Below are positions 1 to 50,224 of a DNA stretch of 50,224 bases, one piece after another. Numbering within the stretch: position 1 is the first letter of the stretch; each line of letters begins with the position of its first letter. Origin of the DNA: Candidatus Aquitaenariimonas noxiae (GTDB lineage Bacteria > Omnitrophota > Gorgyraeia > Aquitaenariimonadales > Aquitaenariimonadaceae); assembly GCA_002780005.1 (NCBI GenBank), contig PEWV01000042.1, forward strand, positions 1 through 50,224, read 5' to 3'. The notes under the pieces are model-generated. The model was not told where the DNA came from and ran no database searches. It was given only the letters and a program-made list of their open reading frames with translations. Position numbers and translations under genes: made by a program.

Positions 1-1590
1 TTTTTCATTTGTTGTGGTATTGCGCTGGAAAAGAGTTCCCACAATAGGCAAATCTCCGAGTATCGGAACAGAGAACTTACCTTCTTTCTTTTCATCTTTT
101 AAGAGCCCACCTATTACCACAGTTTCTCCGGTTTTCATTAAAATTTGCGTATCTGCCTCGCGCATCAATACGATAGGATAAGCGATGCTTATCTCGCCGC
201 CGACACTGCCTGTTGAGCTAGTCGCTGTTACCGATTCCGTAGTTGAATACACGGCCGGATGAAGAACCATATTGATACTCTGCTCGCCGCTAATCTGAGG
301 AATGACATTAAGGACTATCCCTAAATTTTGATAGTAGTCCAGGGTCTGCGTTATTGACGTTGAGCTTGTGCTACTGCTTATCTCCGCTGAAAGTATGGGA
401 TAACTTGAACCTATAAGGATTTTTGCTTCTTGGCCGTCCAATGTCATAACGCGCGGCGCCGAAAGCGTATTGCTGTCAACATCTTCTTCCAGGGCATGCA
501 AGATAATCTCAAATTGGGTCCCTGTTAATTTTCTAAAAACAAGCGATGCCCCTGTGTCAAAAGGTAGTATGCCGCTCAAGCCTGTTGCTTTCGGGCTGAA
601 TATCGAGGGTTGAACCTGCGCGCCTAAATTATGGGCTCCCACAGAAGCAAGGGTAGTTCCTCCTTTTGACTTTTGAAAAGGAGTAAGCATATCTGCGATT
701 GTGGCGGCTGACGCGCCTTCAGACCCGGTGCCCCAATCAAAACCTAGATCCTTCAGCTTATTCCTATTTACCTCTACTATTTTTGTTTCAATCAAAACCT
801 GCCTTGGTCTGATATCGACTGTGACAATTATCTTTTTAATTCTTTCCATATAAGAGGATATATCGCTAACTACAAGGGTATTTGCCCTTGGCCTTAAAAC
901 CCTCTCTTCTTTCGCTATCCCCGCTTTAGTTTCCTTTCCGCCGCCTTCAGTCGCTCTTTCCTGAACGCCAAACCCTCCGACGCCGCCACTCGAACCTTTT
1001 CCTCCGCCTATTCCGAAAGGCCATCCTTTTTGCACAGTCTTTTGTAAAACAGTTATTTTGCCTCTCGAAGAAACCTGTTCTTTTAACAATTCTCTAACAT
1101 CAAAGGCATCTACATACGATAACCTATATACCTCAGTAACCAAAGGTTCTACCTCTGAAAGTTCCTTCTGCGCCAGTTTCTTTTGGGTAAGAACCTCCAT
1201 AGGATACACTGTTACAATATTGCCGTCCCGCTCATATCCATAGTCATAGGTTGTAAGTATTACATCAAGCGCCTTTTCCCACGGGACATCGGTAAGCCTT
1301 ATTGTAATAGGGCCTTCAACGCCTTTACCCGCAATTATATTTACCTGCCCCTTATAAGAGAGTATCCTCAAGACGTTTCGTATATCGGCGTCTTTAAAAT
1401 CAAGGGTAACATTCCCTGAATCCGATTCAACGATAGTACCGGTATCAGCCTCAGCCTGCGGCACGCCCTCTATTGAAGTCGCTTCAGCTTCAGTCCTATA
1501 AGTTGTTTCTGTTTCCCCATTTTGGGCGATAGCAAAAGAAACACATATAAATACCATACCGATTACAAACATCGCCGATATAAGCTTCAT
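1..1590 (-). CDS. pilQ: Type IV pilus secretin PilQ (3' end beyond window)
   Basis: Outer-membrane secretin that forms the channel for the type IV pilus. The reading frame is open from the ATG at 1590 to base 1, giving 530 residues; the C-terminus lies outside the window. Residues 1-22 are a signal peptide. Residues about 60-130 look like the STN/N0 domain (DVPWEKALDVIL motif), about 150-260 a secretin N1-type domain interrupted by a Gly-rich loop (190-220), and 262 onward the secretin domain, with the hallmark VPILGDLPIVGTLF at about 508-521. I see no AMIN domain before N0, unlike many PilQ proteins. The start overlaps the pilP stop as ATGA, and the gene is last in the pilMNOPQ order, which supports PilQ over a type II secretion GspD. 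Confidence 0.93.
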   Translation of the reverse strand, partial: MKLISAMFVIGMVFICVSFAIAQNGETETTYRTEAEATSIEGVPQAEADTGTIVESDSGNVTLDFKDADIRNVLRILSYKGQVNIIAGKGVEGPITIRLTDVPWEKALDVILTTYDYGYERDGNIVTVYPMEVLTQKKLAQKELSEVEPLVTEVYRLSYVDAFDVRELLKEQVSSRGKITVLQKTVQKGWPFGIGGGKGSSGGVGGFGVQERATEGGGKETKAGIAKEERVLRPRANTLVVSDISSYMERIKKIIVTVDIRPRQVLIETKIVEVNRNKLKDLGFDWGTGSEGASAATIADMLTPFQKSKGGTTLASVGAHNLGAQVQPSIFSPKATGLSGILPFDTGASLVFRKLTGTQFEIILHALEEDVDSNTLSAPRVMTLDGQEAKILIGSSYPILSAEISSSTSSTSITQTLDYYQNLGIVLNVIPQISGEQSINMVLHPAVYSTTESVTATSSTGSVGGEISIAYPIVLMREADTQILMKTGETVVIGGLLKDEKKEGKFSVPILGDLPIVGTLFQRNTTTNEK

Positions 1591-1973
1591 TTCTTTTCCT
1601 CCTCTTTTTGCAGGTTTAATTCATATTCGCTACTATATATGGTTAAAATGACTTTTTTAGCCGTAATTTTAAGTATTTTAATATTGCTTACCTCATCCCC
1701 CTCTTTCAAAATGGCACCGTTTAACATGACGGCTGAATTACCTTTTGCATCCCAAATTATTCCTTCTAATATAAGATCGTCTGCTGTCTCAACATTCTCC
1801 AGGCTTGCATAAGTTTTCACATCCGATATCAGGTGCGGGACAAAAGGATCTTTTTTACCTTTGCTATCGTAGGTAAACTTTTTAGTTTCCTGCGATGCAG
1901 CAATGCCGGAGAAAATAAAAGTCATGGCTATTAAAGCAACCGCTAAAAGAAAAGTGAGCTTGTGCGACATCAT
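1587..1973 (-). CDS. pilP: Type IV pilus lipoprotein-like protein PilP
   Basis: Small periplasmic pilus assembly protein (128 residues) expected to link the PilN-PilO inner-membrane complex to PilQ. Residues 1-27 form a hydrophobic signal sequence; no lipobox cysteine is visible, so it may not be a lipoprotein. The C-terminal part (DPFVPHLI, then the LEGIIWDAKGNSAVMLNG stretch) is the beta-rich domain typical of PilP. Two adjacent ATG codons occur (1973 and 1970). A GGAGG lies 1 nt before the first and 4 nt before the second, so the second ATG is the better-spaced start. The first ATG overlaps the pilO stop as ATGA. Identity rests on position as much as on sequence. Confidence 0.85.
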   Translation of the reverse strand: MMSHKLTFLLAVALIAMTFIFSGIAASQETKKFTYDSKGKKDPFVPHLISDVKTYASLENVETADDLILEGIIWDAKGNSAVMLNGAILKEGDEVSNIKILKITAKKVILTIYSSEYELNLQKEEEKK

Positions 1974-2623
1974 TCCTCCGTCATCAAAAATGCGCTGACT
2001 ATAAGGCTTACATTATGCTCCCGAGGCGTCATGGGGTCGGTCTTTATTTCTATATCGTTAACAACTAATAGCCTATTAGCATTTTCTAATTTCGAGATAA
2101 ATACCCCCAATTGATGATAGCCGCATTTAGCCTCAACGGATATCGGGATTTCATGGTAAGACGCCTTTGCCTTTTTAACCTTTGGCGCTTCTTTATTAGC
2201 GTCCCTTGCTGCGTCGGCCCTGATACGACTGACGACCTCTTTTTTAACTGTATCCTTTGATGTGTTAAGTTTTGTAGGTTTTATCCCGATTATCTTAACA
2301 TTGGATTCACGCGCCATTCCAGACAGTTCCTCAAGAAGAGACGGTATCTGCTCTTCACCTGATAGCATGTTTTCATAGTAGCGCATTTTATATTGCAGCT
2401 TTTCGAATTCCCTCTTTGTTTCTTCTTGTTTTTTGACAAGTGCTTCTACGGTTTCGATGTTCTTTTTAAGCTCCGTTAGCTTGGGATTTATGTTCTGCAG
2501 TCCGGCGATTGTCGGTTTAAATATGAGATTTAGATATAAAAAAAACATTATGAGAACCCCTAAAAGTATCAGGATTACCCATTGCGTATTTTTTTCTCTT
2601 AAAATATTTAAGTCTATTTTCAT
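1970..2623 (-). CDS. pilO: Type IV pilus inner-membrane protein PilO
   Basis: Bitopic inner-membrane protein (217 residues) of the PilMNOP alignment complex. It has a short cytoplasmic start, one membrane helix at about residues 14-34, a predicted coiled coil at about 38-100 (PKLTELKKNIETVEALVKKQ), and a C-terminal ferredoxin-like region that includes YHEIPISVEAKCGYHQLGVF, typical of PilO. A Lys/Ala-rich stretch at about 120-150 (KKAKAS) interrupts the periplasmic part. It overlaps both neighbours by 4 bp, pointing to translational coupling and fixed stoichiometry with PilN and PilP. Confidence 0.9.
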   Translation of the reverse strand: MKIDLNILREKNTQWVILILLGVLIMFFLYLNLIFKPTIAGLQNINPKLTELKKNIETVEALVKKQEETKREFEKLQYKMRYYENMLSGEEQIPSLLEELSGMARESNVKIIGIKPTKLNTSKDTVKKEVVSRIRADAARDANKEAPKVKKAKASYHEIPISVEAKCGYHQLGVFISKLENANRLLVVNDIEIKTDPMTPREHNVSLIVSAFLMTEE

Positions 2624-3207
2624 TCTGCGCTCTTGAAATAACAGCTTATTGAAAAATTCATTACCTCTTTATTTTTCACTTCTGTCTTCTGTATGGTGCC
2701 GAGTGCGATCTCGCTAAAATCCTTAAAGAAACTCTTGTTTTCTTTCAGATTTTTCATAAATTTTCCTATCAACGCCGCTTCGTCCATGCCCGAGGAAGAA
2801 ACGCTTCCCTTAAGCGATAGTATCTTCCTGCCGCCTACTTCATCAATAGATAAACTATTAAGCCAAACCCCGGGAGTCATCAAATCGCTTAAATCGTTCA
2901 ATTTTTTTGTCCACGAAAGCCTTTTAGCTACCAAAGAATCTATGTTTTTCACTTTTCTCGTTAAGCTTTCGAGCTGCTCGTTCATGGCCAGAAGTTCTTT
3001 ACTTTTCGGCTCAAACACAGTCCATTTCGCTTCAAGCCTCTTTAGCGTATACCCTTTCTTTATCATAAGCGTTACGGATAAAACAAGCTGAACAAATACT
3101 ATAAACGCCACCACGCCTATGATGATAGGGGTAAATTTTATATTTGGCAGCTCTAATTTGATTTTCTTCTTCTTTAGCTCTTTCGGCAAAAGATTTATTT
3201 CTATCAT
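2620..3207 (-). CDS. pilN: Type IV pilus inner-membrane protein PilN
   Basis: PilN (195 residues) pairs with PilO and carries the N-terminal peptide that docks on PilM. The start MIEINLLPKE is the classic PilM-binding INLLP motif. One membrane helix follows at about 27-50, then a coiled coil (about 60-95) and a periplasmic ferredoxin-like domain (WTKKLNDLSDLMTPGVWLNSL). It starts 4 bp after the pilM stop and overlaps pilO by 4 bp. Length and topology are ordinary for the family. Confidence 0.93.
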   Translation of the reverse strand: MIEINLLPKELKKKKIKLELPNIKFTPIIIGVVAFIVFVQLVLSVTLMIKKGYTLKRLEAKWTVFEPKSKELLAMNEQLESLTRKVKNIDSLVAKRLSWTKKLNDLSDLMTPGVWLNSLSIDEVGGRKILSLKGSVSSSGMDEAALIGKFMKNLKENKSFFKDFSEIALGTIQKTEVKNKEVMNFSISCYFKSAE

Positions 3208-3211
3208 AATC

Positions 3212-4225
3212 CTACTTCCTCAGCGTTAAACCGCTGCAAACCGCAAATAAAGATCTAATTTTGTCCAATTTTCCCTGAGGGATTTTAGGGTTTACCGTAA
3301 AGGAGCTTAGCGGATCCCATTGCTTAAATTCCATACCCGTTGATTCTTTCAAAAACGGAATAAGCCCTTCTATTTTAATGCTCCCCCCGCTCACGTAAAC
3401 TTCATCGACACCTTTGCCGTACTGGTTTTCATAATAATTAAACGATAACCTGACTTCATCTATTAATTTTTGAAAAATTCCCATTAATATTCCTAAAATT
3501 TCACTGGCCCTCTCACCCGGATTCTCTTTGAGACGCTCGGCTTCCTCAGTGTCTATATCAAGTTTTTCCTTCAGGACTTGCGTGAGATCGGCATCCCCTA
3601 GATTTATGTCTCTCACCATCCACGGAACATCGCCGGAGGCAATAATCATACTTGTCAAATGGGCACCCATATTTAAAAGCGCCACTGTCTTTGAGCCGCG
3701 CTCTTCCCTGTTCACGTTGTTTATGAAAGAATTAAAGATCGCGAAAGAATCTACATCTATTATATTCGGTGCAAGACCTGCTTCTTCGATCAATTTTATA
3801 CGTTTTTCAACAAAATCCTTCTTCGCCCCGACTAAGATAATTTTCATCTTCTTACTCGCCTGGTCTTTTTCCAATACGGCGTAATCCAGTATTATTTCGT
3901 TCATATCAAAAGGCATGTACTTTTCTGCCTCGTAAGATACCGCCTGGGAAAGTTCGGATGGCTGCATAATCGGAAGCTCTACAAATCTGACTACAACAGC
4001 TGAGCCGGATATAGATATATTAACTTCTTTTGCCGTTATGCCCGTGTTTTCTATAAGAGTTTTTAGACTTGAGGGAAGGGTTTCTTCGAGCGGACCGGCC
4101 GGTAATTCCTGTACGCCTATATTTTCTATAGTCCTGACCTCTTTATCGCTTGAGACCTCCATTATCTTAAGCGAAGAAGAGCCAATATCCAGGCCTATAT
4201 GTTTCTTGTTCTTTTTACCTGCCAT
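3212..4225 (-). CDS. pilM: Type IV pilus actin-like ATPase PilM
   Basis: Cytoplasmic actin-fold ATPase (337 residues) that binds the PilN tail and connects the motor to the envelope complex. The phosphate-1 motif HIGLDIGSSSLKIMEV is at the N-terminus; YVSGGSIKIEGLIPFL near the C-terminus is the adenosine-binding motif, and EKYMPFDMNEIILDY is a conserved PilM segment. First gene of pilMNOPQ; the promoter at 4318-4346 leaves an untranslated leader of about 86 nt. I see no strong Shine-Dalgarno sequence directly before the ATG. Confidence 0.95.
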   Translation of the reverse strand: MAGKKNKKHIGLDIGSSSLKIMEVSSDKEVRTIENIGVQELPAGPLEETLPSSLKTLIENTGITAKEVNISISGSAVVVRFVELPIMQPSELSQAVSYEAEKYMPFDMNEIILDYAVLEKDQASKKMKIILVGAKKDFVEKRIKLIEEAGLAPNIIDVDSFAIFNSFINNVNREERGSKTVALLNMGAHLTSMIIASGDVPWMVRDINLGDADLTQVLKEKLDIDTEEAERLKENPGERASEILGILMGIFQKLIDEVRLSFNYYENQYGKGVDEVYVSGGSIKIEGLIPFLKESTGMEFKQWDPLSSFTVNPKIPQGKLDKIRSLFAVCSGLTLRK

Positions 4226-4317
4226 TATGTTAAGAATATCCGATACTTATATCTTTTAATGTATTTTTATATTTGGTATATATAATATATATAAAAAGTT
4301 AGTTCTTAATATAATCA

Positions 4318-4346
4318 AATATACTCGATTTATAAGCTTCTGTCAA
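4318..4346 (-). promoter_or_regulatory. Sigma-70-type promoter of pilMNOPQ
   Basis: On the minus strand TTGACA (4341-4346), a 17-bp spacer, then TATATT (4318-4323). The predicted start of transcription is near 4311. It lies between the pilA terminator and pilM, so the pilM operon is probably transcribed separately from pilA. Confidence 0.82.
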
Positions 4347-4399
4347 GGGTTCTTTATTTTTTTATCTTGGGTAGGGTAAAAGATTAGCTTATGTAGGCA

Positions 4400-4434
4400 T
4401 AAAAAAAGGGTGATTCGCGAGAATCACCCTTTTT
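4400..4434 (-). terminator. Rho-independent terminator of pilA
   Basis: A perfect 10-bp stem (4407-4416 with 4421-4430), extended by A-U pairs, encloses a GCGA loop. It is followed on the minus strand by a run of seven U (4400-4406). It sits 24 bp after the pilA stop codon, insulating the abundant pilin message from pilM. Confidence 0.92.
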
Positions 4435-4457
4435 GCTTCACACACTCCCATTATGCC

Positions 4458-4826
4458 TTACGGCAATACGTGAGTTGCACCTTGCTGTTGGCATATTGGA
4501 TCTACGCCAACGTTATTGATTGTATAACTATCCGCAAAGGTTGTGCCGCCATCAGGACATACAAGAGCTGCTGCATTGCCTCTAATATATGGATCTATAT
4601 TAGCTTCAACGACTGCGTCGTTCAAGTTGGCGTTATTGTCAACCGCCCATTGCTCCTTGGCAGAATCGATCAGCCTTAAATTATTAATACAAAGGCCTCT
4701 ACGAGCCTGCGCTCTGGCCTGCACAAAATTCGGAATAGCTATAGCCGCTAATAAACCAATAATTGCAACAACTATCATTATTTCTACAAGTGTGAAGCCA
4801 CCCTTTTTTGATTTTAGCCACATCAT
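4458..4826 (-). CDS. pilA: Type IV major pilin-like prepilin
   Basis: Short type IV pilin (122 residues). The class III leader ends KKGG, with predicted PilD cleavage after residue 10, giving mature Phe1 (F11) and the conserved Glu5 (E15), followed by the hydrophobic helix [20 protein letters not shown]. The globular head is small, about 75 residues with three cysteines, closer in size to GspG-like or minimal pilins than to a Pseudomonas pilin. Two adjacent ATG codons (4826, 4823) are possible; a purine-rich GGGAGGGAAGGAGG lies 10-25 nt upstream. Flanked by its own strong promoter and terminator, as expected for a highly made pilus subunit, so I call it the major pilin. A pseudopilin role cannot be excluded. 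Confidence 0.85.
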
Positions 4827-4925
4827 CTATCTATCGCCTCCTTCCCTCCCAGTTTGGGTCCTTTTTACTTAAGAGAATTTAGCGCCAATTTTATATATAT
4901 TTACAGCGCCTTTTCCCCAGTATTA

Positions 4926-4954
4926 AGTATAGCACATACACCAAGAATTGTCAA
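4926..4954 (-). promoter_or_regulatory. Consensus sigma-70 promoter of pilA
   Basis: Minus strand TTGACA (4949-4954), 17-bp spacer, TATACT (4926-4931): a near-perfect promoter. The predicted leader is about 90 nt. Located between the pilC stop and the pilA start. Confidence 0.9.
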
Positions 4955-4986
4955 GGCGTATAACTGCCTTTTTAGAATGTTCACCT

Positions 4987-6210
4987 TTACATGTTAACTA
5001 GGGTAGACACTTTAAATATAGGCATAAACATGCATATAACTATGGTTCCTATAACTATGCCTAGGAAGCAAATAATCAAAGGTTCTATCATGCTAGTTAA
5101 TCCGGTTACAGCCGCATCGACCTGCTCATCATAAAAATCGGAGATCTTAGTCAACATCTTCTCCAATTCTCCTGTCTCCTCTCCTACTGATATCATCCTA
5201 ACTACCATTGGAGGAAATACTTTGCTACGAGCCAATGGCCCTGCTATTTTTTCGCCTTCCCTTATGTTTTTATGGACATCCTCGACGGCCCTTTCGACCA
5301 CCTTATTGCCTGATGTTTTTCCTACGATCTCTAAAGCGCTCAATATCGGCACGCCGCTTTTTGTAAGTGTCGAAAGGGTCCTTGTAAACTTGCTTATGGC
5401 TACCTTTGTCATCAATGGGCCGAATACGGGCAGACGTAGCATGATGCCGTCGAACATAAGCCTTCCCTTTTCCGTTCTCACATACATAACTAAAAGAAAA
5501 CCGCATAAGCTCATGGTAAACGCCAACAATAAAAAGTAGTGCCTGAAAATATTACTAACGCCAATAAGGACCCTTGTCGGGTATGGGAGCTGGGCGCCGA
5601 ATCCTTTGAATATTTCTTCAAAAACAGGAATAACCTTTAATAACAATACCGCAGTTATGACAACGGCCATAATTGTTATTATTGCCGGGTATATCAACGC
5701 GGATTTAACCTTTCTTATCAGAGCGCTTGTTTTTTCCAGATAACTCGCTACTCTTTCAAGAATTTCGTCAAGCATACCGCTGGATTCTCCGGCCTTTACC
5801 ATGTTGACAAAAAGAGACGAGAATATATTAGGGTGCTTGGCAAGACTTTCCGACAAGCTCGATCCAGTCTGGATATTATCGCGTATGCTAAGGAGGATTT
5901 TTTTAAAAGCGTTTTTCTCTGATTGCTCCCCAAGTATATCAAAAGCGCTTACCAGGGGAATGCCTGCGTCCACCATAGTAGCAAGCTGCCTGGAAAAAAT
6001 TACAATATCATCCAATTTTACTCTTTTTCTGGCTCCGCTAAAAAACGCCAATGCCGAGAATATGCTCTGCGCGCTGGCTTCTTCTATACTAAGAATTATG
6101 AGATTTTTTTTTCTTAAATAATCTATGGCGCTTTTTTTATCAGCGCTTTCTACCGTACTATTAATGTTCGTTCCGTCCTGGTCTTTTGCGACATATCTAA
6201 AACTAGGCAT
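4987..6210 (-). CDS. pilC: Type IV pilus inner-membrane platform protein PilC
   Basis: Polytopic inner-membrane platform (407 residues) that transmits motor movement to pilin. It starts with MPSFRYVAKDQDGT, typical of the family, and has two T2SF repeats, the first with FSRQLATMVDAGIPLVSAF (about 70-90) and the second with FTRTLSTLTKSGVPILSAL (about 275-295). Membrane helices lie at about 170-192, 222-242 and 375-398. PGESSGMLDE-like and VGEETGELEKML motifs follow each repeat. Starts 3 bp after the pilB1 stop and ends the motor operon. Confidence 0.95.
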   Translation of the reverse strand: MPSFRYVAKDQDGTNINSTVESADKKSAIDYLRKKNLIILSIEEASAQSIFSALAFFSGARKRVKLDDIVIFSRQLATMVDAGIPLVSAFDILGEQSEKNAFKKILLSIRDNIQTGSSLSESLAKHPNIFSSLFVNMVKAGESSGMLDEILERVASYLEKTSALIRKVKSALIYPAIITIMAVVITAVLLLKVIPVFEEIFKGFGAQLPYPTRVLIGVSNIFRHYFLLLAFTMSLCGFLLVMYVRTEKGRLMFDGIMLRLPVFGPLMTKVAISKFTRTLSTLTKSGVPILSALEIVGKTSGNKVVERAVEDVHKNIREGEKIAGPLARSKVFPPMVVRMISVGEETGELEKMLTKISDFYDEQVDAAVTGLTSMIEPLIICFLGIVIGTIVICMFMPIFKVSTLVNM

Positions 6211-6213
6211 AGG

Positions 6214-7926
6214 TTACTCCTCCGACGTTATTCTTAATACTTCTTCTAAAGTCGTTACGCCATTTATAAATTGAGTGATGCCGTTATCTCTTAAGAGTTT
6301 CATTCCCTGTTTTTCTGTAGCGAATTTTTTTATCTTATCGCTTGAGGCGCGGCTCGTTATCATTTCCCGGATCTCATCGGTAATTGCAACCGCCTCCAAT
6401 ATGGCGATCCTGCCCAGATAACCTGTCTTGTTGCATTTGGCGCAGCCTTTTCCGTGGTAGAAAGGTTTTTTCTCGCCCCTTGGTATAACAATGCCGACCC
6501 TTTCAAGGACCGATTTGGGTATGTCATATTCTTCCTTGCAATGGGGGCATATTTTTCTGCATAATCTCTGTGCACCTACCATTATAACGCTTGAGGCGAC
6601 AAGAAAAGGTTCCACACCCATATCTATCAGCCTCGTAACAGCCCCTGTAGCATCATTGGTATGCAGCGTACTAAAGACAAGCTCTCCTGTCAGCGCTGCC
6701 TTTACGGCAATATCCGCTGTTTCGCTGTCTCTTATTTCGCCTATCATTATTACGTCAGGGCTCTGCCTCAATATAGATTTAAGCCCATTGGCGAATGTTA
6801 AGCCTATTTCAGGCAAAACATGCACTTGGGTAATGCCATCCACCTGATATTCTACGGGATCTTCAATGGTAATTATATTTCGCTCTGGCGTATTAAGCCT
6901 GCTAACAATAGAATACAAGGTCGTGGATTTGCCGCTGCCTGTAGGGCCCGTAATTAATATCATTCCGAACGGTTTCTTAATAGCTTCCTGAAAAACCCTT
7001 AGCGGCTCAGGCAGAAAACCCAATTGGTCCAGGCCTATGCTTAAATTTGCTTTATCAAGGGCCCTTAATACTATTTTCCCGCCGTAGGTAATAGGCAGGA
7101 CTGAAACTCGAAAATCTATTTCTTTTTTTTCCATACGTATCTTAAAACGCCCGTCTTGCGGCAGGCGCGATTCCGTAATATCCAGTTTAGACATTATCTT
7201 AAGCCTTGCAATAACCGCGTTTTGATTCTTTTTTGGTATCTTAAATACATCATGCAATACGCCGTCTACCCTATAGCGGATACGTAGATCTTTTTCCTCT
7301 GGTTCAATATGGATATCGCTGGCCCGCCTTTTGATAGCCTCGCCTATAATGAGGTCGACTAGTTTCACGATAGGCGCCTGTCCGCTTTCCTGGGCCATCT
7401 CATCGATGTCGATCTTCTCCGCCTCTATTTCGACTAAAGTAACCTCGTCACCGGTTGCCCTCTCTGCCAGCTCCGATATATTGGAAGCCTCGGATCCGTA
7501 ACTTGCATTTATCGCCTCTTTTATATCGTTCTCTGTAGCGATCACGGGATCGATCTCAAGACCTGTTAAGACCCTTATGTCGTCCGCGGCAAGTATGTTG
7601 AGTGGGTCTGACATGGCGACACTTAACCTGTTGCCGAATTTAGAGATGGCTATCAAATTATAGGATTTTGCGATGCGCTCCGGTATAAGTTTCACAAGCT
7701 CTTTATCGATATTATATCGGGAAAGGGTAATAAGCGGCACGTCTAACTCTTGCCCCCAGACTACCATCAGATCTTTTTCTTTCACGAGACCGCTCTCTAT
7801 CAGTATCTTGCTTAAACTCCCGCTCTTTTCCTTCTGTTTATCTACGGCCTTCTGAAGGTCTTCTTTAGTTATTAATTTATTATTTATCAATACTTCTATC
7901 AGGCGGTCCTTTAAAGATTTAATCAT
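6214..7926 (-). CDS. pilB: Type IV pilus extension ATPase PilB, copy 1
   Basis: Hexameric AAA-like ATPase that powers pilus extension (570 residues). The N-terminal MshEN/T2SSE_N region spans about 1-150. The motor core shows the Asp box ASDIHIEP (202-209), Walker A GPTGSGKS (327-334), Walker B DVIMIGEIRD (391-400), the His box with HTND (422-425), and a zinc tetracysteine (C456/C460/C463, C495, C498). All catalytic motifs are canonical, so this is the best candidate for the main extension motor. It lies 11 bp after the second pilB and 3 bp before pilC. Confidence 0.94.
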   Translation of the reverse strand: MIKSLKDRLIEVLINNKLITKEDLQKAVDKQKEKSGSLSKILIESGLVKEKDLMVVWGQELDVPLITLSRYNIDKELVKLIPERIAKSYNLIAISKFGNRLSVAMSDPLNILAADDIRVLTGLEIDPVIATENDIKEAINASYGSEASNISELAERATGDEVTLVEIEAEKIDIDEMAQESGQAPIVKLVDLIIGEAIKRRASDIHIEPEEKDLRIRYRVDGVLHDVFKIPKKNQNAVIARLKIMSKLDITESRLPQDGRFKIRMEKKEIDFRVSVLPITYGGKIVLRALDKANLSIGLDQLGFLPEPLRVFQEAIKKPFGMILITGPTGSGKSTTLYSIVSRLNTPERNIITIEDPVEYQVDGITQVHVLPEIGLTFANGLKSILRQSPDVIMIGEIRDSETADIAVKAALTGELVFSTLHTNDATGAVTRLIDMGVEPFLVASSVIMVGAQRLCRKICPHCKEEYDIPKSVLERVGIVIPRGEKKPFYHGKGCAKCNKTGYLGRIAILEAVAITDEIREMITSRASSDKIKKFATEKQGMKLLRDNGITQFINGVTTLEEVLRITSEE

Positions 7927-7937
7927 GGATAACCTTC

Positions 7938-9662
7938 CTAAATATCAGATATATCTTGATCACCTGCCGTAACCCTGAATATCTCCTCTACGGTAGTGGT
8001 GCCTTTTAGAATCTTTTCGACTCCGTTCTCTCTAAGAGTAGCCATTCCTTCTTTTCTCGCAGCCTCTCTGATCTGCTGCTCCTGCGCGCCGCCTGAAACA
8101 AGTTCCCTTATTCTCAAAGTTAACGGCAGGGCCTCCATCAAACCAACCCTTCCCTTATAACCAGTATTCATGCATTTACCGCATCCTTTGCCGCGATAAA
8201 CTATCTGTTTCGGCTCTAAGCCTAACTGCTCTGCCGTAGCTTCATCAAGTTTATAAGATTCCTTGCACTCCGGGCACACCTTTCTAACCAGCCTCTGGGC
8301 CGCAACCAATATTATAGATGAACTGATCAAAAATGGCTCCACGCCCATGTTTAACAAGCGTACTATGGAGCCGCTTGCGGTTGTAGTGTGAATCGTGCTT
8401 AGGACAAGATGCCCGGTAAGGGCGGCTTTTATGGCTATATCAACCGTATCAAAATCTCTTATTTCGCCGACCATTATTATATCAGGGTCTTGCCTCAAGA
8501 TGCTGCGGAGGCATGACGCGAACGTCAAGCCGATGGCGGGTTTGATCGTCACCTGATTTATCCCTTCTAGCTGATATTCAACAGGATCTTCTACCGTAAC
8601 AATATTATCCTCTGGCGTGTCTATGGATTTCAATATAGAATATAAAGTAGTGGTCTTGCCGCAACCTGTCGGGCCGCATACCAATATCATGCCATGAGGA
8701 CGGTCTGCCGCTTCTCTCAATGCCTTTAACGGATTTTCTTCAAACCCAAGCTTTTCCAGCCCAAGCATGGCCGTTGTTTTATCCAATATTCGGAGCGCCG
8801 CTTTTTCTCCGAAGCTTCCCGGCAATATAGACACCCTGAAATCTATTTCCTTGCTATGGAGCTTTGCTATAAATCTCCCATCCTGCGGAAGGCGCCTTTC
8901 GGCAATATTCAACCCGGCCATTACCTTTATGCGTGATATGATCGCATTCTGTATGGCTTTTGGCGGGGTTTGAACATCCCTAAGGACACCGTCTATTCGA
9001 TACCTTATTTTAAGCGTTCTTTCCTGCGGCTCCACCAATATATCGCTCGCGCGCTCTTTTACCGCTTCTGCCAAGAGAAGGTTTGTAAGCTTTACAACGG
9101 GCGCCTCTTGGACCAGTTTTGCCAATTTTGCAGAATCCAAGGACTCATCTACCTCTTCTACCATGCTGATCTGGCTGGCATCTGACTTAAGATCTTTTAT
9201 TAGCCCGTCGATAGTATCCTTTGCGCTTGATTCGTAATATTCGCTTATCGCCATTTCCATTTCTTTGTCTGTAGTTATTAAAATACCTACTTTATGCCCG
9301 GTCAGGGTCTTTAGATCATCAATGGCGAATACATTCAACGGGTCAACCATGGCAACAGTAAGGACCTCGCCTATTTTTGAAACAGGCATTATTTGATATT
9401 GTTTTATCAGTTTTTTGGGTATTAAATTTAAAATTGCCGGGTCTATTTTGTAACGAGACAGTTTTATCGGCGGGGTGCCTAATTCCTGCCCTAAAATAGC
9501 CGTTAATTCTTCTTTGGTAATATATTTCTCATTAACCAGAATATCGCTTAGCTTGCCGCCTTTGGTCTTTTGTATCTCAAGGGCTTTATTAAGCTGCTCC
9601 TGAGACATTACCTTGCCTTCTACCAATCTTTTTATTATGCGTTCTTTTAAAGAATCGGACAT
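7938..9662 (-). CDS. Type IV pilus extension ATPase PilB-like, copy 2
   Basis: Paralogue of the neighbouring PilB (574 residues, same domain order): N-terminal MshEN domain (about 1-150), linker, then motor core. Walker A is GPTGCGKT (330-337), Walker B DIIMVGEIRD, and the zinc cysteines (CPECK and GCGKCMNTGY) are kept. Two differences from copy 1 stand out: the Asp box reads ASDILVEP (205-212) instead of ASDIHIEP, and the His box reads HTTTASGS. The core should still bind ATP. It may be a second extension motor or a PilB for a different pilin set, or form mixed hexamers. Starts 8 bp after the stand-alone MshEN gene. Confidence 0.88.
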   Translation of the reverse strand: MSDSLKERIIKRLVEGKVMSQEQLNKALEIQKTKGGKLSDILVNEKYITKEELTAILGQELGTPPIKLSRYKIDPAILNLIPKKLIKQYQIMPVSKIGEVLTVAMVDPLNVFAIDDLKTLTGHKVGILITTDKEMEMAISEYYESSAKDTIDGLIKDLKSDASQISMVEEVDESLDSAKLAKLVQEAPVVKLTNLLLAEAVKERASDILVEPQERTLKIRYRIDGVLRDVQTPPKAIQNAIISRIKVMAGLNIAERRLPQDGRFIAKLHSKEIDFRVSILPGSFGEKAALRILDKTTAMLGLEKLGFEENPLKALREAADRPHGMILVCGPTGCGKTTTLYSILKSIDTPEDNIVTVEDPVEYQLEGINQVTIKPAIGLTFASCLRSILRQDPDIIMVGEIRDFDTVDIAIKAALTGHLVLSTIHTTTASGSIVRLLNMGVEPFLISSSIILVAAQRLVRKVCPECKESYKLDEATAEQLGLEPKQIVYRGKGCGKCMNTGYKGRVGLMEALPLTLRIRELVSGGAQEQQIREAARKEGMATLRENGVEKILKGTTTVEEIFRVTAGDQDISDI

Positions 9663-9670
9663 ATCGGCAA

Positions 9671-10120
9671 TTAAGCGCCTTTCGCGTATCTATCTATGGA
9701 ATTAGTAACATCCGTCATGGTGCTGACAAATATCTGCACCTTGCAATTAGTGATGAGTTCTATATCCTCGATCGCCTGAATATTCAACGGATTAGCCATG
9801 GCTATTGTAAGATTGTTGCCTATCTTATCTATAGGAATAAGGCAGTATTGTCTTAGGACATTTTCAGGTATGAGTTTTATCAGATCGGCGTCTATTTCAT
9901 AATTTGAAAGTGGTAAATACGGAAAACCATATTGGACTGTCAGGGAGCGCGCTATTTCTTCTTCTGTAGCGTAACCAAGCCCTATCAAAATCTGGCCGAT
10001 AAGCCCGCCCCGCTCTTTCTGTATCGAAAGCGCTTTGTCTAACTGCTCTTTGGTTATAACGCCTCGCTCGACTAAAAGCTCGCCTAATTGTTTTGAAACG
10101 ATCCTTTTAACGTTTGCCAT
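9671..10120 (-). CDS. Stand-alone MshEN (T2SSE N-terminal) domain protein
   Basis: A 149-residue protein consisting only of the MshEN domain found at the N-terminus of PilB/MshE/GspE ATPases; there is no Walker motif and no room for one. Two repeated motifs are visible: QLGELLVERGVITKEQL at about 11-27 and IGQILIGLGYATEEEI at about 41-56. Each resembles the published c-di-GMP-binding MshEN pattern (LG..L...G.....L..AL..Q), although the usual Arg before LG is Gln in the first. Sits between pilT and pilB2 with gaps of 8-12 bp. It could be a c-di-GMP receptor or an adaptor that competes with PilB N-domains; function is inferred only. Confidence 0.82.
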   Translation of the reverse strand: MANVKRIVSKQLGELLVERGVITKEQLDKALSIQKERGGLIGQILIGLGYATEEEIARSLTVQYGFPYLPLSNYEIDADLIKLIPENVLRQYCLIPIDKIGNNLTIAMANPLNIQAIEDIELITNCKVQIFVSTMTDVTNSIDRYAKGA

Positions 10121-10132
10121 ATTTTTAAATCC

Positions 10133-11200
10133 TTATTTACTTCCGAAAACCCTGGCTAGATCATCCGCATCGGTAGTTCTCTCAAAGGCATCTTCGTAGG
10201 TGATCCATTTCTTCTTGTACAGGTTATATAGCGACTGATTCATTGTAAGCATGCCTTCTCTCTGGCCTGTTTGTATTACCGAATAAAGCTGATGAATTTT
10301 TGATTCTCTTACTAAGCTTCTTACTGCCGGCGTAACAACTAATACCTCTGTCGCCAGCGCCCTGCCTGGCGGAGGTGTCTTTGGTATAAGTTGCTGCGAA
10401 ATAACGCCTAAAAGAACAAAAGATAATTGCGTTCTTATCTGCTGCTGCTGGTGCGCCGGAAACACGTCTATAACCCTGTTTATAGTCTGCGTCGTATCGG
10501 ATGTATGCAAGGTCGTAAATACCAAATGTCCTGTCTCGGCGATTATCAAAGCGCTTTCTATAGTTTCCAGGTCTCTCATTTCGCCTATTAGTATAACATC
10601 GGGGTCCTGGCGAAGGACGTGTTTTAAGGATTGGGAAAATGAATGCGTATCTGAAAGAATTTCACGCTGGTCAACAATAGCTTTTTTATTGGTATGCACA
10701 AATTCTATAGGGTCTTCTATAGTTATTATATGGCATGGCTCTGTTTCATTTATTTCATCCACCATAGCCGCTAATGTTGTGGATTTACCGCTTCCGGTTG
10801 CGCCTGTGATCAAAACAAGCCCCTTGGGTTTTCTGCAGAAATTTTTCACAATATCTACCGGCAAGCCGCATTCTTCAAAACTCATTATTTCATACGGTAT
10901 CTGACGGATCGCGCAGCCTATATACCCCCTCTGCAAAAACACATTGACCCTGAATCTGCTCAACCCCTCTATGCCGAATGACATATCCAGTTCTAAGTCT
11001 CGCTCAAAAACCTTTATCTGTTCCTCGCTAAGTATGCTATATACCAATTTTTTAATATCGTCCGGTTTCATAATATCTTTATTTACAGGGAATAGGTCCT
11101 CGTCTATTCTGAGCTGGAGATAATGGTTTGTCGTAAAATGTATATCTGAGGCATTCTTCTTGACCATTAGCTCCAAAAGCTCTCTCATGCTGTTTGTCAT
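10133..11200 (-). CDS. pilT: Type IV pilus retraction ATPase PilT
   Basis: Hexameric ATPase that drives pilus retraction and twitching (355 residues). Visible motifs: ASDIHF Asp box (17-22), Walker A GATGSGKS (133-140), Walker B DVILIGEMRD (201-210), His box LHTSDTTQTINRVID (231-245) and the PilT-specific C-terminal AVRSLVRE (292-299), close to the AIRNLIRE motif needed for retraction. It lacks the MshEN domain and the zinc cysteines, separating it from PilB. Gap of 1 bp after the GGDEF gene and 12 bp before the MshEN gene. Confidence 0.95.
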   Translation of the reverse strand: MTNSMRELLELMVKKNASDIHFTTNHYLQLRIDEDLFPVNKDIMKPDDIKKLVYSILSEEQIKVFERDLELDMSFGIEGLSRFRVNVFLQRGYIGCAIRQIPYEIMSFEECGLPVDIVKNFCRKPKGLVLITGATGSGKSTTLAAMVDEINETEPCHIITIEDPIEFVHTNKKAIVDQREILSDTHSFSQSLKHVLRQDPDVILIGEMRDLETIESALIIAETGHLVFTTLHTSDTTQTINRVIDVFPAHQQQQIRTQLSFVLLGVISQQLIPKTPPPGRALATEVLVVTPAVRSLVRESKIHQLYSVIQTGQREGMLTMNQSLYNLYKKKWITYEDAFERTTDADDLARVFGSK

Positions 11201-11201
11201 A

Positions 11202-12641
11202 TCATCCTCCTATATGCGCAACTACTTTATTTTTCCCTAATGATTTCGCTACATTCACGGCCTTTTCGGCTTTCTCTATAAGTTCGTTGGCGTTTGCTCC
11301 ATCTATAGGATTTTCGCTTATACCAATGCTTACGGTAAGCCTTTCAATATCTTCAGGGCTCGTTCTTTTAGAAAAGACGGTTTCCACCTTTCTTCTTATA
11401 TCCTCCGCCACGTCAGCTGCCCTCTTTTTATTTGCTTCGGGCAAAAGCAGGGCAAACTGATTGGGTCCGAACCTCGCCGCCTTTCCTATCTCGGTGGTAT
11501 TGCCCTGCAATATTTCTGCTATCTTTTTCATAGCTCTTTCTATCAAAATACCATCGTAAGTGCTTTTCATTTTATTAAAGTCGTCCACATCAATAATCGC
11601 GAACGAGCAGGGCCTCTGGAATAATATAGAACGCTTGATCTCTTCTTCAAGGCGGCTTGTAATGTATCGTTTATTATACAGGCCCGTCAAATCGTCCGTT
11701 ATCGCCAATTCCTTGGTTTTTCTATATAAATTATCATTTTCAATGGCGATAGCCACCTGCCTGACAAACACAGTATATAGTTCCATATCGTCTTTTTTAT
11801 ATTCAAAATTATCCAGCTGATTTCCGATCATAAGCAATCCTACAAGTTTATCGCGGGATACTATAGGCAATGTAACCAGATTTTTGAGCCCGTACGCGTC
11901 CAAGAACATCTTGACGTCCCCCGGCAATTTTGATTGCTTGGCGCCAGACCATATTTTCTGCGCAGATGTGAATTTGTCAAATAGGTCTTCGCCTTTTTTA
12001 ATATTTATATTTTTTAATAACTCGGTCGGTATATTGTATTGGGTTTTAACCGACATGCCCTTTTCCGTCTCATCTTCCCATATGAATAAAACCGTATACC
12101 CGGTATCATATGTCTGCGCGACCTTTTCGGATATCAGATTCAAAATATTATCAAGCGGCATGGCTGCCGTTGTAATGGCGTCCCCGATATGTAAAAGGTT
12201 CGAAAGGGCCATTACTTTCTGGTGTATATCCATATTAATCTGTCTTGTTCGCTCGCCATAAGAGGATAATTCTTCCAGATTTGCCTTTATTCTTTTTGTC
12301 ATGTCGTTTATTGTATTTCCGAGTTCACCTATCTCGTCACCCTGGTCGACCTTTATTTTTCTATTGAGGTCGCCGCTTGATATGATCTTGGCTTCAAGCG
12401 CCATATCGATAATCGGCTCAACCAGCCTTCTTGTAAAGACCATTCCCAGAAATGCTATCAGTATGGTTAATAAGATCACTGTGGCGATTTCGTCGCTATG
12501 GCCTATGTAAGGAAAAACATAATTGACTGCTAAATAAACTGCAACCAATAGCGGCATAACGGAAGTAAGAGCAAAGGCTATCATAAGTTTGTAGCGCAAT
12601 CCCTTGGGTGCAAGAGATAGTTTTTTAAGAATTTTTTTCAT
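11202..12641 (-). CDS. Membrane HAMP-GAF-degenerate GGDEF regulator
   Basis: A 479-residue regulatory protein. Two membrane helices (about 19-43 and 49-70) are followed by HAMP (about 70-122), a linker, a GAF domain (about 145-305), and a C-terminal GGDEF-fold domain (about 312-479) that begins with the usual DDLTGLYNKRY. The catalytic signature that should read GGDEF is GPNQF (392-396), and the substrate-binding segment after DVDDFNKMK lacks the normal ND..GH..GD residues. It is therefore probably not an active diguanylate cyclase; a c-di-GMP or GTP sensor, or a scaffold, is more likely. First gene of the pilus motor operon, preceded by a consensus promoter, which suggests it controls PilT/PilB activity. 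Confidence 0.88.
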   Translation of the reverse strand: MKKILKKLSLAPKGLRYKLMIAFALTSVMPLLVAVYLAVNYVFPYIGHSDEIATVILLTILIAFLGMVFTRRLVEPIIDMALEAKIISSGDLNRKIKVDQGDEIGELGNTINDMTKRIKANLEELSSYGERTRQINMDIHQKVMALSNLLHIGDAITTAAMPLDNILNLISEKVAQTYDTGYTVLFIWEDETEKGMSVKTQYNIPTELLKNINIKKGEDLFDKFTSAQKIWSGAKQSKLPGDVKMFLDAYGLKNLVTLPIVSRDKLVGLLMIGNQLDNFEYKKDDMELYTVFVRQVAIAIENDNLYRKTKELAITDDLTGLYNKRYITSRLEEEIKRSILFQRPCSFAIIDVDDFNKMKSTYDGILIERAMKKIAEILQGNTTEIGKAARFGPNQFALLLPEANKKRAADVAEDIRRKVETVFSKRTSPEDIERLTVSIGISENPIDGANANELIEKAEKAVNVAKSLGKNKVVAHIGG

Positions 12642-12716
12642 CTACACACCTCTTTTTTTGTAGGAGTCCTGCTTGTTCAAATTCTGCCTAATTTTATGCT
12701 TTAAGTATACAGAAAG

Positions 12717-12745
12717 AGTATACTATATAAAATATATCTTGTCAA
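12717..12745 (-). promoter_or_regulatory. Consensus sigma-70 promoter of the pilus motor operon
   Basis: Minus strand TTGACA (12740-12745), 17-bp spacer, TATACT (12717-12722). The predicted start near 12710 gives a leader of about 70 nt to the GGDEF gene. It probably drives GGDEF - pilT - MshEN - pilB2 - pilB1 - pilC. Confidence 0.9.
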
Positions 12746-12774
12746 ATTAGGCGCTAAATAATATTGGAGCGGCC

Positions 12775-14538
12775 TTAGGTGCCGCTATTGCATTTAATAG
12801 CCTCTTCGGCGTCTTTAGCGAGTGTCTCTTTTTCGACTCCTACATTTATATGATCCCACGGAAGCGTTTCGTGAAAATCTCTTCTTTTGGTGTAAAACGC
12901 CGGATCCAAGCCTTCCTTATCAAATGCGTCCATCCAGATATCGAACTTAAAAAATTCATCCCATCCGTCAAGCTTCGCGCCGAGTGAAAACGCCCTCTCC
13001 AGGATATTTGATAATCTCCTATCGCCTCTTGATAAAATAGCTTCGATGAAACTTAACTCGGGTTTGTGGAATTTTAAATTTACATTTCTGGAATTCAGAC
13101 GGCCCCTGATATACGCCTCTTTTTCTAGAAGTTCTTCGATGCTGCCCATCCCTTCCCACTGGAAGGATGTAAAAGGTTTCGGAATAAACGGGGAAAGCGT
13201 TACGCCGATATCAAAGCGATTGCCTTTAGTTATAAATGCCGTTTCTTTTAAGATATCCAAAATACCGTCTATGTCTGAGCGGTTTTCTGTAGGCAAACCT
13301 ATCATAAAATATAATTTTATCCTACGCCAGCCCTCTTCTTTGGCTACGCGAATAGCTTTAAGAAGATTTTCTATGTCTATATCTTTACGGATCAATTTTC
13401 TCAGCCTTTCGCTCCCGGCTTCCGGAGCCAGAGTGATTCCCGTCTTTTTAACTTTTTTGATCAATTGAGGGAGCCTTGAAAGCACATCTTCAACCCTAAG
13501 CGACGACAATGAAGTGCTGATGCCCTTTTCTTTGAGCATTGGCATATTTGAAAGCCTTTCTACGAATGAGTCAATGTTAGGATAGTCTCCCGATGAAAGC
13601 GACATAAGCGAGAACTCTTCATATCCCGTATTATTTAAGGACTCTTCGATCAAGCTTAATATCTTTTCCTCACTCCTCATGCGCAAAGGCTTGTAGTGAG
13701 CCTGGGCCTGGCAAAACCTGCATCTATGCGCGCAACCCCTCATGATCTCAAGCACCACCCTATCATGCACGATATTAATATATGGGACTATATATTTTGT
13801 CGGATAGAAGCTATCATCTAAGTTCTTAACAATTCTTTTCTTTATAACAGAAGGAGCATTTTTATGCATAGATAAAAATGTATTTATTTTTCCGTCACTA
13901 TCGTATTCCGTTTTATAAAAAGAGGGCACATATACACCATCTATCTTCGCCAACTCCGCAAGTATCTTTGATTTGTCGTTCTGGCCGCTTATTTTCATTT
14001 TTCTAAACGCGTCCGCCAATTCAATTACTGCCTCCTCCCCTTCTCCAACAACGAATAGATCAAAAAAATCGGCTACAGGCTCGGGATTTAATGTACAGGT
14101 CCCTCCCCCTATAACAATAGGCTGCTCAATACCCCTATCTTTCGACCTAAAAGGTATTTTACTTAACCTCAAGACTTCCAAAACATTGGTAAAACTCATT
14201 TCATAGGCAAGGGTAAAAGCCACTATGTCAAATTTATTAATAGGAGTCCTGGATTCTAAAGAAAAAAGCGGTAAATCTTTTTTCAATAAAACGCCTGAAA
14301 AATCAGGCCAGGGGCAGAAAACCCTTTCGCATACCACATCCGCCAGAGAATTCAAAACACCGTATATGATCCGAAACCCTAAGTGGCTCATTCCCACTTC
14401 ATATATATCTGGAAAACATAATGCGATTTTCAGCGTATCTTTCGAATGAACTTTAGTTGCCGCATTCCATTCTCCTCCAAGATACCTGCCAGGCTTCTCA
14501 ACTTGTTCTAAAATTTCTTCAAAATCTTTTATGTCCAT
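12775..14538 (-). CDS. B12-binding-like radical SAM protein (TIGR03960 type)
   Basis: A 587-residue radical SAM protein. The N-terminal half (about 35-215) resembles a B12-binding-like Rossmann domain (LCFPDIYEVGMSHLG, VIGGGTCTLNPEPV, FVVGEGEE). The radical SAM core begins near 255 with the [4Fe-4S] cluster motif C269-x3-C273-x2-C276 (GCAHRCRFCQ). This matches the TIGR03960 family (uncharacterised), which is often fused to or followed by a DUF2344 protein and found near rodA and RNase G. No DUF2344 partner is visible here. The start overlaps the rodA stop as TAATG, so it is the last gene of the mre-rod operon. The substrate is unknown. Confidence 0.85.
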   Translation of the reverse strand: MDIKDFEEILEQVEKPGRYLGGEWNAATKVHSKDTLKIALCFPDIYEVGMSHLGFRIIYGVLNSLADVVCERVFCPWPDFSGVLLKKDLPLFSLESRTPINKFDIVAFTLAYEMSFTNVLEVLRLSKIPFRSKDRGIEQPIVIGGGTCTLNPEPVADFFDLFVVGEGEEAVIELADAFRKMKISGQNDKSKILAELAKIDGVYVPSFYKTEYDSDGKINTFLSMHKNAPSVIKKRIVKNLDDSFYPTKYIVPYINIVHDRVVLEIMRGCAHRCRFCQAQAHYKPLRMRSEEKILSLIEESLNNTGYEEFSLMSLSSGDYPNIDSFVERLSNMPMLKEKGISTSLSSLRVEDVLSRLPQLIKKVKKTGITLAPEAGSERLRKLIRKDIDIENLLKAIRVAKEEGWRRIKLYFMIGLPTENRSDIDGILDILKETAFITKGNRFDIGVTLSPFIPKPFTSFQWEGMGSIEELLEKEAYIRGRLNSRNVNLKFHKPELSFIEAILSRGDRRLSNILERAFSLGAKLDGWDEFFKFDIWMDAFDKEGLDPAFYTKRRDFHETLPWDHINVGVEKETLAKDAEEAIKCNSGT

Positions 14539-15638
14539 TAAAATACGGTTCTCCTCATCCCGATATTGATCAGTAAGGCGATCGAAGACATGGTGATAAT
14601 AAGCGAAGAGCCTCCGTAGCTCATTAGCGGAAGCGGTATCCCTACGACAGGCATCAAACCCAAGGTCATAGCGATGTTAACCACTATCTGGAAGGCAAGC
14701 ATGCCGACGATCCCAGATACCATAAGCTGGCCATACGAATCATTCGTCCTGGAATATATTGAAAGCGCATGTTTTATTAAAATAAAGTACAGTAATACCA
14801 AAATTGCGCTCCCTAAAAATCCCCACTCTTCTCCGATTATTGAAAATATAAAATCAGAATGTCTCTCCGGTAAAAAGTTCAATTGATTCTGCGTGCCGGC
14901 GAGCCAACCCTTGCCGAAAACCCAACCGGAACCTATGGCGATCTTGGACTGTATTATCGTATAGCCCGCGCCCAGCGGGTCCGCGTTTGGGTTCAAAAAA
15001 ACCAAAAGCCTTTGTTTCTGATAATCCCTTAAGGCATAGTGCCAAAAAATCGGTAACGACACCAAGCCGGTTAACATTATAGATACGAGATGCTTTAATC
15101 TTATTCCGCCCATATACAGCATTGAAAAAAGTATAGCCGCAAGCACCAGGGCTGTTCCCAAGTCCGGCTCGATAGCGATCAGAAACATCATAGGAATCGT
15201 CAGCAATATAGACATGATAACCGTCGATAGGCTTAAATCGTAAACCCTTCGCTTCCCGATATGCGAAGCCAGCGTAATGACTAAAGCGAGCTTGGCAAAT
15301 TCTGACGGCTGAAAGGTGAACGGGCCTAAATTAAACCATCTCTGCGCCCCAAATTTTGTTCGCCCGATAAAAAGTACTAAAACTAAAAGGAAAAGACTTA
15401 CAGCGTATATAAAATAACTGAAATCTATATATTTCTGATAATCGAAACTGACCAAAATAGTAAAAACAACCAAAGAAATGACTATCGATATAAGCTGTTT
15501 TGTTACGAGGCTCTTACTAAGCTCGACTTCCTGAGTGCGGGTGGCGCTGTAAATAGACAATAGCCCTATACAGAAAATGCATAACGCTACCAGAAGCAGA
15601 GTGAAATCAAAATTTTCAAAACGTTGTTTGTATATCAT
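14538..15638 (-). CDS. rodA: Rod-shape SEDS glycosyltransferase RodA
   Basis: Polytopic SEDS peptidoglycan polymerase (366 residues, about ten membrane helices) that works with PBP2 in side-wall elongation. Signatures: QRWFNLGPFTFQPSEFAKL, the conserved Asp in ERHSDFIFSIIGEEWG, and IPLPLMSYGGSSLI near the C-terminus. It overlaps the PBP2 gene by 4 bp, the classic mrdA-mrdB pairing, so I call it RodA and not FtsW; the true ftsW is in the dcw cluster. Confidence 0.95.
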   Translation of the reverse strand: MIYKQRFENFDFTLLLVALCIFCIGLLSIYSATRTQEVELSKSLVTKQLISIVISLVVFTILVSFDYQKYIDFSYFIYAVSLFLLVLVLFIGRTKFGAQRWFNLGPFTFQPSEFAKLALVITLASHIGKRRVYDLSLSTVIMSILLTIPMMFLIAIEPDLGTALVLAAILFSMLYMGGIRLKHLVSIMLTGLVSLPIFWHYALRDYQKQRLLVFLNPNADPLGAGYTIIQSKIAIGSGWVFGKGWLAGTQNQLNFLPERHSDFIFSIIGEEWGFLGSAILVLLYFILIKHALSIYSRTNDSYGQLMVSGIVGMLAFQIVVNIAMTLGLMPVVGIPLPLMSYGGSSLIITMSSIALLINIGMRRTVF

Positions 15639-17350
15639 AATAAACCTAACTCCTGTGCTTTTTTAAAAATTTTTCCTCCCATTATTGCCGCATTAAGACC
15701 GCCCTTGCCCCCTTCTTCTAAAAGAACAACCAACGCTACCTTCGGTTTATCTACAGGGCTAAAGCCTACAAACCATGCGTGGGTAGTACCTCTGCCTGTC
15801 TGGGCTGTCCCTGTCTTGCCAGCTATAGAAAGACCCTTTACTCTCGCCTTGACTCCGGTACCGTTATCATCTTCCACTACTTTGCGCAGGCTGGTCGTAA
15901 CTACATCGAGCGAATTATCCGAAATACCCAACTTTCTTATGCTTCCTGCCGAAATATCCACGGACGCTATCCGTTTAACGATATGCGGCCTGACAAGAAA
16001 ACCTCCGTTAGCTACAGCGGCTGTCATACCCAGGACCTGAATAGGCGTAGTTAATAAATAACCTTGGCCTATTCCGTAGTTAGCTGTTTCACCATTATAC
16101 CATGTCTCACCCATCTTAATCCTTTTCCAAAGTTTATTAGGAACAAGGCCGCTTGTTTCCTGCGGTAGATCTATCCCTGTCGGCCTGCCAAATCCGAATT
16201 TTTGGGAGTATTTTGCTATTAGGTCAGGACCTAAAAGCATTCCGGTATTATAAAAAAATACATTGCAAGAGTTCTTCAGGGCATTTATAACATTCTGCGG
16301 GCCGTGGCCATTCTCTTTCCAGCAATCGAAAACTTGATTGCCTAAGTGAAATTTGCCGTTGCAAATAAACTCCCTGTCCGTAGAGAGCTTGCGTTCTTCC
16401 AAAGCAGCGGTAGCCACCGCGATTTTAAAAATAGAACCCGGAGGGTACGCGCAACTAATAGCCCTGTCTAACATCGGGTGTGACTTGCCGCTCAAAATTT
16501 CCTTTATTTTAAAGTTATCTGGAACAACAAACACGTTCGGGTCAAAGCTCGGCTTGCTGACCAGGCTAAGGATCTCTCCGTTGGCCGGATTCATAACAAC
16601 ACAGGCCCCCCTACCTTCACCGAACAATTCACTTATATATTTTTGCAGCTCTATGTCGACGGTTAAATAAACATCTCTGCCTTCCTTTGGCTCCTTTAGC
16701 CCTAATACCCTATTTTGCTTTCCTTTGCTATCAACTTCTATCTGCATGCCACCGTCTTCGCCTCTCAGATAGTTATCATACTCTTCTTCTATGCCTGAGC
16801 GGCCGACCAGATCATTGACCCTGTAGCCGTATCTATCAAGTTTATCCAGCTCCTTCTGGCCTATCTCGCCGATATAGCCTACAAGCTGAGCCGCCGCATC
16901 TTTATACACATAGTCTCTGATCGGGTTTGCGTTAATAAAAACGCCGGGCATGTTAAAACGCTCTTCTTCAATAGTTATAGCGTTCTCTTTAGAAATATCA
17001 GGGGCAAGCACCACGGGAGTGAACGGGTTTAATAATCTTCTATTAAAACGCTTTTTTAAAACATCCTCCGGCATGCCTAGTATTGAGCTCAACCTTGAAA
17101 AACCGTTCTCCTTATCAATAAACTCCTGCGGCATAATAACGCAATCAAGCCGCACCCTGTTTCCCGCCACAACCTTACCGTTTCTGTCCAAGATTTTCCC
17201 TCTTGGCGCAGAAAGCTGAATTACGCGTATCCTGTTATTCTGCGAAAGTTGCATAAAAAGCGGCGCCCTGATAACTTGGTTATAAAATAAACCTACAGCT
17301 AATAAAGAAAATAAGCTGTTTATTATTGTATTGAAGATTTTGTCTCTCAT
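15635..17350 (-). CDS. mrdA: Penicillin-binding protein 2 (elongation transpeptidase)
   Basis: Class B PBP (571 residues) that crosslinks peptidoglycan during elongation. It has an N-terminal membrane anchor (about 8-28), a pedestal domain with LSAPRGKILDRNG (46-58), then the transpeptidase with Ser306-Ile-Phe-Lys309 (SxxK), Ser361-Cys-Asn363 (SxN) and Lys512-Thr-Gly514 (KTG). Spaced 4 bp after mreD and overlapping rodA by 4 bp. Confidence 0.95.
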   Translation of the reverse strand: MRDKIFNTIINSLFSLLAVGLFYNQVIRAPLFMQLSQNNRIRVIQLSAPRGKILDRNGKVVAGNRVRLDCVIMPQEFIDKENGFSRLSSILGMPEDVLKKRFNRRLLNPFTPVVLAPDISKENAITIEEERFNMPGVFINANPIRDYVYKDAAAQLVGYIGEIGQKELDKLDRYGYRVNDLVGRSGIEEEYDNYLRGEDGGMQIEVDSKGKQNRVLGLKEPKEGRDVYLTVDIELQKYISELFGEGRGACVVMNPANGEILSLVSKPSFDPNVFVVPDNFKIKEILSGKSHPMLDRAISCAYPPGSIFKIAVATAALEERKLSTDREFICNGKFHLGNQVFDCWKENGHGPQNVINALKNSCNVFFYNTGMLLGPDLIAKYSQKFGFGRPTGIDLPQETSGLVPNKLWKRIKMGETWYNGETANYGIGQGYLLTTPIQVLGMTAAVANGGFLVRPHIVKRIASVDISAGSIRKLGISDNSLDVVTTSLRKVVEDDNGTGVKARVKGLSIAGKTGTAQTGRGTTHAWFVGFSPVDKPKVALVVLLEEGGKGGLNAAIMGGKIFKKAQELGLL

Positions 17351-17354
17351 AAGT

Positions 17355-17867
17355 TTAGTGGCTTAAACGAAACATGTTACGGAATATAAAGAAAAAAAAG
17401 GGCGCTGCAACAGCTGTATATAAAGAAAACGACACGCCCACAGGCAATAATAGCGGCCAGATCCTGGCGTCCGCCGGAATAGAACCGCTGGCATAGTGCG
17501 TCAACTTTAAAAAATTATAATAGAACAATATGTATACGACGCTTAATAAAAAAGTTAGTATAAATTGGGCGCTGGGCCTTTCGCGATAAAATTTGGAAAA
17601 ATTATACCCGAAAAAAAGGCCCGCCAAGGTGAGAAATAATATATTCATCCCGAACACCTCGCCTATAAAAATGTCTTTTACGAGCCCCGAAATAAAACCT
17701 GACCAAAGCCCGCCGCGCAAACCTCCGTAAAGCGAAAAAAATAAAACTGCGATCAAAAAGAAATCAGGCTTCACGTCGCATACCTTAATATAATACGCTC
17801 CCGTTAAATCGAATATAGCGACCAGGAGTACTACCAAAATAATACATATAACATTTATTTGATACAT
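17355..17867 (-). CDS. mreD: Rod shape-determining membrane protein MreD
   Basis: A 170-residue, five- to six-helix inner-membrane protein of the elongasome. The family is poorly conserved in sequence, but KPDFFLIAVLFFSLYGG and GLVKDIFIGEVFGMN are typical. It overlaps the mreC end by 13 bp and precedes PBP2, the standard mreBCD-mrdAB order, which supports the call as much as the residues do. Confidence 0.92.
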   Translation of the reverse strand: MYQINVICIILVVLLVAIFDLTGAYYIKVCDVKPDFFLIAVLFFSLYGGLRGGLWSGFISGLVKDIFIGEVFGMNILFLTLAGLFFGYNFSKFYRERPSAQFILTFLLSVVYILFYYNFLKLTHYASGSIPADARIWPLLLPVGVSFSLYTAVAAPFFFFIFRNMFRLSH

Positions 17868-18637
17868 AAAACCTCTTCGAGGCGGGAATAATCTACGGCG
17901 ATGTCCACCGTAGCGTACTTATATAAGGAAATGGGTTCATTCTTTACGCCATTTACATATCCGATCAAAAGACCTTTCGGGAAAAACGCACTGCTGGAAT
18001 TAGAAACAATGGCATCGCCCTCTTTGGCATCCGAATCCGGCGCCAGATATATAACCTTTGCCCTGCCTCCTGCGCCTCCGATGAACAGGCCCTGCTCCCT
18101 TGTTCTTTGAATGATCACGCCTAATCGTAACTCCATATCTCCCAAAAGAATAACCTTGCTAGACCCCGGGCCGGCATCAATAATCTTTCCGACTACACCT
18201 TGTTTTGAAATAACAGCCATGCCTGTTTGTATACCGTCCCTTTTCCCTCTGTCTATAAACATAATTTTGGAAAGAGGCGCGGATTCTATCCCTATGACCC
18301 TGGCGGGAATACCGCTTTCATACGCCTGATCCTTAAAATCCAACAATTCTTTTAAACGCTTATTTTCGGCCTCCAGCTCCCCTAGTTTTGTGATTTCCGA
18401 AGAAAACTCGCTTAGCCTATTTTTCAATTCAACATTTTCTTTTACGCTTTTGCTGTAAAGCTTATCGGCGGCATAGTCTCTGGTATTGCGCGAAACTAAA
18501 AGGGCGATACGCAAAGGAAACCGAAGCAGGCTAATTGTGGAAAATCTCGTTTTGCTCAGTATGGGAGGGCTATATATGGCAAGCAAAATAAGTAGCGAAA
18601 ATGCAACTATAGTAAAAGCTACTTTCGCTTTTGACAC
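17855..18637 (-). CDS. mreC: Rod shape-determining protein MreC
   Basis: Bitopic periplasmic scaffold of the elongasome (260 residues). It has a membrane helix at about 7-26, a coiled coil at about 65-105 (NRLSEFSSEITKLGELEAEN), then the double beta-barrel domain with RVIGIESAPLSKIMFIDRG and VGKIIDAGPGSSKVILLGD. The annotated start is GTG (18635-18637), 8 bp after the mreB stop; no better ATG is seen nearby and the helix needs this start. Confidence 0.93.
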   Translation of the reverse strand: MSKAKVAFTIVAFSLLILLAIYSPPILSKTRFSTISLLRFPLRIALLVSRNTRDYAADKLYSKSVKENVELKNRLSEFSSEITKLGELEAENKRLKELLDFKDQAYESGIPARVIGIESAPLSKIMFIDRGKRDGIQTGMAVISKQGVVGKIIDAGPGSSKVILLGDMELRLGVIIQRTREQGLFIGGAGGRAKVIYLAPDSDAKEGDAIVSNSSSAFFPKGLLIGYVNGVKNEPISLYKYATVDIAVDYSRLEEVLCIK

Positions 18638-18645
18638 AATTTAGT

Positions 18646-19728
18646 TTAAATCTCACCTTTAGGAATAACTACAACCTTTTTAAGATAATGTATTTCGCTT
18701 AATACCTTGCCGGTACCCAAGGCAACCGCTGTAAGCGAATCTTCCGCCAGATGAACCGGAAGGCCGGTCTCTTCCTGTATAAGCCTATCCAATCCCTTCA
18801 AGAGCGATCCTCCCCCGGCAAGAATAATACCTCTTTCTATCAGATCGGCGGAAAGTTCCGGCGGCGTCCTTTCCAATGTGATGCGAACTGCCTCCAATAT
18901 CTGCGCGATCGTATCTTTTAAAGATTCCCTTATCTCTTCGCTCGATACGGTTATTGTCTTAGGAAGACCCGCTACCAGATCTCTTCCTCTTACCTCCATG
19001 GTAAGCTCTTCATCGAGAGGGTACGCTGAACCTATTTTTATTTTTATATCTTCTGCTGTGCGCTCGCCTATCATCAGGTTATAAGTCTTCCGTAAATAAT
19101 TTATTATCGCCTCATCCATCTCGTCGCCGCCTATTCTGATACTCTTGGAAAATACTATCCCGGCAAGCGAAATCACTGCCATCTCGGTCGTTCCCCCGCC
19201 TATATCTATTACCATGTTTCCGGCCGGTTCTTGTATGGGAAGCCCGACTCCTATCGCCGCGGCTATAGGCTCTTCAACCAAATAAACCTCTCTTGCCCCG
19301 GCGTGTAAAGCAGAATCCTTCACAGCCCTTTTCTCCACCTCTGTTATGCCTGACGGTATCGCTATAACCATACGAGGTCTGACAAGGACTTTTCTGTTAT
19401 GGACCTTCTTTATAAAATAACGCAGCATGGCTTCGGTAACTTCAAAATCCGCTATAACACCGTGCCTCATAGGACGAATAGCTATAATATTTCCTGGGGT
19501 CCTTCCGAGCATTCTTTTTGCCTCCTCACCAACCGCCAGCACCCTTGAAGTCCCGGCTTGTATGGCTACAACCGAGGGTTCGCACAAGACGATTCCTTGA
19601 TTTTTTATATATACGAGAGTTGTAGCCGTCCCAAGGTCGATCCCCATGTCATTTGAGAAAAATCCTAAAATCATATTATATAACTTAAGTATAGATGTCC
19701 CTATGGCCTTCAATATCTCCTTTAGCAT
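18646..19728 (-). CDS. mreB: Actin-like rod shape protein MreB
   Basis: Cytoplasmic actin homologue (360 residues) that organises lateral wall synthesis. Motifs: phosphate-1 [14 protein letters not shown] (about 28-41), phosphate-2 [19 protein letters not shown], and adenosine loop [15 protein letters not shown]. About 20 residues ([18 protein letters not shown]) precede the usual start MILGFFSND. The first ATG has a well-placed AGGAGAGG about 5 nt upstream, so the extended N-terminus is probably real and would make an amphipathic membrane-binding helix. Heads mreBCD-mrdAB-radical SAM. Confidence 0.96.
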
Positions 19729-19753
19729 GTTTTCCTCTCCTTGTGTTAAGAAA

Positions 19754-19782
19754 ATTCTAACAAAAAGTTACATGGGTGTCAA
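19754..19782 (-). promoter_or_regulatory. Sigma-70-type promoter of the mre operon
   Basis: Minus strand TTGACA (19777-19782), 17-bp spacer, TAGAAT (19754-19759). The predicted leader is about 19 nt and contains the mreB Shine-Dalgarno sequence. A second TTGACA occurs at 19793-19798, but its -10 spacing is poor. There is no terminator between aroA and this promoter, so read-through from aroA is likely. Confidence 0.85.
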
Positions 19783-19802
19783 TGTTTTTAATGTCAACTG
19801 CA

Positions 19803-21083
19803 TTAGCGCGTAATATTCTTTAATATATCCAAAAAACCAGGGAACGAGATATCGATACATGCAACATCGGATATATTCGAAACACCTTTAGCCGTAAGGG
19901 CCGCTATGATCATGCTCATAGCTGTCCTGTGGTCGCCGTAACTCTGGAGATCGGCCGCTTGAAGCTCCTTTGAGCCGTTTATTGTTATATCGTCCCCTTC
20001 GACGCTAATTTGCGCCTTCATCCGTATTAAATTCGTAGTTAGCGACTTTATACGGTCTGTTTCTTTAACCCTGAGCTCCTTGGCGCCTCTTATAACCGTC
20101 TTACCTTTGGCAAGCGAAGCAGCTACCATGATTATCGGGATCTCATCTATGAGCGACGGGATCATTTCTGGAGTGATCTCTATCCCGTGTAATTCGCCGG
20201 AAAGAACTTCTAAATCGCATACCGGTTCAGCGCTTAAAGTCTTTTCGTTTTTTATCTCTATATTTGCCCCCATTTTTCTTAAAACTTCGAGCACACCTGT
20301 TCGCGTGGGGTTATAGAGAACGGATTTCATTTTTATACCAGATCCTTTTAAAAGGGTAGCTCCGACTATAAAGAAACTTGCGCCTGATATATCATTCGGG
20401 ACCTCTATGTCTTGGCCCTTTAAATTTGTCCTGCCCTTTATAGAAACAGATAACCCTTCCACTTTCAAATCGGCGCCGAATAATTTTAGCATTCTTTCGG
20501 TATGGTCCCTTGACCTTACCTTTTCGCGAACCGTGGTAATTCCATCGGCATAAAGCCCCCCGAGCAGGATGGATGATTTCACCTGCGCGCTAGATATGGG
20601 CATATCGTAAACTATCGGTCTTAATTTAGCGCCTTTTATTGCCAGCGGAGCGAACTCCCCGCGCTCCCTTCCGTCTATCTGCGCGCCCATTTGGCGTAAT
20701 GGATTCACGACCCTTGACATAGGCCTTGAAGAGAGGGACCGGTCACCGGTAAGCGTGCAATCAAACGATTGGCCGGCTAAAATTCCCAAAAGCATGCGCA
20801 TGGTCGTGCCTGAATTGCCAACATACACGGGGCCGTTTGGTTTCTTTAAGCCCAGAAGCCCTTTACCTAATACAATCACGCGATCCCCGTCTATATTTAT
20901 ATCGATGCCCATCTGTTTGAAGGCGTCTACCGTGCTCAGACAATCTTGGCTGTTCGCAAAATTTTTAATCCGCGTCTCGCCTTCTGCGATGCTGCCGAAC
21001 ATCACGGCTCTATGCGATATGGACTTATCCCCTATTAAATCTACTTCGCCTTCTAATTTTCTAGCCTGTCTAATCTCATACAT
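19803..21083 (-). CDS. aroA: EPSP synthase (3-phosphoshikimate 1-carboxyvinyltransferase)
   Basis: Sixth step of the shikimate pathway: transfers enolpyruvyl from PEP to shikimate-3-phosphate (426 residues). It carries the four class II EPSPS motifs: GDKS (18-21), SAQVK (165-169), RDHTE (192-196) and NPTR (258-261), plus GNSGTTMR (89-96) and GDHRTAMSM near the C-terminus. The Gly in NSGTT corresponds to the Gly96 region of the E. coli enzyme, so glyphosate response cannot be read from class alone. It lies 4 bp after the coiled-coil membrane protein; it is an odd metabolic partner for that operon. Confidence 0.95.
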   Translation of the reverse strand: MYEIRQARKLEGEVDLIGDKSISHRAVMFGSIAEGETRIKNFANSQDCLSTVDAFKQMGIDINIDGDRVIVLGKGLLGLKKPNGPVYVGNSGTTMRMLLGILAGQSFDCTLTGDRSLSSRPMSRVVNPLRQMGAQIDGRERGEFAPLAIKGAKLRPIVYDMPISSAQVKSSILLGGLYADGITTVREKVRSRDHTERMLKLFGADLKVEGLSVSIKGRTNLKGQDIEVPNDISGASFFIVGATLLKGSGIKMKSVLYNPTRTGVLEVLRKMGANIEIKNEKTLSAEPVCDLEVLSGELHGIEITPEMIPSLIDEIPIIMVAASLAKGKTVIRGAKELRVKETDRIKSLTTNLIRMKAQISVEGDDITINGSKELQAADLQSYGDHRTAMSMIIAALTAKGVSNISDVACIDISFPGFLDILKNITR

Positions 21084-21087
21084 CTTT

Positions 21088-21972
21088 CTATCGTCCCGCT
21101 GTCTTATTAAGTTTAGCGATCACAACATCGCCGATCTTTACTTTTCGTAGCTCGTCTTTATTATCGACTACCACGGCTGAAATATTTTCGTATAACTTTT
21201 CTATATTGCCTTTAGCGATCAAATCCGATTCTCTATAGATCAGTATCTGGGAATCTTCGTTTATACCGTTACTTACCCCAAGATTAATAACTAAAAACTC
21301 ATACTCTTTATTTACAGCCAGCACCTCTCCTCTTATGTCTCCTTCTTCTATGGCCTCTTCGGGTTCTTTAGTATTTTTTGTTTCTTTCTCGGCATAAGAG
21401 ATTTCCTCTTTAGCTTCTCTTGACTCTGCCTTGGAAAATTCAGTAGAACCGGTCGGCTCAACAACTATTGTCTCGAGCTTAACGCCTGAATTCATGGCGT
21501 CCTTTAATTTCTGCTCAAGCACTTCTTTTGCCTGCTGGAGTTGTTCAAAATCTTCTTTAACTTTGGCCAGGCTTGTCTGGGTAGCAAGAAGGTCCCCGGT
21601 AATCTTGGACCTTTCTGCCTGCAGGGCAGCTCTTTCTTTTTCAAGCTCGGCCTTCTCCGATTCAAGCGTAGATTTCTCGTTCACACTTAAACTATTTTCC
21701 ATTTTAGCCATTTCGAACTTTTCATGCAAATTTTGGAGGTCCTTCTCTTTTAAAGCAAGTTTGAGCTCCGCCTCAGTCTTGGCCTCTTTCAAAACCTCGA
21801 TCTCTTCCGATAGCTGATCTTTTTCTTTTGTAACGGTTTCAAGCTTTCTTTCTAAAATTATACGCTTCTCCATCTCGTTCTCTTTCATTATATAAAATGC
21901 CACGCAACTCGACACCAGCGCTACGCTTATTAATATCCATAATATTATTCCGACGTTAAAAACTTTGTTCAT
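21088..21972 (-). CDS. Coiled-coil membrane protein with C-terminal beta-barrel-like domain
   Basis: A 294-residue protein I cannot name. Visible parts: an N-terminal membrane helix (about 5-28), a long Lys/Glu-rich coiled coil (about 32-165), a low-complexity Glu/Lys/Thr linker (about 175-210), and a compact C-terminal domain (about 212-290). The last has GEVLAVNKEYEFLVINLG, SNGINEDSQILIYRE, and VVVDNKDELRKVKIGDVVIA, which look like the small beta-barrel of the FlgT C-terminal/MreC-like type. Topology (helix, coiled coil, barrel) is the same as MreC. It overlaps rluD by 4 bp. A scaffold role at the envelope is a guess. Confidence 0.75.
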   Translation of the reverse strand: MNKVFNVGIILWILISVALVSSCVAFYIMKENEMEKRIILERKLETVTKEKDQLSEEIEVLKEAKTEAELKLALKEKDLQNLHEKFEMAKMENSLSVNEKSTLESEKAELEKERAALQAERSKITGDLLATQTSLAKVKEDFEQLQQAKEVLEQKLKDAMNSGVKLETIVVEPTGSTEFSKAESREAKEEISYAEKETKNTKEPEEAIEEGDIRGEVLAVNKEYEFLVINLGVSNGINEDSQILIYRESDLIAKGNIEKLYENISAVVVDNKDELRKVKIGDVVIAKLNKTAGR

Positions 21973-22901
21973 CGCTTCACCTCTTCTTTTAACACCATTA
22001 AATCTTTCATATCTTGCGGCAGGGGAATTTCAAATTCCATTAACTTATGTGTCCTTGGATGATAAAAGCTTATTTTTCCGGCGTGAAGGGCCGGACGGCC
22101 TATCTTTTCATCGGGTCCGCCGTACTGCGTATCGCCGAGCAATGGGTAGTCGATATATGACATATGCACCCTTATTTGATGCGTCCGACCGGTGTCCGGG
22201 CTTATTTCAAGCATAGTATAATCGCCGAATCTTTTTAAGACCTTATAATTGGTTGCGGCGGCTTTGCTTTTAGAAAACGCAACGGCCATCTTTTTTGGAT
22301 TTCTCGGATGTCTACCTATGGGTAACTCCACCCTCCCGTTATCAAGTTCTACTTTGCCTTTAACGAAAGCTATATACTTACGTTTAACTTTTCTCTGTTT
22401 AAATTGCCTGGCCAATTCTCTATGGGCGAAATCATTTTTTGCCGCTATCAAGAGCCCTGAAGTCCCTTTATCTAGTCGATGGACTATGCCTGGCCTCGAT
22501 TCGCCTCCGGCGCTCGAAAGGGTCTTGCAATGATAAACTAGGGCGTTTACAAGCGTCTGGTCGCGCACCCCAGCTCCGGGATGCACCACCATACCGACCG
22601 GTTTATTTACGACTATAATATCTTCGTCCTCATATATTATATTTAAGTTTATTTTTTGCGCCTTGGGCTGAGTTTTGTTAATAAAATCCGGCACCTGGGC
22701 AGTGATAACATCTTCCAGCTTCAGCAAATGGTGGGGTATCGTAACTTTCCCGTTTAAGAATACATTCCCTTCATTTATTAATTTCTTTACGAAAGTGCGT
22801 GAAAATTTTTCCTTTTCGGGAAGAGCCTTCACTAAAAAATGGTCTATTCTCTCTCCGATATCTTCTTCTTTTATTTCGAAAGAGTACTTTTGCACAAACA
22901 C
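21969..22901 (-). CDS. rluD: 23S rRNA pseudouridine synthase RluD family
   Basis: RluA/RluD-type pseudouridine synthase (310 residues). It has an N-terminal S4 RNA-binding domain (about 14-75, GERIDHFLVKALPEKEK), then the catalytic domain with HRLDKGTSGLL (D144 the catalytic Asp) and GRTHQIRVHM. The listed start is GTG at 22901, inside the lgt 3' end (31-bp overlap); a second GTG two codons later is also possible. Specificity for 23S positions 1911/1915/1917 is the family norm but is not proved here. Confidence 0.92.
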   Translation of the reverse strand: MFVQKYSFEIKEEDIGERIDHFLVKALPEKEKFSRTFVKKLINEGNVFLNGKVTIPHHLLKLEDVITAQVPDFINKTQPKAQKINLNIIYEDEDIIVVNKPVGMVVHPGAGVRDQTLVNALVYHCKTLSSAGGESRPGIVHRLDKGTSGLLIAAKNDFAHRELARQFKQRKVKRKYIAFVKGKVELDNGRVELPIGRHPRNPKKMAVAFSKSKAAATNYKVLKRFGDYTMLEISPDTGRTHQIRVHMSYIDYPLLGDTQYGGPDEKIGRPALHAGKISFYHPRTHKLMEFEIPLPQDMKDLMVLKEEVKR

Positions 22902-23623
22902 CTTCTCCTAAGATATAAAATGAGGCTAGACATAAATATTAATAAGCTTATAGCCTGGAATAGGGTAAAACCTAAAACAGAAACTGCGCTGTCGCCCCTT
23001 AAGATTTCGATAAAAAATCTGCTGGATGAATACAGGAGAAGATAATAAAAGAATATTTCCCCGTCGAAACGCCGCTTCTCGTAAAAATATCTTAATATCG
23101 CAAATATAAATAAAAGCGCTAGCGAAGAATATAACTGGGTAGGGTGCACCCTGGAATCTGTGGCTGGCGAGTAAACGCTTAAAAAGAAATCAGTGGGTCT
23201 CCCGTAACAACACCCGTTCAAAAAACATCCTATCCTGCCTATAGATTGCGCCAGCGCAACATAAGGGCTCATAAGGTCAAGCGTTTTATACAAAGGCAGG
23301 CCGCTTTTTCTGACAAACCATATACCAATGGGGACGCCTAGCGCAAAACCGCCGTATATCGCAAGCCCTCCCTGGTTTAAAAAAATAATATTGACCGGGG
23401 CATTAGCAAAATCGGGCCAATTCAAAATAACATAAAGCATCCTGGCGCCTATAATTCCCGCTATTAATAAAACTAATGAGAAGTCTAATATCTTTTCTGG
23501 AGGGATAGATTCTTTTTTTGCAGTCCTCATGGCAAGCGTCGATGCCAGCAAAAAACCTAGCGCCAGCATAGCGCCATAAGAATATATTTTAAAGGCCCCG
23601 AATTCTAAAAGAATGGGTTTCAT
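22871..23623 (-). CDS. lgt: Prolipoprotein diacylglyceryl transferase Lgt
   Basis: Inner-membrane enzyme (250 residues, about seven helices) that adds diacylglycerol to the lipobox cysteine, the first step of lipoprotein maturation. Signatures: an N-terminal KIYSYGAMLALGFLLAS, GGLAIYGGFALG, and the Lgt motif GRIGCFLNGCCYGRPTD. It overlaps lspA by 4 bp, putting the first two lipoprotein processing steps side by side. Confidence 0.94.
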   Translation of the reverse strand: MKPILLEFGAFKIYSYGAMLALGFLLASTLAMRTAKKESIPPEKILDFSLVLLIAGIIGARMLYVILNWPDFANAPVNIIFLNQGGLAIYGGFALGVPIGIWFVRKSGLPLYKTLDLMSPYVALAQSIGRIGCFLNGCCYGRPTDFFLSVYSPATDSRVHPTQLYSSLALLFIFAILRYFYEKRRFDGEIFFYYLLLYSSSRFFIEILRGDSAVSVLGFTLFQAISLLIFMSSLILYLRRRCLCKSTLSK

Positions 23624-24114
23624 TTTTCAACCTTATGTTTTTTAAAGGCACCAAGAAGCAAAAGAAAAGTTCCGACCGATATGGCGCTATCAGCGACATT
23701 GAAAACCGGCCATATCCTGAAATCCAGGAAATCTATAACATTTCCGAGCCGCAATCTGTCTATTAAGTTACTTACGCATCCACCTAAAATTAAACTTAAA
23801 CCAAAGTTTATTAAAAATCTTTTCTTTCCGGGATACCTAATAAGAAACACAAAAATAGCCACTATTACAAAAAATGACACTGCTATAGGTACGCAGATAT
23901 TATTATCACACAATCCGAAAGCTATTCCATTATTTAAAACTAAAGTAATATGAAATATTCCGCTTATTAAAGGGACCGTTTTCCCCAGTGTAATTTTAGA
24001 AACAACCAAATATTTCGTAACCTGGTCGAATATAACTACGCACGCACTGATCAGAAAATAGGCTACTCGGACGATTTCCCTTTGACTTCCAAGCTCTTCT
24101 GGCATTTTATGCAA
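23620..24114 (-). CDS. lspA: Lipoprotein signal peptidase LspA
   Basis: Aspartic signal peptidase II (164 residues from the most upstream start), four membrane helices. The catalytic aspartates are in SNLIDR (D119) and NVADSA (D142); DQVTKYLVV is the conserved N-terminal motif. The furthest start at 24114 is TTG; the ATG at 24105 (three codons in) is the likelier start and gives 161 residues. The N-terminal coding region lies inside the end of the preceding dksA-like gene (about 43-52 bp overlap), an unusually long overlap here. Confidence 0.94.
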   Translation of the reverse strand: MHKMPEELGSQREIVRVAYFLISACVVIFDQVTKYLVVSKITLGKTVPLISGIFHITLVLNNGIAFGLCDNNICVPIAVSFFVIVAIFVFLIRYPGKKRFLINFGLSLILGGCVSNLIDRLRLGNVIDFLDFRIWPVFNVADSAISVGTFLLLLGAFKKHKVEK

Positions 24115-24584
24115 AATTTGGTATAAGGCATTGCCGTTAGTCTTTTTTTGGATATCTGCTTATCGCATTCCAGGCAATTACCGTATGTCCCATCCTCCAC
24201 CCTCTTAAGGGCCTCATTGATATCATATAAAACTTCCCTATCGCTACTGGCGATGCCGAAAGAAAATTCCCGATCGTAAGTATCCGTAGCTACATCAGCC
24301 ATATGATAGGTATAACCGGAGATATCTCCGGATGCATCCTTCTGAGATTTATTTAAAGTGTCCTTGGCTATATGCTGGATCTCGCCGGTTATCAGTTCTT
24401 TTTGCCTCAAGAGGAGTTTCTTATATCCCTTCAACTCCTGCTTTCCCATTTTTTTCACCTTTTCAAGCTTAGCCTTTTTGACACGGTTCTTTAAAATAGG
24501 CTTTTTATTTCTTACACTCGTTTTCTTTTGATGCGTTTTCTTGTGTTTTTTCATAACCTTAGTTCTCCCTTCATTATAATTCAT
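24063..24584 (-). CDS. DksA/TraR-type zinc finger protein
   Basis: A 173-residue member of the DksA/TraR C4 zinc finger family, which usually modulates RNA polymerase. The N-terminal 45 residues are very Lys-rich ([11 protein letters not shown]), probably disordered. A helical coiled region follows (about 50-100), then [21 protein letters not shown] and the zinc finger GNCLECDKQ...FCIKCQ. The ATG at 24554 (codon 11) is a good alternative start that avoids the 11-bp overlap with ileS. Gene order ileS - traR/dksA-like - lspA is seen in other bacteria (established context), which suggests a conserved unit. Confidence 0.88.
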
Positions 24585-27369
24585 TCATAACGTTGACACA
24601 CCTTTTGCAAAGTTCGGCATATTTTAAGTCTTTCCCTACGCTGGCTTTATAATTCCAGCACCTTTGACACTTTTTACCGCTTGCCTTTTGCACTAATATG
24701 CCTAAGTTTTTGAAACCATCGTCCCGACATAACTCGGATGGTATTTCTCCCTTTTTAACCAAATTAACTTCGGATACTATAAAAATTGCTTCCAGCTCAT
24801 TCTTATATTCATTTAAAAACGAAAAGGTCTCGTCATCTTTTATTACTAACTCAATTCTTGCCTCAAGCGAACTTCCTATCTCTCCTTTCATCCTTTTTTC
24901 CTCTACTGCCTTAAGTAAATAATTCCTTATATCAATTAACTTAGCCCAGCGTTCTTCCAGTCCGGCGTTTATCAAACTTTCATCTACGCTCGGCCATAAA
25001 CTAATGTGAACGCTTCCCGCCTTGCTCTTAAGTTTTGTGTTTTTCCATGCCTCTTCTGCCGTAAAAACAAGTATCGGCGCGATAGCTTTCTCCAGGATTA
25101 ATAGTATCTCGTATAGGCTGCTTTGGGCAGACTTTCTCCCCAAAGAATTTTTGCCGAATGTATATAACCTGTCCTTTAAAATATCGAAATAAAAACTTGA
25201 AAGCTCCATCACGCAAAAATCATACAGTGTCCTATAGACTTTATAAAATTCAAAATTCTCATAGGAGTTAGCTACTTTTTTAAGCATATTATAAGTCTTT
25301 GATATGACCCACTTGTCGATCTCCGATCTTTTGGAAAATTCAATTGCGTCTTTGCCCGGATCGAAATCGCTCAAGTTGCCCAGTAAAAACTTGATGGTAT
25401 TCCTTATCTTTCGATACGACTCTGCGATCCTCGCTAAGATCTCATCCGATATTCTCACATCATCGCTATAATCGGAAGAGGCGACCCACCATCTTAAGAT
25501 ATCGGCACCGTACTTTGTCGTGATCTCCTGAGGTGAAATAACATTGCCTAAAGATTTTGACATCTTTTTGCCTTCGCCGTCCACGACAAAACCATGCGTG
25601 AGAACCGTTTTAAACGGAGAGCGGTTGTCTATCCCCATAGCTGTGAGAATGGAAGTTTGGAACCATCCTCTATGCTGGTCGCTGCCTTCAAGGTAAAGAT
25701 CCGCCGGGAATGCCAGGTCGGAGCGCCTTTTCAGAACAGCGTGATGGCTAACGCCTGAGTCAAACCACACGTCCAGTATATCTTCCTCTTTTACGAATTC
25801 TTCAGATTTGCACTGCGAACATTTAGTTCCTTTTGGCAAAAGATCCAATTCACTTCTCGCGAACCAAACATTAGAGCCTTCTTTAGCGACCAACATCTTT
25901 ATGTGTTCTATCACATTTGCGTCCAATAATTCATAGCCGCATGCCTTGCAGTAAAACGCCGGTATAGGCACGCCCCAATATCTCTGGCGGGACAAACACC
26001 AGTCAGGCCTGTTCTCCACCATGCTCCCGATTCTTGTTTTGCCGATTTTAGGGACCCATTCTACTTTCTCTATTTCTTTTAAAGTCTCTTTTCTCAAGTT
26101 CTTATTTTCTATGTTTATGAACCATTGCTTTGTAGCGCGTGTAATAACAGGTTCCTTACATCTCCAGCAATGTGGGTATGAATGGCGGATTTCGCCTTTC
26201 CAGAATAAAAGCCCTTTGTTCTGGAGAATTTCTATGATTTTTTTATTAGCGTCAAAAACGCGCATGCCGGAAAGTTCTCCGGCTGTCTTATCAAAATCTC
26301 CCTTAGGCCCTACCGGCATTATGACATCCAGTTTATATTTAAGGCCTGTCTGGTAGTCTTCCATTCCGTGGCCAGGAGCGGTGTGAACGCAGCCTGTACC
26401 TTCTTTATTAGAAACATAATCCGCCAGAACGACCTTTGAAGTCCTCCCTAAGAAAGGATGCTGGCAGGTCAGTTTTTCGAGCTTGCTTCCTTTTATCCTC
26501 TCCTTAATAGTATACTCTGCGCCCTTGGCCTTCATTGTAAGTTCAACCAAATCGCTTGCCATGATTAATGTTTCCTTACCTGTTTCCAACACTGTATATT
26601 CTAAATCGGGATGCAGGGCAATAGCTACGTTAGCCACGAGCGTCCACGGTGTAGTTGTCCAGATCAAAAAATAGACATCTTTTGATTGAAGGCCCTTGAT
26701 TTCAGGCAATTTCTCAAGATCAAGGAGTTTAAACTTTACATAAACAGACGGCGATGCGTGGTCTTCGTACTCGACCTCGGCCTCTGCAAGGGCTGTTTCG
26801 CACTTTATGCACCAATTGATAGGTTTTAATCCCTTATATACATATCCGCCTTTGACCAACTCTTTGAATGCATCCAAAATAGACTCCTCATAGCCTGTCG
26901 CTAAGGTAAGGTAAGGCGCATCCCAGTCTCCGAAGATGCCGAGCCTCTTGAATTCCTTCTTTTGAATATCCACAAACTTCATAGCAAAATTATGGGCCTT
27001 TTGCCTAAAAGTCACCTTATCGATCTCGTGCTTGCTCATGCCAAGCTCTTTAAATAACTGATGCTCCACGGGCAAGCCATGGCAATCCCAGCCCGGAACA
27101 TAAGGCGAATCAAACCCTTTCATGGTCTTGTATTTAATGATTATATCTTTGAGGATCTTATTCAGGGCATGCCCTATGTGTATATCTCCGTTAGCATACG
27201 GAGGGCCGTCATGCAGAATATATTTTTTTGCGCCTTTTTTTGAGTTCCTTATAAGTTTATACAGATCTGCATTTTCCCATTCCTTGAAAATTGAGGGTTC
27301 TCGCCTGGGAAGGTCTGCCTTCATAGGAAAATCTGTTTGCGGTAAATTTAGTGTGTCTTTGTAATTCAT
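24574..27369 (-). CDS. ileS: Isoleucyl-tRNA synthetase
   Basis: Class Ia synthetase (931 residues) that charges tRNA-Ile, with editing. It shows the HIGH motif (64-67, in [10 protein letters not shown]), the WTTTPWTL editing-domain motif, KMSKS in [13 protein letters not shown], and a C-terminal zinc finger (C901, C904, C921, C924). The bacterial-type length and zinc tail indicate the common bacterial IleS and not the eukaryote-like, mupirocin-resistant type. A heptamer repeat lies directly upstream (27382-27412), between mtnP and ileS. Confidence 0.97.
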
Positions 27370-27381
27370 TTTCGCCTGTGT

Positions 27382-27412
27382 ACAGTTTACTGTTAACTGT
27401 AAACTGTTAACT
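27382..27412. repeat. Heptamer tandem repeat between mtnP and ileS
   Basis: About four 7-bp units of the type ACTGTTA/ACTGTAA run end to end across the 40-bp gap and the mtnP stop codon. The array also folds: ACAGTTTAC (27382-27390) pairs perfectly with GTAAACTGT (27399-27407) across an 8-nt loop. There is no U-run, so it is not a good terminator. Confidence 0.8.
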
Positions 27413-28277
27413 ATTTTTTTATATATTTGCCGATAATTATATCTAATTTCTTTTTTGTTTCCTGCGGTATGAACCTGGATTCGGTGATTATAGAATATTT
27501 AAGCGTCTGACGGCAGGCGCAGGGCCTGTCATCTTTTATTTTTGGTACGGCCTTCTTTATGATATCCTTCGCTCTTTGTGCGTTGCGTCTTAGATTATCT
27601 ATGATTATATCTATAGTAACGCTGCCTATCTCTTCACCTTCGCACCAGCAGTCATAATCCGTGACCATGGCCAAGGTCGCATAGCAAATCTCGGCTTCCC
27701 TTGCAAGCCTCGCCTCTGCCATATTGGTCATTCCGATGATATCCATGCCCCAACTCTTATAAAGTAATGACTCGGCCTTTGTGGAAAAGGCCGGCCCTTC
27801 CATATTTAGATAAGTCCCTCCTAAATGCATAGTTGCCCCTGCTTCTTTGCCAGAGTCGTATAAAATTTTAGCCAGACAATCGCATACCGGATGCGCAAAC
27901 GGTATATGGACGACTACGCCGTCTCCGAAAAAAGTCGTCTTTCTGGCCTGATTGGTGCGGTCTACAAACTGGTCCGGCACAATCATATGCAAAGGTTTGA
28001 GCTCTTTTTTGAAACTACCGACAGCGGCAACCGAAATTATAGAATCAACGCCCAATTTTTTCATCCCATAAATATTCGCTCGAAAATTTAGTTCGGTAGG
28101 CGTGATCTTATGCCCTCTTCCATGGCGCGGTAAAAACACAATCTCGCGTCCCTCCAAACTTCCGGTCAAATACTCGTCCGAAGGGTCTCCGAACGGAGTT
28201 TCTATCTTAACCCATTTAGGATCGGAGAATCCTTCTATGTTATACAAACCGCTTCCGCCTATAATCCCTATTTTCAC
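27411..28277 (-). CDS. mtnP: S-methyl-5'-thioadenosine phosphorylase
   Basis: Purine nucleoside phosphorylase family enzyme (288 residues) that splits methylthioadenosine to adenine and methylthioribose-1-phosphate in methionine salvage. Motifs: GIIGGSGLY at the start, [22 protein letters not shown], and [19 protein letters not shown] followed by VTDYDCW. The start is GTG (28275-28277). The Shine-Dalgarno GGAGG lies at the inner edge of a 14-bp inverted repeat (see 28276-28358), so translation may be regulated. Related 6-oxopurine phosphorylases are an alternative; MTAP is favoured by length and the NMEGPAFS segment. Confidence 0.9.
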
Positions 28278-28358
28278 CCCGTTAGACCTCCATTAATTTT
28301 TTTACTAACATTATATATTTTTCAACTCCCATTAGAGCATTTTTAGGTCTAACGGGGT
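28276..28358 (-). repeat. 14-bp inverted repeat spanning the yggT-mtnP gap and mtnP ribosome binding site
   Basis: Arms 28276-28289 (ACCCCGTTAGACCT on the plus strand) and 28345-28358 (its exact reverse complement) are separated by 55 bp. In the minus-strand RNA the 5' arm starts right after the yggT stop codon. The 3' arm takes in the AGGT of the GGAGGT Shine-Dalgarno sequence and ends at the mtnP GTG. Folding would block ribosome access. It may be an RNA switch, or merely a REP-like palindrome that landed here. Confidence 0.85.
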
Positions 28359-28658
28359 TCATTTTAACCTCGTTGCCAGTTCAAGCAAACTTTTAACTAT
28401 AAAATATTTTACGAACAACAGAATAAGAAGCACAAATATGGGAGATATATCTATTCCTATATTATAGGCAGGAACAATTTTCCTAAATGGGGCCAATAAC
28501 GGCTCAGTGACATTATTAAGGATCTGAACAATAGGATTGAATGGATCAGGGCTTACCCAGCTTAAGAGGGCCCTGATTATTACCAGCCACCAAAGAACGC
28601 TCGTAACTATATCCAGGCATATTGCCAATGCGCTTATAAAGTTAGCTACTAAAAACAT
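28359..28658 (-). CDS. yggT: YggT family membrane protein
   Basis: Small inner-membrane protein (99 residues, two hydrophobic segments at about 5-30 and 72-92) of the YggT family, found near yggS/proC and division genes in many bacteria. The central SWVSPDPFNPIVQILNNVTEPLLAPFRK and the following IDISPIFVLLIL are the family signature. Its start overlaps the proC stop by one base (TAATG). The molecular role is not settled; links to osmotic stress and cell division have been proposed. Confidence 0.92.
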   Translation of the reverse strand: MFLVANFISALAICLDIVTSVLWWLVIIRALLSWVSPDPFNPIVQILNNVTEPLLAPFRKIVPAYNIGIDISPIFVLLILLFVKYFIVKSLLELATRLK

Positions 28659-29473
28659 TATTTACCACCTGAAATTTCTTTTGACCTGTTCGCCGCAGCT
28701 ATAACAGCCTCTTTAACAATTCCTGAGAAATTTTTGCTCATAAATACCCTGAATGCCGCCTCCGTCGTCCCGCCTTTTGATGTGATCTTGTCACGTAAGA
28801 CCTGCGGGGTATGCTTCAGGTGCGAAAGCAATTTAGCGCTGCCTATAGCTGTCTTGACAGACAGCCTCTCGGCTATATCCCTGGCTATCCCCAAGCTCAC
28901 CGCGCTTTCCGTTAGCACTTCTACCAAATAAAAAAAGTAAGCCGGGCCGCTCCCGCTTATCGCGGTTATAGCGTCCATTTTATCCTCTCCGACTTGTATA
29001 GCATCTCCGAGAGCTAAAAATATCCTCATTACGATCCGCTTATTCTCCTCTTTCACTCCTTTGGCAAAGCTTACCGCTGAAACCGACTCTTCAACAAGGG
29101 CCCCCATGTTGGGCATCACCCTGGCAATTTGAACCTTCTTCCTGGAAAGTTGCCTTATTTTACCCGTTTTCACTCCGGCTAGGACAGAGATCAAAAGTTT
29201 TTTTGACACAAGAGAACCCGAAATCCAGTTCATAACTTTACTAAGATCTTGAGGCTTTACCGCAAGCACTATTATATCGCAGATCTTGGCTAGCTCGGTA
29301 TTATCGGCGGCCTTAAGACCATAATGGTGTTTTATATAATTTAACTTGCTGGGAATAGTATCGCTTACTATGATCCTGGATTTTGGAATTATATCTTTGG
29401 CAATAATTCCTCTAATGATCGCTTCTCCTATATTGCCGCAACCGATTACCCCTAGATATTTATCTCTAAACAT
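28658..29473 (-). CDS. proC: Pyrroline-5-carboxylate reductase
   Basis: Last step of proline synthesis: NAD(P)H-dependent reduction of pyrroline-5-carboxylate (271 residues). The N-terminal Rossmann motif is GVIGCGNIGEAIIRGI (about 8-23), and the C-terminal signature is ITAISGSGPAYFFYLVE then KTAIGSAKLL. It starts 2 bp after yggS, in the common yggS-proC-yggT order. Confidence 0.95.
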   Translation of the reverse strand: MFRDKYLGVIGCGNIGEAIIRGIIAKDIIPKSRIIVSDTIPSKLNYIKHHYGLKAADNTELAKICDIIVLAVKPQDLSKVMNWISGSLVSKKLLISVLAGVKTGKIRQLSRKKVQIARVMPNMGALVEESVSAVSFAKGVKEENKRIVMRIFLALGDAIQVGEDKMDAITAISGSGPAYFFYLVEVLTESAVSLGIARDIAERLSVKTAIGSAKLLSHLKHTPQVLRDKITSKGGTTEAAFRVFMSKNFSGIVKEAVIAAANRSKEISGGK

Positions 29474-29475
29474 AA

Positions 29476-30159
29476 TTACACCTCGCCTTCAAAAATAGCC
29501 CGTCCGACCCTCACAATATTGGCGCCTTCTTCAACGGCTACTTCAAAATCCTGGGTCATCCCCATAGACAGGCATTTCAATTTCAATCCGTCAAACTTAT
29601 TATTTGCCTCATTAAGCATATTTTTGAGCTTTTTAAAAAAGGGGCGGGCACCTTCTTGATTGCTAACCAGGGGAGCCATAGTCATAAGGCCTAACACCCT
29701 TACATTGCTTAGCTTCAAAATATCCTCTAATACGCCGAAAAACTTTTCCGGTTCAATACCGAATTTGTTGCTTTCGCCAGAGGTGTTAACTTCCAAAAGC
29801 GCATCGACTAATTTATTCTGTTTAATAGCCTCGGACTGTATAGCCTTGGCTAATTTTACGCTATCAACGGAATGAATAAGATCAAAGATCTTCAATGCGT
29901 CTTTTACTTTGTTCGTCTGAAGATGCCCGATCATGTGCCATTTAAGCCCTTTCCCCTGTAAGGCTTTATATTTTACAAGGGCATCCTGCACCCTGTTTTC
30001 TCCCACCTCACGCATCCCGAAGCCTATAGCATCTATTATATCATTTAAAGAGGCTTCTTTTGTTACGCAAACAAGGGTTACTTCCTTGGGGTCCCTGCCC
30101 TTCCTTCTGCAGGCACTATTTATTCTTTCTTGTATCCTTCTGATATTTTCGGAAATCAT
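29476..30159 (-). CDS. yggS: PLP homeostasis protein YggS/YlmE
   Basis: PLP-binding, TIM-barrel-only protein (227 residues) of the YggS/YBL036C (PLPBP) family that buffers pyridoxal phosphate. The PLP lysine is in TLVCVTKEAS (about 35); GENRVQDALVK, HMIGHLQTNKV and the C-terminal SMGMTQDFEVAVEEGANIVRVG are typical. The gene follows ftsA, where ylmE-like genes often lie. The promoter at 30171-30199 would start transcription only about 5 nt before the ATG and there is no Shine-Dalgarno sequence, so the message may be nearly leaderless. Confidence 0.94.
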   Translation of the reverse strand: MISENIRRIQERINSACRRKGRDPKEVTLVCVTKEASLNDIIDAIGFGMREVGENRVQDALVKYKALQGKGLKWHMIGHLQTNKVKDALKIFDLIHSVDSVKLAKAIQSEAIKQNKLVDALLEVNTSGESNKFGIEPEKFFGVLEDILKLSNVRVLGLMTMAPLVSNQEGARPFFKKLKNMLNEANNKFDGLKLKCLSMGMTQDFEVAVEEGANIVRVGRAIFEGEV

Positions 30160-30170
30160 TTTAAAGTCTT

Positions 30171-30199
30171 AATTTAACACAGAAAAAGACAAATGTCAA
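30171..30199 (-). promoter_or_regulatory. Sigma-70-type promoter of yggS-proC-yggT and downstream genes
   Basis: Minus strand TTGACA (30194-30199), 17-bp spacer, TAAATT (30171-30176). The predicted start is near 30164, about 5 nt upstream of the yggS ATG. Two 24-bp direct repeats end two bases upstream of the -35 box. Confidence 0.8.
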
Positions 30200-30200
30200 G

Positions 30201-30248
30201 AAGGTAAAATTGAGGTGTTATTGCAAGGCAAAATTGAGGGCTTATTTA
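30201..30248. repeat. Two tandem 24-bp imperfect repeats upstream of yggS
   Basis: Unit 1 (30201-30224) and unit 2 (30225-30248) share AAGG-AAAATTGAGG and TTATT with only a few differences. They fill most of the 109-bp gap between ftsA and yggS, the place where ftsZ would be expected, and abut the -35 box of the yggS promoter. They could be an operator pair or a deletion scar. Confidence 0.75.
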
Positions 30249-30268
30249 CACAAAGAATAGTCCGGGAA

Positions 30269-31480
30269 TTAAAAATAATCGTTTATGAAGGAGAGAATTT
30301 TGTGCGTAAAATTGGATACGGGATTCGCTGGGCTTATCCTCTTGTTTTTTTCTCTGGCCTCCTTGGCGTAATATTCGATAGCACCTATGCTGGATGCGAA
30401 TAAATGAGAAGATTGGCCAGTATTAAGGTATTTTGTCTTAAGTTTTCCTATTCTTGCGGGCATATTAAAAAAGCCTTCTATTCTCTCCAGGAAACCGTCT
30501 AAAAGGATACTGCCGCCTATAGCTACTATGCCTGATTTTATAGAGTCTGCTACTAAAGAGTTGTCCAATTCGCTTTTTATTGCCGTAAGAAGATCTTCTG
30601 TTTTTTCCCTGACCGCGGCATTAACCTCCGATCTTAAAAATGTCCTTTCCTTGCCGCCGATTATTATGCTGATCTTTTTATCCCCTTTTGTTTCTTCCGT
30701 AATACTTGCGTCAAGCTTTAATCTTTCAGCCGAGGCGGAAGGAATTTTAAACTTTTCGGAAATATGATTTGTAATGTCCAAACCGCCCAGTCCTAACACA
30801 TTGCAAAATTTTATCTTGCCGTCGCTCGCGACAACTATTTTGGTAGTATCGCAACCTACATCAAGGAAAATAACGCCATTTTCCAATTCGTCTTCATTCA
30901 CAATGCAACCGGCCCCTATAAGACCAGAGAATATTATTTTCTCGGTATCATAACCGGCATAGTTTATGCACCTCATCACGTTCTGAATATGCGCCAAACT
31001 ATGCAGAAGGGAATACAAATTAACTTCCAATTTTTTAGCGAAAAGTCCTACCGGGTTTTTTACGCCGTCCTGGCCGTCTAGCTTATAACTCTCGACTACT
31101 TCGTGAAGTATGCAACTATCCAATGAAAAGTTCATATTCCTAGCCGTTTGAAGGACTTTTTCTATGTCTTTTTGGGTGAGTTCACGCGGCGGGCCCTGCA
31201 GAACAATATAAGCGTTTAATTTGTCGGTCGAGAACCCGAGGCCGCCTATAGATATTATGACCTTAAAGATTTTTGGACCATATTTATCTTTAACCCTATA
31301 CATTATATTTTCAACGGCGCTTGATGCCTCGCCGAGATCGATTATGTTCCCCCTTGAAATACCGCCGGACGGAGACTCCTCCACGCCCAGTAGGTCCATA
31401 TAGCCATCTTGATGGATTTTTGCTACGGCAGCCCGCAGCTTTGAACTCCCCAGATCCAGACCCGTTAATATCTTATCCAT
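30269..31480 (-). CDS. ftsA: Cell division protein FtsA
   Basis: Actin-like protein (403 residues) that anchors the Z-ring to the membrane and recruits late division proteins. Phosphate-1 TGLDLGSSKLRAAV (about 7-20), phosphate-2 GVIFLDVGCDTTKIVV and adenosine motif GIVAIGGSILLDGF are present. The C-terminal segment HKILSFINDYF is the amphipathic membrane-targeting helix, so the protein is complete. It starts 9 bp after ftsQ. The gene after it is yggS, not ftsZ. Confidence 0.94.
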   Translation of the reverse strand: MDKILTGLDLGSSKLRAAVAKIHQDGYMDLLGVEESPSGGISRGNIIDLGEASSAVENIMYRVKDKYGPKIFKVIISIGGLGFSTDKLNAYIVLQGPPRELTQKDIEKVLQTARNMNFSLDSCILHEVVESYKLDGQDGVKNPVGLFAKKLEVNLYSLLHSLAHIQNVMRCINYAGYDTEKIIFSGLIGAGCIVNEDELENGVIFLDVGCDTTKIVVASDGKIKFCNVLGLGGLDITNHISEKFKIPSASAERLKLDASITEETKGDKKISIIIGGKERTFLRSEVNAAVREKTEDLLTAIKSELDNSLVADSIKSGIVAIGGSILLDGFLERIEGFFNMPARIGKLKTKYLNTGQSSHLFASSIGAIEYYAKEAREKNKRISPANPVSNFTHKILSFINDYF

Positions 31481-31489
31481 AAATTACCC

Positions 31490-32278
31490 CTACCTAGGCT
31501 TCACAACTACTTCTTTAAACCTCAAATCAATATATAAGATCCCCTGGGCGTTTATATCAGGATTTCGTAACGTCTTTTTCAAAAGTTCAAGCTTCCTTGA
31601 GAAATCCTCTCCGCCCATCTTAACCTCTAAACCGTCATCTATAGAAAACGATATATTTTCGCTGTCAGATGCGTCTATATCAGAAACGTTATGGCTTTCC
31701 AGCACGTTTGATTTTGATAATTCTTTTATAAGGCTCAAGGCCCTATCCAGGCCGACATAGTTAAATTTTTTCCCTATATCCTTATCGGTAACGTAAATCC
31801 CACCGATTACAGGCAAGCCTTCCAAAACAGTCCTGCTTGTATCTTTTAATATCACGCCTTCTTCGTCAACGCGATAATAATTTTTAGAATTTATTTGCGC
31901 TATTGCCTTTCTTTTCGTCACATAGAAAACCAGTTTATTTGGAAAAACTTTTTCAATATGAAGATCTTTGATCTCAAAATGTTCCTTTTTAAGAGAATTG
32001 CTTATGGCGCCTAATTCTATAGAAAAAATATTCTCGCCGATCCCTATATTTGAAAGCTTTCTGAATAAATACGAATCTTCTACCCCATCCCCCTTCATCT
32101 CCGATTCTTTAATGACAAATGTGGGCGAATTATAAAGATAGTTTTTCGTTAATATAACTAAACCTATAATAATAGCCAAGGCCGTTAAGATGGCTAGGCT
32201 TTTCGGCATGAATAAAAATTGTATCAGTTTATCTACAGGACCGCCCTTCCGTTTCCTACCCTTGGATTTTCTAGCCAT
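31490..32278 (-). CDS. ftsQ: Cell division protein FtsQ/DivIB
   Basis: Bitopic division protein (262 residues): a very basic cytoplasmic tail (KSKGRKRKGG), one membrane helix at about 28-48, a POTRA domain (about 50-125, with GIGENIFSIELGAISNSLKKE and KVFPNKLVFYVTKRKAIA), then a beta domain ending in KEVVVKPR. Position between ddl and ftsA and the domain order establish the call; the sequence is divergent, as usual for FtsQ. Confidence 0.92.
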   Translation of the reverse strand: MARKSKGRKRKGGPVDKLIQFLFMPKSLAILTALAIIIGLVILTKNYLYNSPTFVIKESEMKGDGVEDSYLFRKLSNIGIGENIFSIELGAISNSLKKEHFEIKDLHIEKVFPNKLVFYVTKRKAIAQINSKNYYRVDEEGVILKDTSRTVLEGLPVIGGIYVTDKDIGKKFNYVGLDRALSLIKELSKSNVLESHNVSDIDASDSENISFSIDDGLEVKMGGEDFSRKLELLKKTLRNPDINAQGILYIDLRFKEVVVKPR

Positions 32279-32288
32279 TATCTGTCCT

Positions 32289-33212
32289 TTATTTTTTTAA
32301 CGCTAATTCTACCATTCTTTTGCACAGATCACTGAATGATATGCCGGCCTGTTCGGCCGCCTTGGGTAATAAGCTCCTGGAGGTAAGCCCTGGGATTGTG
32401 TTTACCTCCAGTGCGTATATTTCGCCGTCTTCTCCTAGTATCATATCGACTCTGGAAAACCCCCTGCAGTTCAAGGCTATGTGCGCTTTTTTCCCGATAT
32501 ACTTAGTTTTTTTATGTTCTTCTTCATTTATCGGCGCAGGGACAAGATATTTCGTATCAGACCTTATATACTTCGCTTCATAATCATAAAAGTCGGACCC
32601 AGGCACTATCTCTATGGCGCATAACGGCTCTTCGTCAAATATCCCTACGGTTATCTCTCGTCCCTTTATATATTTTTCTATGATAATGATATCATCATAC
32701 ATGCATGCCTTGTCAATTGCTTTTTTTAGTTCATCCTCTCCCCTTACGATTGAAAGCCCGATACTTGAGCCTTCGCATCGAGGCTTCACTACAAGAGGAA
32801 ACTCGAGATTTTCGGCTTCTATTTTTTCTTTTCTTTGAAATACCATGTACGGAGGGGTAACTATACCGCTCTTTGCGAAAATTTTTTTTGTGGCAACCTT
32901 ATCAAGCGCCAGCCGCGATGCCTGCGGACCTGAACCCGTATACGGAATATGGAGTTCGTCCAAAATTTCCTGGATCTCTCCGTCTTCGCCGAACCTTCCA
33001 TGCAAGGCTATAAAAGCTATCTCGATACCTTTTTCCTTCAGTGAAGTTTTTAAGTTCTCTTTATTATCATCTTTTATATCTATCAATACCACATCGTATT
33101 TCTCCGCTCTTAGAGAATTATATACGGCTTCGCCTGATTTGAGCGATATCTCCCGCTCGCTTGACGGCCCCCCGGCTAAAATCCCTATTTTTTTGGATGC
33201 AATGCCGTTCAT
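32289..33212 (-). CDS. ddl: D-alanine--D-alanine ligase
   Basis: ATP-grasp enzyme (307 residues) making the D-Ala-D-Ala dipeptide for MurF. Motifs: GGPSSEREISLKSGEAV (about 14-30), HGRFGEDGEIQ, KPRCEGSSIGLSIV, and the metal-binding EVNTIPGLTSRSLLPKAA. The start overlaps the murB stop by 4 bp. Normal length for DdlB-type enzymes; I see no change that would suggest D-Ala-D-Lac specificity, though this was not tested. Confidence 0.95.
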   Translation of the reverse strand: MNGIASKKIGILAGGPSSEREISLKSGEAVYNSLRAEKYDVVLIDIKDDNKENLKTSLKEKGIEIAFIALHGRFGEDGEIQEILDELHIPYTGSGPQASRLALDKVATKKIFAKSGIVTPPYMVFQRKEKIEAENLEFPLVVKPRCEGSSIGLSIVRGEDELKKAIDKACMYDDIIIIEKYIKGREITVGIFDEEPLCAIEIVPGSDFYDYEAKYIRSDTKYLVPAPINEEEHKKTKYIGKKAHIALNCRGFSRVDMILGEDGEIYALEVNTIPGLTSRSLLPKAAEQAGISFSDLCKRMVELALKK

Positions 33213-34111
33213 TTGCAGATTTTCACCTCAAGCTCAAGATCTATATTAAATTCTTCTTTTACCTTGCCTCTCATTATATCAATCAGTTTTTTCACATCAT
33301 TGAATTTTGCGTTGCCGAGATTTATTATATAATTAGCATTTTTTTCCGAAATTTCCGCATCTCCTATCCGTTGTTTCTTCATGCCGGCCAAATCAAGAAG
33401 TTTACCGGCGCTTACAAAACCGCCATACGGGTTTTTAAACACGCAGCCGGCGCTCGACTTCCTGCAATCCTGGCTTTTATTCTTCTTTTCCAGTATTTCT
33501 ATGCATTGTTTCTTTATATAATCTTTCCTCGCCCTCTTGAGGCAGAACTCCGCTTCCAATACAATAAATCCTCCTAGCGATGAAGTCCTATAGCCGAATT
33601 TTAAATCCTTTTTTTTAATGGTTTTTATTCTACCATTTTTGTCCGATACAGTCACCTGATTTACAAAGTTTCCTATATTCGATTCCGGCCTCTTCGGTCC
33701 TAAGCCGGCATTCATCGCTACAGAGCCTCCTACCGTACCCGGTATACCCGAACAAAATTCTAATCCCGTTAAACCGTTTTCTATGCAAAAATCGAGAAGG
33801 CTTCTTAAGCTGGCCCCCGCTCCAACCGTTAAGCTGGCCCCTTTCATTCTTATATACCTGAAAAAAGGGCTCGAAAGGCGTATGAATATGCCGTTTATTT
33901 TTTTATCGCTTACCAAAAGATTGCTGCCGCCCCCTATTGTATAAATCGGTTTTTTTAGTTTTTTACCGAGCTTGATTATGTTTTGCAGATCTTCCATATC
34001 GAGCGGCTCGGCCCATTTATCCGCTATACCGCCTATTCTAAAAGTGGTATGGCGCGATATGCTTTCGTTGGATCTCATTTTGCCCTTTATAAAACTATCG
34101 TGCTTCTTCAT
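33209..34111 (-). CDS. murB: UDP-N-acetylenolpyruvoylglucosamine reductase MurB
   Basis: FAD enzyme (300 residues) reducing UDP-GlcNAc-enolpyruvate to UDP-MurNAc. FAD-binding signatures are TFRIGGIADKW (23-33), YTIGGGSNLLVSDK (57-70) and GIPGTVGGSVAMNAG (122-136). The proton-donor motif, usually GS.FKNP, reads AGCVFKNP with Cys223 in place of Ser; a Cys here is known in some MurB proteins. Compact type II-like architecture. It lies 8 bp after murC and overlaps ddl by 4 bp. Confidence 0.95.
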   Translation of the reverse strand: MKKHDSFIKGKMRSNESISRHTTFRIGGIADKWAEPLDMEDLQNIIKLGKKLKKPIYTIGGGSNLLVSDKKINGIFIRLSSPFFRYIRMKGASLTVGAGASLRSLLDFCIENGLTGLEFCSGIPGTVGGSVAMNAGLGPKRPESNIGNFVNQVTVSDKNGRIKTIKKKDLKFGYRTSSLGGFIVLEAEFCLKRARKDYIKKQCIEILEKKNKSQDCRKSSAGCVFKNPYGGFVSAGKLLDLAGMKKQRIGDAEISEKNANYIINLGNAKFNDVKKLIDIMRGKVKEEFNIDLELEVKICK

Positions 34112-34119
34112 GGTTATGT

Positions 34120-35523
34120 TTATAACTTAAGTTTTGCTTTAATTTCGCGCTCTTTGAGCCTCTGCGCTATTTTAACTGAAATATCTCCTATGTCGCCGGC
34201 ACCTAATATCAGCACAATATCGCCTTTGTTTACCCTGGAGCCTATGTAATCGACTATTTCATCTTTAGCGATCAGGCATACTTCGTTTTTGCCTTTTTGT
34301 TTTACTTTATCGAATATCAACTTAGTACTTACTCCTTTTATAGGATCTTCATGCGCAGAGTATATATCCGTAAGTATCAATTCGTCTGCCATATCAAAAG
34401 CGCTCCCAAATTCATCCGCAAGCAACTGGGTCCTGCTGAATCTGTGCGGCTGGAATATACTTATTACTTTGCCTCTATGCCAGTGCTTACATACTTCTAA
34501 AGTAGCTTTAATCTCTGTGGGGTGATGGGCGTAATCTTCAATTACAAGAATGCCTCCGAAATCGCCCTTAACCTCAAATCTGCGGGCAGCCCCTTTGTAA
34601 TTAGAAAGTGCAGTTTTAATAATAGAAGGGCTGATCCCTATCTCTAAAGCTACGGAAATAGCTCCGAGCGCATTCAAGACGTTATGGCTTCCGGGCAGCA
34701 TGAGTTTGAACTTATCTATTTCTTTGCCGAGAGATAGGCATTTGAAGGTAGTCGTAATGCCTTGGACTTCCACGTCTTTTGCGTATAAATCCGAATCCGA
34801 TGAAAAGCCGAATGTCTTATACCTGTTTCTATAATCCTTAAGGGCCTTTTGTATGTTTTTATCCCCGTACAGGCAGAATAAACATCCCCCTTTTTTTATA
34901 TTATCTACAAATTTTCTGTTAGCGCTTATCAGATTTCCCATATCTTTATAATGCTCTAAGTGTTCTTTGTCAATATTTGTCAGCACCGCATAATACGGCT
35001 GGAGCTCGACAAAAGAACCGTCGCTTTCGTCGGTTTCCATTACAAAAAACTCACCCTTACCAACTTTAGCATTTCCTCCGAAATTAATAACCTCCGTTCC
35101 TACAAAAATGGTCGGGTCCAGGCCGGCTTCCAAAAGGCACAGCCCCGTAAAAGTAGTCGTCGTCCCTTTACCGTGGGCCCCGGTAATTGCCACACCTTTC
35201 TTCTCTTGTATAAGCGTTGCCAGCATGGTTTGCCTATGCGCTATTTGGATATTCAATTTTCTGGCTTTTATCATTTCGGGGTTATCTTCTCTTATGCACG
35301 AGGTGTATACGACCAAATCCACATCACCTTCCAGATTCGAATCTCTATGGCCTATAAAAATTTTTGCGCCCTTCGAGCGTAATTTAGCGATAAGACCGTT
35401 ATCCTTTAAATCAGAGCCGCTTATTTTACAGCCCAATTCCATCAACAGAAAAGCCACGCCGCTCATTCCTATGCCGCCTATGCCTACAAAATGTATTTTT
35501 TTCTTCTTTTCTATCTCGATCAT
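34120..35523 (-). CDS. murC: UDP-N-acetylmuramate--L-alanine ligase MurC
   Basis: Adds L-Ala to UDP-MurNAc (467 residues). The N-terminal domain shows HFVGIGGIGMSGVA (11-24); the central domain holds METDESDGSF and TNIDKEHLEHY; the C-terminal domain has EDYAHHPTEI and FQPHRFSRT, all family hallmarks. The Walker A motif is GAHGKGTTTT (115-124): the usual Thr/Ser right after the catalytic Lys119 is Gly120 (codon 35164-35166). The frame is intact on both sides, so this is not a frameshift. Activity is presumably kept through the next Thr, but that is inference. Confidence 0.94.
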   Translation of the reverse strand: MIEIEKKKKIHFVGIGGIGMSGVAFLLMELGCKISGSDLKDNGLIAKLRSKGAKIFIGHRDSNLEGDVDLVVYTSCIREDNPEMIKARKLNIQIAHRQTMLATLIQEKKGVAITGAHGKGTTTTFTGLCLLEAGLDPTIFVGTEVINFGGNAKVGKGEFFVMETDESDGSFVELQPYYAVLTNIDKEHLEHYKDMGNLISANRKFVDNIKKGGCLFCLYGDKNIQKALKDYRNRYKTFGFSSDSDLYAKDVEVQGITTTFKCLSLGKEIDKFKLMLPGSHNVLNALGAISVALEIGISPSIIKTALSNYKGAARRFEVKGDFGGILVIEDYAHHPTEIKATLEVCKHWHRGKVISIFQPHRFSRTQLLADEFGSAFDMADELILTDIYSAHEDPIKGVSTKLIFDKVKQKGKNEVCLIAKDEIVDYIGSRVNKGDIVLILGAGDIGDISVKIAQRLKEREIKAKLKL

Positions 35524-35524
35524 T

Positions 35525-36616
35525 TTATTCTGCTTTTAAGTTTAATATCAGATCTACCACGTTCTGCACTGCCAGTCCTTTTTGTCTCGGAGGGTTTGAG
35601 AATTTTTCTATCTTTTCCCTGTTTCTATAAAAATACGATATCTTATCGTAGAGGCGCTCGACCAAAAGCTCGTTTTCTTCTAACACGATAGACGTGTTAT
35701 GTATAGACATATAACGGGCATTTCCGGCCTGATGCGTGCGGGCATACGGATAAGGAATTAATATCGACGCTTTGCCGAAAAAGGCTATCTCGGAAATGGC
35801 TATACCGCCGGCTCTTGAAATAACTATATCCGAAGCGCAATACGCGCGATCCATTTTATCGAAAAAGCTATAAACTTTAGAATTTACTCCAAGTCCTGAA
35901 AGCCGATCCCGCACTTCCAGGCAATCGCTTTCGCCTGAAATATGAATTACCTGAAACCCCTTGCGGTCCTCGGCATTGAATTTTTCGAACATTTTGACAA
36001 TAGACTGATTTATTGTATGCGCCCCCTGGCTGCCGCCTATGACGAAAATTGTAAATTTTTCAGCGGTAAAACCAAATTCCACCAGCGCCTCATTCTTATT
36101 TATTATCTCCAGGGAGTTGCGGATCGGGTTTCCCGTAAACACCAGTTTATATTTGTCCTTAAAAAAAGCTGCGCTTTCTTCGAAAGAAATAGCTATCGCT
36201 TCGACAAATTTCGACAAAATCAGATTTGTCCTGCCGGGAAAAACGTTCTGTTCGTGAATAATGGTCGGGATCCGCAGCAACCAGGCGCATAATAAAACCG
36301 GTCCGGCCACAAATCCGCCCAGGCCTAACACTAAATTCGGCTTTACTTTCCTTAATATATTAAAAGCCGCCGCAAAAGTCGCCGTCAAACCGATAAAGAA
36401 AGGAATAAGCTTAAATGAAATTCCGGCCGGGAGATTGTAATTAGGGAGCAAAATATATGGATATATCTCTTTTTTCAGGATTTTTTTCGCTATAGCCTTT
36501 TGTCCCGTTACAAATGTAACTTCACAGTCTTTATCTATCCTTTTTAACTCATCTGCTACGGCTATCCCGGGAAATAAGTGACCTCCCGATGTGCCGCTTG
36601 CTATCAATATTTTCAT
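35525..36616 (-). CDS. murG: Lipid II synthase MurG
   Basis: GT28 glycosyltransferase (363 residues) that adds GlcNAc to lipid I on the cytoplasmic face of the membrane. It shows the Gly-rich loops ASGTSGGHLFPGIAVADEL (7-25), HEQNVFPGRTN, VIGGSQGAHTINQS and SRAGGIAISEIAFFGKASIL, all typical of MurG. Separated from murC by one base and overlapping ftsW by 4 bp. Confidence 0.96.
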   Translation of the reverse strand: MKILIASGTSGGHLFPGIAVADELKRIDKDCEVTFVTGQKAIAKKILKKEIYPYILLPNYNLPAGISFKLIPFFIGLTATFAAAFNILRKVKPNLVLGLGGFVAGPVLLCAWLLRIPTIIHEQNVFPGRTNLILSKFVEAIAISFEESAAFFKDKYKLVFTGNPIRNSLEIINKNEALVEFGFTAEKFTIFVIGGSQGAHTINQSIVKMFEKFNAEDRKGFQVIHISGESDCLEVRDRLSGLGVNSKVYSFFDKMDRAYCASDIVISRAGGIAISEIAFFGKASILIPYPYARTHQAGNARYMSIHNTSIVLEENELLVERLYDKISYFYRNREKIEKFSNPPRQKGLAVQNVVDLILNLKAE

Positions 36617-37713
36617 AGCGCACCTCTCTGAGGCGACCCCTTGGCAACATTTAATAAAAGGCCGACCGCCATCATATTAAATATGAGAGCGCTTCCGCCG
36701 TAACTTATAAAAGGCAGCGGAAGCCCTTTTGTGGGAATAGCGCCTATGCTGACGCCTATATGCACGAGCGTCTCAAGCGTGATCATAGAAACAACACCGA
36801 GGCTCATTAGTTTTCCGAAATGATCATTGCACTTTAAAACCACCCTGGTGCCTTGGACGGCGAAGATAAAGAAAAGTCCTACTACGCTTAAGGTTCCAAT
36901 AAGCCCTAATTCCTCGCCTATTATTGAAAATATAAAATCTGTATACGCGGCCGGAAGGTAGAACAATTTCTGCGTTGACTGGCCGAGGCCCACTCCGATC
37001 AACCCGCCGCTGCCAAGCGCGAGAAACGACTGTATTATCTGAAAGCTTGTCCCTCGCGGATCCTGCCACGGATGTAAAAACGCCGTAATCCTATTCCTTC
37101 TGTATGTTGTGCCGAAAACCGCTACGAGCAAAACCGGCAGTGCTGCGAGAAATGAGTATAGAATGTGCTCCAATCTTGTCCCGGCTACAAATAACATTAT
37201 AAATGCGATGCAGCTTATCGAAACAGCCGTTCCTAAATCTGGTTCTAAAAGAATTAAGCCGATAGACAGGCCTAAAACAAGCACAAGAGGCGCAAAACCC
37301 GTTAAAAAACTTTTTATTTCGCTGCCTTTTCGCGAAAGGGCATCGGCAAGGTATATTATCATGGATAATTTCATTGCCTCGGAAGGCTGAAAGTTAAAAG
37401 GCCCGAAATGGAACCATCTTCTAGCCCCTCCGGCTTGATATCCTAGCCCAGGTATGAGGACCGCTACCAAAAGTATGAATGATATAAGAAGTAACAATCT
37501 GGCGTATTTTTTAAAATATGCATAATCGATGCTCATAACGAATATTGTAGGCGGAATTCCTATAAGCAAAAATAAGAGGTGCCTTTTTAAATAGAAAAGG
37601 CTATCTTTTAATCTTTCGTAAGCGTATATCGCGCTCGCGCTGTAAATCATAACTATGCCGATGGCGATAAGTATAGATACTACTACTAATATTGAGATCC
37701 GTATCTGGCGCAT
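36613..37713 (-). CDS. ftsW: Septal SEDS glycosyltransferase FtsW
   Basis: Polytopic SEDS polymerase (366 residues) acting with FtsI at the septum. Signatures: GARRWFHFGPFNFQPSEAMKL, LEPDLGTAV, the conserved Asp in AAYTDFIFSIIGEELG, and LPLPFISYGGSALI. Position between murD and murG marks it as FtsW; the paralogue at 14538-15638 is RodA. The start lies 28 bp inside murD. Confidence 0.95.
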   Translation of the reverse strand: MRQIRISILVVVSILIAIGIVMIYSASAIYAYERLKDSLFYLKRHLLFLLIGIPPTIFVMSIDYAYFKKYARLLLLISFILLVAVLIPGLGYQAGGARRWFHFGPFNFQPSEAMKLSMIIYLADALSRKGSEIKSFLTGFAPLVLVLGLSIGLILLEPDLGTAVSISCIAFIMLFVAGTRLEHILYSFLAALPVLLVAVFGTTYRRNRITAFLHPWQDPRGTSFQIIQSFLALGSGGLIGVGLGQSTQKLFYLPAAYTDFIFSIIGEELGLIGTLSVVGLFFIFAVQGTRVVLKCNDHFGKLMSLGVVSMITLETLVHIGVSIGAIPTKGLPLPFISYGGSALIFNMMAVGLLLNVAKGSPQRGAL

Positions 37714-39065
37714 TTCTTATCTTTTAGATTCTTTACCGCTTTTATGAACATTTCTCCCCGCTCTACATAATCTCGGAACATGTCGAAGCTGGTGCACATA
37801 GGCGAAAGTAAAATCGCCTCGCCCTTATTCGCTATGCTGTAGGCCAATTCTACGGCTTCTTCCAAAGAATTCGCCTCGCGGATATCCACGATATCTTTCA
37901 TGTAATTTGCTATTTTTTCTCTGGCCTCCCCTATCAGGACCAGATGCCTAACTTTTTGTTGTATAGTGTTTCTTGCCACGCTAAAATCGCTTTCCTTGTC
38001 TCTTCCGCCTGCTATAAGGATTGCCGGCCTGTCCAGAGATTCAAGTGCTTTAAGAGTAGCGTCAACCGTAGTCGCCTTAGAGTCATTTATGAACTCTACA
38101 TCTCCTATTTCATCGACAAATTGGAAACGATGAGGCAGCGGAACAAAAGACGAGATGCTTTTGACTATATCGTTATTGCTAAGACCGATTAATTTCCCCA
38201 CCAAGATGGCTGCCATAGTATTATCCAGATTGTGCAGCCCTTTTAACTGCGTGGCTGCAGTAGGACAGACATTCTCCAGCTTTCCGCCCATGCTTATTAA
38301 AATATCTTTGTCCTTTATAAAAGCGCCTTCTACTTCGTTTTCGTTGCTGTAGAAAAATTTACGCGATGGCGCCTGGATATCCATATTCCTCAAAATAGGA
38401 TCTCCATAATTTAATATTATGAAATCCCCTTCGTCCTGGTTTAAGAATATTTTGCTTTTCATAGTTTTATATTCGCTGAAATCTTTGTGCCTATCTAGGT
38501 GGTTATCCGTAAGATTAAGAATGACCGATATATAAGGTTTGAATTTATTTATATATTCGAGCTGGAATGAGCTTACCTCAAGCACTACATAGTGCTCCCT
38601 TGTTATATTAGCCACTTCTCCGCAAAAAGATGTACCGATGTTGCCGCAAACTATAACCGGCTTTCCGGAATCTTTTATCATTTTACCTATCAATGAAGTA
38701 GTTGTCGTCTTGCCGTTAGTGCCCGTTATAGCTATTATTTTGCCTCTGCAGAAAAGATATCCTAGTTCAAGCTCGCTTATAACAGGAATGCGATAAAGGT
38801 TTGCCCACCCGATAACGGGAGAATCTTTTGTAACACCCGGACTTATAACTATAAGATCCTTATCTTTAACAAAAGACTCCGAGTGCCGGCCTATTTCTAC
38901 TTCTATACCTTCGGCCTTTAGCGTATCGGCACTCTTCATTATGCTCTCGCTCATTCCGCTATCTGTCACATACACCTGGGCCCCTTTTCCTTTTAAAAGA
39001 ATGGCTGCCCCTATACCGCTTCGCGCGATTCCTACAACCGTAGCTTTTAATCCTTTTAGGTCCAT
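37686..39065 (-). CDS. murD: UDP-N-acetylmuramoylalanine--D-glutamate ligase MurD
   Basis: Adds D-Glu to UDP-MurNAc-L-Ala (459 residues). The N-terminal Rossmann-like domain starts GLKATVVGIARSGIGAA; the ATP loop is AITGTNGKTTTTSLIG; NLTDNHLDRHKDFSEY and INDSKATTVDATLKAL are the catalytic and C-terminal signatures. It starts 4 bp after mraY and overlaps ftsW by 28 bp. Confidence 0.96.
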   Translation of the reverse strand: MDLKGLKATVVGIARSGIGAAILLKGKGAQVYVTDSGMSESIMKSADTLKAEGIEVEIGRHSESFVKDKDLIVISPGVTKDSPVIGWANLYRIPVISELELGYLFCRGKIIAITGTNGKTTTTSLIGKMIKDSGKPVIVCGNIGTSFCGEVANITREHYVVLEVSSFQLEYINKFKPYISVILNLTDNHLDRHKDFSEYKTMKSKIFLNQDEGDFIILNYGDPILRNMDIQAPSRKFFYSNENEVEGAFIKDKDILISMGGKLENVCPTAATQLKGLHNLDNTMAAILVGKLIGLSNNDIVKSISSFVPLPHRFQFVDEIGDVEFINDSKATTVDATLKALESLDRPAILIAGGRDKESDFSVARNTIQQKVRHLVLIGEAREKIANYMKDIVDIREANSLEEAVELAYSIANKGEAILLSPMCTSFDMFRDYVERGEMFIKAVKNLKDKKCARYGSQY

Positions 39066-39069
39066 TTTA

Positions 39070-40158
39070 TCACCTCAATTTTAGTGTCACTAAACCAAAT
39101 AAGGCCAGTACAATAGCTACTATCCAAAATCTTATCGTTATCTTGGACTCGGCCCACCCTTTAATCTGGAAATGATGGTGCAGCGGCGCCATTAAAAAAA
39201 TTCGCTTGCCCATCAACCTGAAGGAGGCTATCTGCATTATTACGCTAAGCGCCTCTACGACAAATATGCCGCCAACCACGAACAACAATAGCTCTTTTTT
39301 TATTAAAACAGCTACGGCGCCGATAGCGCCCCCTAATGCAAGAGAACCCGTATCCCCCATAAATACGGTGGCCGGATGCGAGTTAAACCATAAAAATCCT
39401 AAGGACGCGCCGAGCATACTTGCGCAAAAAATAGATAGCTCTCCTGAGCCCGGGATATAAAGTATCCTTAAGTATTCCGCTATTGTCATGTGGCCTGATA
39501 CGTAACTAAAGATCGTGTACGTCAACGCTATCGCACATACACAGCCTATTGCAAGGCCATCCAAACCGTCTGTTAAATTAACCGCGTTGCTGGATGCAAC
39601 TATTACGAGTATTACAAAAAATATATAATATACCCCTAAATCCAGGAAAACTTTTTTAAAAAACGGTATATCTAAATTTGTGGTCGCCCCGGGCTCGATA
39701 TATAAATATAATCCTATTAAAAATGCAGGCAACAGCTGGCCCGTGAGTTTCGTGGCCATAAGCAAACCTCTGGATTTCTTCCTTGTAAGCTTTATGCGAT
39801 CGTCTACAAAACCTACTGCCCCAAACCATAAAATAGACATCAATGCGATAACTATATATTTATTCGTGTAATCCGCCCAGAGAAGCGTGGAAGAAACAAC
39901 GGAGATTATTATAAGAAGCCCGCCCATTGTAGGCGTTCCTTCTTTATGTTTATGGTATTGATAAAGGTTCGGCGCATCTTTTCTGAAAGTATCTTCTCCA
40001 ATCTTTAAGTTCTTGAGCCATTTTATTACAAAAGGCCCGGCTATGATACTTATCAGAAATGCCGTTATGCTCGCGAAAGCCGTGCGGAAGGTTATATACT
40101 TAAAAACATTAAAACCGAACCATATATCCCTTAACGGGTAGAAGAGGTGGTAAAACAC
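39070..40158 (-). CDS. mraY: Phospho-N-acetylmuramoyl-pentapeptide transferase MraY
   Basis: Integral membrane enzyme (362 residues, about ten helices) that makes lipid I by moving phospho-MurNAc-pentapeptide to undecaprenyl phosphate. It starts FYHLFYPLRDIWFGFNVFKY, a typical MraY opening. Catalytic regions GFVDDRIKL, SSNAVNLTDGLDGLA and FMGDTGSLALGG, and the APLHHHFQIKG motif, are present. The start codon is GTG (40156-40158), lying 28 bp inside the murF 3' end. Confidence 0.97.
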   Translation of the reverse strand: MFYHLFYPLRDIWFGFNVFKYITFRTAFASITAFLISIIAGPFVIKWLKNLKIGEDTFRKDAPNLYQYHKHKEGTPTMGGLLIIISVVSSTLLWADYTNKYIVIALMSILWFGAVGFVDDRIKLTRKKSRGLLMATKLTGQLLPAFLIGLYLYIEPGATTNLDIPFFKKVFLDLGVYYIFFVILVIVASSNAVNLTDGLDGLAIGCVCAIALTYTIFSYVSGHMTIAEYLRILYIPGSGELSIFCASMLGASLGFLWFNSHPATVFMGDTGSLALGGAIGAVAVLIKKELLLFVVGGIFVVEALSVIMQIASFRLMGKRIFLMAPLHHHFQIKGWAESKITIRFWIVAIVLALFGLVTLKLR

Positions 40159-41492
40159 CCTATTACTCCTTCCATTTTCATAGCCCTTGAACCTTTAACG
40201 AGCACAAGATCCCCTCGTCTTGTGACATTTTTGAGAAACCTGCCGGCTTCTTCAGCTTTATCAAAATGCTTCAAATCCTTTTTTATCCCATATTTTTTTG
40301 CGGCGAGGTATGTCTTGCGTGAATTTTTACCGACAGTTATAAGCATGTCTATCATCGAATCTTTAATCACGCCTGCGACCGATTCGTGAAAATACTTGCT
40401 CGTTTCTCCCAATTCCAGCATATCCCCGCTAACGAGTATTCTTTTGCCATGCGTTTCGCATTCCGTTAAAGCCTCTATCGCATGATTTAAAGATGCGGGA
40501 TTAGAATTATACGTGTCATCTATTATTCTTATTCCTTTTATTTCTTTTAATTCCAGACGGCCATAAACAGGCTTGAATCTCTTTATTGAGCTTTGCATAT
40601 CCTTGATTTTTAACCCTAAAATTTCTCCAACGGCCACAGCAGCTAACGCATTATAAATATTATGCCTCCCTAATAGGTTTAGGCGTATATTGTATTTACC
40701 TTTGACATCAAAATTCCACCCCCCTTTTACGAATCGGACAGAGGTAGCCTTAAAATCATTGCGTTCCCTTAAACCAAATTTTATAACTCGCGCGTTAGAT
40801 TTCTTTATTCTATTCAAGTACGGGTCGTCACCGCCTATGACCAATATTTTGCCTTTATCCATATTTTCTATAAGCTCACACTTGGCTTTAAAGACATCTT
40901 CTATGCTTCCGAGATATTCAAGATGCGACGGCCCTATATTTGTAATTACGCCGATATCGGGTAATGCGATTTTTGTCAAATATTCTATTTCGCCGAAATG
41001 GTTCATGCCCATTTCAAGTACGCAAAATTTTTCTTTTTTAAGCCTAAGCATCGTAAGCGGCAAACCTATATTATTATTCTCATTGTTCCTTGTGCTTAAC
41101 ACTGTAGAATTTTTCTTAAGAATAGAAGCCAATATATCTTTAGTTGTGGTCTTACCGTTGCTACCGGTAATAGCTATGACTTTTGTTTTTGAGCTAACTC
41201 TTCTATGCCGCGCGATATCGCCTAATGCCTTGATAGTATCCTTGACTTGAATGGTGACTGGTGACTGGTGACTGGTGACTAGTGACAGCTTGGAGACAAT
41301 AACTCCGATGGCACCCTTTTTAAGGGCCTTTTTTATAAAATCGTGGCCGTCAAATCTTTCTCCTTTTATCGCAATAAAGAGCGCATCTTTCGGGATCGTT
41401 CTGGAATCTATAGAGAGTTTTTCCACAGGAGTATTTGGATTACCCTTTATAAGTTTTCCGCCTGTTGCTTTTACAATATCTTTGATTTTCAT
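40131..41492 (-). CDS. murF: UDP-MurNAc-tripeptide--D-Ala-D-Ala ligase MurF
   Basis: Adds D-Ala-D-Ala to complete the pentapeptide (453 residues). N-terminal domain with AIKGERFDGHDFIKKAL (41-57); ATP loop VIAITGSNGKTTTKD; DDTYNSNPASLNHAIEAL and LGDML-like SGDMLELGE motifs follow. Residues about 69-80 (LSLVTSHQSPVT) are encoded by a run of 7-bp tandem repeats (41253-41287), in frame, in the variable loop before VKDTIKALG. It abuts murE (one-base overlap). Confidence 0.95.
   Translation of the reverse strand: MKIKDIVKATGGKLIKGNPNTPVEKLSIDSRTIPKDALFIAIKGERFDGHDFIKKALKKGAIGVIVSKLSLVTSHQSPVTIQVKDTIKALGDIARHRRVSSKTKVIAITGSNGKTTTKDILASILKKNSTVLSTRNNENNNIGLPLTMLRLKKEKFCVLEMGMNHFGEIEYLTKIALPDIGVITNIGPSHLEYLGSIEDVFKAKCELIENMDKGKILVIGGDDPYLNRIKKSNARVIKFGLRERNDFKATSVRFVKGGWNFDVKGKYNIRLNLLGRHNIYNALAAVAVGEILGLKIKDMQSSIKRFKPVYGRLELKEIKGIRIIDDTYNSNPASLNHAIEALTECETHGKRILVSGDMLELGETSKYFHESVAGVIKDSMIDMLITVGKNSRKTYLAAKKYGIKKDLKHFDKAEEAGRFLKNVTRRGDLVLVKGSRAMKMEGVIGCFTTSSTR
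41253..41287. repeat. In-frame heptamer tandem repeat within murF
   Basis: Four exact GGTGACT units (41253-41280) are followed by a fifth unit AGTGACA (41281-41287) on the plus strand; on the coding strand the unit is AGTCACC. Because 7 is not a multiple of 3, the array is read in all three phases, giving VTSHQSPVT. Same style as the repeats at 27382, 48477 and 48699. Confidence 0.92.
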
Positions 41493-42955
41493 TACAAACT
41501 TTTCAATATTTGGCTTGCTATTTTCTTGTCATCGAAAGGAACCGTGTGATTCGAAAAAATCTGATTTTTCTCATGCCCTTTCCCGGCTATCAACACTAGG
41601 GCGTCTTCGTCCGCAGCAGAAAGGGCTCTTTTTATAGCTTCGTACCTATCCGGAACTACAATATACTTAGACGACATGCCTACAAAACCTTCTTCTATTT
41701 CTTTTGCTATCTTTACCGGATCCTCGCTTCTTGGATTATCCGACGTTATTATCGTGAAATTGGCTAATTCTGCGGCCGTCCTTCCCATTTCCGGTCTTTT
41801 TGTCCTATCCCTGTCCCCTCCGCATCCGAATACCAATATTATCTTCTTCTTGGTTATTTGTCTCAATGTGCCAAGGACATTTCTTAAGGCATCCTCTGTG
41901 TGGGCATAATCAATGAATACCCCAAAATCCTGCCCGCATTCTACCCTTTCTAATCTGCCAGGAACCCCTGAAAATCTCATAATGCCGTTCTTAATGCGGT
42001 CTGGCCCTAATCCTTCCTCCATTGCGACTGAGGCGGCAGCCAATATATTATAAACATTATGTTTTCCTATAAGGGAGGTCTTGATATCTATAACATCATC
42101 TTCTGCATGTATGCGGCACCTGACGCCATTTAAATCCAATCTCAAATCTTTCGCCATTACATCCGATTCTTTTTCTATTCCATAAGTTATTATCTTTGCA
42201 TCTACGCGGGAAATCAACTCATCTCTATATCGGCTGTCGTTATTTATAACGGCATAAGAATCTTGGCTAAGATTTTCAAACAGTTTTAATTTGGCTTTCA
42301 AATAATTCTCAACGGTCTTATGATAATCGAGATGCTCATGTGTTAAATTTGTGAATACTCCTCCTGCAAATTTTATATCTTCGACCCTGCCCTGTTCTAA
42401 CCCGTGGCTTGAAACTTCCACAAAACAGTACGGGATAGATTGCTCAATCATGTCTCTTAGCAATTTGTTTAAGGTCAAAGGGTCGGGCGTAGTCCGCTGC
42501 TCAGAGTCCATAACATTCTCTCCGACTCTATAATTTATAGTCCCTATCACCCCTGTTTTAAAATTGGCGTTCTTAAAGATATCTTCCAAAAGGTATGTGA
42601 TCGTGGTCTTGCCGTTTGTGCCGGTTACGCCTATAATTTTAATATACTTAGAGGGGTCTCTATAGAAATTCCTAGCCAATATGCTTACGGCACGCCTTGT
42701 ATCGTTTACTTTTATCTGTATAAAACCGTCTTGGACTAGCGACATCCTTTCCACTATCGCCATGCCAGCGCCTCTGGCTATGGCTGCATTCAAAAAATTA
42801 TGGCCGTCGAACCTGTCTCCTTTGATCGCAATAAAAACATCCCCTTCCTGAACATCTTGAGAATTGCATGTTATTCGTTTGATATCAAGATCTATTTTTG
42901 AAATATCCTGCAATGTGGAATATTCTATTCCTGAGAACAATTCTATCGGCTTCAT
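41492..42955 (-). CDS. murE: UDP-MurNAc-L-Ala-D-Glu--meso-DAP ligase MurE
   Basis: Adds the third amino acid of the stem peptide (487 residues). Motifs: FIAIKGDRFDGHNFLNAAI, ATP loop GVTGTNGKTTITYLLE, VSSHGLEQGRV, FIDYAHTEDALRNVL, and SDNPRSEDPVKI. The DNPR motif indicates meso-diaminopimelate as substrate, i.e. Gram-negative-type peptidoglycan. It overlaps ftsI by 4 bp. Confidence 0.96.
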   Translation of the reverse strand: MKPIELFSGIEYSTLQDISKIDLDIKRITCNSQDVQEGDVFIAIKGDRFDGHNFLNAAIARGAGMAIVERMSLVQDGFIQIKVNDTRRAVSILARNFYRDPSKYIKIIGVTGTNGKTTITYLLEDIFKNANFKTGVIGTINYRVGENVMDSEQRTTPDPLTLNKLLRDMIEQSIPYCFVEVSSHGLEQGRVEDIKFAGGVFTNLTHEHLDYHKTVENYLKAKLKLFENLSQDSYAVINNDSRYRDELISRVDAKIITYGIEKESDVMAKDLRLDLNGVRCRIHAEDDVIDIKTSLIGKHNVYNILAAASVAMEEGLGPDRIKNGIMRFSGVPGRLERVECGQDFGVFIDYAHTEDALRNVLGTLRQITKKKIILVFGCGGDRDRTKRPEMGRTAAELANFTIITSDNPRSEDPVKIAKEIEEGFVGMSSKYIVVPDRYEAIKRALSAADEDALVLIAGKGHEKNQIFSNHTVPFDDKKIASQILKSL

Positions 42956-44658
42956 TTCTTAGCTTCTAAGATCCCGTTTTTCTCCAACTCTAAATATTTC
43001 AACGACTCTTCCGCTATATCTTTAAATACGGGCGCCGCCACAACGCCTCCATAATAAATCGATCTTGGCTCATCAATAAAAACACATATTACGATCTGGG
43101 GATCTTCTGCCGGGGCAAAACCTATAAAAGACGCCATAAATTTTGAATGGGAATATACGCCAGAAGGCTCTATTTTCTGCGCAGTTCCTGTCTTCCCTCC
43201 CGCGGTATAGCTTTTTGGTTTAGCCATCTTTCCGGTGCCGCTATCCACAACACCCTGCAAAATTTGCCTCATTTTAGCGGCTGTTTCCTCTGATATGACT
43301 CTCTCGCTGGGAGCCGGTTCGAAAGATTTGATTAATTGCCCTTTCTCATCCTGTATTTCCTTAGCTATCGTAGGATGATAATACAAACCTCCGTTGGCAA
43401 TAATCGACAAGGCTGCAGTCATCTGCATCGCAGTTACTCCTATCTCCTGCCCCATAGGTATAGACGATATGCTGAATTTAGACCATTGAGCCAGCGGCCG
43501 CAGTATACCCGAAACCTCTCCGGGCAGATCCACGCCTGTGGGTGTCCCGAACTTAAATTTTTCTATATACTCATAAAGGGCCTTTTCTTTTAAGCGGAGG
43601 GCTACCTTTACTGTTCCTATATTACTAGATTTTTCTATTACTTCTTTGAATGTCAAATTACCGTGAGGCTGGTGGTCGTGAAGCATATGCCCGCTTATCT
43701 TCCAAGAACCGTTTTCACAGAAAAAGACATCGCCGAAACGCACTAGTTGCTCGTTTAGGGCCGCGCTTGCCGTAACTATTTTAAACGCACTGCCTGGTTC
43801 AAAATAATCCGTTATCGCCCTGTCCCTTCTTTGTTCGGAATTCACATTACCGAAAAAATTAGGATTAAACGTGGGACGATTCGCTAACGCTAAGATCCTA
43901 CCGCTCTTGGGATCCATAACAATGGCCATAGCGCTCTTTGCCCTGCTTTTGCGCCACGCATCATCAAGCGTCGTTTCCGTTATGTGCTGTATTATCTCAT
44001 CGATCGTAAGGATCAGGTTATAACCGTTTTGGGGCGGCAATACCCTTTTTTCCTTGGAAACAAGTTCCCTTCCCTTGGCATCCCTTACAACCTGTTTCCA
44101 TCCGTTCTCGCCCTTAAGGTAGCCATCATAAAATAATTCTAAACCTTCTAAGCCCTGGTTATCGATGTCCACAAATCCTAAAACATGGCTTGCTAAAGCA
44201 GCGTTCGGATAAAATCTTTTGTATTCTTTCAAGAGGCCCAAACCCTCTATGTCCAAAGATTTTATTTTCTCAACTTCCGCATCCGATAATTTTCTCTTCA
44301 CCCAAATAAACGATTTCTTCCTATTGAGCCTCTCCAGAATAAGACGCCTATCTAATTTTAAGATAGCCGACAAAGCGGATGCTGTTTCATTTTTATCTTT
44401 AACGTAAGGAGGGATTGCGTAGAGGGACTCAACCCGCAGGCTGCATGCCAGCCTGCGCATGTTATTGTCATAAATATCCCCTCTTTTCGGGCTTAGAACT
44501 AAAGGGTATGAATATTGCCTATTGGCCTTTTTTGCTAATAATTGGCTGCTTATGAATTGAATATATACCAGGCGGGATGTAAATAATACAAATATTATTA
44601 CAAAAAATAAAAAAACTTTATATATGCGTGATTTGCTACATACAGATGCTGTTTGCAC
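42952..44658 (-). CDS. ftsI: Septal transpeptidase FtsI (PBP3)
   Basis: Class B PBP (568 residues) for septal crosslinking. N-terminal membrane helix (about 13-35), pedestal with SPKRGDIYDNN (56-66), then the transpeptidase with Ser290-Ala-Phe-Lys293, Ser344-Ser-Asn346 and Lys489-Thr-Gly491. No PASTA domains. Start codon GTG (44656-44658). Gene order ftsL-ftsI-murE is standard. Confidence 0.96.
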   Translation of the reverse strand: MQTASVCSKSRIYKVFLFFVIIFVLFTSRLVYIQFISSQLLAKKANRQYSYPLVLSPKRGDIYDNNMRRLACSLRVESLYAIPPYVKDKNETASALSAILKLDRRLILERLNRKKSFIWVKRKLSDAEVEKIKSLDIEGLGLLKEYKRFYPNAALASHVLGFVDIDNQGLEGLELFYDGYLKGENGWKQVVRDAKGRELVSKEKRVLPPQNGYNLILTIDEIIQHITETTLDDAWRKSRAKSAMAIVMDPKSGRILALANRPTFNPNFFGNVNSEQRRDRAITDYFEPGSAFKIVTASAALNEQLVRFGDVFFCENGSWKISGHMLHDHQPHGNLTFKEVIEKSSNIGTVKVALRLKEKALYEYIEKFKFGTPTGVDLPGEVSGILRPLAQWSKFSISSIPMGQEIGVTAMQMTAALSIIANGGLYYHPTIAKEIQDEKGQLIKSFEPAPSERVISEETAAKMRQILQGVVDSGTGKMAKPKSYTAGGKTGTAQKIEPSGVYSHSKFMASFIGFAPAEDPQIVICVFIDEPRSIYYGGVVAAPVFKDIAEESLKYLELEKNGILEAKK

Positions 44659-44675
44659 AACTTTTTCTTAACCTT

Positions 44676-45044
44676 CTATTGTCTGGTAGGCTTTTCTTTT
44701 GCTAACGCTTTTGGAATTAGAAAATCAAAGAAACTCTTTCTACCTTCGACTTGGCTAGCTACCTTAACTTCTTTCTTTACGACACCAGAACCAATTATTT
44801 GGCACTTTGCAGGCATCGCCAGAACGACATTATTAGATTTCAATTTTGCTTCCAGAAGATAAGGATCTTCTAACTTTTCTATATTATACACTAGAGCTCT
44901 ATTTTGGTCAAGAAGTTGCGCAACCTCCTTTTCGTTGCGATCTAAAACATAGTTTACTTTTAGGATTTCTATATGTTGATGTACATATAATAATGCCGTA
45001 ATTACCATTATTGCTATTGTTATATAAAATTTTATTATTTTCAT
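44676..45044 (-). CDS. ftsL: FtsL-like cell division protein
   Basis: Short bitopic protein (122 residues): membrane helix at about 4-22, then a coiled coil (about 35-70, NEKEVAQLLDQNRALVYNIEKLEDP) and a basic tail extending past the usual FtsL length. Sequence identity in this family is low, so the call rests on topology, size and the slot between rsmH (4 bp away) and ftsI (17 bp away). It should bind FtsQ and FtsB in the divisome. Confidence 0.8.
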   Translation of the reverse strand: MKIIKFYITIAIMVITALLYVHQHIEILKVNYVLDRNEKEVAQLLDQNRALVYNIEKLEDPYLLEAKLKSNNVVLAMPAKCQIIGSGVVKKEVKVASQVEGRKSFFDFLIPKALAKEKPTRQ

Positions 45045-45048
45045 TTTA

Positions 45049-45945
45049 TTAAAAAGCCTGTCTTTCTCCCACTCTCAATTTTGCCGATCTCGCGCGCGGA
45101 TTTTCTATTATTTCAACGCGGCTCGGGCGAAGCGGGGATTTTGTAATTATCTTTAATTTTCCTTCTTTGGCGTATTCCTTGAACATATGCTTAACAATCC
45201 TATCTTCTAATGAATGAAATGAAATAACGGCTATAACAGCCCCCCCTCTAAGGTGCCCTATGGCAGCGACTAAACCTTCTTTCAAGGCTTCGAGCTCATC
45301 ATTTACCGCTAGGCGCAACGCAAGGAAAGTTCTCGTCGCAGGATGTATACGATGCGAAAGATATCCTTTACCGTAATAGGCCTTTTCTATGAGTTTCGCC
45401 AATTCAGCAGTCGTATCTATGGGTTTCTTTTTCCGCACCTCAACAATAAAACTCGCTATTCTGCGGGATTTTCTCTCCTCGCCGTATTCATACAATATTT
45501 GAGCCAACTTTTCATAAGAAAAAGTATTTACTATTCGATGGGCGGTTAGGGTTTGGCGCCTATCCATTCTCATGTCAAGCGGCCCTTCGTTTCTTATGCT
45601 AAATCCTCTATACGGCGTATCGAAATGCATGCTAGCCACACCTAAATCAAAGAGCGCGCTATCAACCTTATCTACGTTAATATTTTCAAAAATAGAATTT
45701 AAATTGCGAAAATTGTCTTGTACTAATTTATAAGAACCCTGATAAGGACTTAAACGCTGGCTGGCTGCTTTTAGCGACTCGTCGTCTTGATCGATACCTA
45801 TCAGCATGCCGCCCGGTACTATTTTTTCTAAAATCTTTGCGCTATGGCCGCCGCCTCCGACCGTACAATCAACAACAATATTGCCGGGCTTTAGTTTCAG
45901 ATTCTCAATTACCTCCCCTGCCATAACAGGGGTGTGTAAATCCAT
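45049..45945 (-). CDS. rsmH: 16S rRNA (cytosine-1402-N4)-methyltransferase RsmH
   Basis: SAM-dependent methyltransferase (MraW, 298 residues from this start). It opens MDLHTPVMAGEVIENL, the typical RsmH start; the SAM loop is VVDCTVGGGGHSAKIL, followed by LFDLGVASMHFDTPYRGFS, RRIASFIVEVRKKKPI, HPATRTFLALRLAVNDEL and VISFHSLEDRIVK. I chose the ATG at 45943-45945: the further upstream in-frame start at 45978 is TTG and overlaps the small ORF before it, whereas this ATG has AGGA a few bases upstream and follows that ORF by 5 bp. Confidence 0.94.
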   Translation of the reverse strand: MDLHTPVMAGEVIENLKLKPGNIVVDCTVGGGGHSAKILEKIVPGGMLIGIDQDDESLKAASQRLSPYQGSYKLVQDNFRNLNSIFENINVDKVDSALFDLGVASMHFDTPYRGFSIRNEGPLDMRMDRRQTLTAHRIVNTFSYEKLAQILYEYGEERKSRRIASFIVEVRKKKPIDTTAELAKLIEKAYYGKGYLSHRIHPATRTFLALRLAVNDELEALKEGLVAAIGHLRGGAVIAVISFHSLEDRIVKHMFKEYAKEGKLKIITKSPLRPSRVEIIENPRARSAKLRVGERQAF

Positions 45946-45950
45946 AGGTC

Positions 45951-46127
45951 CTATTCGGGAATTATCCTTCTGCTGCAAAGATCGTTCAAAATATAATCAT
46001 TAAGGCTGCGAATATAGGGGTCTTTATTGTTAACGTGCAGCTTGCAAATCCTGTTTTTTCCCATATCTATATCGAATGTTTCGATCTGGAGTCCATCATC
46101 CTTTGTTATAATAAATTTTATAAGCAT
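45951..46127 (-). CDS. Small ORF of unknown function between mraZ and rsmH
   Basis: A 58-residue reading frame, opening MLIKFIITKDDGLQIETFDI and ending LCSRRIIPE; no family recognised. The ATG at 46125-46127 has a strong GGAGGG about 4-5 nt upstream; an in-frame ATG at 46137-46139 has none, so the shorter form is favoured. It fills the gap between mraZ (57 bp) and rsmH (5 bp to the chosen start), as a translated gene would. No membrane segment; mixed charged and beta-like pattern. Confidence 0.6.
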   Translation of the reverse strand: MLIKFIITKDDGLQIETFDIDMGKNRICKLHVNNKDPYIRSLNDYILNDLCSRRIIPE

Positions 46128-46184
46128 CGGGCCCTCCATTCTTTCTAGATACCATCTGCATAAGTATCGAGTAATATATATCGA

Positions 46185-46622
46185 TTATGTATCTACTAGT
46201 CCTTCAGCTATTTCTTCGAATCTATCTTTTGACCCCTTATAAAACTCTTCCCACTTTTCTCGCGCCCATATTTCGATGCGATTAGAAACTCCTATTATCA
46301 CAATATCTTTTCTTATATTAGCGAAATCTTTAAGATATTTTGGGATTAACATTCTCCCTTGTGTATCAATAATTATTTCACATGCGCCTGAAAAATATAT
46401 ACGATTGAATTTACGCGCTTCTGCTTTCGTAAACGAAAGGACTTTAAATTTTGATTCTTGAGCATTCCACTCGTTTTCTGAAAACATAAAAAGGCAACCG
46501 TCCAATCCGCGTGTTAAAAAAAATTTCTCGACGTAATTTTCTTTACATACCTCGCGAAACCTGGATGGTATTATAAGCCTTCCCTTTTTATCGAGACTAT
46601 GTTCATATTCGCCGTAGAACAT
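46185..46622 (-). CDS. mraZ: Division/cell wall cluster repressor MraZ
   Basis: AbrB-like DNA-binding protein (145 residues) that controls the dcw operon. Two SpoVT-AbrB-type repeats are visible: YEHSLDKKGRLIIPSRFRE (about 5-23) and CEIIIDTQGRMLIPKYLKD (about 80-100). First gene of the cluster. Three GTGG repeats at 10-bp spacing in its own leader (46630-46655) look like its operator, consistent with autoregulation known from E. coli and mycoplasmas. Confidence 0.95.
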   Translation of the reverse strand: MFYGEYEHSLDKKGRLIIPSRFREVCKENYVEKFFLTRGLDGCLFMFSENEWNAQESKFKVLSFTKAEARKFNRIYFSGACEIIIDTQGRMLIPKYLKDFANIRKDIVIIGVSNRIEIWAREKWEEFYKGSKDRFEEIAEGLVDT

Positions 46623-46629
46623 GATTTTG

Positions 46630-46655
46630 CTCCACTATGAACCACTTTACTCCAC
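46630..46655 (-). promoter_or_regulatory. Putative MraZ operator repeats
   Basis: On the minus strand GTGGAG (46650-46655), GTGGTT (46640-46645) and GTGGAG (46630-46635) repeat every 10 bp between the -10 box and the mraZ ATG. The known MraZ sites are TGGGN or GTGGGA-like boxes at the same 10-bp period, upstream of mraZ. Confidence 0.78.
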
Positions 46656-46670
46656 AATGTATCGAAATTA

Positions 46671-46699
46671 AGTATACCTAATGGGACTTGATTTGTCAA
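46671..46699 (-). promoter_or_regulatory. Consensus sigma-70 promoter of the dcw cluster
   Basis: Minus strand TTGACA (46694-46699), 17-bp spacer, TATACT (46671-46676). Start of transcription near 46664; the putative MraZ sites lie immediately downstream, where a bound repressor would block initiation or escape. Confidence 0.9.
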
Positions 46700-46750
46700 G
46701 AAGGAAAATTAAAATTTCTAAGTGTTTTATAAAAGTTTTTAAGAAAGCCC

Positions 46751-46792
46751 AAAAATATAAGGCCCCGATTAAGTTCTAATCGGGACCTTATA
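46751..46792 (-). terminator. Rho-independent terminator of rnpB
   Basis: 16-position stem (46756-46771 with 46777-46792) with one mismatch and a 5-nt loop, followed on the minus strand by UUUUU (46751-46755). It lies 30 bp after the RNase P RNA 3' end and separates it from the mraZ promoter. Confidence 0.88.
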
Positions 46793-46821
46793 TAATAAAA
46801 TAATATGCTTATATTTAAGAA

Positions 46822-47220
46822 GCGTAGACAGGTCTATAAGCCGGGTTCTGTAAAGACGCACTCTCATGCGCCTTTGATGATCATCCATCTAGTCCCGCTG
46901 TTGCCAGCGGGATCAAGCAACCTACCCGAGAATGAAAAACGAAGCGGGTCGCTTCGTTACCTGCCGGTATATTAACCGACAGGTACGCCCATGTTTTCGG
47001 GGGCTCTTCTCCTATTCGGTCTTGCTCCGCGTAGAGATTGCCCGTTTCACCCTTCCGCCTATGGCGGAAGACTCGTCTCTGTTGCTCTGATCCTCTTCCG
47101 ATATTTAAACCAGAAGGATGGGTGTTACCCATTACGCTACCCTACGGAGCCCGGACTTTCCTCTTCGTCCGCTTTATATTTATATAAAGCGGACGCAGCG
47201 ATCATCCGACCTGTCCACGC
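46822..47220 (-). ncRNA. rnpB: RNase P RNA (bacterial class A)
   Basis: Catalytic RNA of RNase P, which matures tRNA 5' ends. The P1 helix is formed by the 5' end (47208-47220, GCGTGGACAGGTC) and 3' end (46822-46834). The conserved core GAGGAAAGTCCGGGCTCC is near 47170-47150, the ACAGAACCCGGCTTATAGAC 3' element at about 46850-46832, and GGTAA...GAGCC-type joins lie between. Size near 400 nt fits. Its 5' end overlaps the last codons of the RNase HI gene, and no convincing own promoter is visible, so it may be processed from a longer transcript. Confidence 0.95.
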
Positions 47221-47627
47221 AAATTCGATAAATTTATAGCCTTGTTCGCTAATTTATCAGCGTCCTTATTTTCTTCGCGATTTATATGATTTATTTCTAT
47301 CTTTTCAAAACCACTCATCAAATGAACTGCTTGTTCAAAGAGCGGTTTTATACCTGTATTTTTTACGCGATATTCGCCCTTAAGTTGTTTTGCGACCAAT
47401 TCGCTATCAAGGTTGATAATTATTTCCTTTACTCCGAGAATAATAGCCTCCTGCAAACCATATACCAAGGCATTATACTCTGCTATATTATTTGTCGCTT
47501 CGCCTATATATTTGTAAAAATCTTTTATTCTTTTTTTATCGCTGCCTAAAAGAACTACGCCTATCCCCGCCGGCCCGGGATTCCCCCTTGCAGCGCCGTC
47601 TACATACAAATATATTTTTTTACTCAT
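47202..47627 (-). CDS. rnhA: Ribonuclease HI family protein
   Basis: RNase H fold (141 residues) cutting RNA in RNA-DNA hybrids. Acidic residues D10 (YLYVDGAARGNPGPAG), E50 (NNIAEYNAL), D74 (INLDSELV) and D122/D124 (NREENKDADKLAN) form the active site. This is the shorter RNase HI type without the basic-protrusion handle of the E. coli enzyme. The stop codon (47202-47204) lies inside the RNase P RNA; the last six residues (LRGQVG) are encoded by the 5' end of rnpB. It starts 3 bp after the zinc-ribbon gene. Confidence 0.9.
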   Translation of the reverse strand: MSKKIYLYVDGAARGNPGPAGIGVVLLGSDKKRIKDFYKYIGEATNNIAEYNALVYGLQEAIILGVKEIIINLDSELVAKQLKGEYRVKNTGIKPLFEQAVHLMSGFEKIEINHINREENKDADKLANKAINLSNLRGQVG

Positions 47628-47630
47628 TTT

Positions 47631-48365
47631 TTATTCTTCCAGGTATAGAAGGCGGGCGCAACTTTCACAAAAAACAAAGTCTTTTTTCATCTTTATTTCA
47701 TTTATGACCTGAGGCGGTAAATTCAAGAAGCAACCCTGGCACGCATTGCCCCTGACAGGGACCAGCGCAAGGCCATCTTTATTATAAAGAATGCGTTCAT
47801 ACTTCGCCAATATAGTTTTGTCTACTTTCTCGGACACTTCTTTACGCTTGGCCTTCAGCATGCTTAATTCTTCTTCTATTTTTTTTGCCCCTTCGCTTAT
47901 GACCTTCTTTTCGCCTTCGAGTTTCTTTTGTTCGACTTTTAACTGTTCTTTTCCCTGTTCTTTAATTTTTTCTATTTCTTCTATTTTATCAAGCAAGTTT
48001 ATAATACCATCCTCCAATAAAGAGCAATCGGCCCTTGCCGATTTTATTTCGGTATCCATAGCGGTATATTCTTTATTCGTCTTGACCTGATATAATTGTG
48101 ATTGCAATTTTTTTATCGACTCCTCTTTAGTTTTAAGTTCCATCTCTTTATTTTTATGTTCCAACTGGACTTTTTTTAATTCAGCATCTATGTTTTTTGC
48201 TTCTTCTTCTTTATTTTTGTATATGTCCTCTAATGTTTTTATCTCTCCGGGCTTAGCGGCAAGCTCTTTTTCAAGCCTAAAGATCTCCCTATCAAGCCCC
48301 TGGAGCTCGATAAGGATCTTTATTTGTTCCTCCATCAATATTTCGGACACATTTTTCCCTTCCAT
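47631..48365 (-). CDS. Coiled-coil C4 zinc-ribbon protein (COG1579 type)
   Basis: A 244-residue protein with a long coiled coil (about 10-190; helical hairpin) and a C-terminal zinc ribbon with C209/C212 (NACQGCFLNLPPQ) and C233/C236 (FCESCARLLY). This is the COG1579/zf-RING_7 layout; members are often placed beside RNase H-like or RNase P genes, and their role is unclear, with nucleic acid or metal-linked functions suggested. The ATG at 48365 is used here; an in-frame GTG at 48350 with GGAAGGGA upstream is an alternative start. Confidence 0.87.
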   Translation of the reverse strand: MEGKNVSEILMEEQIKILIELQGLDREIFRLEKELAAKPGEIKTLEDIYKNKEEEAKNIDAELKKVQLEHKNKEMELKTKEESIKKLQSQLYQVKTNKEYTAMDTEIKSARADCSLLEDGIINLLDKIEEIEKIKEQGKEQLKVEQKKLEGEKKVISEGAKKIEEELSMLKAKRKEVSEKVDKTILAKYERILYNKDGLALVPVRGNACQGCFLNLPPQVINEIKMKKDFVFCESCARLLYLEE

Positions 48366-48476
48366 GCCAATAATAGCAACAGTATTCGTGGCTCATTCTG
48401 ATTGCTATCATAACTTGCAGCTACGTAACCTTTCGTGACCTCAAGCAACCACTCTCCGCTCACGACTCTAACAACT

Positions 48477-48504
48477 AGTACTAAGTACCTAGTACTTGGT
48501 ACTG
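48477..48504. repeat. Heptamer tandem repeat upstream of the zinc-ribbon gene
   Basis: Four consecutive 7-bp units: AGTACTA, AGTACCT, AGTACTT, GGTACTG. Unit sequence differs from other arrays in the window, but length and the leading AGT/GGT pattern are the same. Confidence 0.8.
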
Positions 48505-48541
48505 TTCTGCTCCGCTCTTCTGCCCGCTAACTATGGTATGA

Positions 48542-48615
48542 GCTTCGCAGGAACATTTCTGCTTCACCTGTCATTCCTGCGAAGCCATGGGCGAAAGCGC
48601 CATGGCGAAGCAGAA
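48542..48615. repeat. Nested palindromes beside tRNA-Val
   Basis: Three inverted pairs are packed into 74 bp: GCTTCGCAGGAA (48542-48553) with its complement at 48574-48585; TTCTGCTTC (48557-48565) with GAAGCAGAA (48607-48615); GCCATGG (48584-48590) with CCATGGC (48600-48606). The first two cross, so alternative folds are possible. REP-like or a processing signal for the tRNA 3' end. Confidence 0.75.
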
Positions 48616-48692
48616 TGGTGGGCACTAGAGGGCTCGAACCTCCGACCTTGTGCATGTGAGGCACACGCTCTAACCAACTGAGCTAAGTGCCC
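48616..48692 (-). tRNA. tRNA-Val (CAC)
   Basis: 77-nt cloverleaf with encoded CCA (48616-48618) and discriminator A. Acceptor GGGCACT pairs with AGTGCCC; D arm GCTC...GAGC; anticodon stem TGTGC/GCACA with loop CTCACAT, anticodon CAC (valine); T arm GGAGG TTCGAGC CCTCT. All stems are visible. Confidence 0.95.
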
Positions 48693-48698
48693 AGAATT

Positions 48699-48764
48699 GG
48701 CAAATAGCAAATAGCCTATGGCGAATAGTACGAACTATTTGCTATTGGCTACAAGCCATATGCC
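48699..48764. repeat. Inverted heptamer arrays between the two tRNA genes
   Basis: Left arm has units GGCAAAT, AGCAAAT, AGCCTAT, GGCGAAT (48699-48726); the right arm (48735-48764), read on the other strand, has GGCATAT, GGCTTGT, AGCCAAT, AGCAAAT. The pair makes an imperfect hairpin filling the 76-bp spacer between tRNAs. Confidence 0.8.
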
Positions 48765-48768
48765 AAAA

Positions 48769-48844
48769 TGGTGGGCCTGCAAGGACTCGAACCTTGGACC
48801 AAGAGATTATGAGTCTCCTGCTCTACCAACTGAGCTACAAGCCC
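48769..48844 (-). tRNA. tRNA with CAU anticodon (elongator Met or Ile2)
   Basis: 76-nt cloverleaf with encoded CCA (48769-48771). Acceptor GGGCTTG/CAGGCCC, D arm GCTC...GAGC, anticodon stem GGAGA/TCTCT with loop CTCATAA, anticodon CAT; T arm CAAGG TTCGAGT CCTTG. The anticodon arm (GGAGACTCATAATCTCTTGG) looks more like bacterial tRNA-Ile2, whose C34 is changed to lysidine by TilS, than elongator Met, but identity cannot be settled by eye. It is not initiator tRNA: no C1-A72 mismatch and no run of three G-C pairs in the anticodon stem. Confidence 0.93.
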
Positions 48845-48888
48845 TCAAGAAAAACTACGGTGCTGCTGAATAAATTGTTATTTTGTAC

Positions 48889-49005
48889 GATACCTTTTAG
48901 GAGTGTACTATATACACCCTGGCTACGAAGGTCTCTTTGAGCTTGTTTTTCTTAAGAAGGAAAACGTAGTTTTCCTTCTTAATATTCATCCTTTCCTAAA
49001 AGGTA
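48889..49005. repeat. 13-bp inverted repeat enclosing a 30-codon ORF
   Basis: The plus-strand sequence ATACCTTTTAGGA beginning about 48890 is matched by its exact reverse complement TCCTAAAAGGTAT ending about 49005. Between them lie two inner hairpins, including a perfect 12-bp stem AAGAAGGAAAAC with a 3-nt loop (48955-48980). The arms hold the ribosome binding site and the stop codon of the ORF at 48897-48989. Confidence 0.85.
48897..48989 (-). CDS. Putative 30-residue small protein upstream of the tRNA genes
   Basis: Reading frame of 30 codons plus TAA, starting MNIKKENYVFLLKKNK and ending VARVYIVHS; not recognised. AGGAAAGG lies immediately before the ATG (48987-48989), and a TTGAAT-N17-TATACT promoter lies 78 bp further up. 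Strongly basic, with a beta-like hydrophobic end; it could be a leader peptide for the downstream tRNAs, a small toxin-like peptide, or chance. The ribosome binding site and the stop codon fall in opposite arms of a 13-bp inverted repeat, so translation and folding would interfere. Confidence 0.4.
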   Translation of the reverse strand: MNIKKENYVFLLKKNKLKETFVARVYIVHS

Positions 49006-49066
49006 TTCTATAATAACAGAAAGATTGCCACTATATTACTAGTTATGGCCAATTTACAGCAGTAAG

Positions 49067-49095
49067 AGTATACCGAAAAACCTACCCTAATTCAA
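49067..49095 (-). promoter_or_regulatory. Promoter upstream of the 30-codon ORF and tRNA pair
   Basis: Minus strand TTGAAT (49090-49095), 17-bp spacer, TATACT (49067-49072). Start near 49060, about 70 nt before the small ORF and about 215 nt before the first tRNA. Spacer and flanks resemble those of the promoter at 49928-49956 (shared AGGTTTTT). Confidence 0.75.
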
Positions 49096-49191
49096 GGAAA
49101 AATTGTCTGAAGCCGCTTACCCCTATTGCTGCCATATGTGGAAAGGCATTCCAGCTATTTTAACTTGGAGCAGCTACCGGCAGGTGCTCTT
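49096..49191. repeat. Duplicated block, copy 1
   Basis: Runs from GGAAAAATT to GGTGCTCTT and is repeated at 50113-50210 with roughly four in five bases identical, including CCATATGTGGAAA and CCAGCTATTTT. It lies directly upstream of the -35 box of the promoter at 49067-49095. Confidence 0.85.
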
Positions 49192-49320
49192 GAGGCGTTA
49201 AATTTTGCGAGCGAGCGTAGCAATTGAATGAGGCCGCCCGCAGGCGGCCGAGAAATCTTTTACATATCAATTGCAGCGAGCCGCAAAATTAGCCGAAAGA
49301 GTACCTGCCGGTACAGCTGC
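49170..49320. repeat. Large imperfect inverted repeat with GC-rich apical hairpin
   Basis: Left arm 49170-49227 and right arm 49267-49320 are complementary over about 55 bp with small bulges (ACCGGCAGGT with ACCTGCCGGT; AATTTTGCG with CGCAAAATT; CAATTGA with TCAATTG). The centre carries a second hairpin GGCCGCC-CGCA-GGCGGCC (49232-49249). No T-run follows, so it is not a simple terminator; MITE-like or a structured RNA. Confidence 0.85.
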
Positions 49321-49453
49321 AGAGTGAGGAATTGCTGAAGGTAGAGATTATGGTACGCTTTAGATCATTTCCTTCGTTTCATAAAAAATGGCTTTGGCTA
49401 TGTTCGCAAAATTAAGGCTAGGGTTTTCGCGGGTGATTTAAGGCAAAAACTAC

Positions 49454-49897
49454 TCACTTTTTGGAGGCTTCGCCCTTTTCCAATTTCTCCATAAGGGAGG
49501 GCAATCTTTTTTTGAACTCGGGAATTATTATGCAGGTTGAAACGGCGGGTGAGTACTGTTTCATGGAGGGGTGATCAGCATAAAATTTGTTAATCGTATC
49601 GGCAACTTGTTCATAATTCATACCTTCATAATCGGATAATAGCTGCTGTATGTCGGGACATTCCAGCGCATACATGGTTAGCGCATCAAAAAAACCCCAC
49701 ATGTAAAGCGTTTGGCAGAAACCCTTGTCGTATCCTGATACATTATATAATTTCTCCCAAACAGCTGCCTCAAGCGGTGTTATCTCGTCTGTGTTTTTTA
49801 CCGGCTCTATAATACGCTTGCCCTCATCTGCGCAGTAGCCTGATATCGCAAAAAGCGACACGAGGATAACAAGGATACATATCGTTTTCACCATCAT
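49454..49897 (-). CDS. Secreted protein with weak Rap1a/Tai-like pattern
   Basis: Small exported protein, 147 residues from the ATG at 49895-49897. That start is chosen because the promoter at 49928-49956 starts transcription near 49921, downstream of a further in-frame ATG at 49939, and AAGAAGG lies 5 nt before it. The signal peptide covers about residues 1-23 (MMVKTICILVILVSLFAISG then YCADEG). The mature part has KGFCQTLYMWGFFDALTMYALECP, then YEQVADTINKFYADHPSMKQYSP. The spacing Cys-..-G..DAL-..-CP-..-HP is like the Rap1a/Tai immunity fold, but no partner effector is visible. I treat the function as unknown. Confidence 0.7.
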   Translation of the reverse strand: MMVKTICILVILVSLFAISGYCADEGKRIIEPVKNTDEITPLEAAVWEKLYNVSGYDKGFCQTLYMWGFFDALTMYALECPDIQQLLSDYEGMNYEQVADTINKFYADHPSMKQYSPAVSTCIIIPEFKKRLPSLMEKLEKGEASKK

Positions 49898-49927
49898 ACA
49901 AACCTTCTTTCCGCCAAGCTTATTATG

Positions 49928-49956
49928 AGTATACTTCAAAAACCTGTTTAATTCAA
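49928..49956 (-). promoter_or_regulatory. Promoter of the secreted protein gene
   Basis: Minus strand TTGAAT (49951-49956), 17-bp spacer, TATACT (49928-49933). Predicted start near 49921, giving a 24-nt leader with a good ribosome binding site for the ATG at 49897. Confidence 0.78.
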
Positions 49957-49982
49957 GAAAAAGTTTCTACCATTCCCTTAAG

Positions 49983-50154
49983 TATGGTAGCGACAGGGGC
50001 TCACAGCTCAGAAAATTTTTCCCGTGGTTTTGGACTTACTCCTCGCGCCTACTGAGCCACGGATTTGGCACCACACTTCCGGCGCTCGTCGTAAGTCCGA
50101 AAACCACATTTGGGAAAAATTTTCAATGAGCCGCTCACCCCTATCGCTACCATA
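49983..50154. repeat. 172-bp near-palindrome (long hairpin)
   Basis: Left arm about 49983-50049 and right arm about 50080-50154 pair along about 65 bp: TATGGTAGCGA with TCGCTACCATA, GAAAATTTTTCCC with GGGAAAAATTTTC, GTGGTTTTGGACTTAC with GTAAGTCCGAAAACCAC, and GCGCC with GGCGC. The loop is about 30 nt. No transposase is present. Confidence 0.88.
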
Positions 50155-50210
50155 TGTGGAAAAAGAATACCAGCTATTTTGGCTTGGAATAGCTACCGAG
50201 AGGTGCTCTT
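50113..50210. repeat. Duplicated block, copy 2
   Basis: Second copy of the 49096-49191 block. Its first 40 bp double as the right arm of the 172-bp palindrome. In copy 1 the block abuts the promoter directly; here the palindrome's left arm and loop are inserted between promoter and block. Confidence 0.85.
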
Positions 50211-50224
50211 AGTTCCTGTTTTTG

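Follow-up and report, generated by a model that had tools for sequence, protein, structure and literature searches.

FtsZ is the tubulin-like protein that most bacteria need for division, and FtsA normally anchors it to the membrane. Division of a walled cell in the absence of FtsZ is still poorly explained. The known cases, Chlamydiae and Planctomycetes, have mostly lost FtsA too, and because the two proteins mostly disappeared together, their roles are inseparable there.

For Omnitrophota (Omnitrophica), the absence of FtsZ is partly in print and contested, with one paper for it and three that say or imply otherwise. A 2021 figure legend in PMC8178401 lists Omnitrophica among the FtsZ-less phyla, and excerpts of that paper name only Planctomycetes and Chlamydiae as being without FtsA. 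Excerpts of PMC5147048 report FtsZ only in Omnitrophica OLB16, with uncertainty about two others; an excerpt of PMC5945725 counts Omnitrophica as FtsZ-bearing; and PMC12283558, in the portion that concerns dcw genes, calls those of Omnitrophica highly conserved. The main text of an Omnitrophota survey (PMC10066038) does not mention FtsZ. Literature searches did not find the extent of the absence, the history of the junction or the erosion of FtsA, as described below, in print.

Gene order at the ftsA-yggS junction

The window analyzed here is the whole 50,224-nucleotide stretch of DNA from Candidatus Aquitaenariimonas noxiae, a member of this phylum. Its dcw genes run in the order mraZ (46185), rsmH, ftsL, ftsI, murE, murF, mraY, murD, ftsW, murG, murC, murB, ddl, ftsQ, ftsA (Table 1). 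A sequence-only reading of the window had described a standard cluster from which ftsZ was missing between ftsA and yggS. Both parts of that description stand: from mraZ to ftsA no gene of the cluster is missing or out of its standard place, as judged by profiles and, from murF to mraZ, by ORF reading, and the ORF calls leave exactly 109 bp (30160-30268) between ftsA and yggS, with no ftsZ. The same reading saw two 24-bp direct repeats in this gap. A repeat is present, as two 22-nt copies that are 86% identical at a spacing of 24, not as perfect 24-mers. It was considered as a deletion scar and rejected; because the loss is ancient and phylum-wide, and because the length of the spacer differs among relatives (see below), a scar is unlikely, and we judge the repeat to be incidental.

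Table 1. Positions of genes and other features in the window that are discussed in the text.
Feature	Position	Strand	Evidence or remark
109-bp ftsA-yggS spacer	30160..30268	.	ftsZ slot in FtsZ-bearing bacteria, on the basis of ORF calls and outgroup locus L120
ftsA	30269..31480	-	403 aa; FtsA fold; C-terminal helix (predicted) ending NDYF
yggS (PLP-binding protein)	29476..30159	-	227 aa; TIGR00044, 178 bits; gene after the missing ftsZ
ftsQ	31490..32278	-	PF03799, PF08478
ddl	32289..33212	-	profile matches
murB + murC	33209..35523	-	profile matches
murG, ftsW, murD, mraY	35525..40158	-	profile scan
murF, murE, ftsI, ftsL, rsmH, mraZ	40131..46622	-	ORF reading and position, no profile scan
rodA, pbp2 (mrdA), mreD, mreC, mreB	14538..19728	-	intact elongasome cluster; MreB TIGR00904, 531 bits
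proC, yggT, mtnP-like, ileS	24574..29473	-	flank keeping the gene order seen after ftsZ elsewhere
22-nt direct repeat, two copies, 86% identical	30201-30222 + 30225-30246	.	spacing 24
sigma-70-like promoter match reading into yggS	30199..30171	-	TTGACA-17-TAAATT; ~0.8 expected by chance

Searches for FtsZ

The genome to which the window belongs (1.93 Mb, 81 contigs, 97% complete) contains no FtsZ detectable by a PF00091 profile search, a search that was positive in 13 of 14 named control genomes. Because FtsZ is found nowhere in the genome, its absence at the junction is far beyond chance. The same model found FtsZ in 0 of 59 genomes of the same class, the window's own among them, and in a sample of 384 genomes from across the phylum it was negative in 382. 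Sampling 384 genomes from the class alone again left 382 negative, with the same two positives. Of the phylum sample, 57 genomes belong to other classes, so that the two samples span at least 441 different genomes. The full-length FtsZ model TIGR00065 was negative in 381 of 384 genomes, the third match being marginal at 18.5 bits. As a yardstick for draft genomes, PF00091 found FtsZ in 38 of the 43 genomes, all titled MAG, that lie behind the named loci of other phyla. One of the 38 is the divergent FtsZ of Verrucomicrobium (genome G428), detected with 70.9 bits and an E value of 2.5e-19. FtsZ is missing from two single-contig genomes of the phylum (G023 and G054) as well. Relocation of ftsZ was rejected, since no FtsZ appeared elsewhere in the genome, class or phylum searches.

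The two positive genomes require separate comment. A canonical FtsZ in G299 is encoded on a 3.7-kb contig (contig 130, L001) beside a gene with an FKBP26_IF domain. Its best PDB matches are the 1w5e/1w58/1fsz group at ~310 bits, entries from Methanocaldococcus jannaschii, followed by 9v7v at 281 bits and others at 249 and below. Given the short contig, the neighboring gene and these matches, it was rejected as a genuine FtsZ of the phylum; contamination of the bin with archaeal DNA is the most likely source. G211 (L002:1012-2295) and contig 77 of G299 (L003:999-2261) encode a tubulin of TubZ-like type, 420-427 aa long; the two genomes are from different families of the class and are the only two of the 384 to have it. 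These proteins, which score 43-50 bits in the same searches, combine a lysine-rich basic N-terminus with matches to a tubulin GTPase domain and a TubZ-like C-terminal domain. This is not a normal FtsZ.

ftsA loci across the phylum

A set of 81 phylum ftsA loci was assembled from the window and 80 further stretches, picked around FtsA matches and so silent on the frequency of FtsA per genome. The upstream neighbor is nearly constant, ftsQ adjoining ftsA in 77 of the 81. On the other side of ftsA, yggS follows directly in 16 loci (the window included) and after other genes in 6, proC directly in 5, a PilT-like ATPase directly in 7 and after another gene in 5, and other genes in 38, with a contig end in 4. 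Where ftsA and yggS are direct neighbors with a positive spacer, its length ranges from 4 to 885 bp. A profile built from 43 outgroup FtsZ sequences and run unfiltered found no FtsZ in the 81 loci, the best ORF having an E value of 0.31; the same profile recovers it from 48 of 81 outgroup loci.

Outgroup loci that extend beyond ftsA nearly always have ftsZ as the immediate next gene, and of the 42 with room for a further gene, 7 have yggS behind ftsZ. The Nitrospiraceae locus L120 has the order ftsA-ftsZ-yggS-proC, and the window has the identical order minus ftsZ. The sequence-only reading had asked whether ftsZ was moved or lost, naming a search of the whole genome and of the same junction in relatives as the means to decide, and an ftsZ elsewhere or an assembly error as grounds to abandon the idea of loss. 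Neither was found: the genome search turned up no relocated ftsZ, and the ftsZ-less junction recurs in independent genomes. Given the phylum-wide absence, the 81 ftsZ-less loci and the L120 order with ftsZ still in it, the absence of ftsZ is an ancient loss, and neither a move nor an assembly error; its phylum-wide scale goes beyond what that reading had envisaged. On gene order, the simplest history would be that an old arrangement lost ftsZ and nothing else, at a time before the radiation of the phylum. A six-protein dcw tree was built from 2002 columns and from loci with at least four of the six proteins. All 65 phylum loci group together in it, and among the 51 named outgroup loci Verrucomicrobium is the sister of this clade (support 0.987 and 0.996); the branches are long and the tree is midpoint-rooted. 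That position, taken with FtsA present and FtsZ absent, would point to Omnitrophota.

Several loci have an ORF of ~370 aa after ftsA that was considered as a divergent FtsZ and rejected, the ORF being a PilT-like ATPase. This gene stands directly after ftsA, often overlapping it, in L034, L063, L064, L065, L068, L233 and L244, and after another gene in L038, L247, L249, L250 and L254; the loci represent several families and at least two classes. A different arrangement, a run of ORFs of ~370, 130, 445 and 500 aa after ftsA, is seen in several loci of family f56 and its neighbors (L220-L232) and in L069, where the first ORF looks like GcvT on inspection and hints at a glycine cleavage operon. 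At L058:2971-5274, a 767-aa ORF matches MurC and a separate murB is missing, so that it looks like a murC-murB fusion; such a fusion is reported for Verrucomicrobium spinosum in an excerpt of PMC12283558.

Retention of FtsA

The FtsA of the window scores 228.2 bits against TIGR01174, over a cut-off of 175.85, and contains the PF02491 SHS2 (1C) domain and PF14450. Its AlphaFold model has a mean pLDDT of 87.4, and the 19 best PDB matches of the model are all FtsA chains, among them 7q6f (a double-filament crystal form) and 4a2a (a complex of FtsA with an FtsZ peptide). AlphaFold places a C-terminal helix at residues 387-402 with low to moderate confidence (pLDDT ~51-64), predicted to be the membrane-targeting amphipathic helix. 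The profile match and the modeled helix are in agreement with the sequence-only description of this FtsA as intact and equipped for membrane targeting.

FtsA scores over its curated cut-off in 223 of the 384 phylum genomes. A looser tally of 383 of 384, at E <= 0.001, was set aside as a count since MreB and related actins match too. A phylum FtsA profile was run on 33 of the 57 genomes from other classes and found FtsA in 31, the other two, G085 and G086, giving matches only at the level of MreB. The same profile was used to re-search 16 genomes, namely 15 with weak hits and G000. Divergent FtsA proteins were recognized in seven (G004, G008, G038, G042, G281, G290 and G304), and degenerate full-length ones in four genomes of family f47 (G194, G211, G217 and G257). 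Two further f47 genomes, G216 and G259, yielded only MreB-level matches, G018 only an FtsA fragment at a contig edge, and G176 no FtsA match. The f47 proteins can be aligned with FtsA over the full length (hhalign probability 99.6) and retain the ending YREYF or YRDYF, while their nucleotide-binding motifs look lost. In each of the f47 loci L236, L237, L238 and L243, the FtsA-like gene is followed by a gene of ~640-650 aa.

Sequence change in FtsA

An alignment was made of 36 FtsA sequences from FtsZ-bearing bacteria and 77 from the phylum, the four f47 proteins being left out. The 36 were picked by length and by similarity to the FtsA of E. coli or the window, a narrow choice that may overstate the 17 columns found invariant among them (E. 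coli numbering throughout). Most of these columns are largely preserved in the 77 phylum sequences, including G336 (77), G381 (76), P146 (75), G16 (72) and K258 (65). The three least kept are D242 (4), R300 (4) and E303 (20). We take R300 and E303 to be residues of E. coli FtsA that contact FtsZ, although our literature search did not find a paper stating this; the chance of both falling among the lowest three of 17 columns is 0.022.

Mean pairwise identity of FtsA is 24% in the phylum versus 49% in the outgroup. As a control for divergence, the FtsA of Verrucomicrobium, with a mean identity of 27% to the rest of the outgroup, keeps D242, R300 and E303. All three are also kept in L093 and L130, two outgroup FtsA sequences added later. 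An additional outgroup ORF, L083 (60 bits), has none of the three, and was dropped as not clearly FtsA. Several observations count against reading the pattern as decay of an FtsZ-binding site. G214 (7 of 77) and G39 (10 of 77), which lie outside the site and belong to the 31 columns with at least 95% conservation in the outgroup, are nearly gone as well, and FtsA evolves fast in the phylum. The FtsA of the window, from a genome in which FtsZ is absent, has the charge-conserving residues K at 300 and D at 303 and keeps R286, so that the site is not plainly destroyed in this protein. A basic/acidic pair at 300/303 is kept in 10 of the 77.

The position of E. coli R153 is basic in 72 of 77 phylum sequences, which would be compatible with double filaments; an excerpt of PMC7613929 places R153 in the lateral interface of E. 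coli FtsA double filaments. M96, which belongs to that interface too, varies within the phylum and the outgroup alike. Of the 81 phylum FtsA proteins, 76 have Tyr-Phe as their C-terminal pair. FtsZ-bearing bacteria usually have Phe as the last residue (31 of 38), rarely after Tyr. In L240 and L161, both of family f5, a divergent FtsA ends DFF or TLF, not Tyr-Phe.

Models for division without FtsZ

Among the 59 same-class genomes, MreB scores over its cut-off in 56 and the FtsK motor is present in 58. MinC_C was found in 0 of the 59, which weighs little, as only 6 of 14 control genomes have it. Excerpts of PMC7613929 propose that FtsA, in the form of curved double filaments, aligns the synthesis of septal wall in a way that resembles the part of MreB in elongation, with FtsZ as a long-range organizer. 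The reading that we favor, as reasonably likely, is that FtsZ was lost in or before the ancestor of the phylum and that division proceeds through septal wall synthesis organized by FtsA without a tubulin ring. The gene would have disappeared entirely by the time of that ancestor, and its neighbors, ftsQ-ftsA upstream and yggS-proC-yggT-ileS downstream, would have closed up around the gap. Division would continue without a tubulin ring, probably with an actin-like scaffold in place of FtsZ. We infer that FtsA is this scaffold and acts as double filaments: released from FtsZ binding and held at the membrane by its C-terminal helix, it would form short, curved, actin-like double filaments that recruit and align FtsQ, FtsL, FtsW and FtsI, together with FtsK and MreB. 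The f47 proteins count against an ATP-driven filament, their degenerate nucleotide motifs fitting a membrane scaffold better, and since the nucleotide site has decayed in that family, its FtsA may, from its sequence, be a passive scaffold.

The most serious competitor, which we regard as unlikely, keeps the loss of FtsZ and has MreB, with FtsK, run division as proposed for Chlamydia, leaving FtsA a mere accessory membrane adaptor. It draws on the retention of MreB and FtsK in nearly all same-class genomes, on the complete mreBCD-pbp2-rodA cluster of the window, on the f47 FtsA-like protein, which without nucleotide motifs probably does not work there as a normal actin-like ATPase, and on chlamydial MreB, which directs division according to an excerpt of PMC7029139. 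However, parts of PMC12283558 and PMC8178401 indicate that in Chlamydiae and most Planctomycetes the loss of FtsZ was accompanied by loss of FtsA, whereas FtsA here stays beside ftsQ and is kept in nearly all of the other-class genomes tested. This wide retention of FtsA, at its usual position, is why we rate the FtsA model above a Chlamydia-like MreB model. It is very improbable that the searches overlooked a tubulin or FtsZ gene that persists in highly diverged form. Verrucomicrobial FtsZ is itself divergent, and a TubZ-like tubulin does occur in two genomes, but the searches catch proteins of both kinds and returned nothing in 382 of 384 genomes, and no tubulin-like ORF lies beside ftsA.

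That the gene at present downstream of ftsA, for instance the PilT-like ATPase, took over from FtsZ is more doubtful still. That ATPase recurs after ftsA in 12 loci spread over several families and at least two classes, but the other 69 loci have yggS, proC, something else or a contig end, and because the next gene varies in this way no single gene took the ftsZ slot. PilT, moreover, has its own role in pili. The chance that ftsZ is missing only from the assembly, or that the contig is misassembled at 30.2 kb, is negligible: the genome is a draft, but the ftsA-yggS junction is present in 15 further independent genomes, which refutes this explanation, and single-contig genomes share the absence.

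The favored model of FtsA-organized septation has a stronger form, to which we give slightly less than even credence. The whole phylum would divide with a tubulin-free, FtsA-only ring in which the former FtsZ anchor has become the organizer of septation; the near-invariant, phylum-specific acidic-Tyr-Phe end may dock a new partner; and one family, its nucleotide site decayed, would use a pure membrane scaffold.

A phylum that has lost only FtsZ amounts to a natural experiment on FtsA acting by itself. The finding also bears on the published conflict over FtsZ in Omnitrophota, and argues against FtsZ as a universal bacterial marker.

Comparison with known systems

Compared with the canonical FtsA described by TIGR01174, the protein of this phylum has the same fold, the SHS2 domain, the place in the dcw cluster after ftsQ and a (predicted) C-terminal helix ending in Phe. 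It differs in that D242, R300 and E303 are mostly lost across the phylum and the gene for its partner FtsZ is absent. The Verrucomicrobiota, sister to the phylum in the six-protein tree, have an ftsQAZ cluster in which FtsZ is present (G428) and FtsA keeps those three residues. Planctomycetes, which are PVC relatives, likewise have no FtsZ; according to excerpts of PMC12283558, FtsA is mostly missing from them and a large part of the peptidoglycan pathway is gone in some, whereas the dcw cluster in the window is complete. Chlamydiae, also PVC relatives, share the lack of FtsZ together with the retention of most other dcw genes, FtsK and MreB. In Chlamydiae, however, FtsA is also missing (PMC12283558 and PMC8178401, in excerpt), whereas the phylum described here keeps FtsA in its place.
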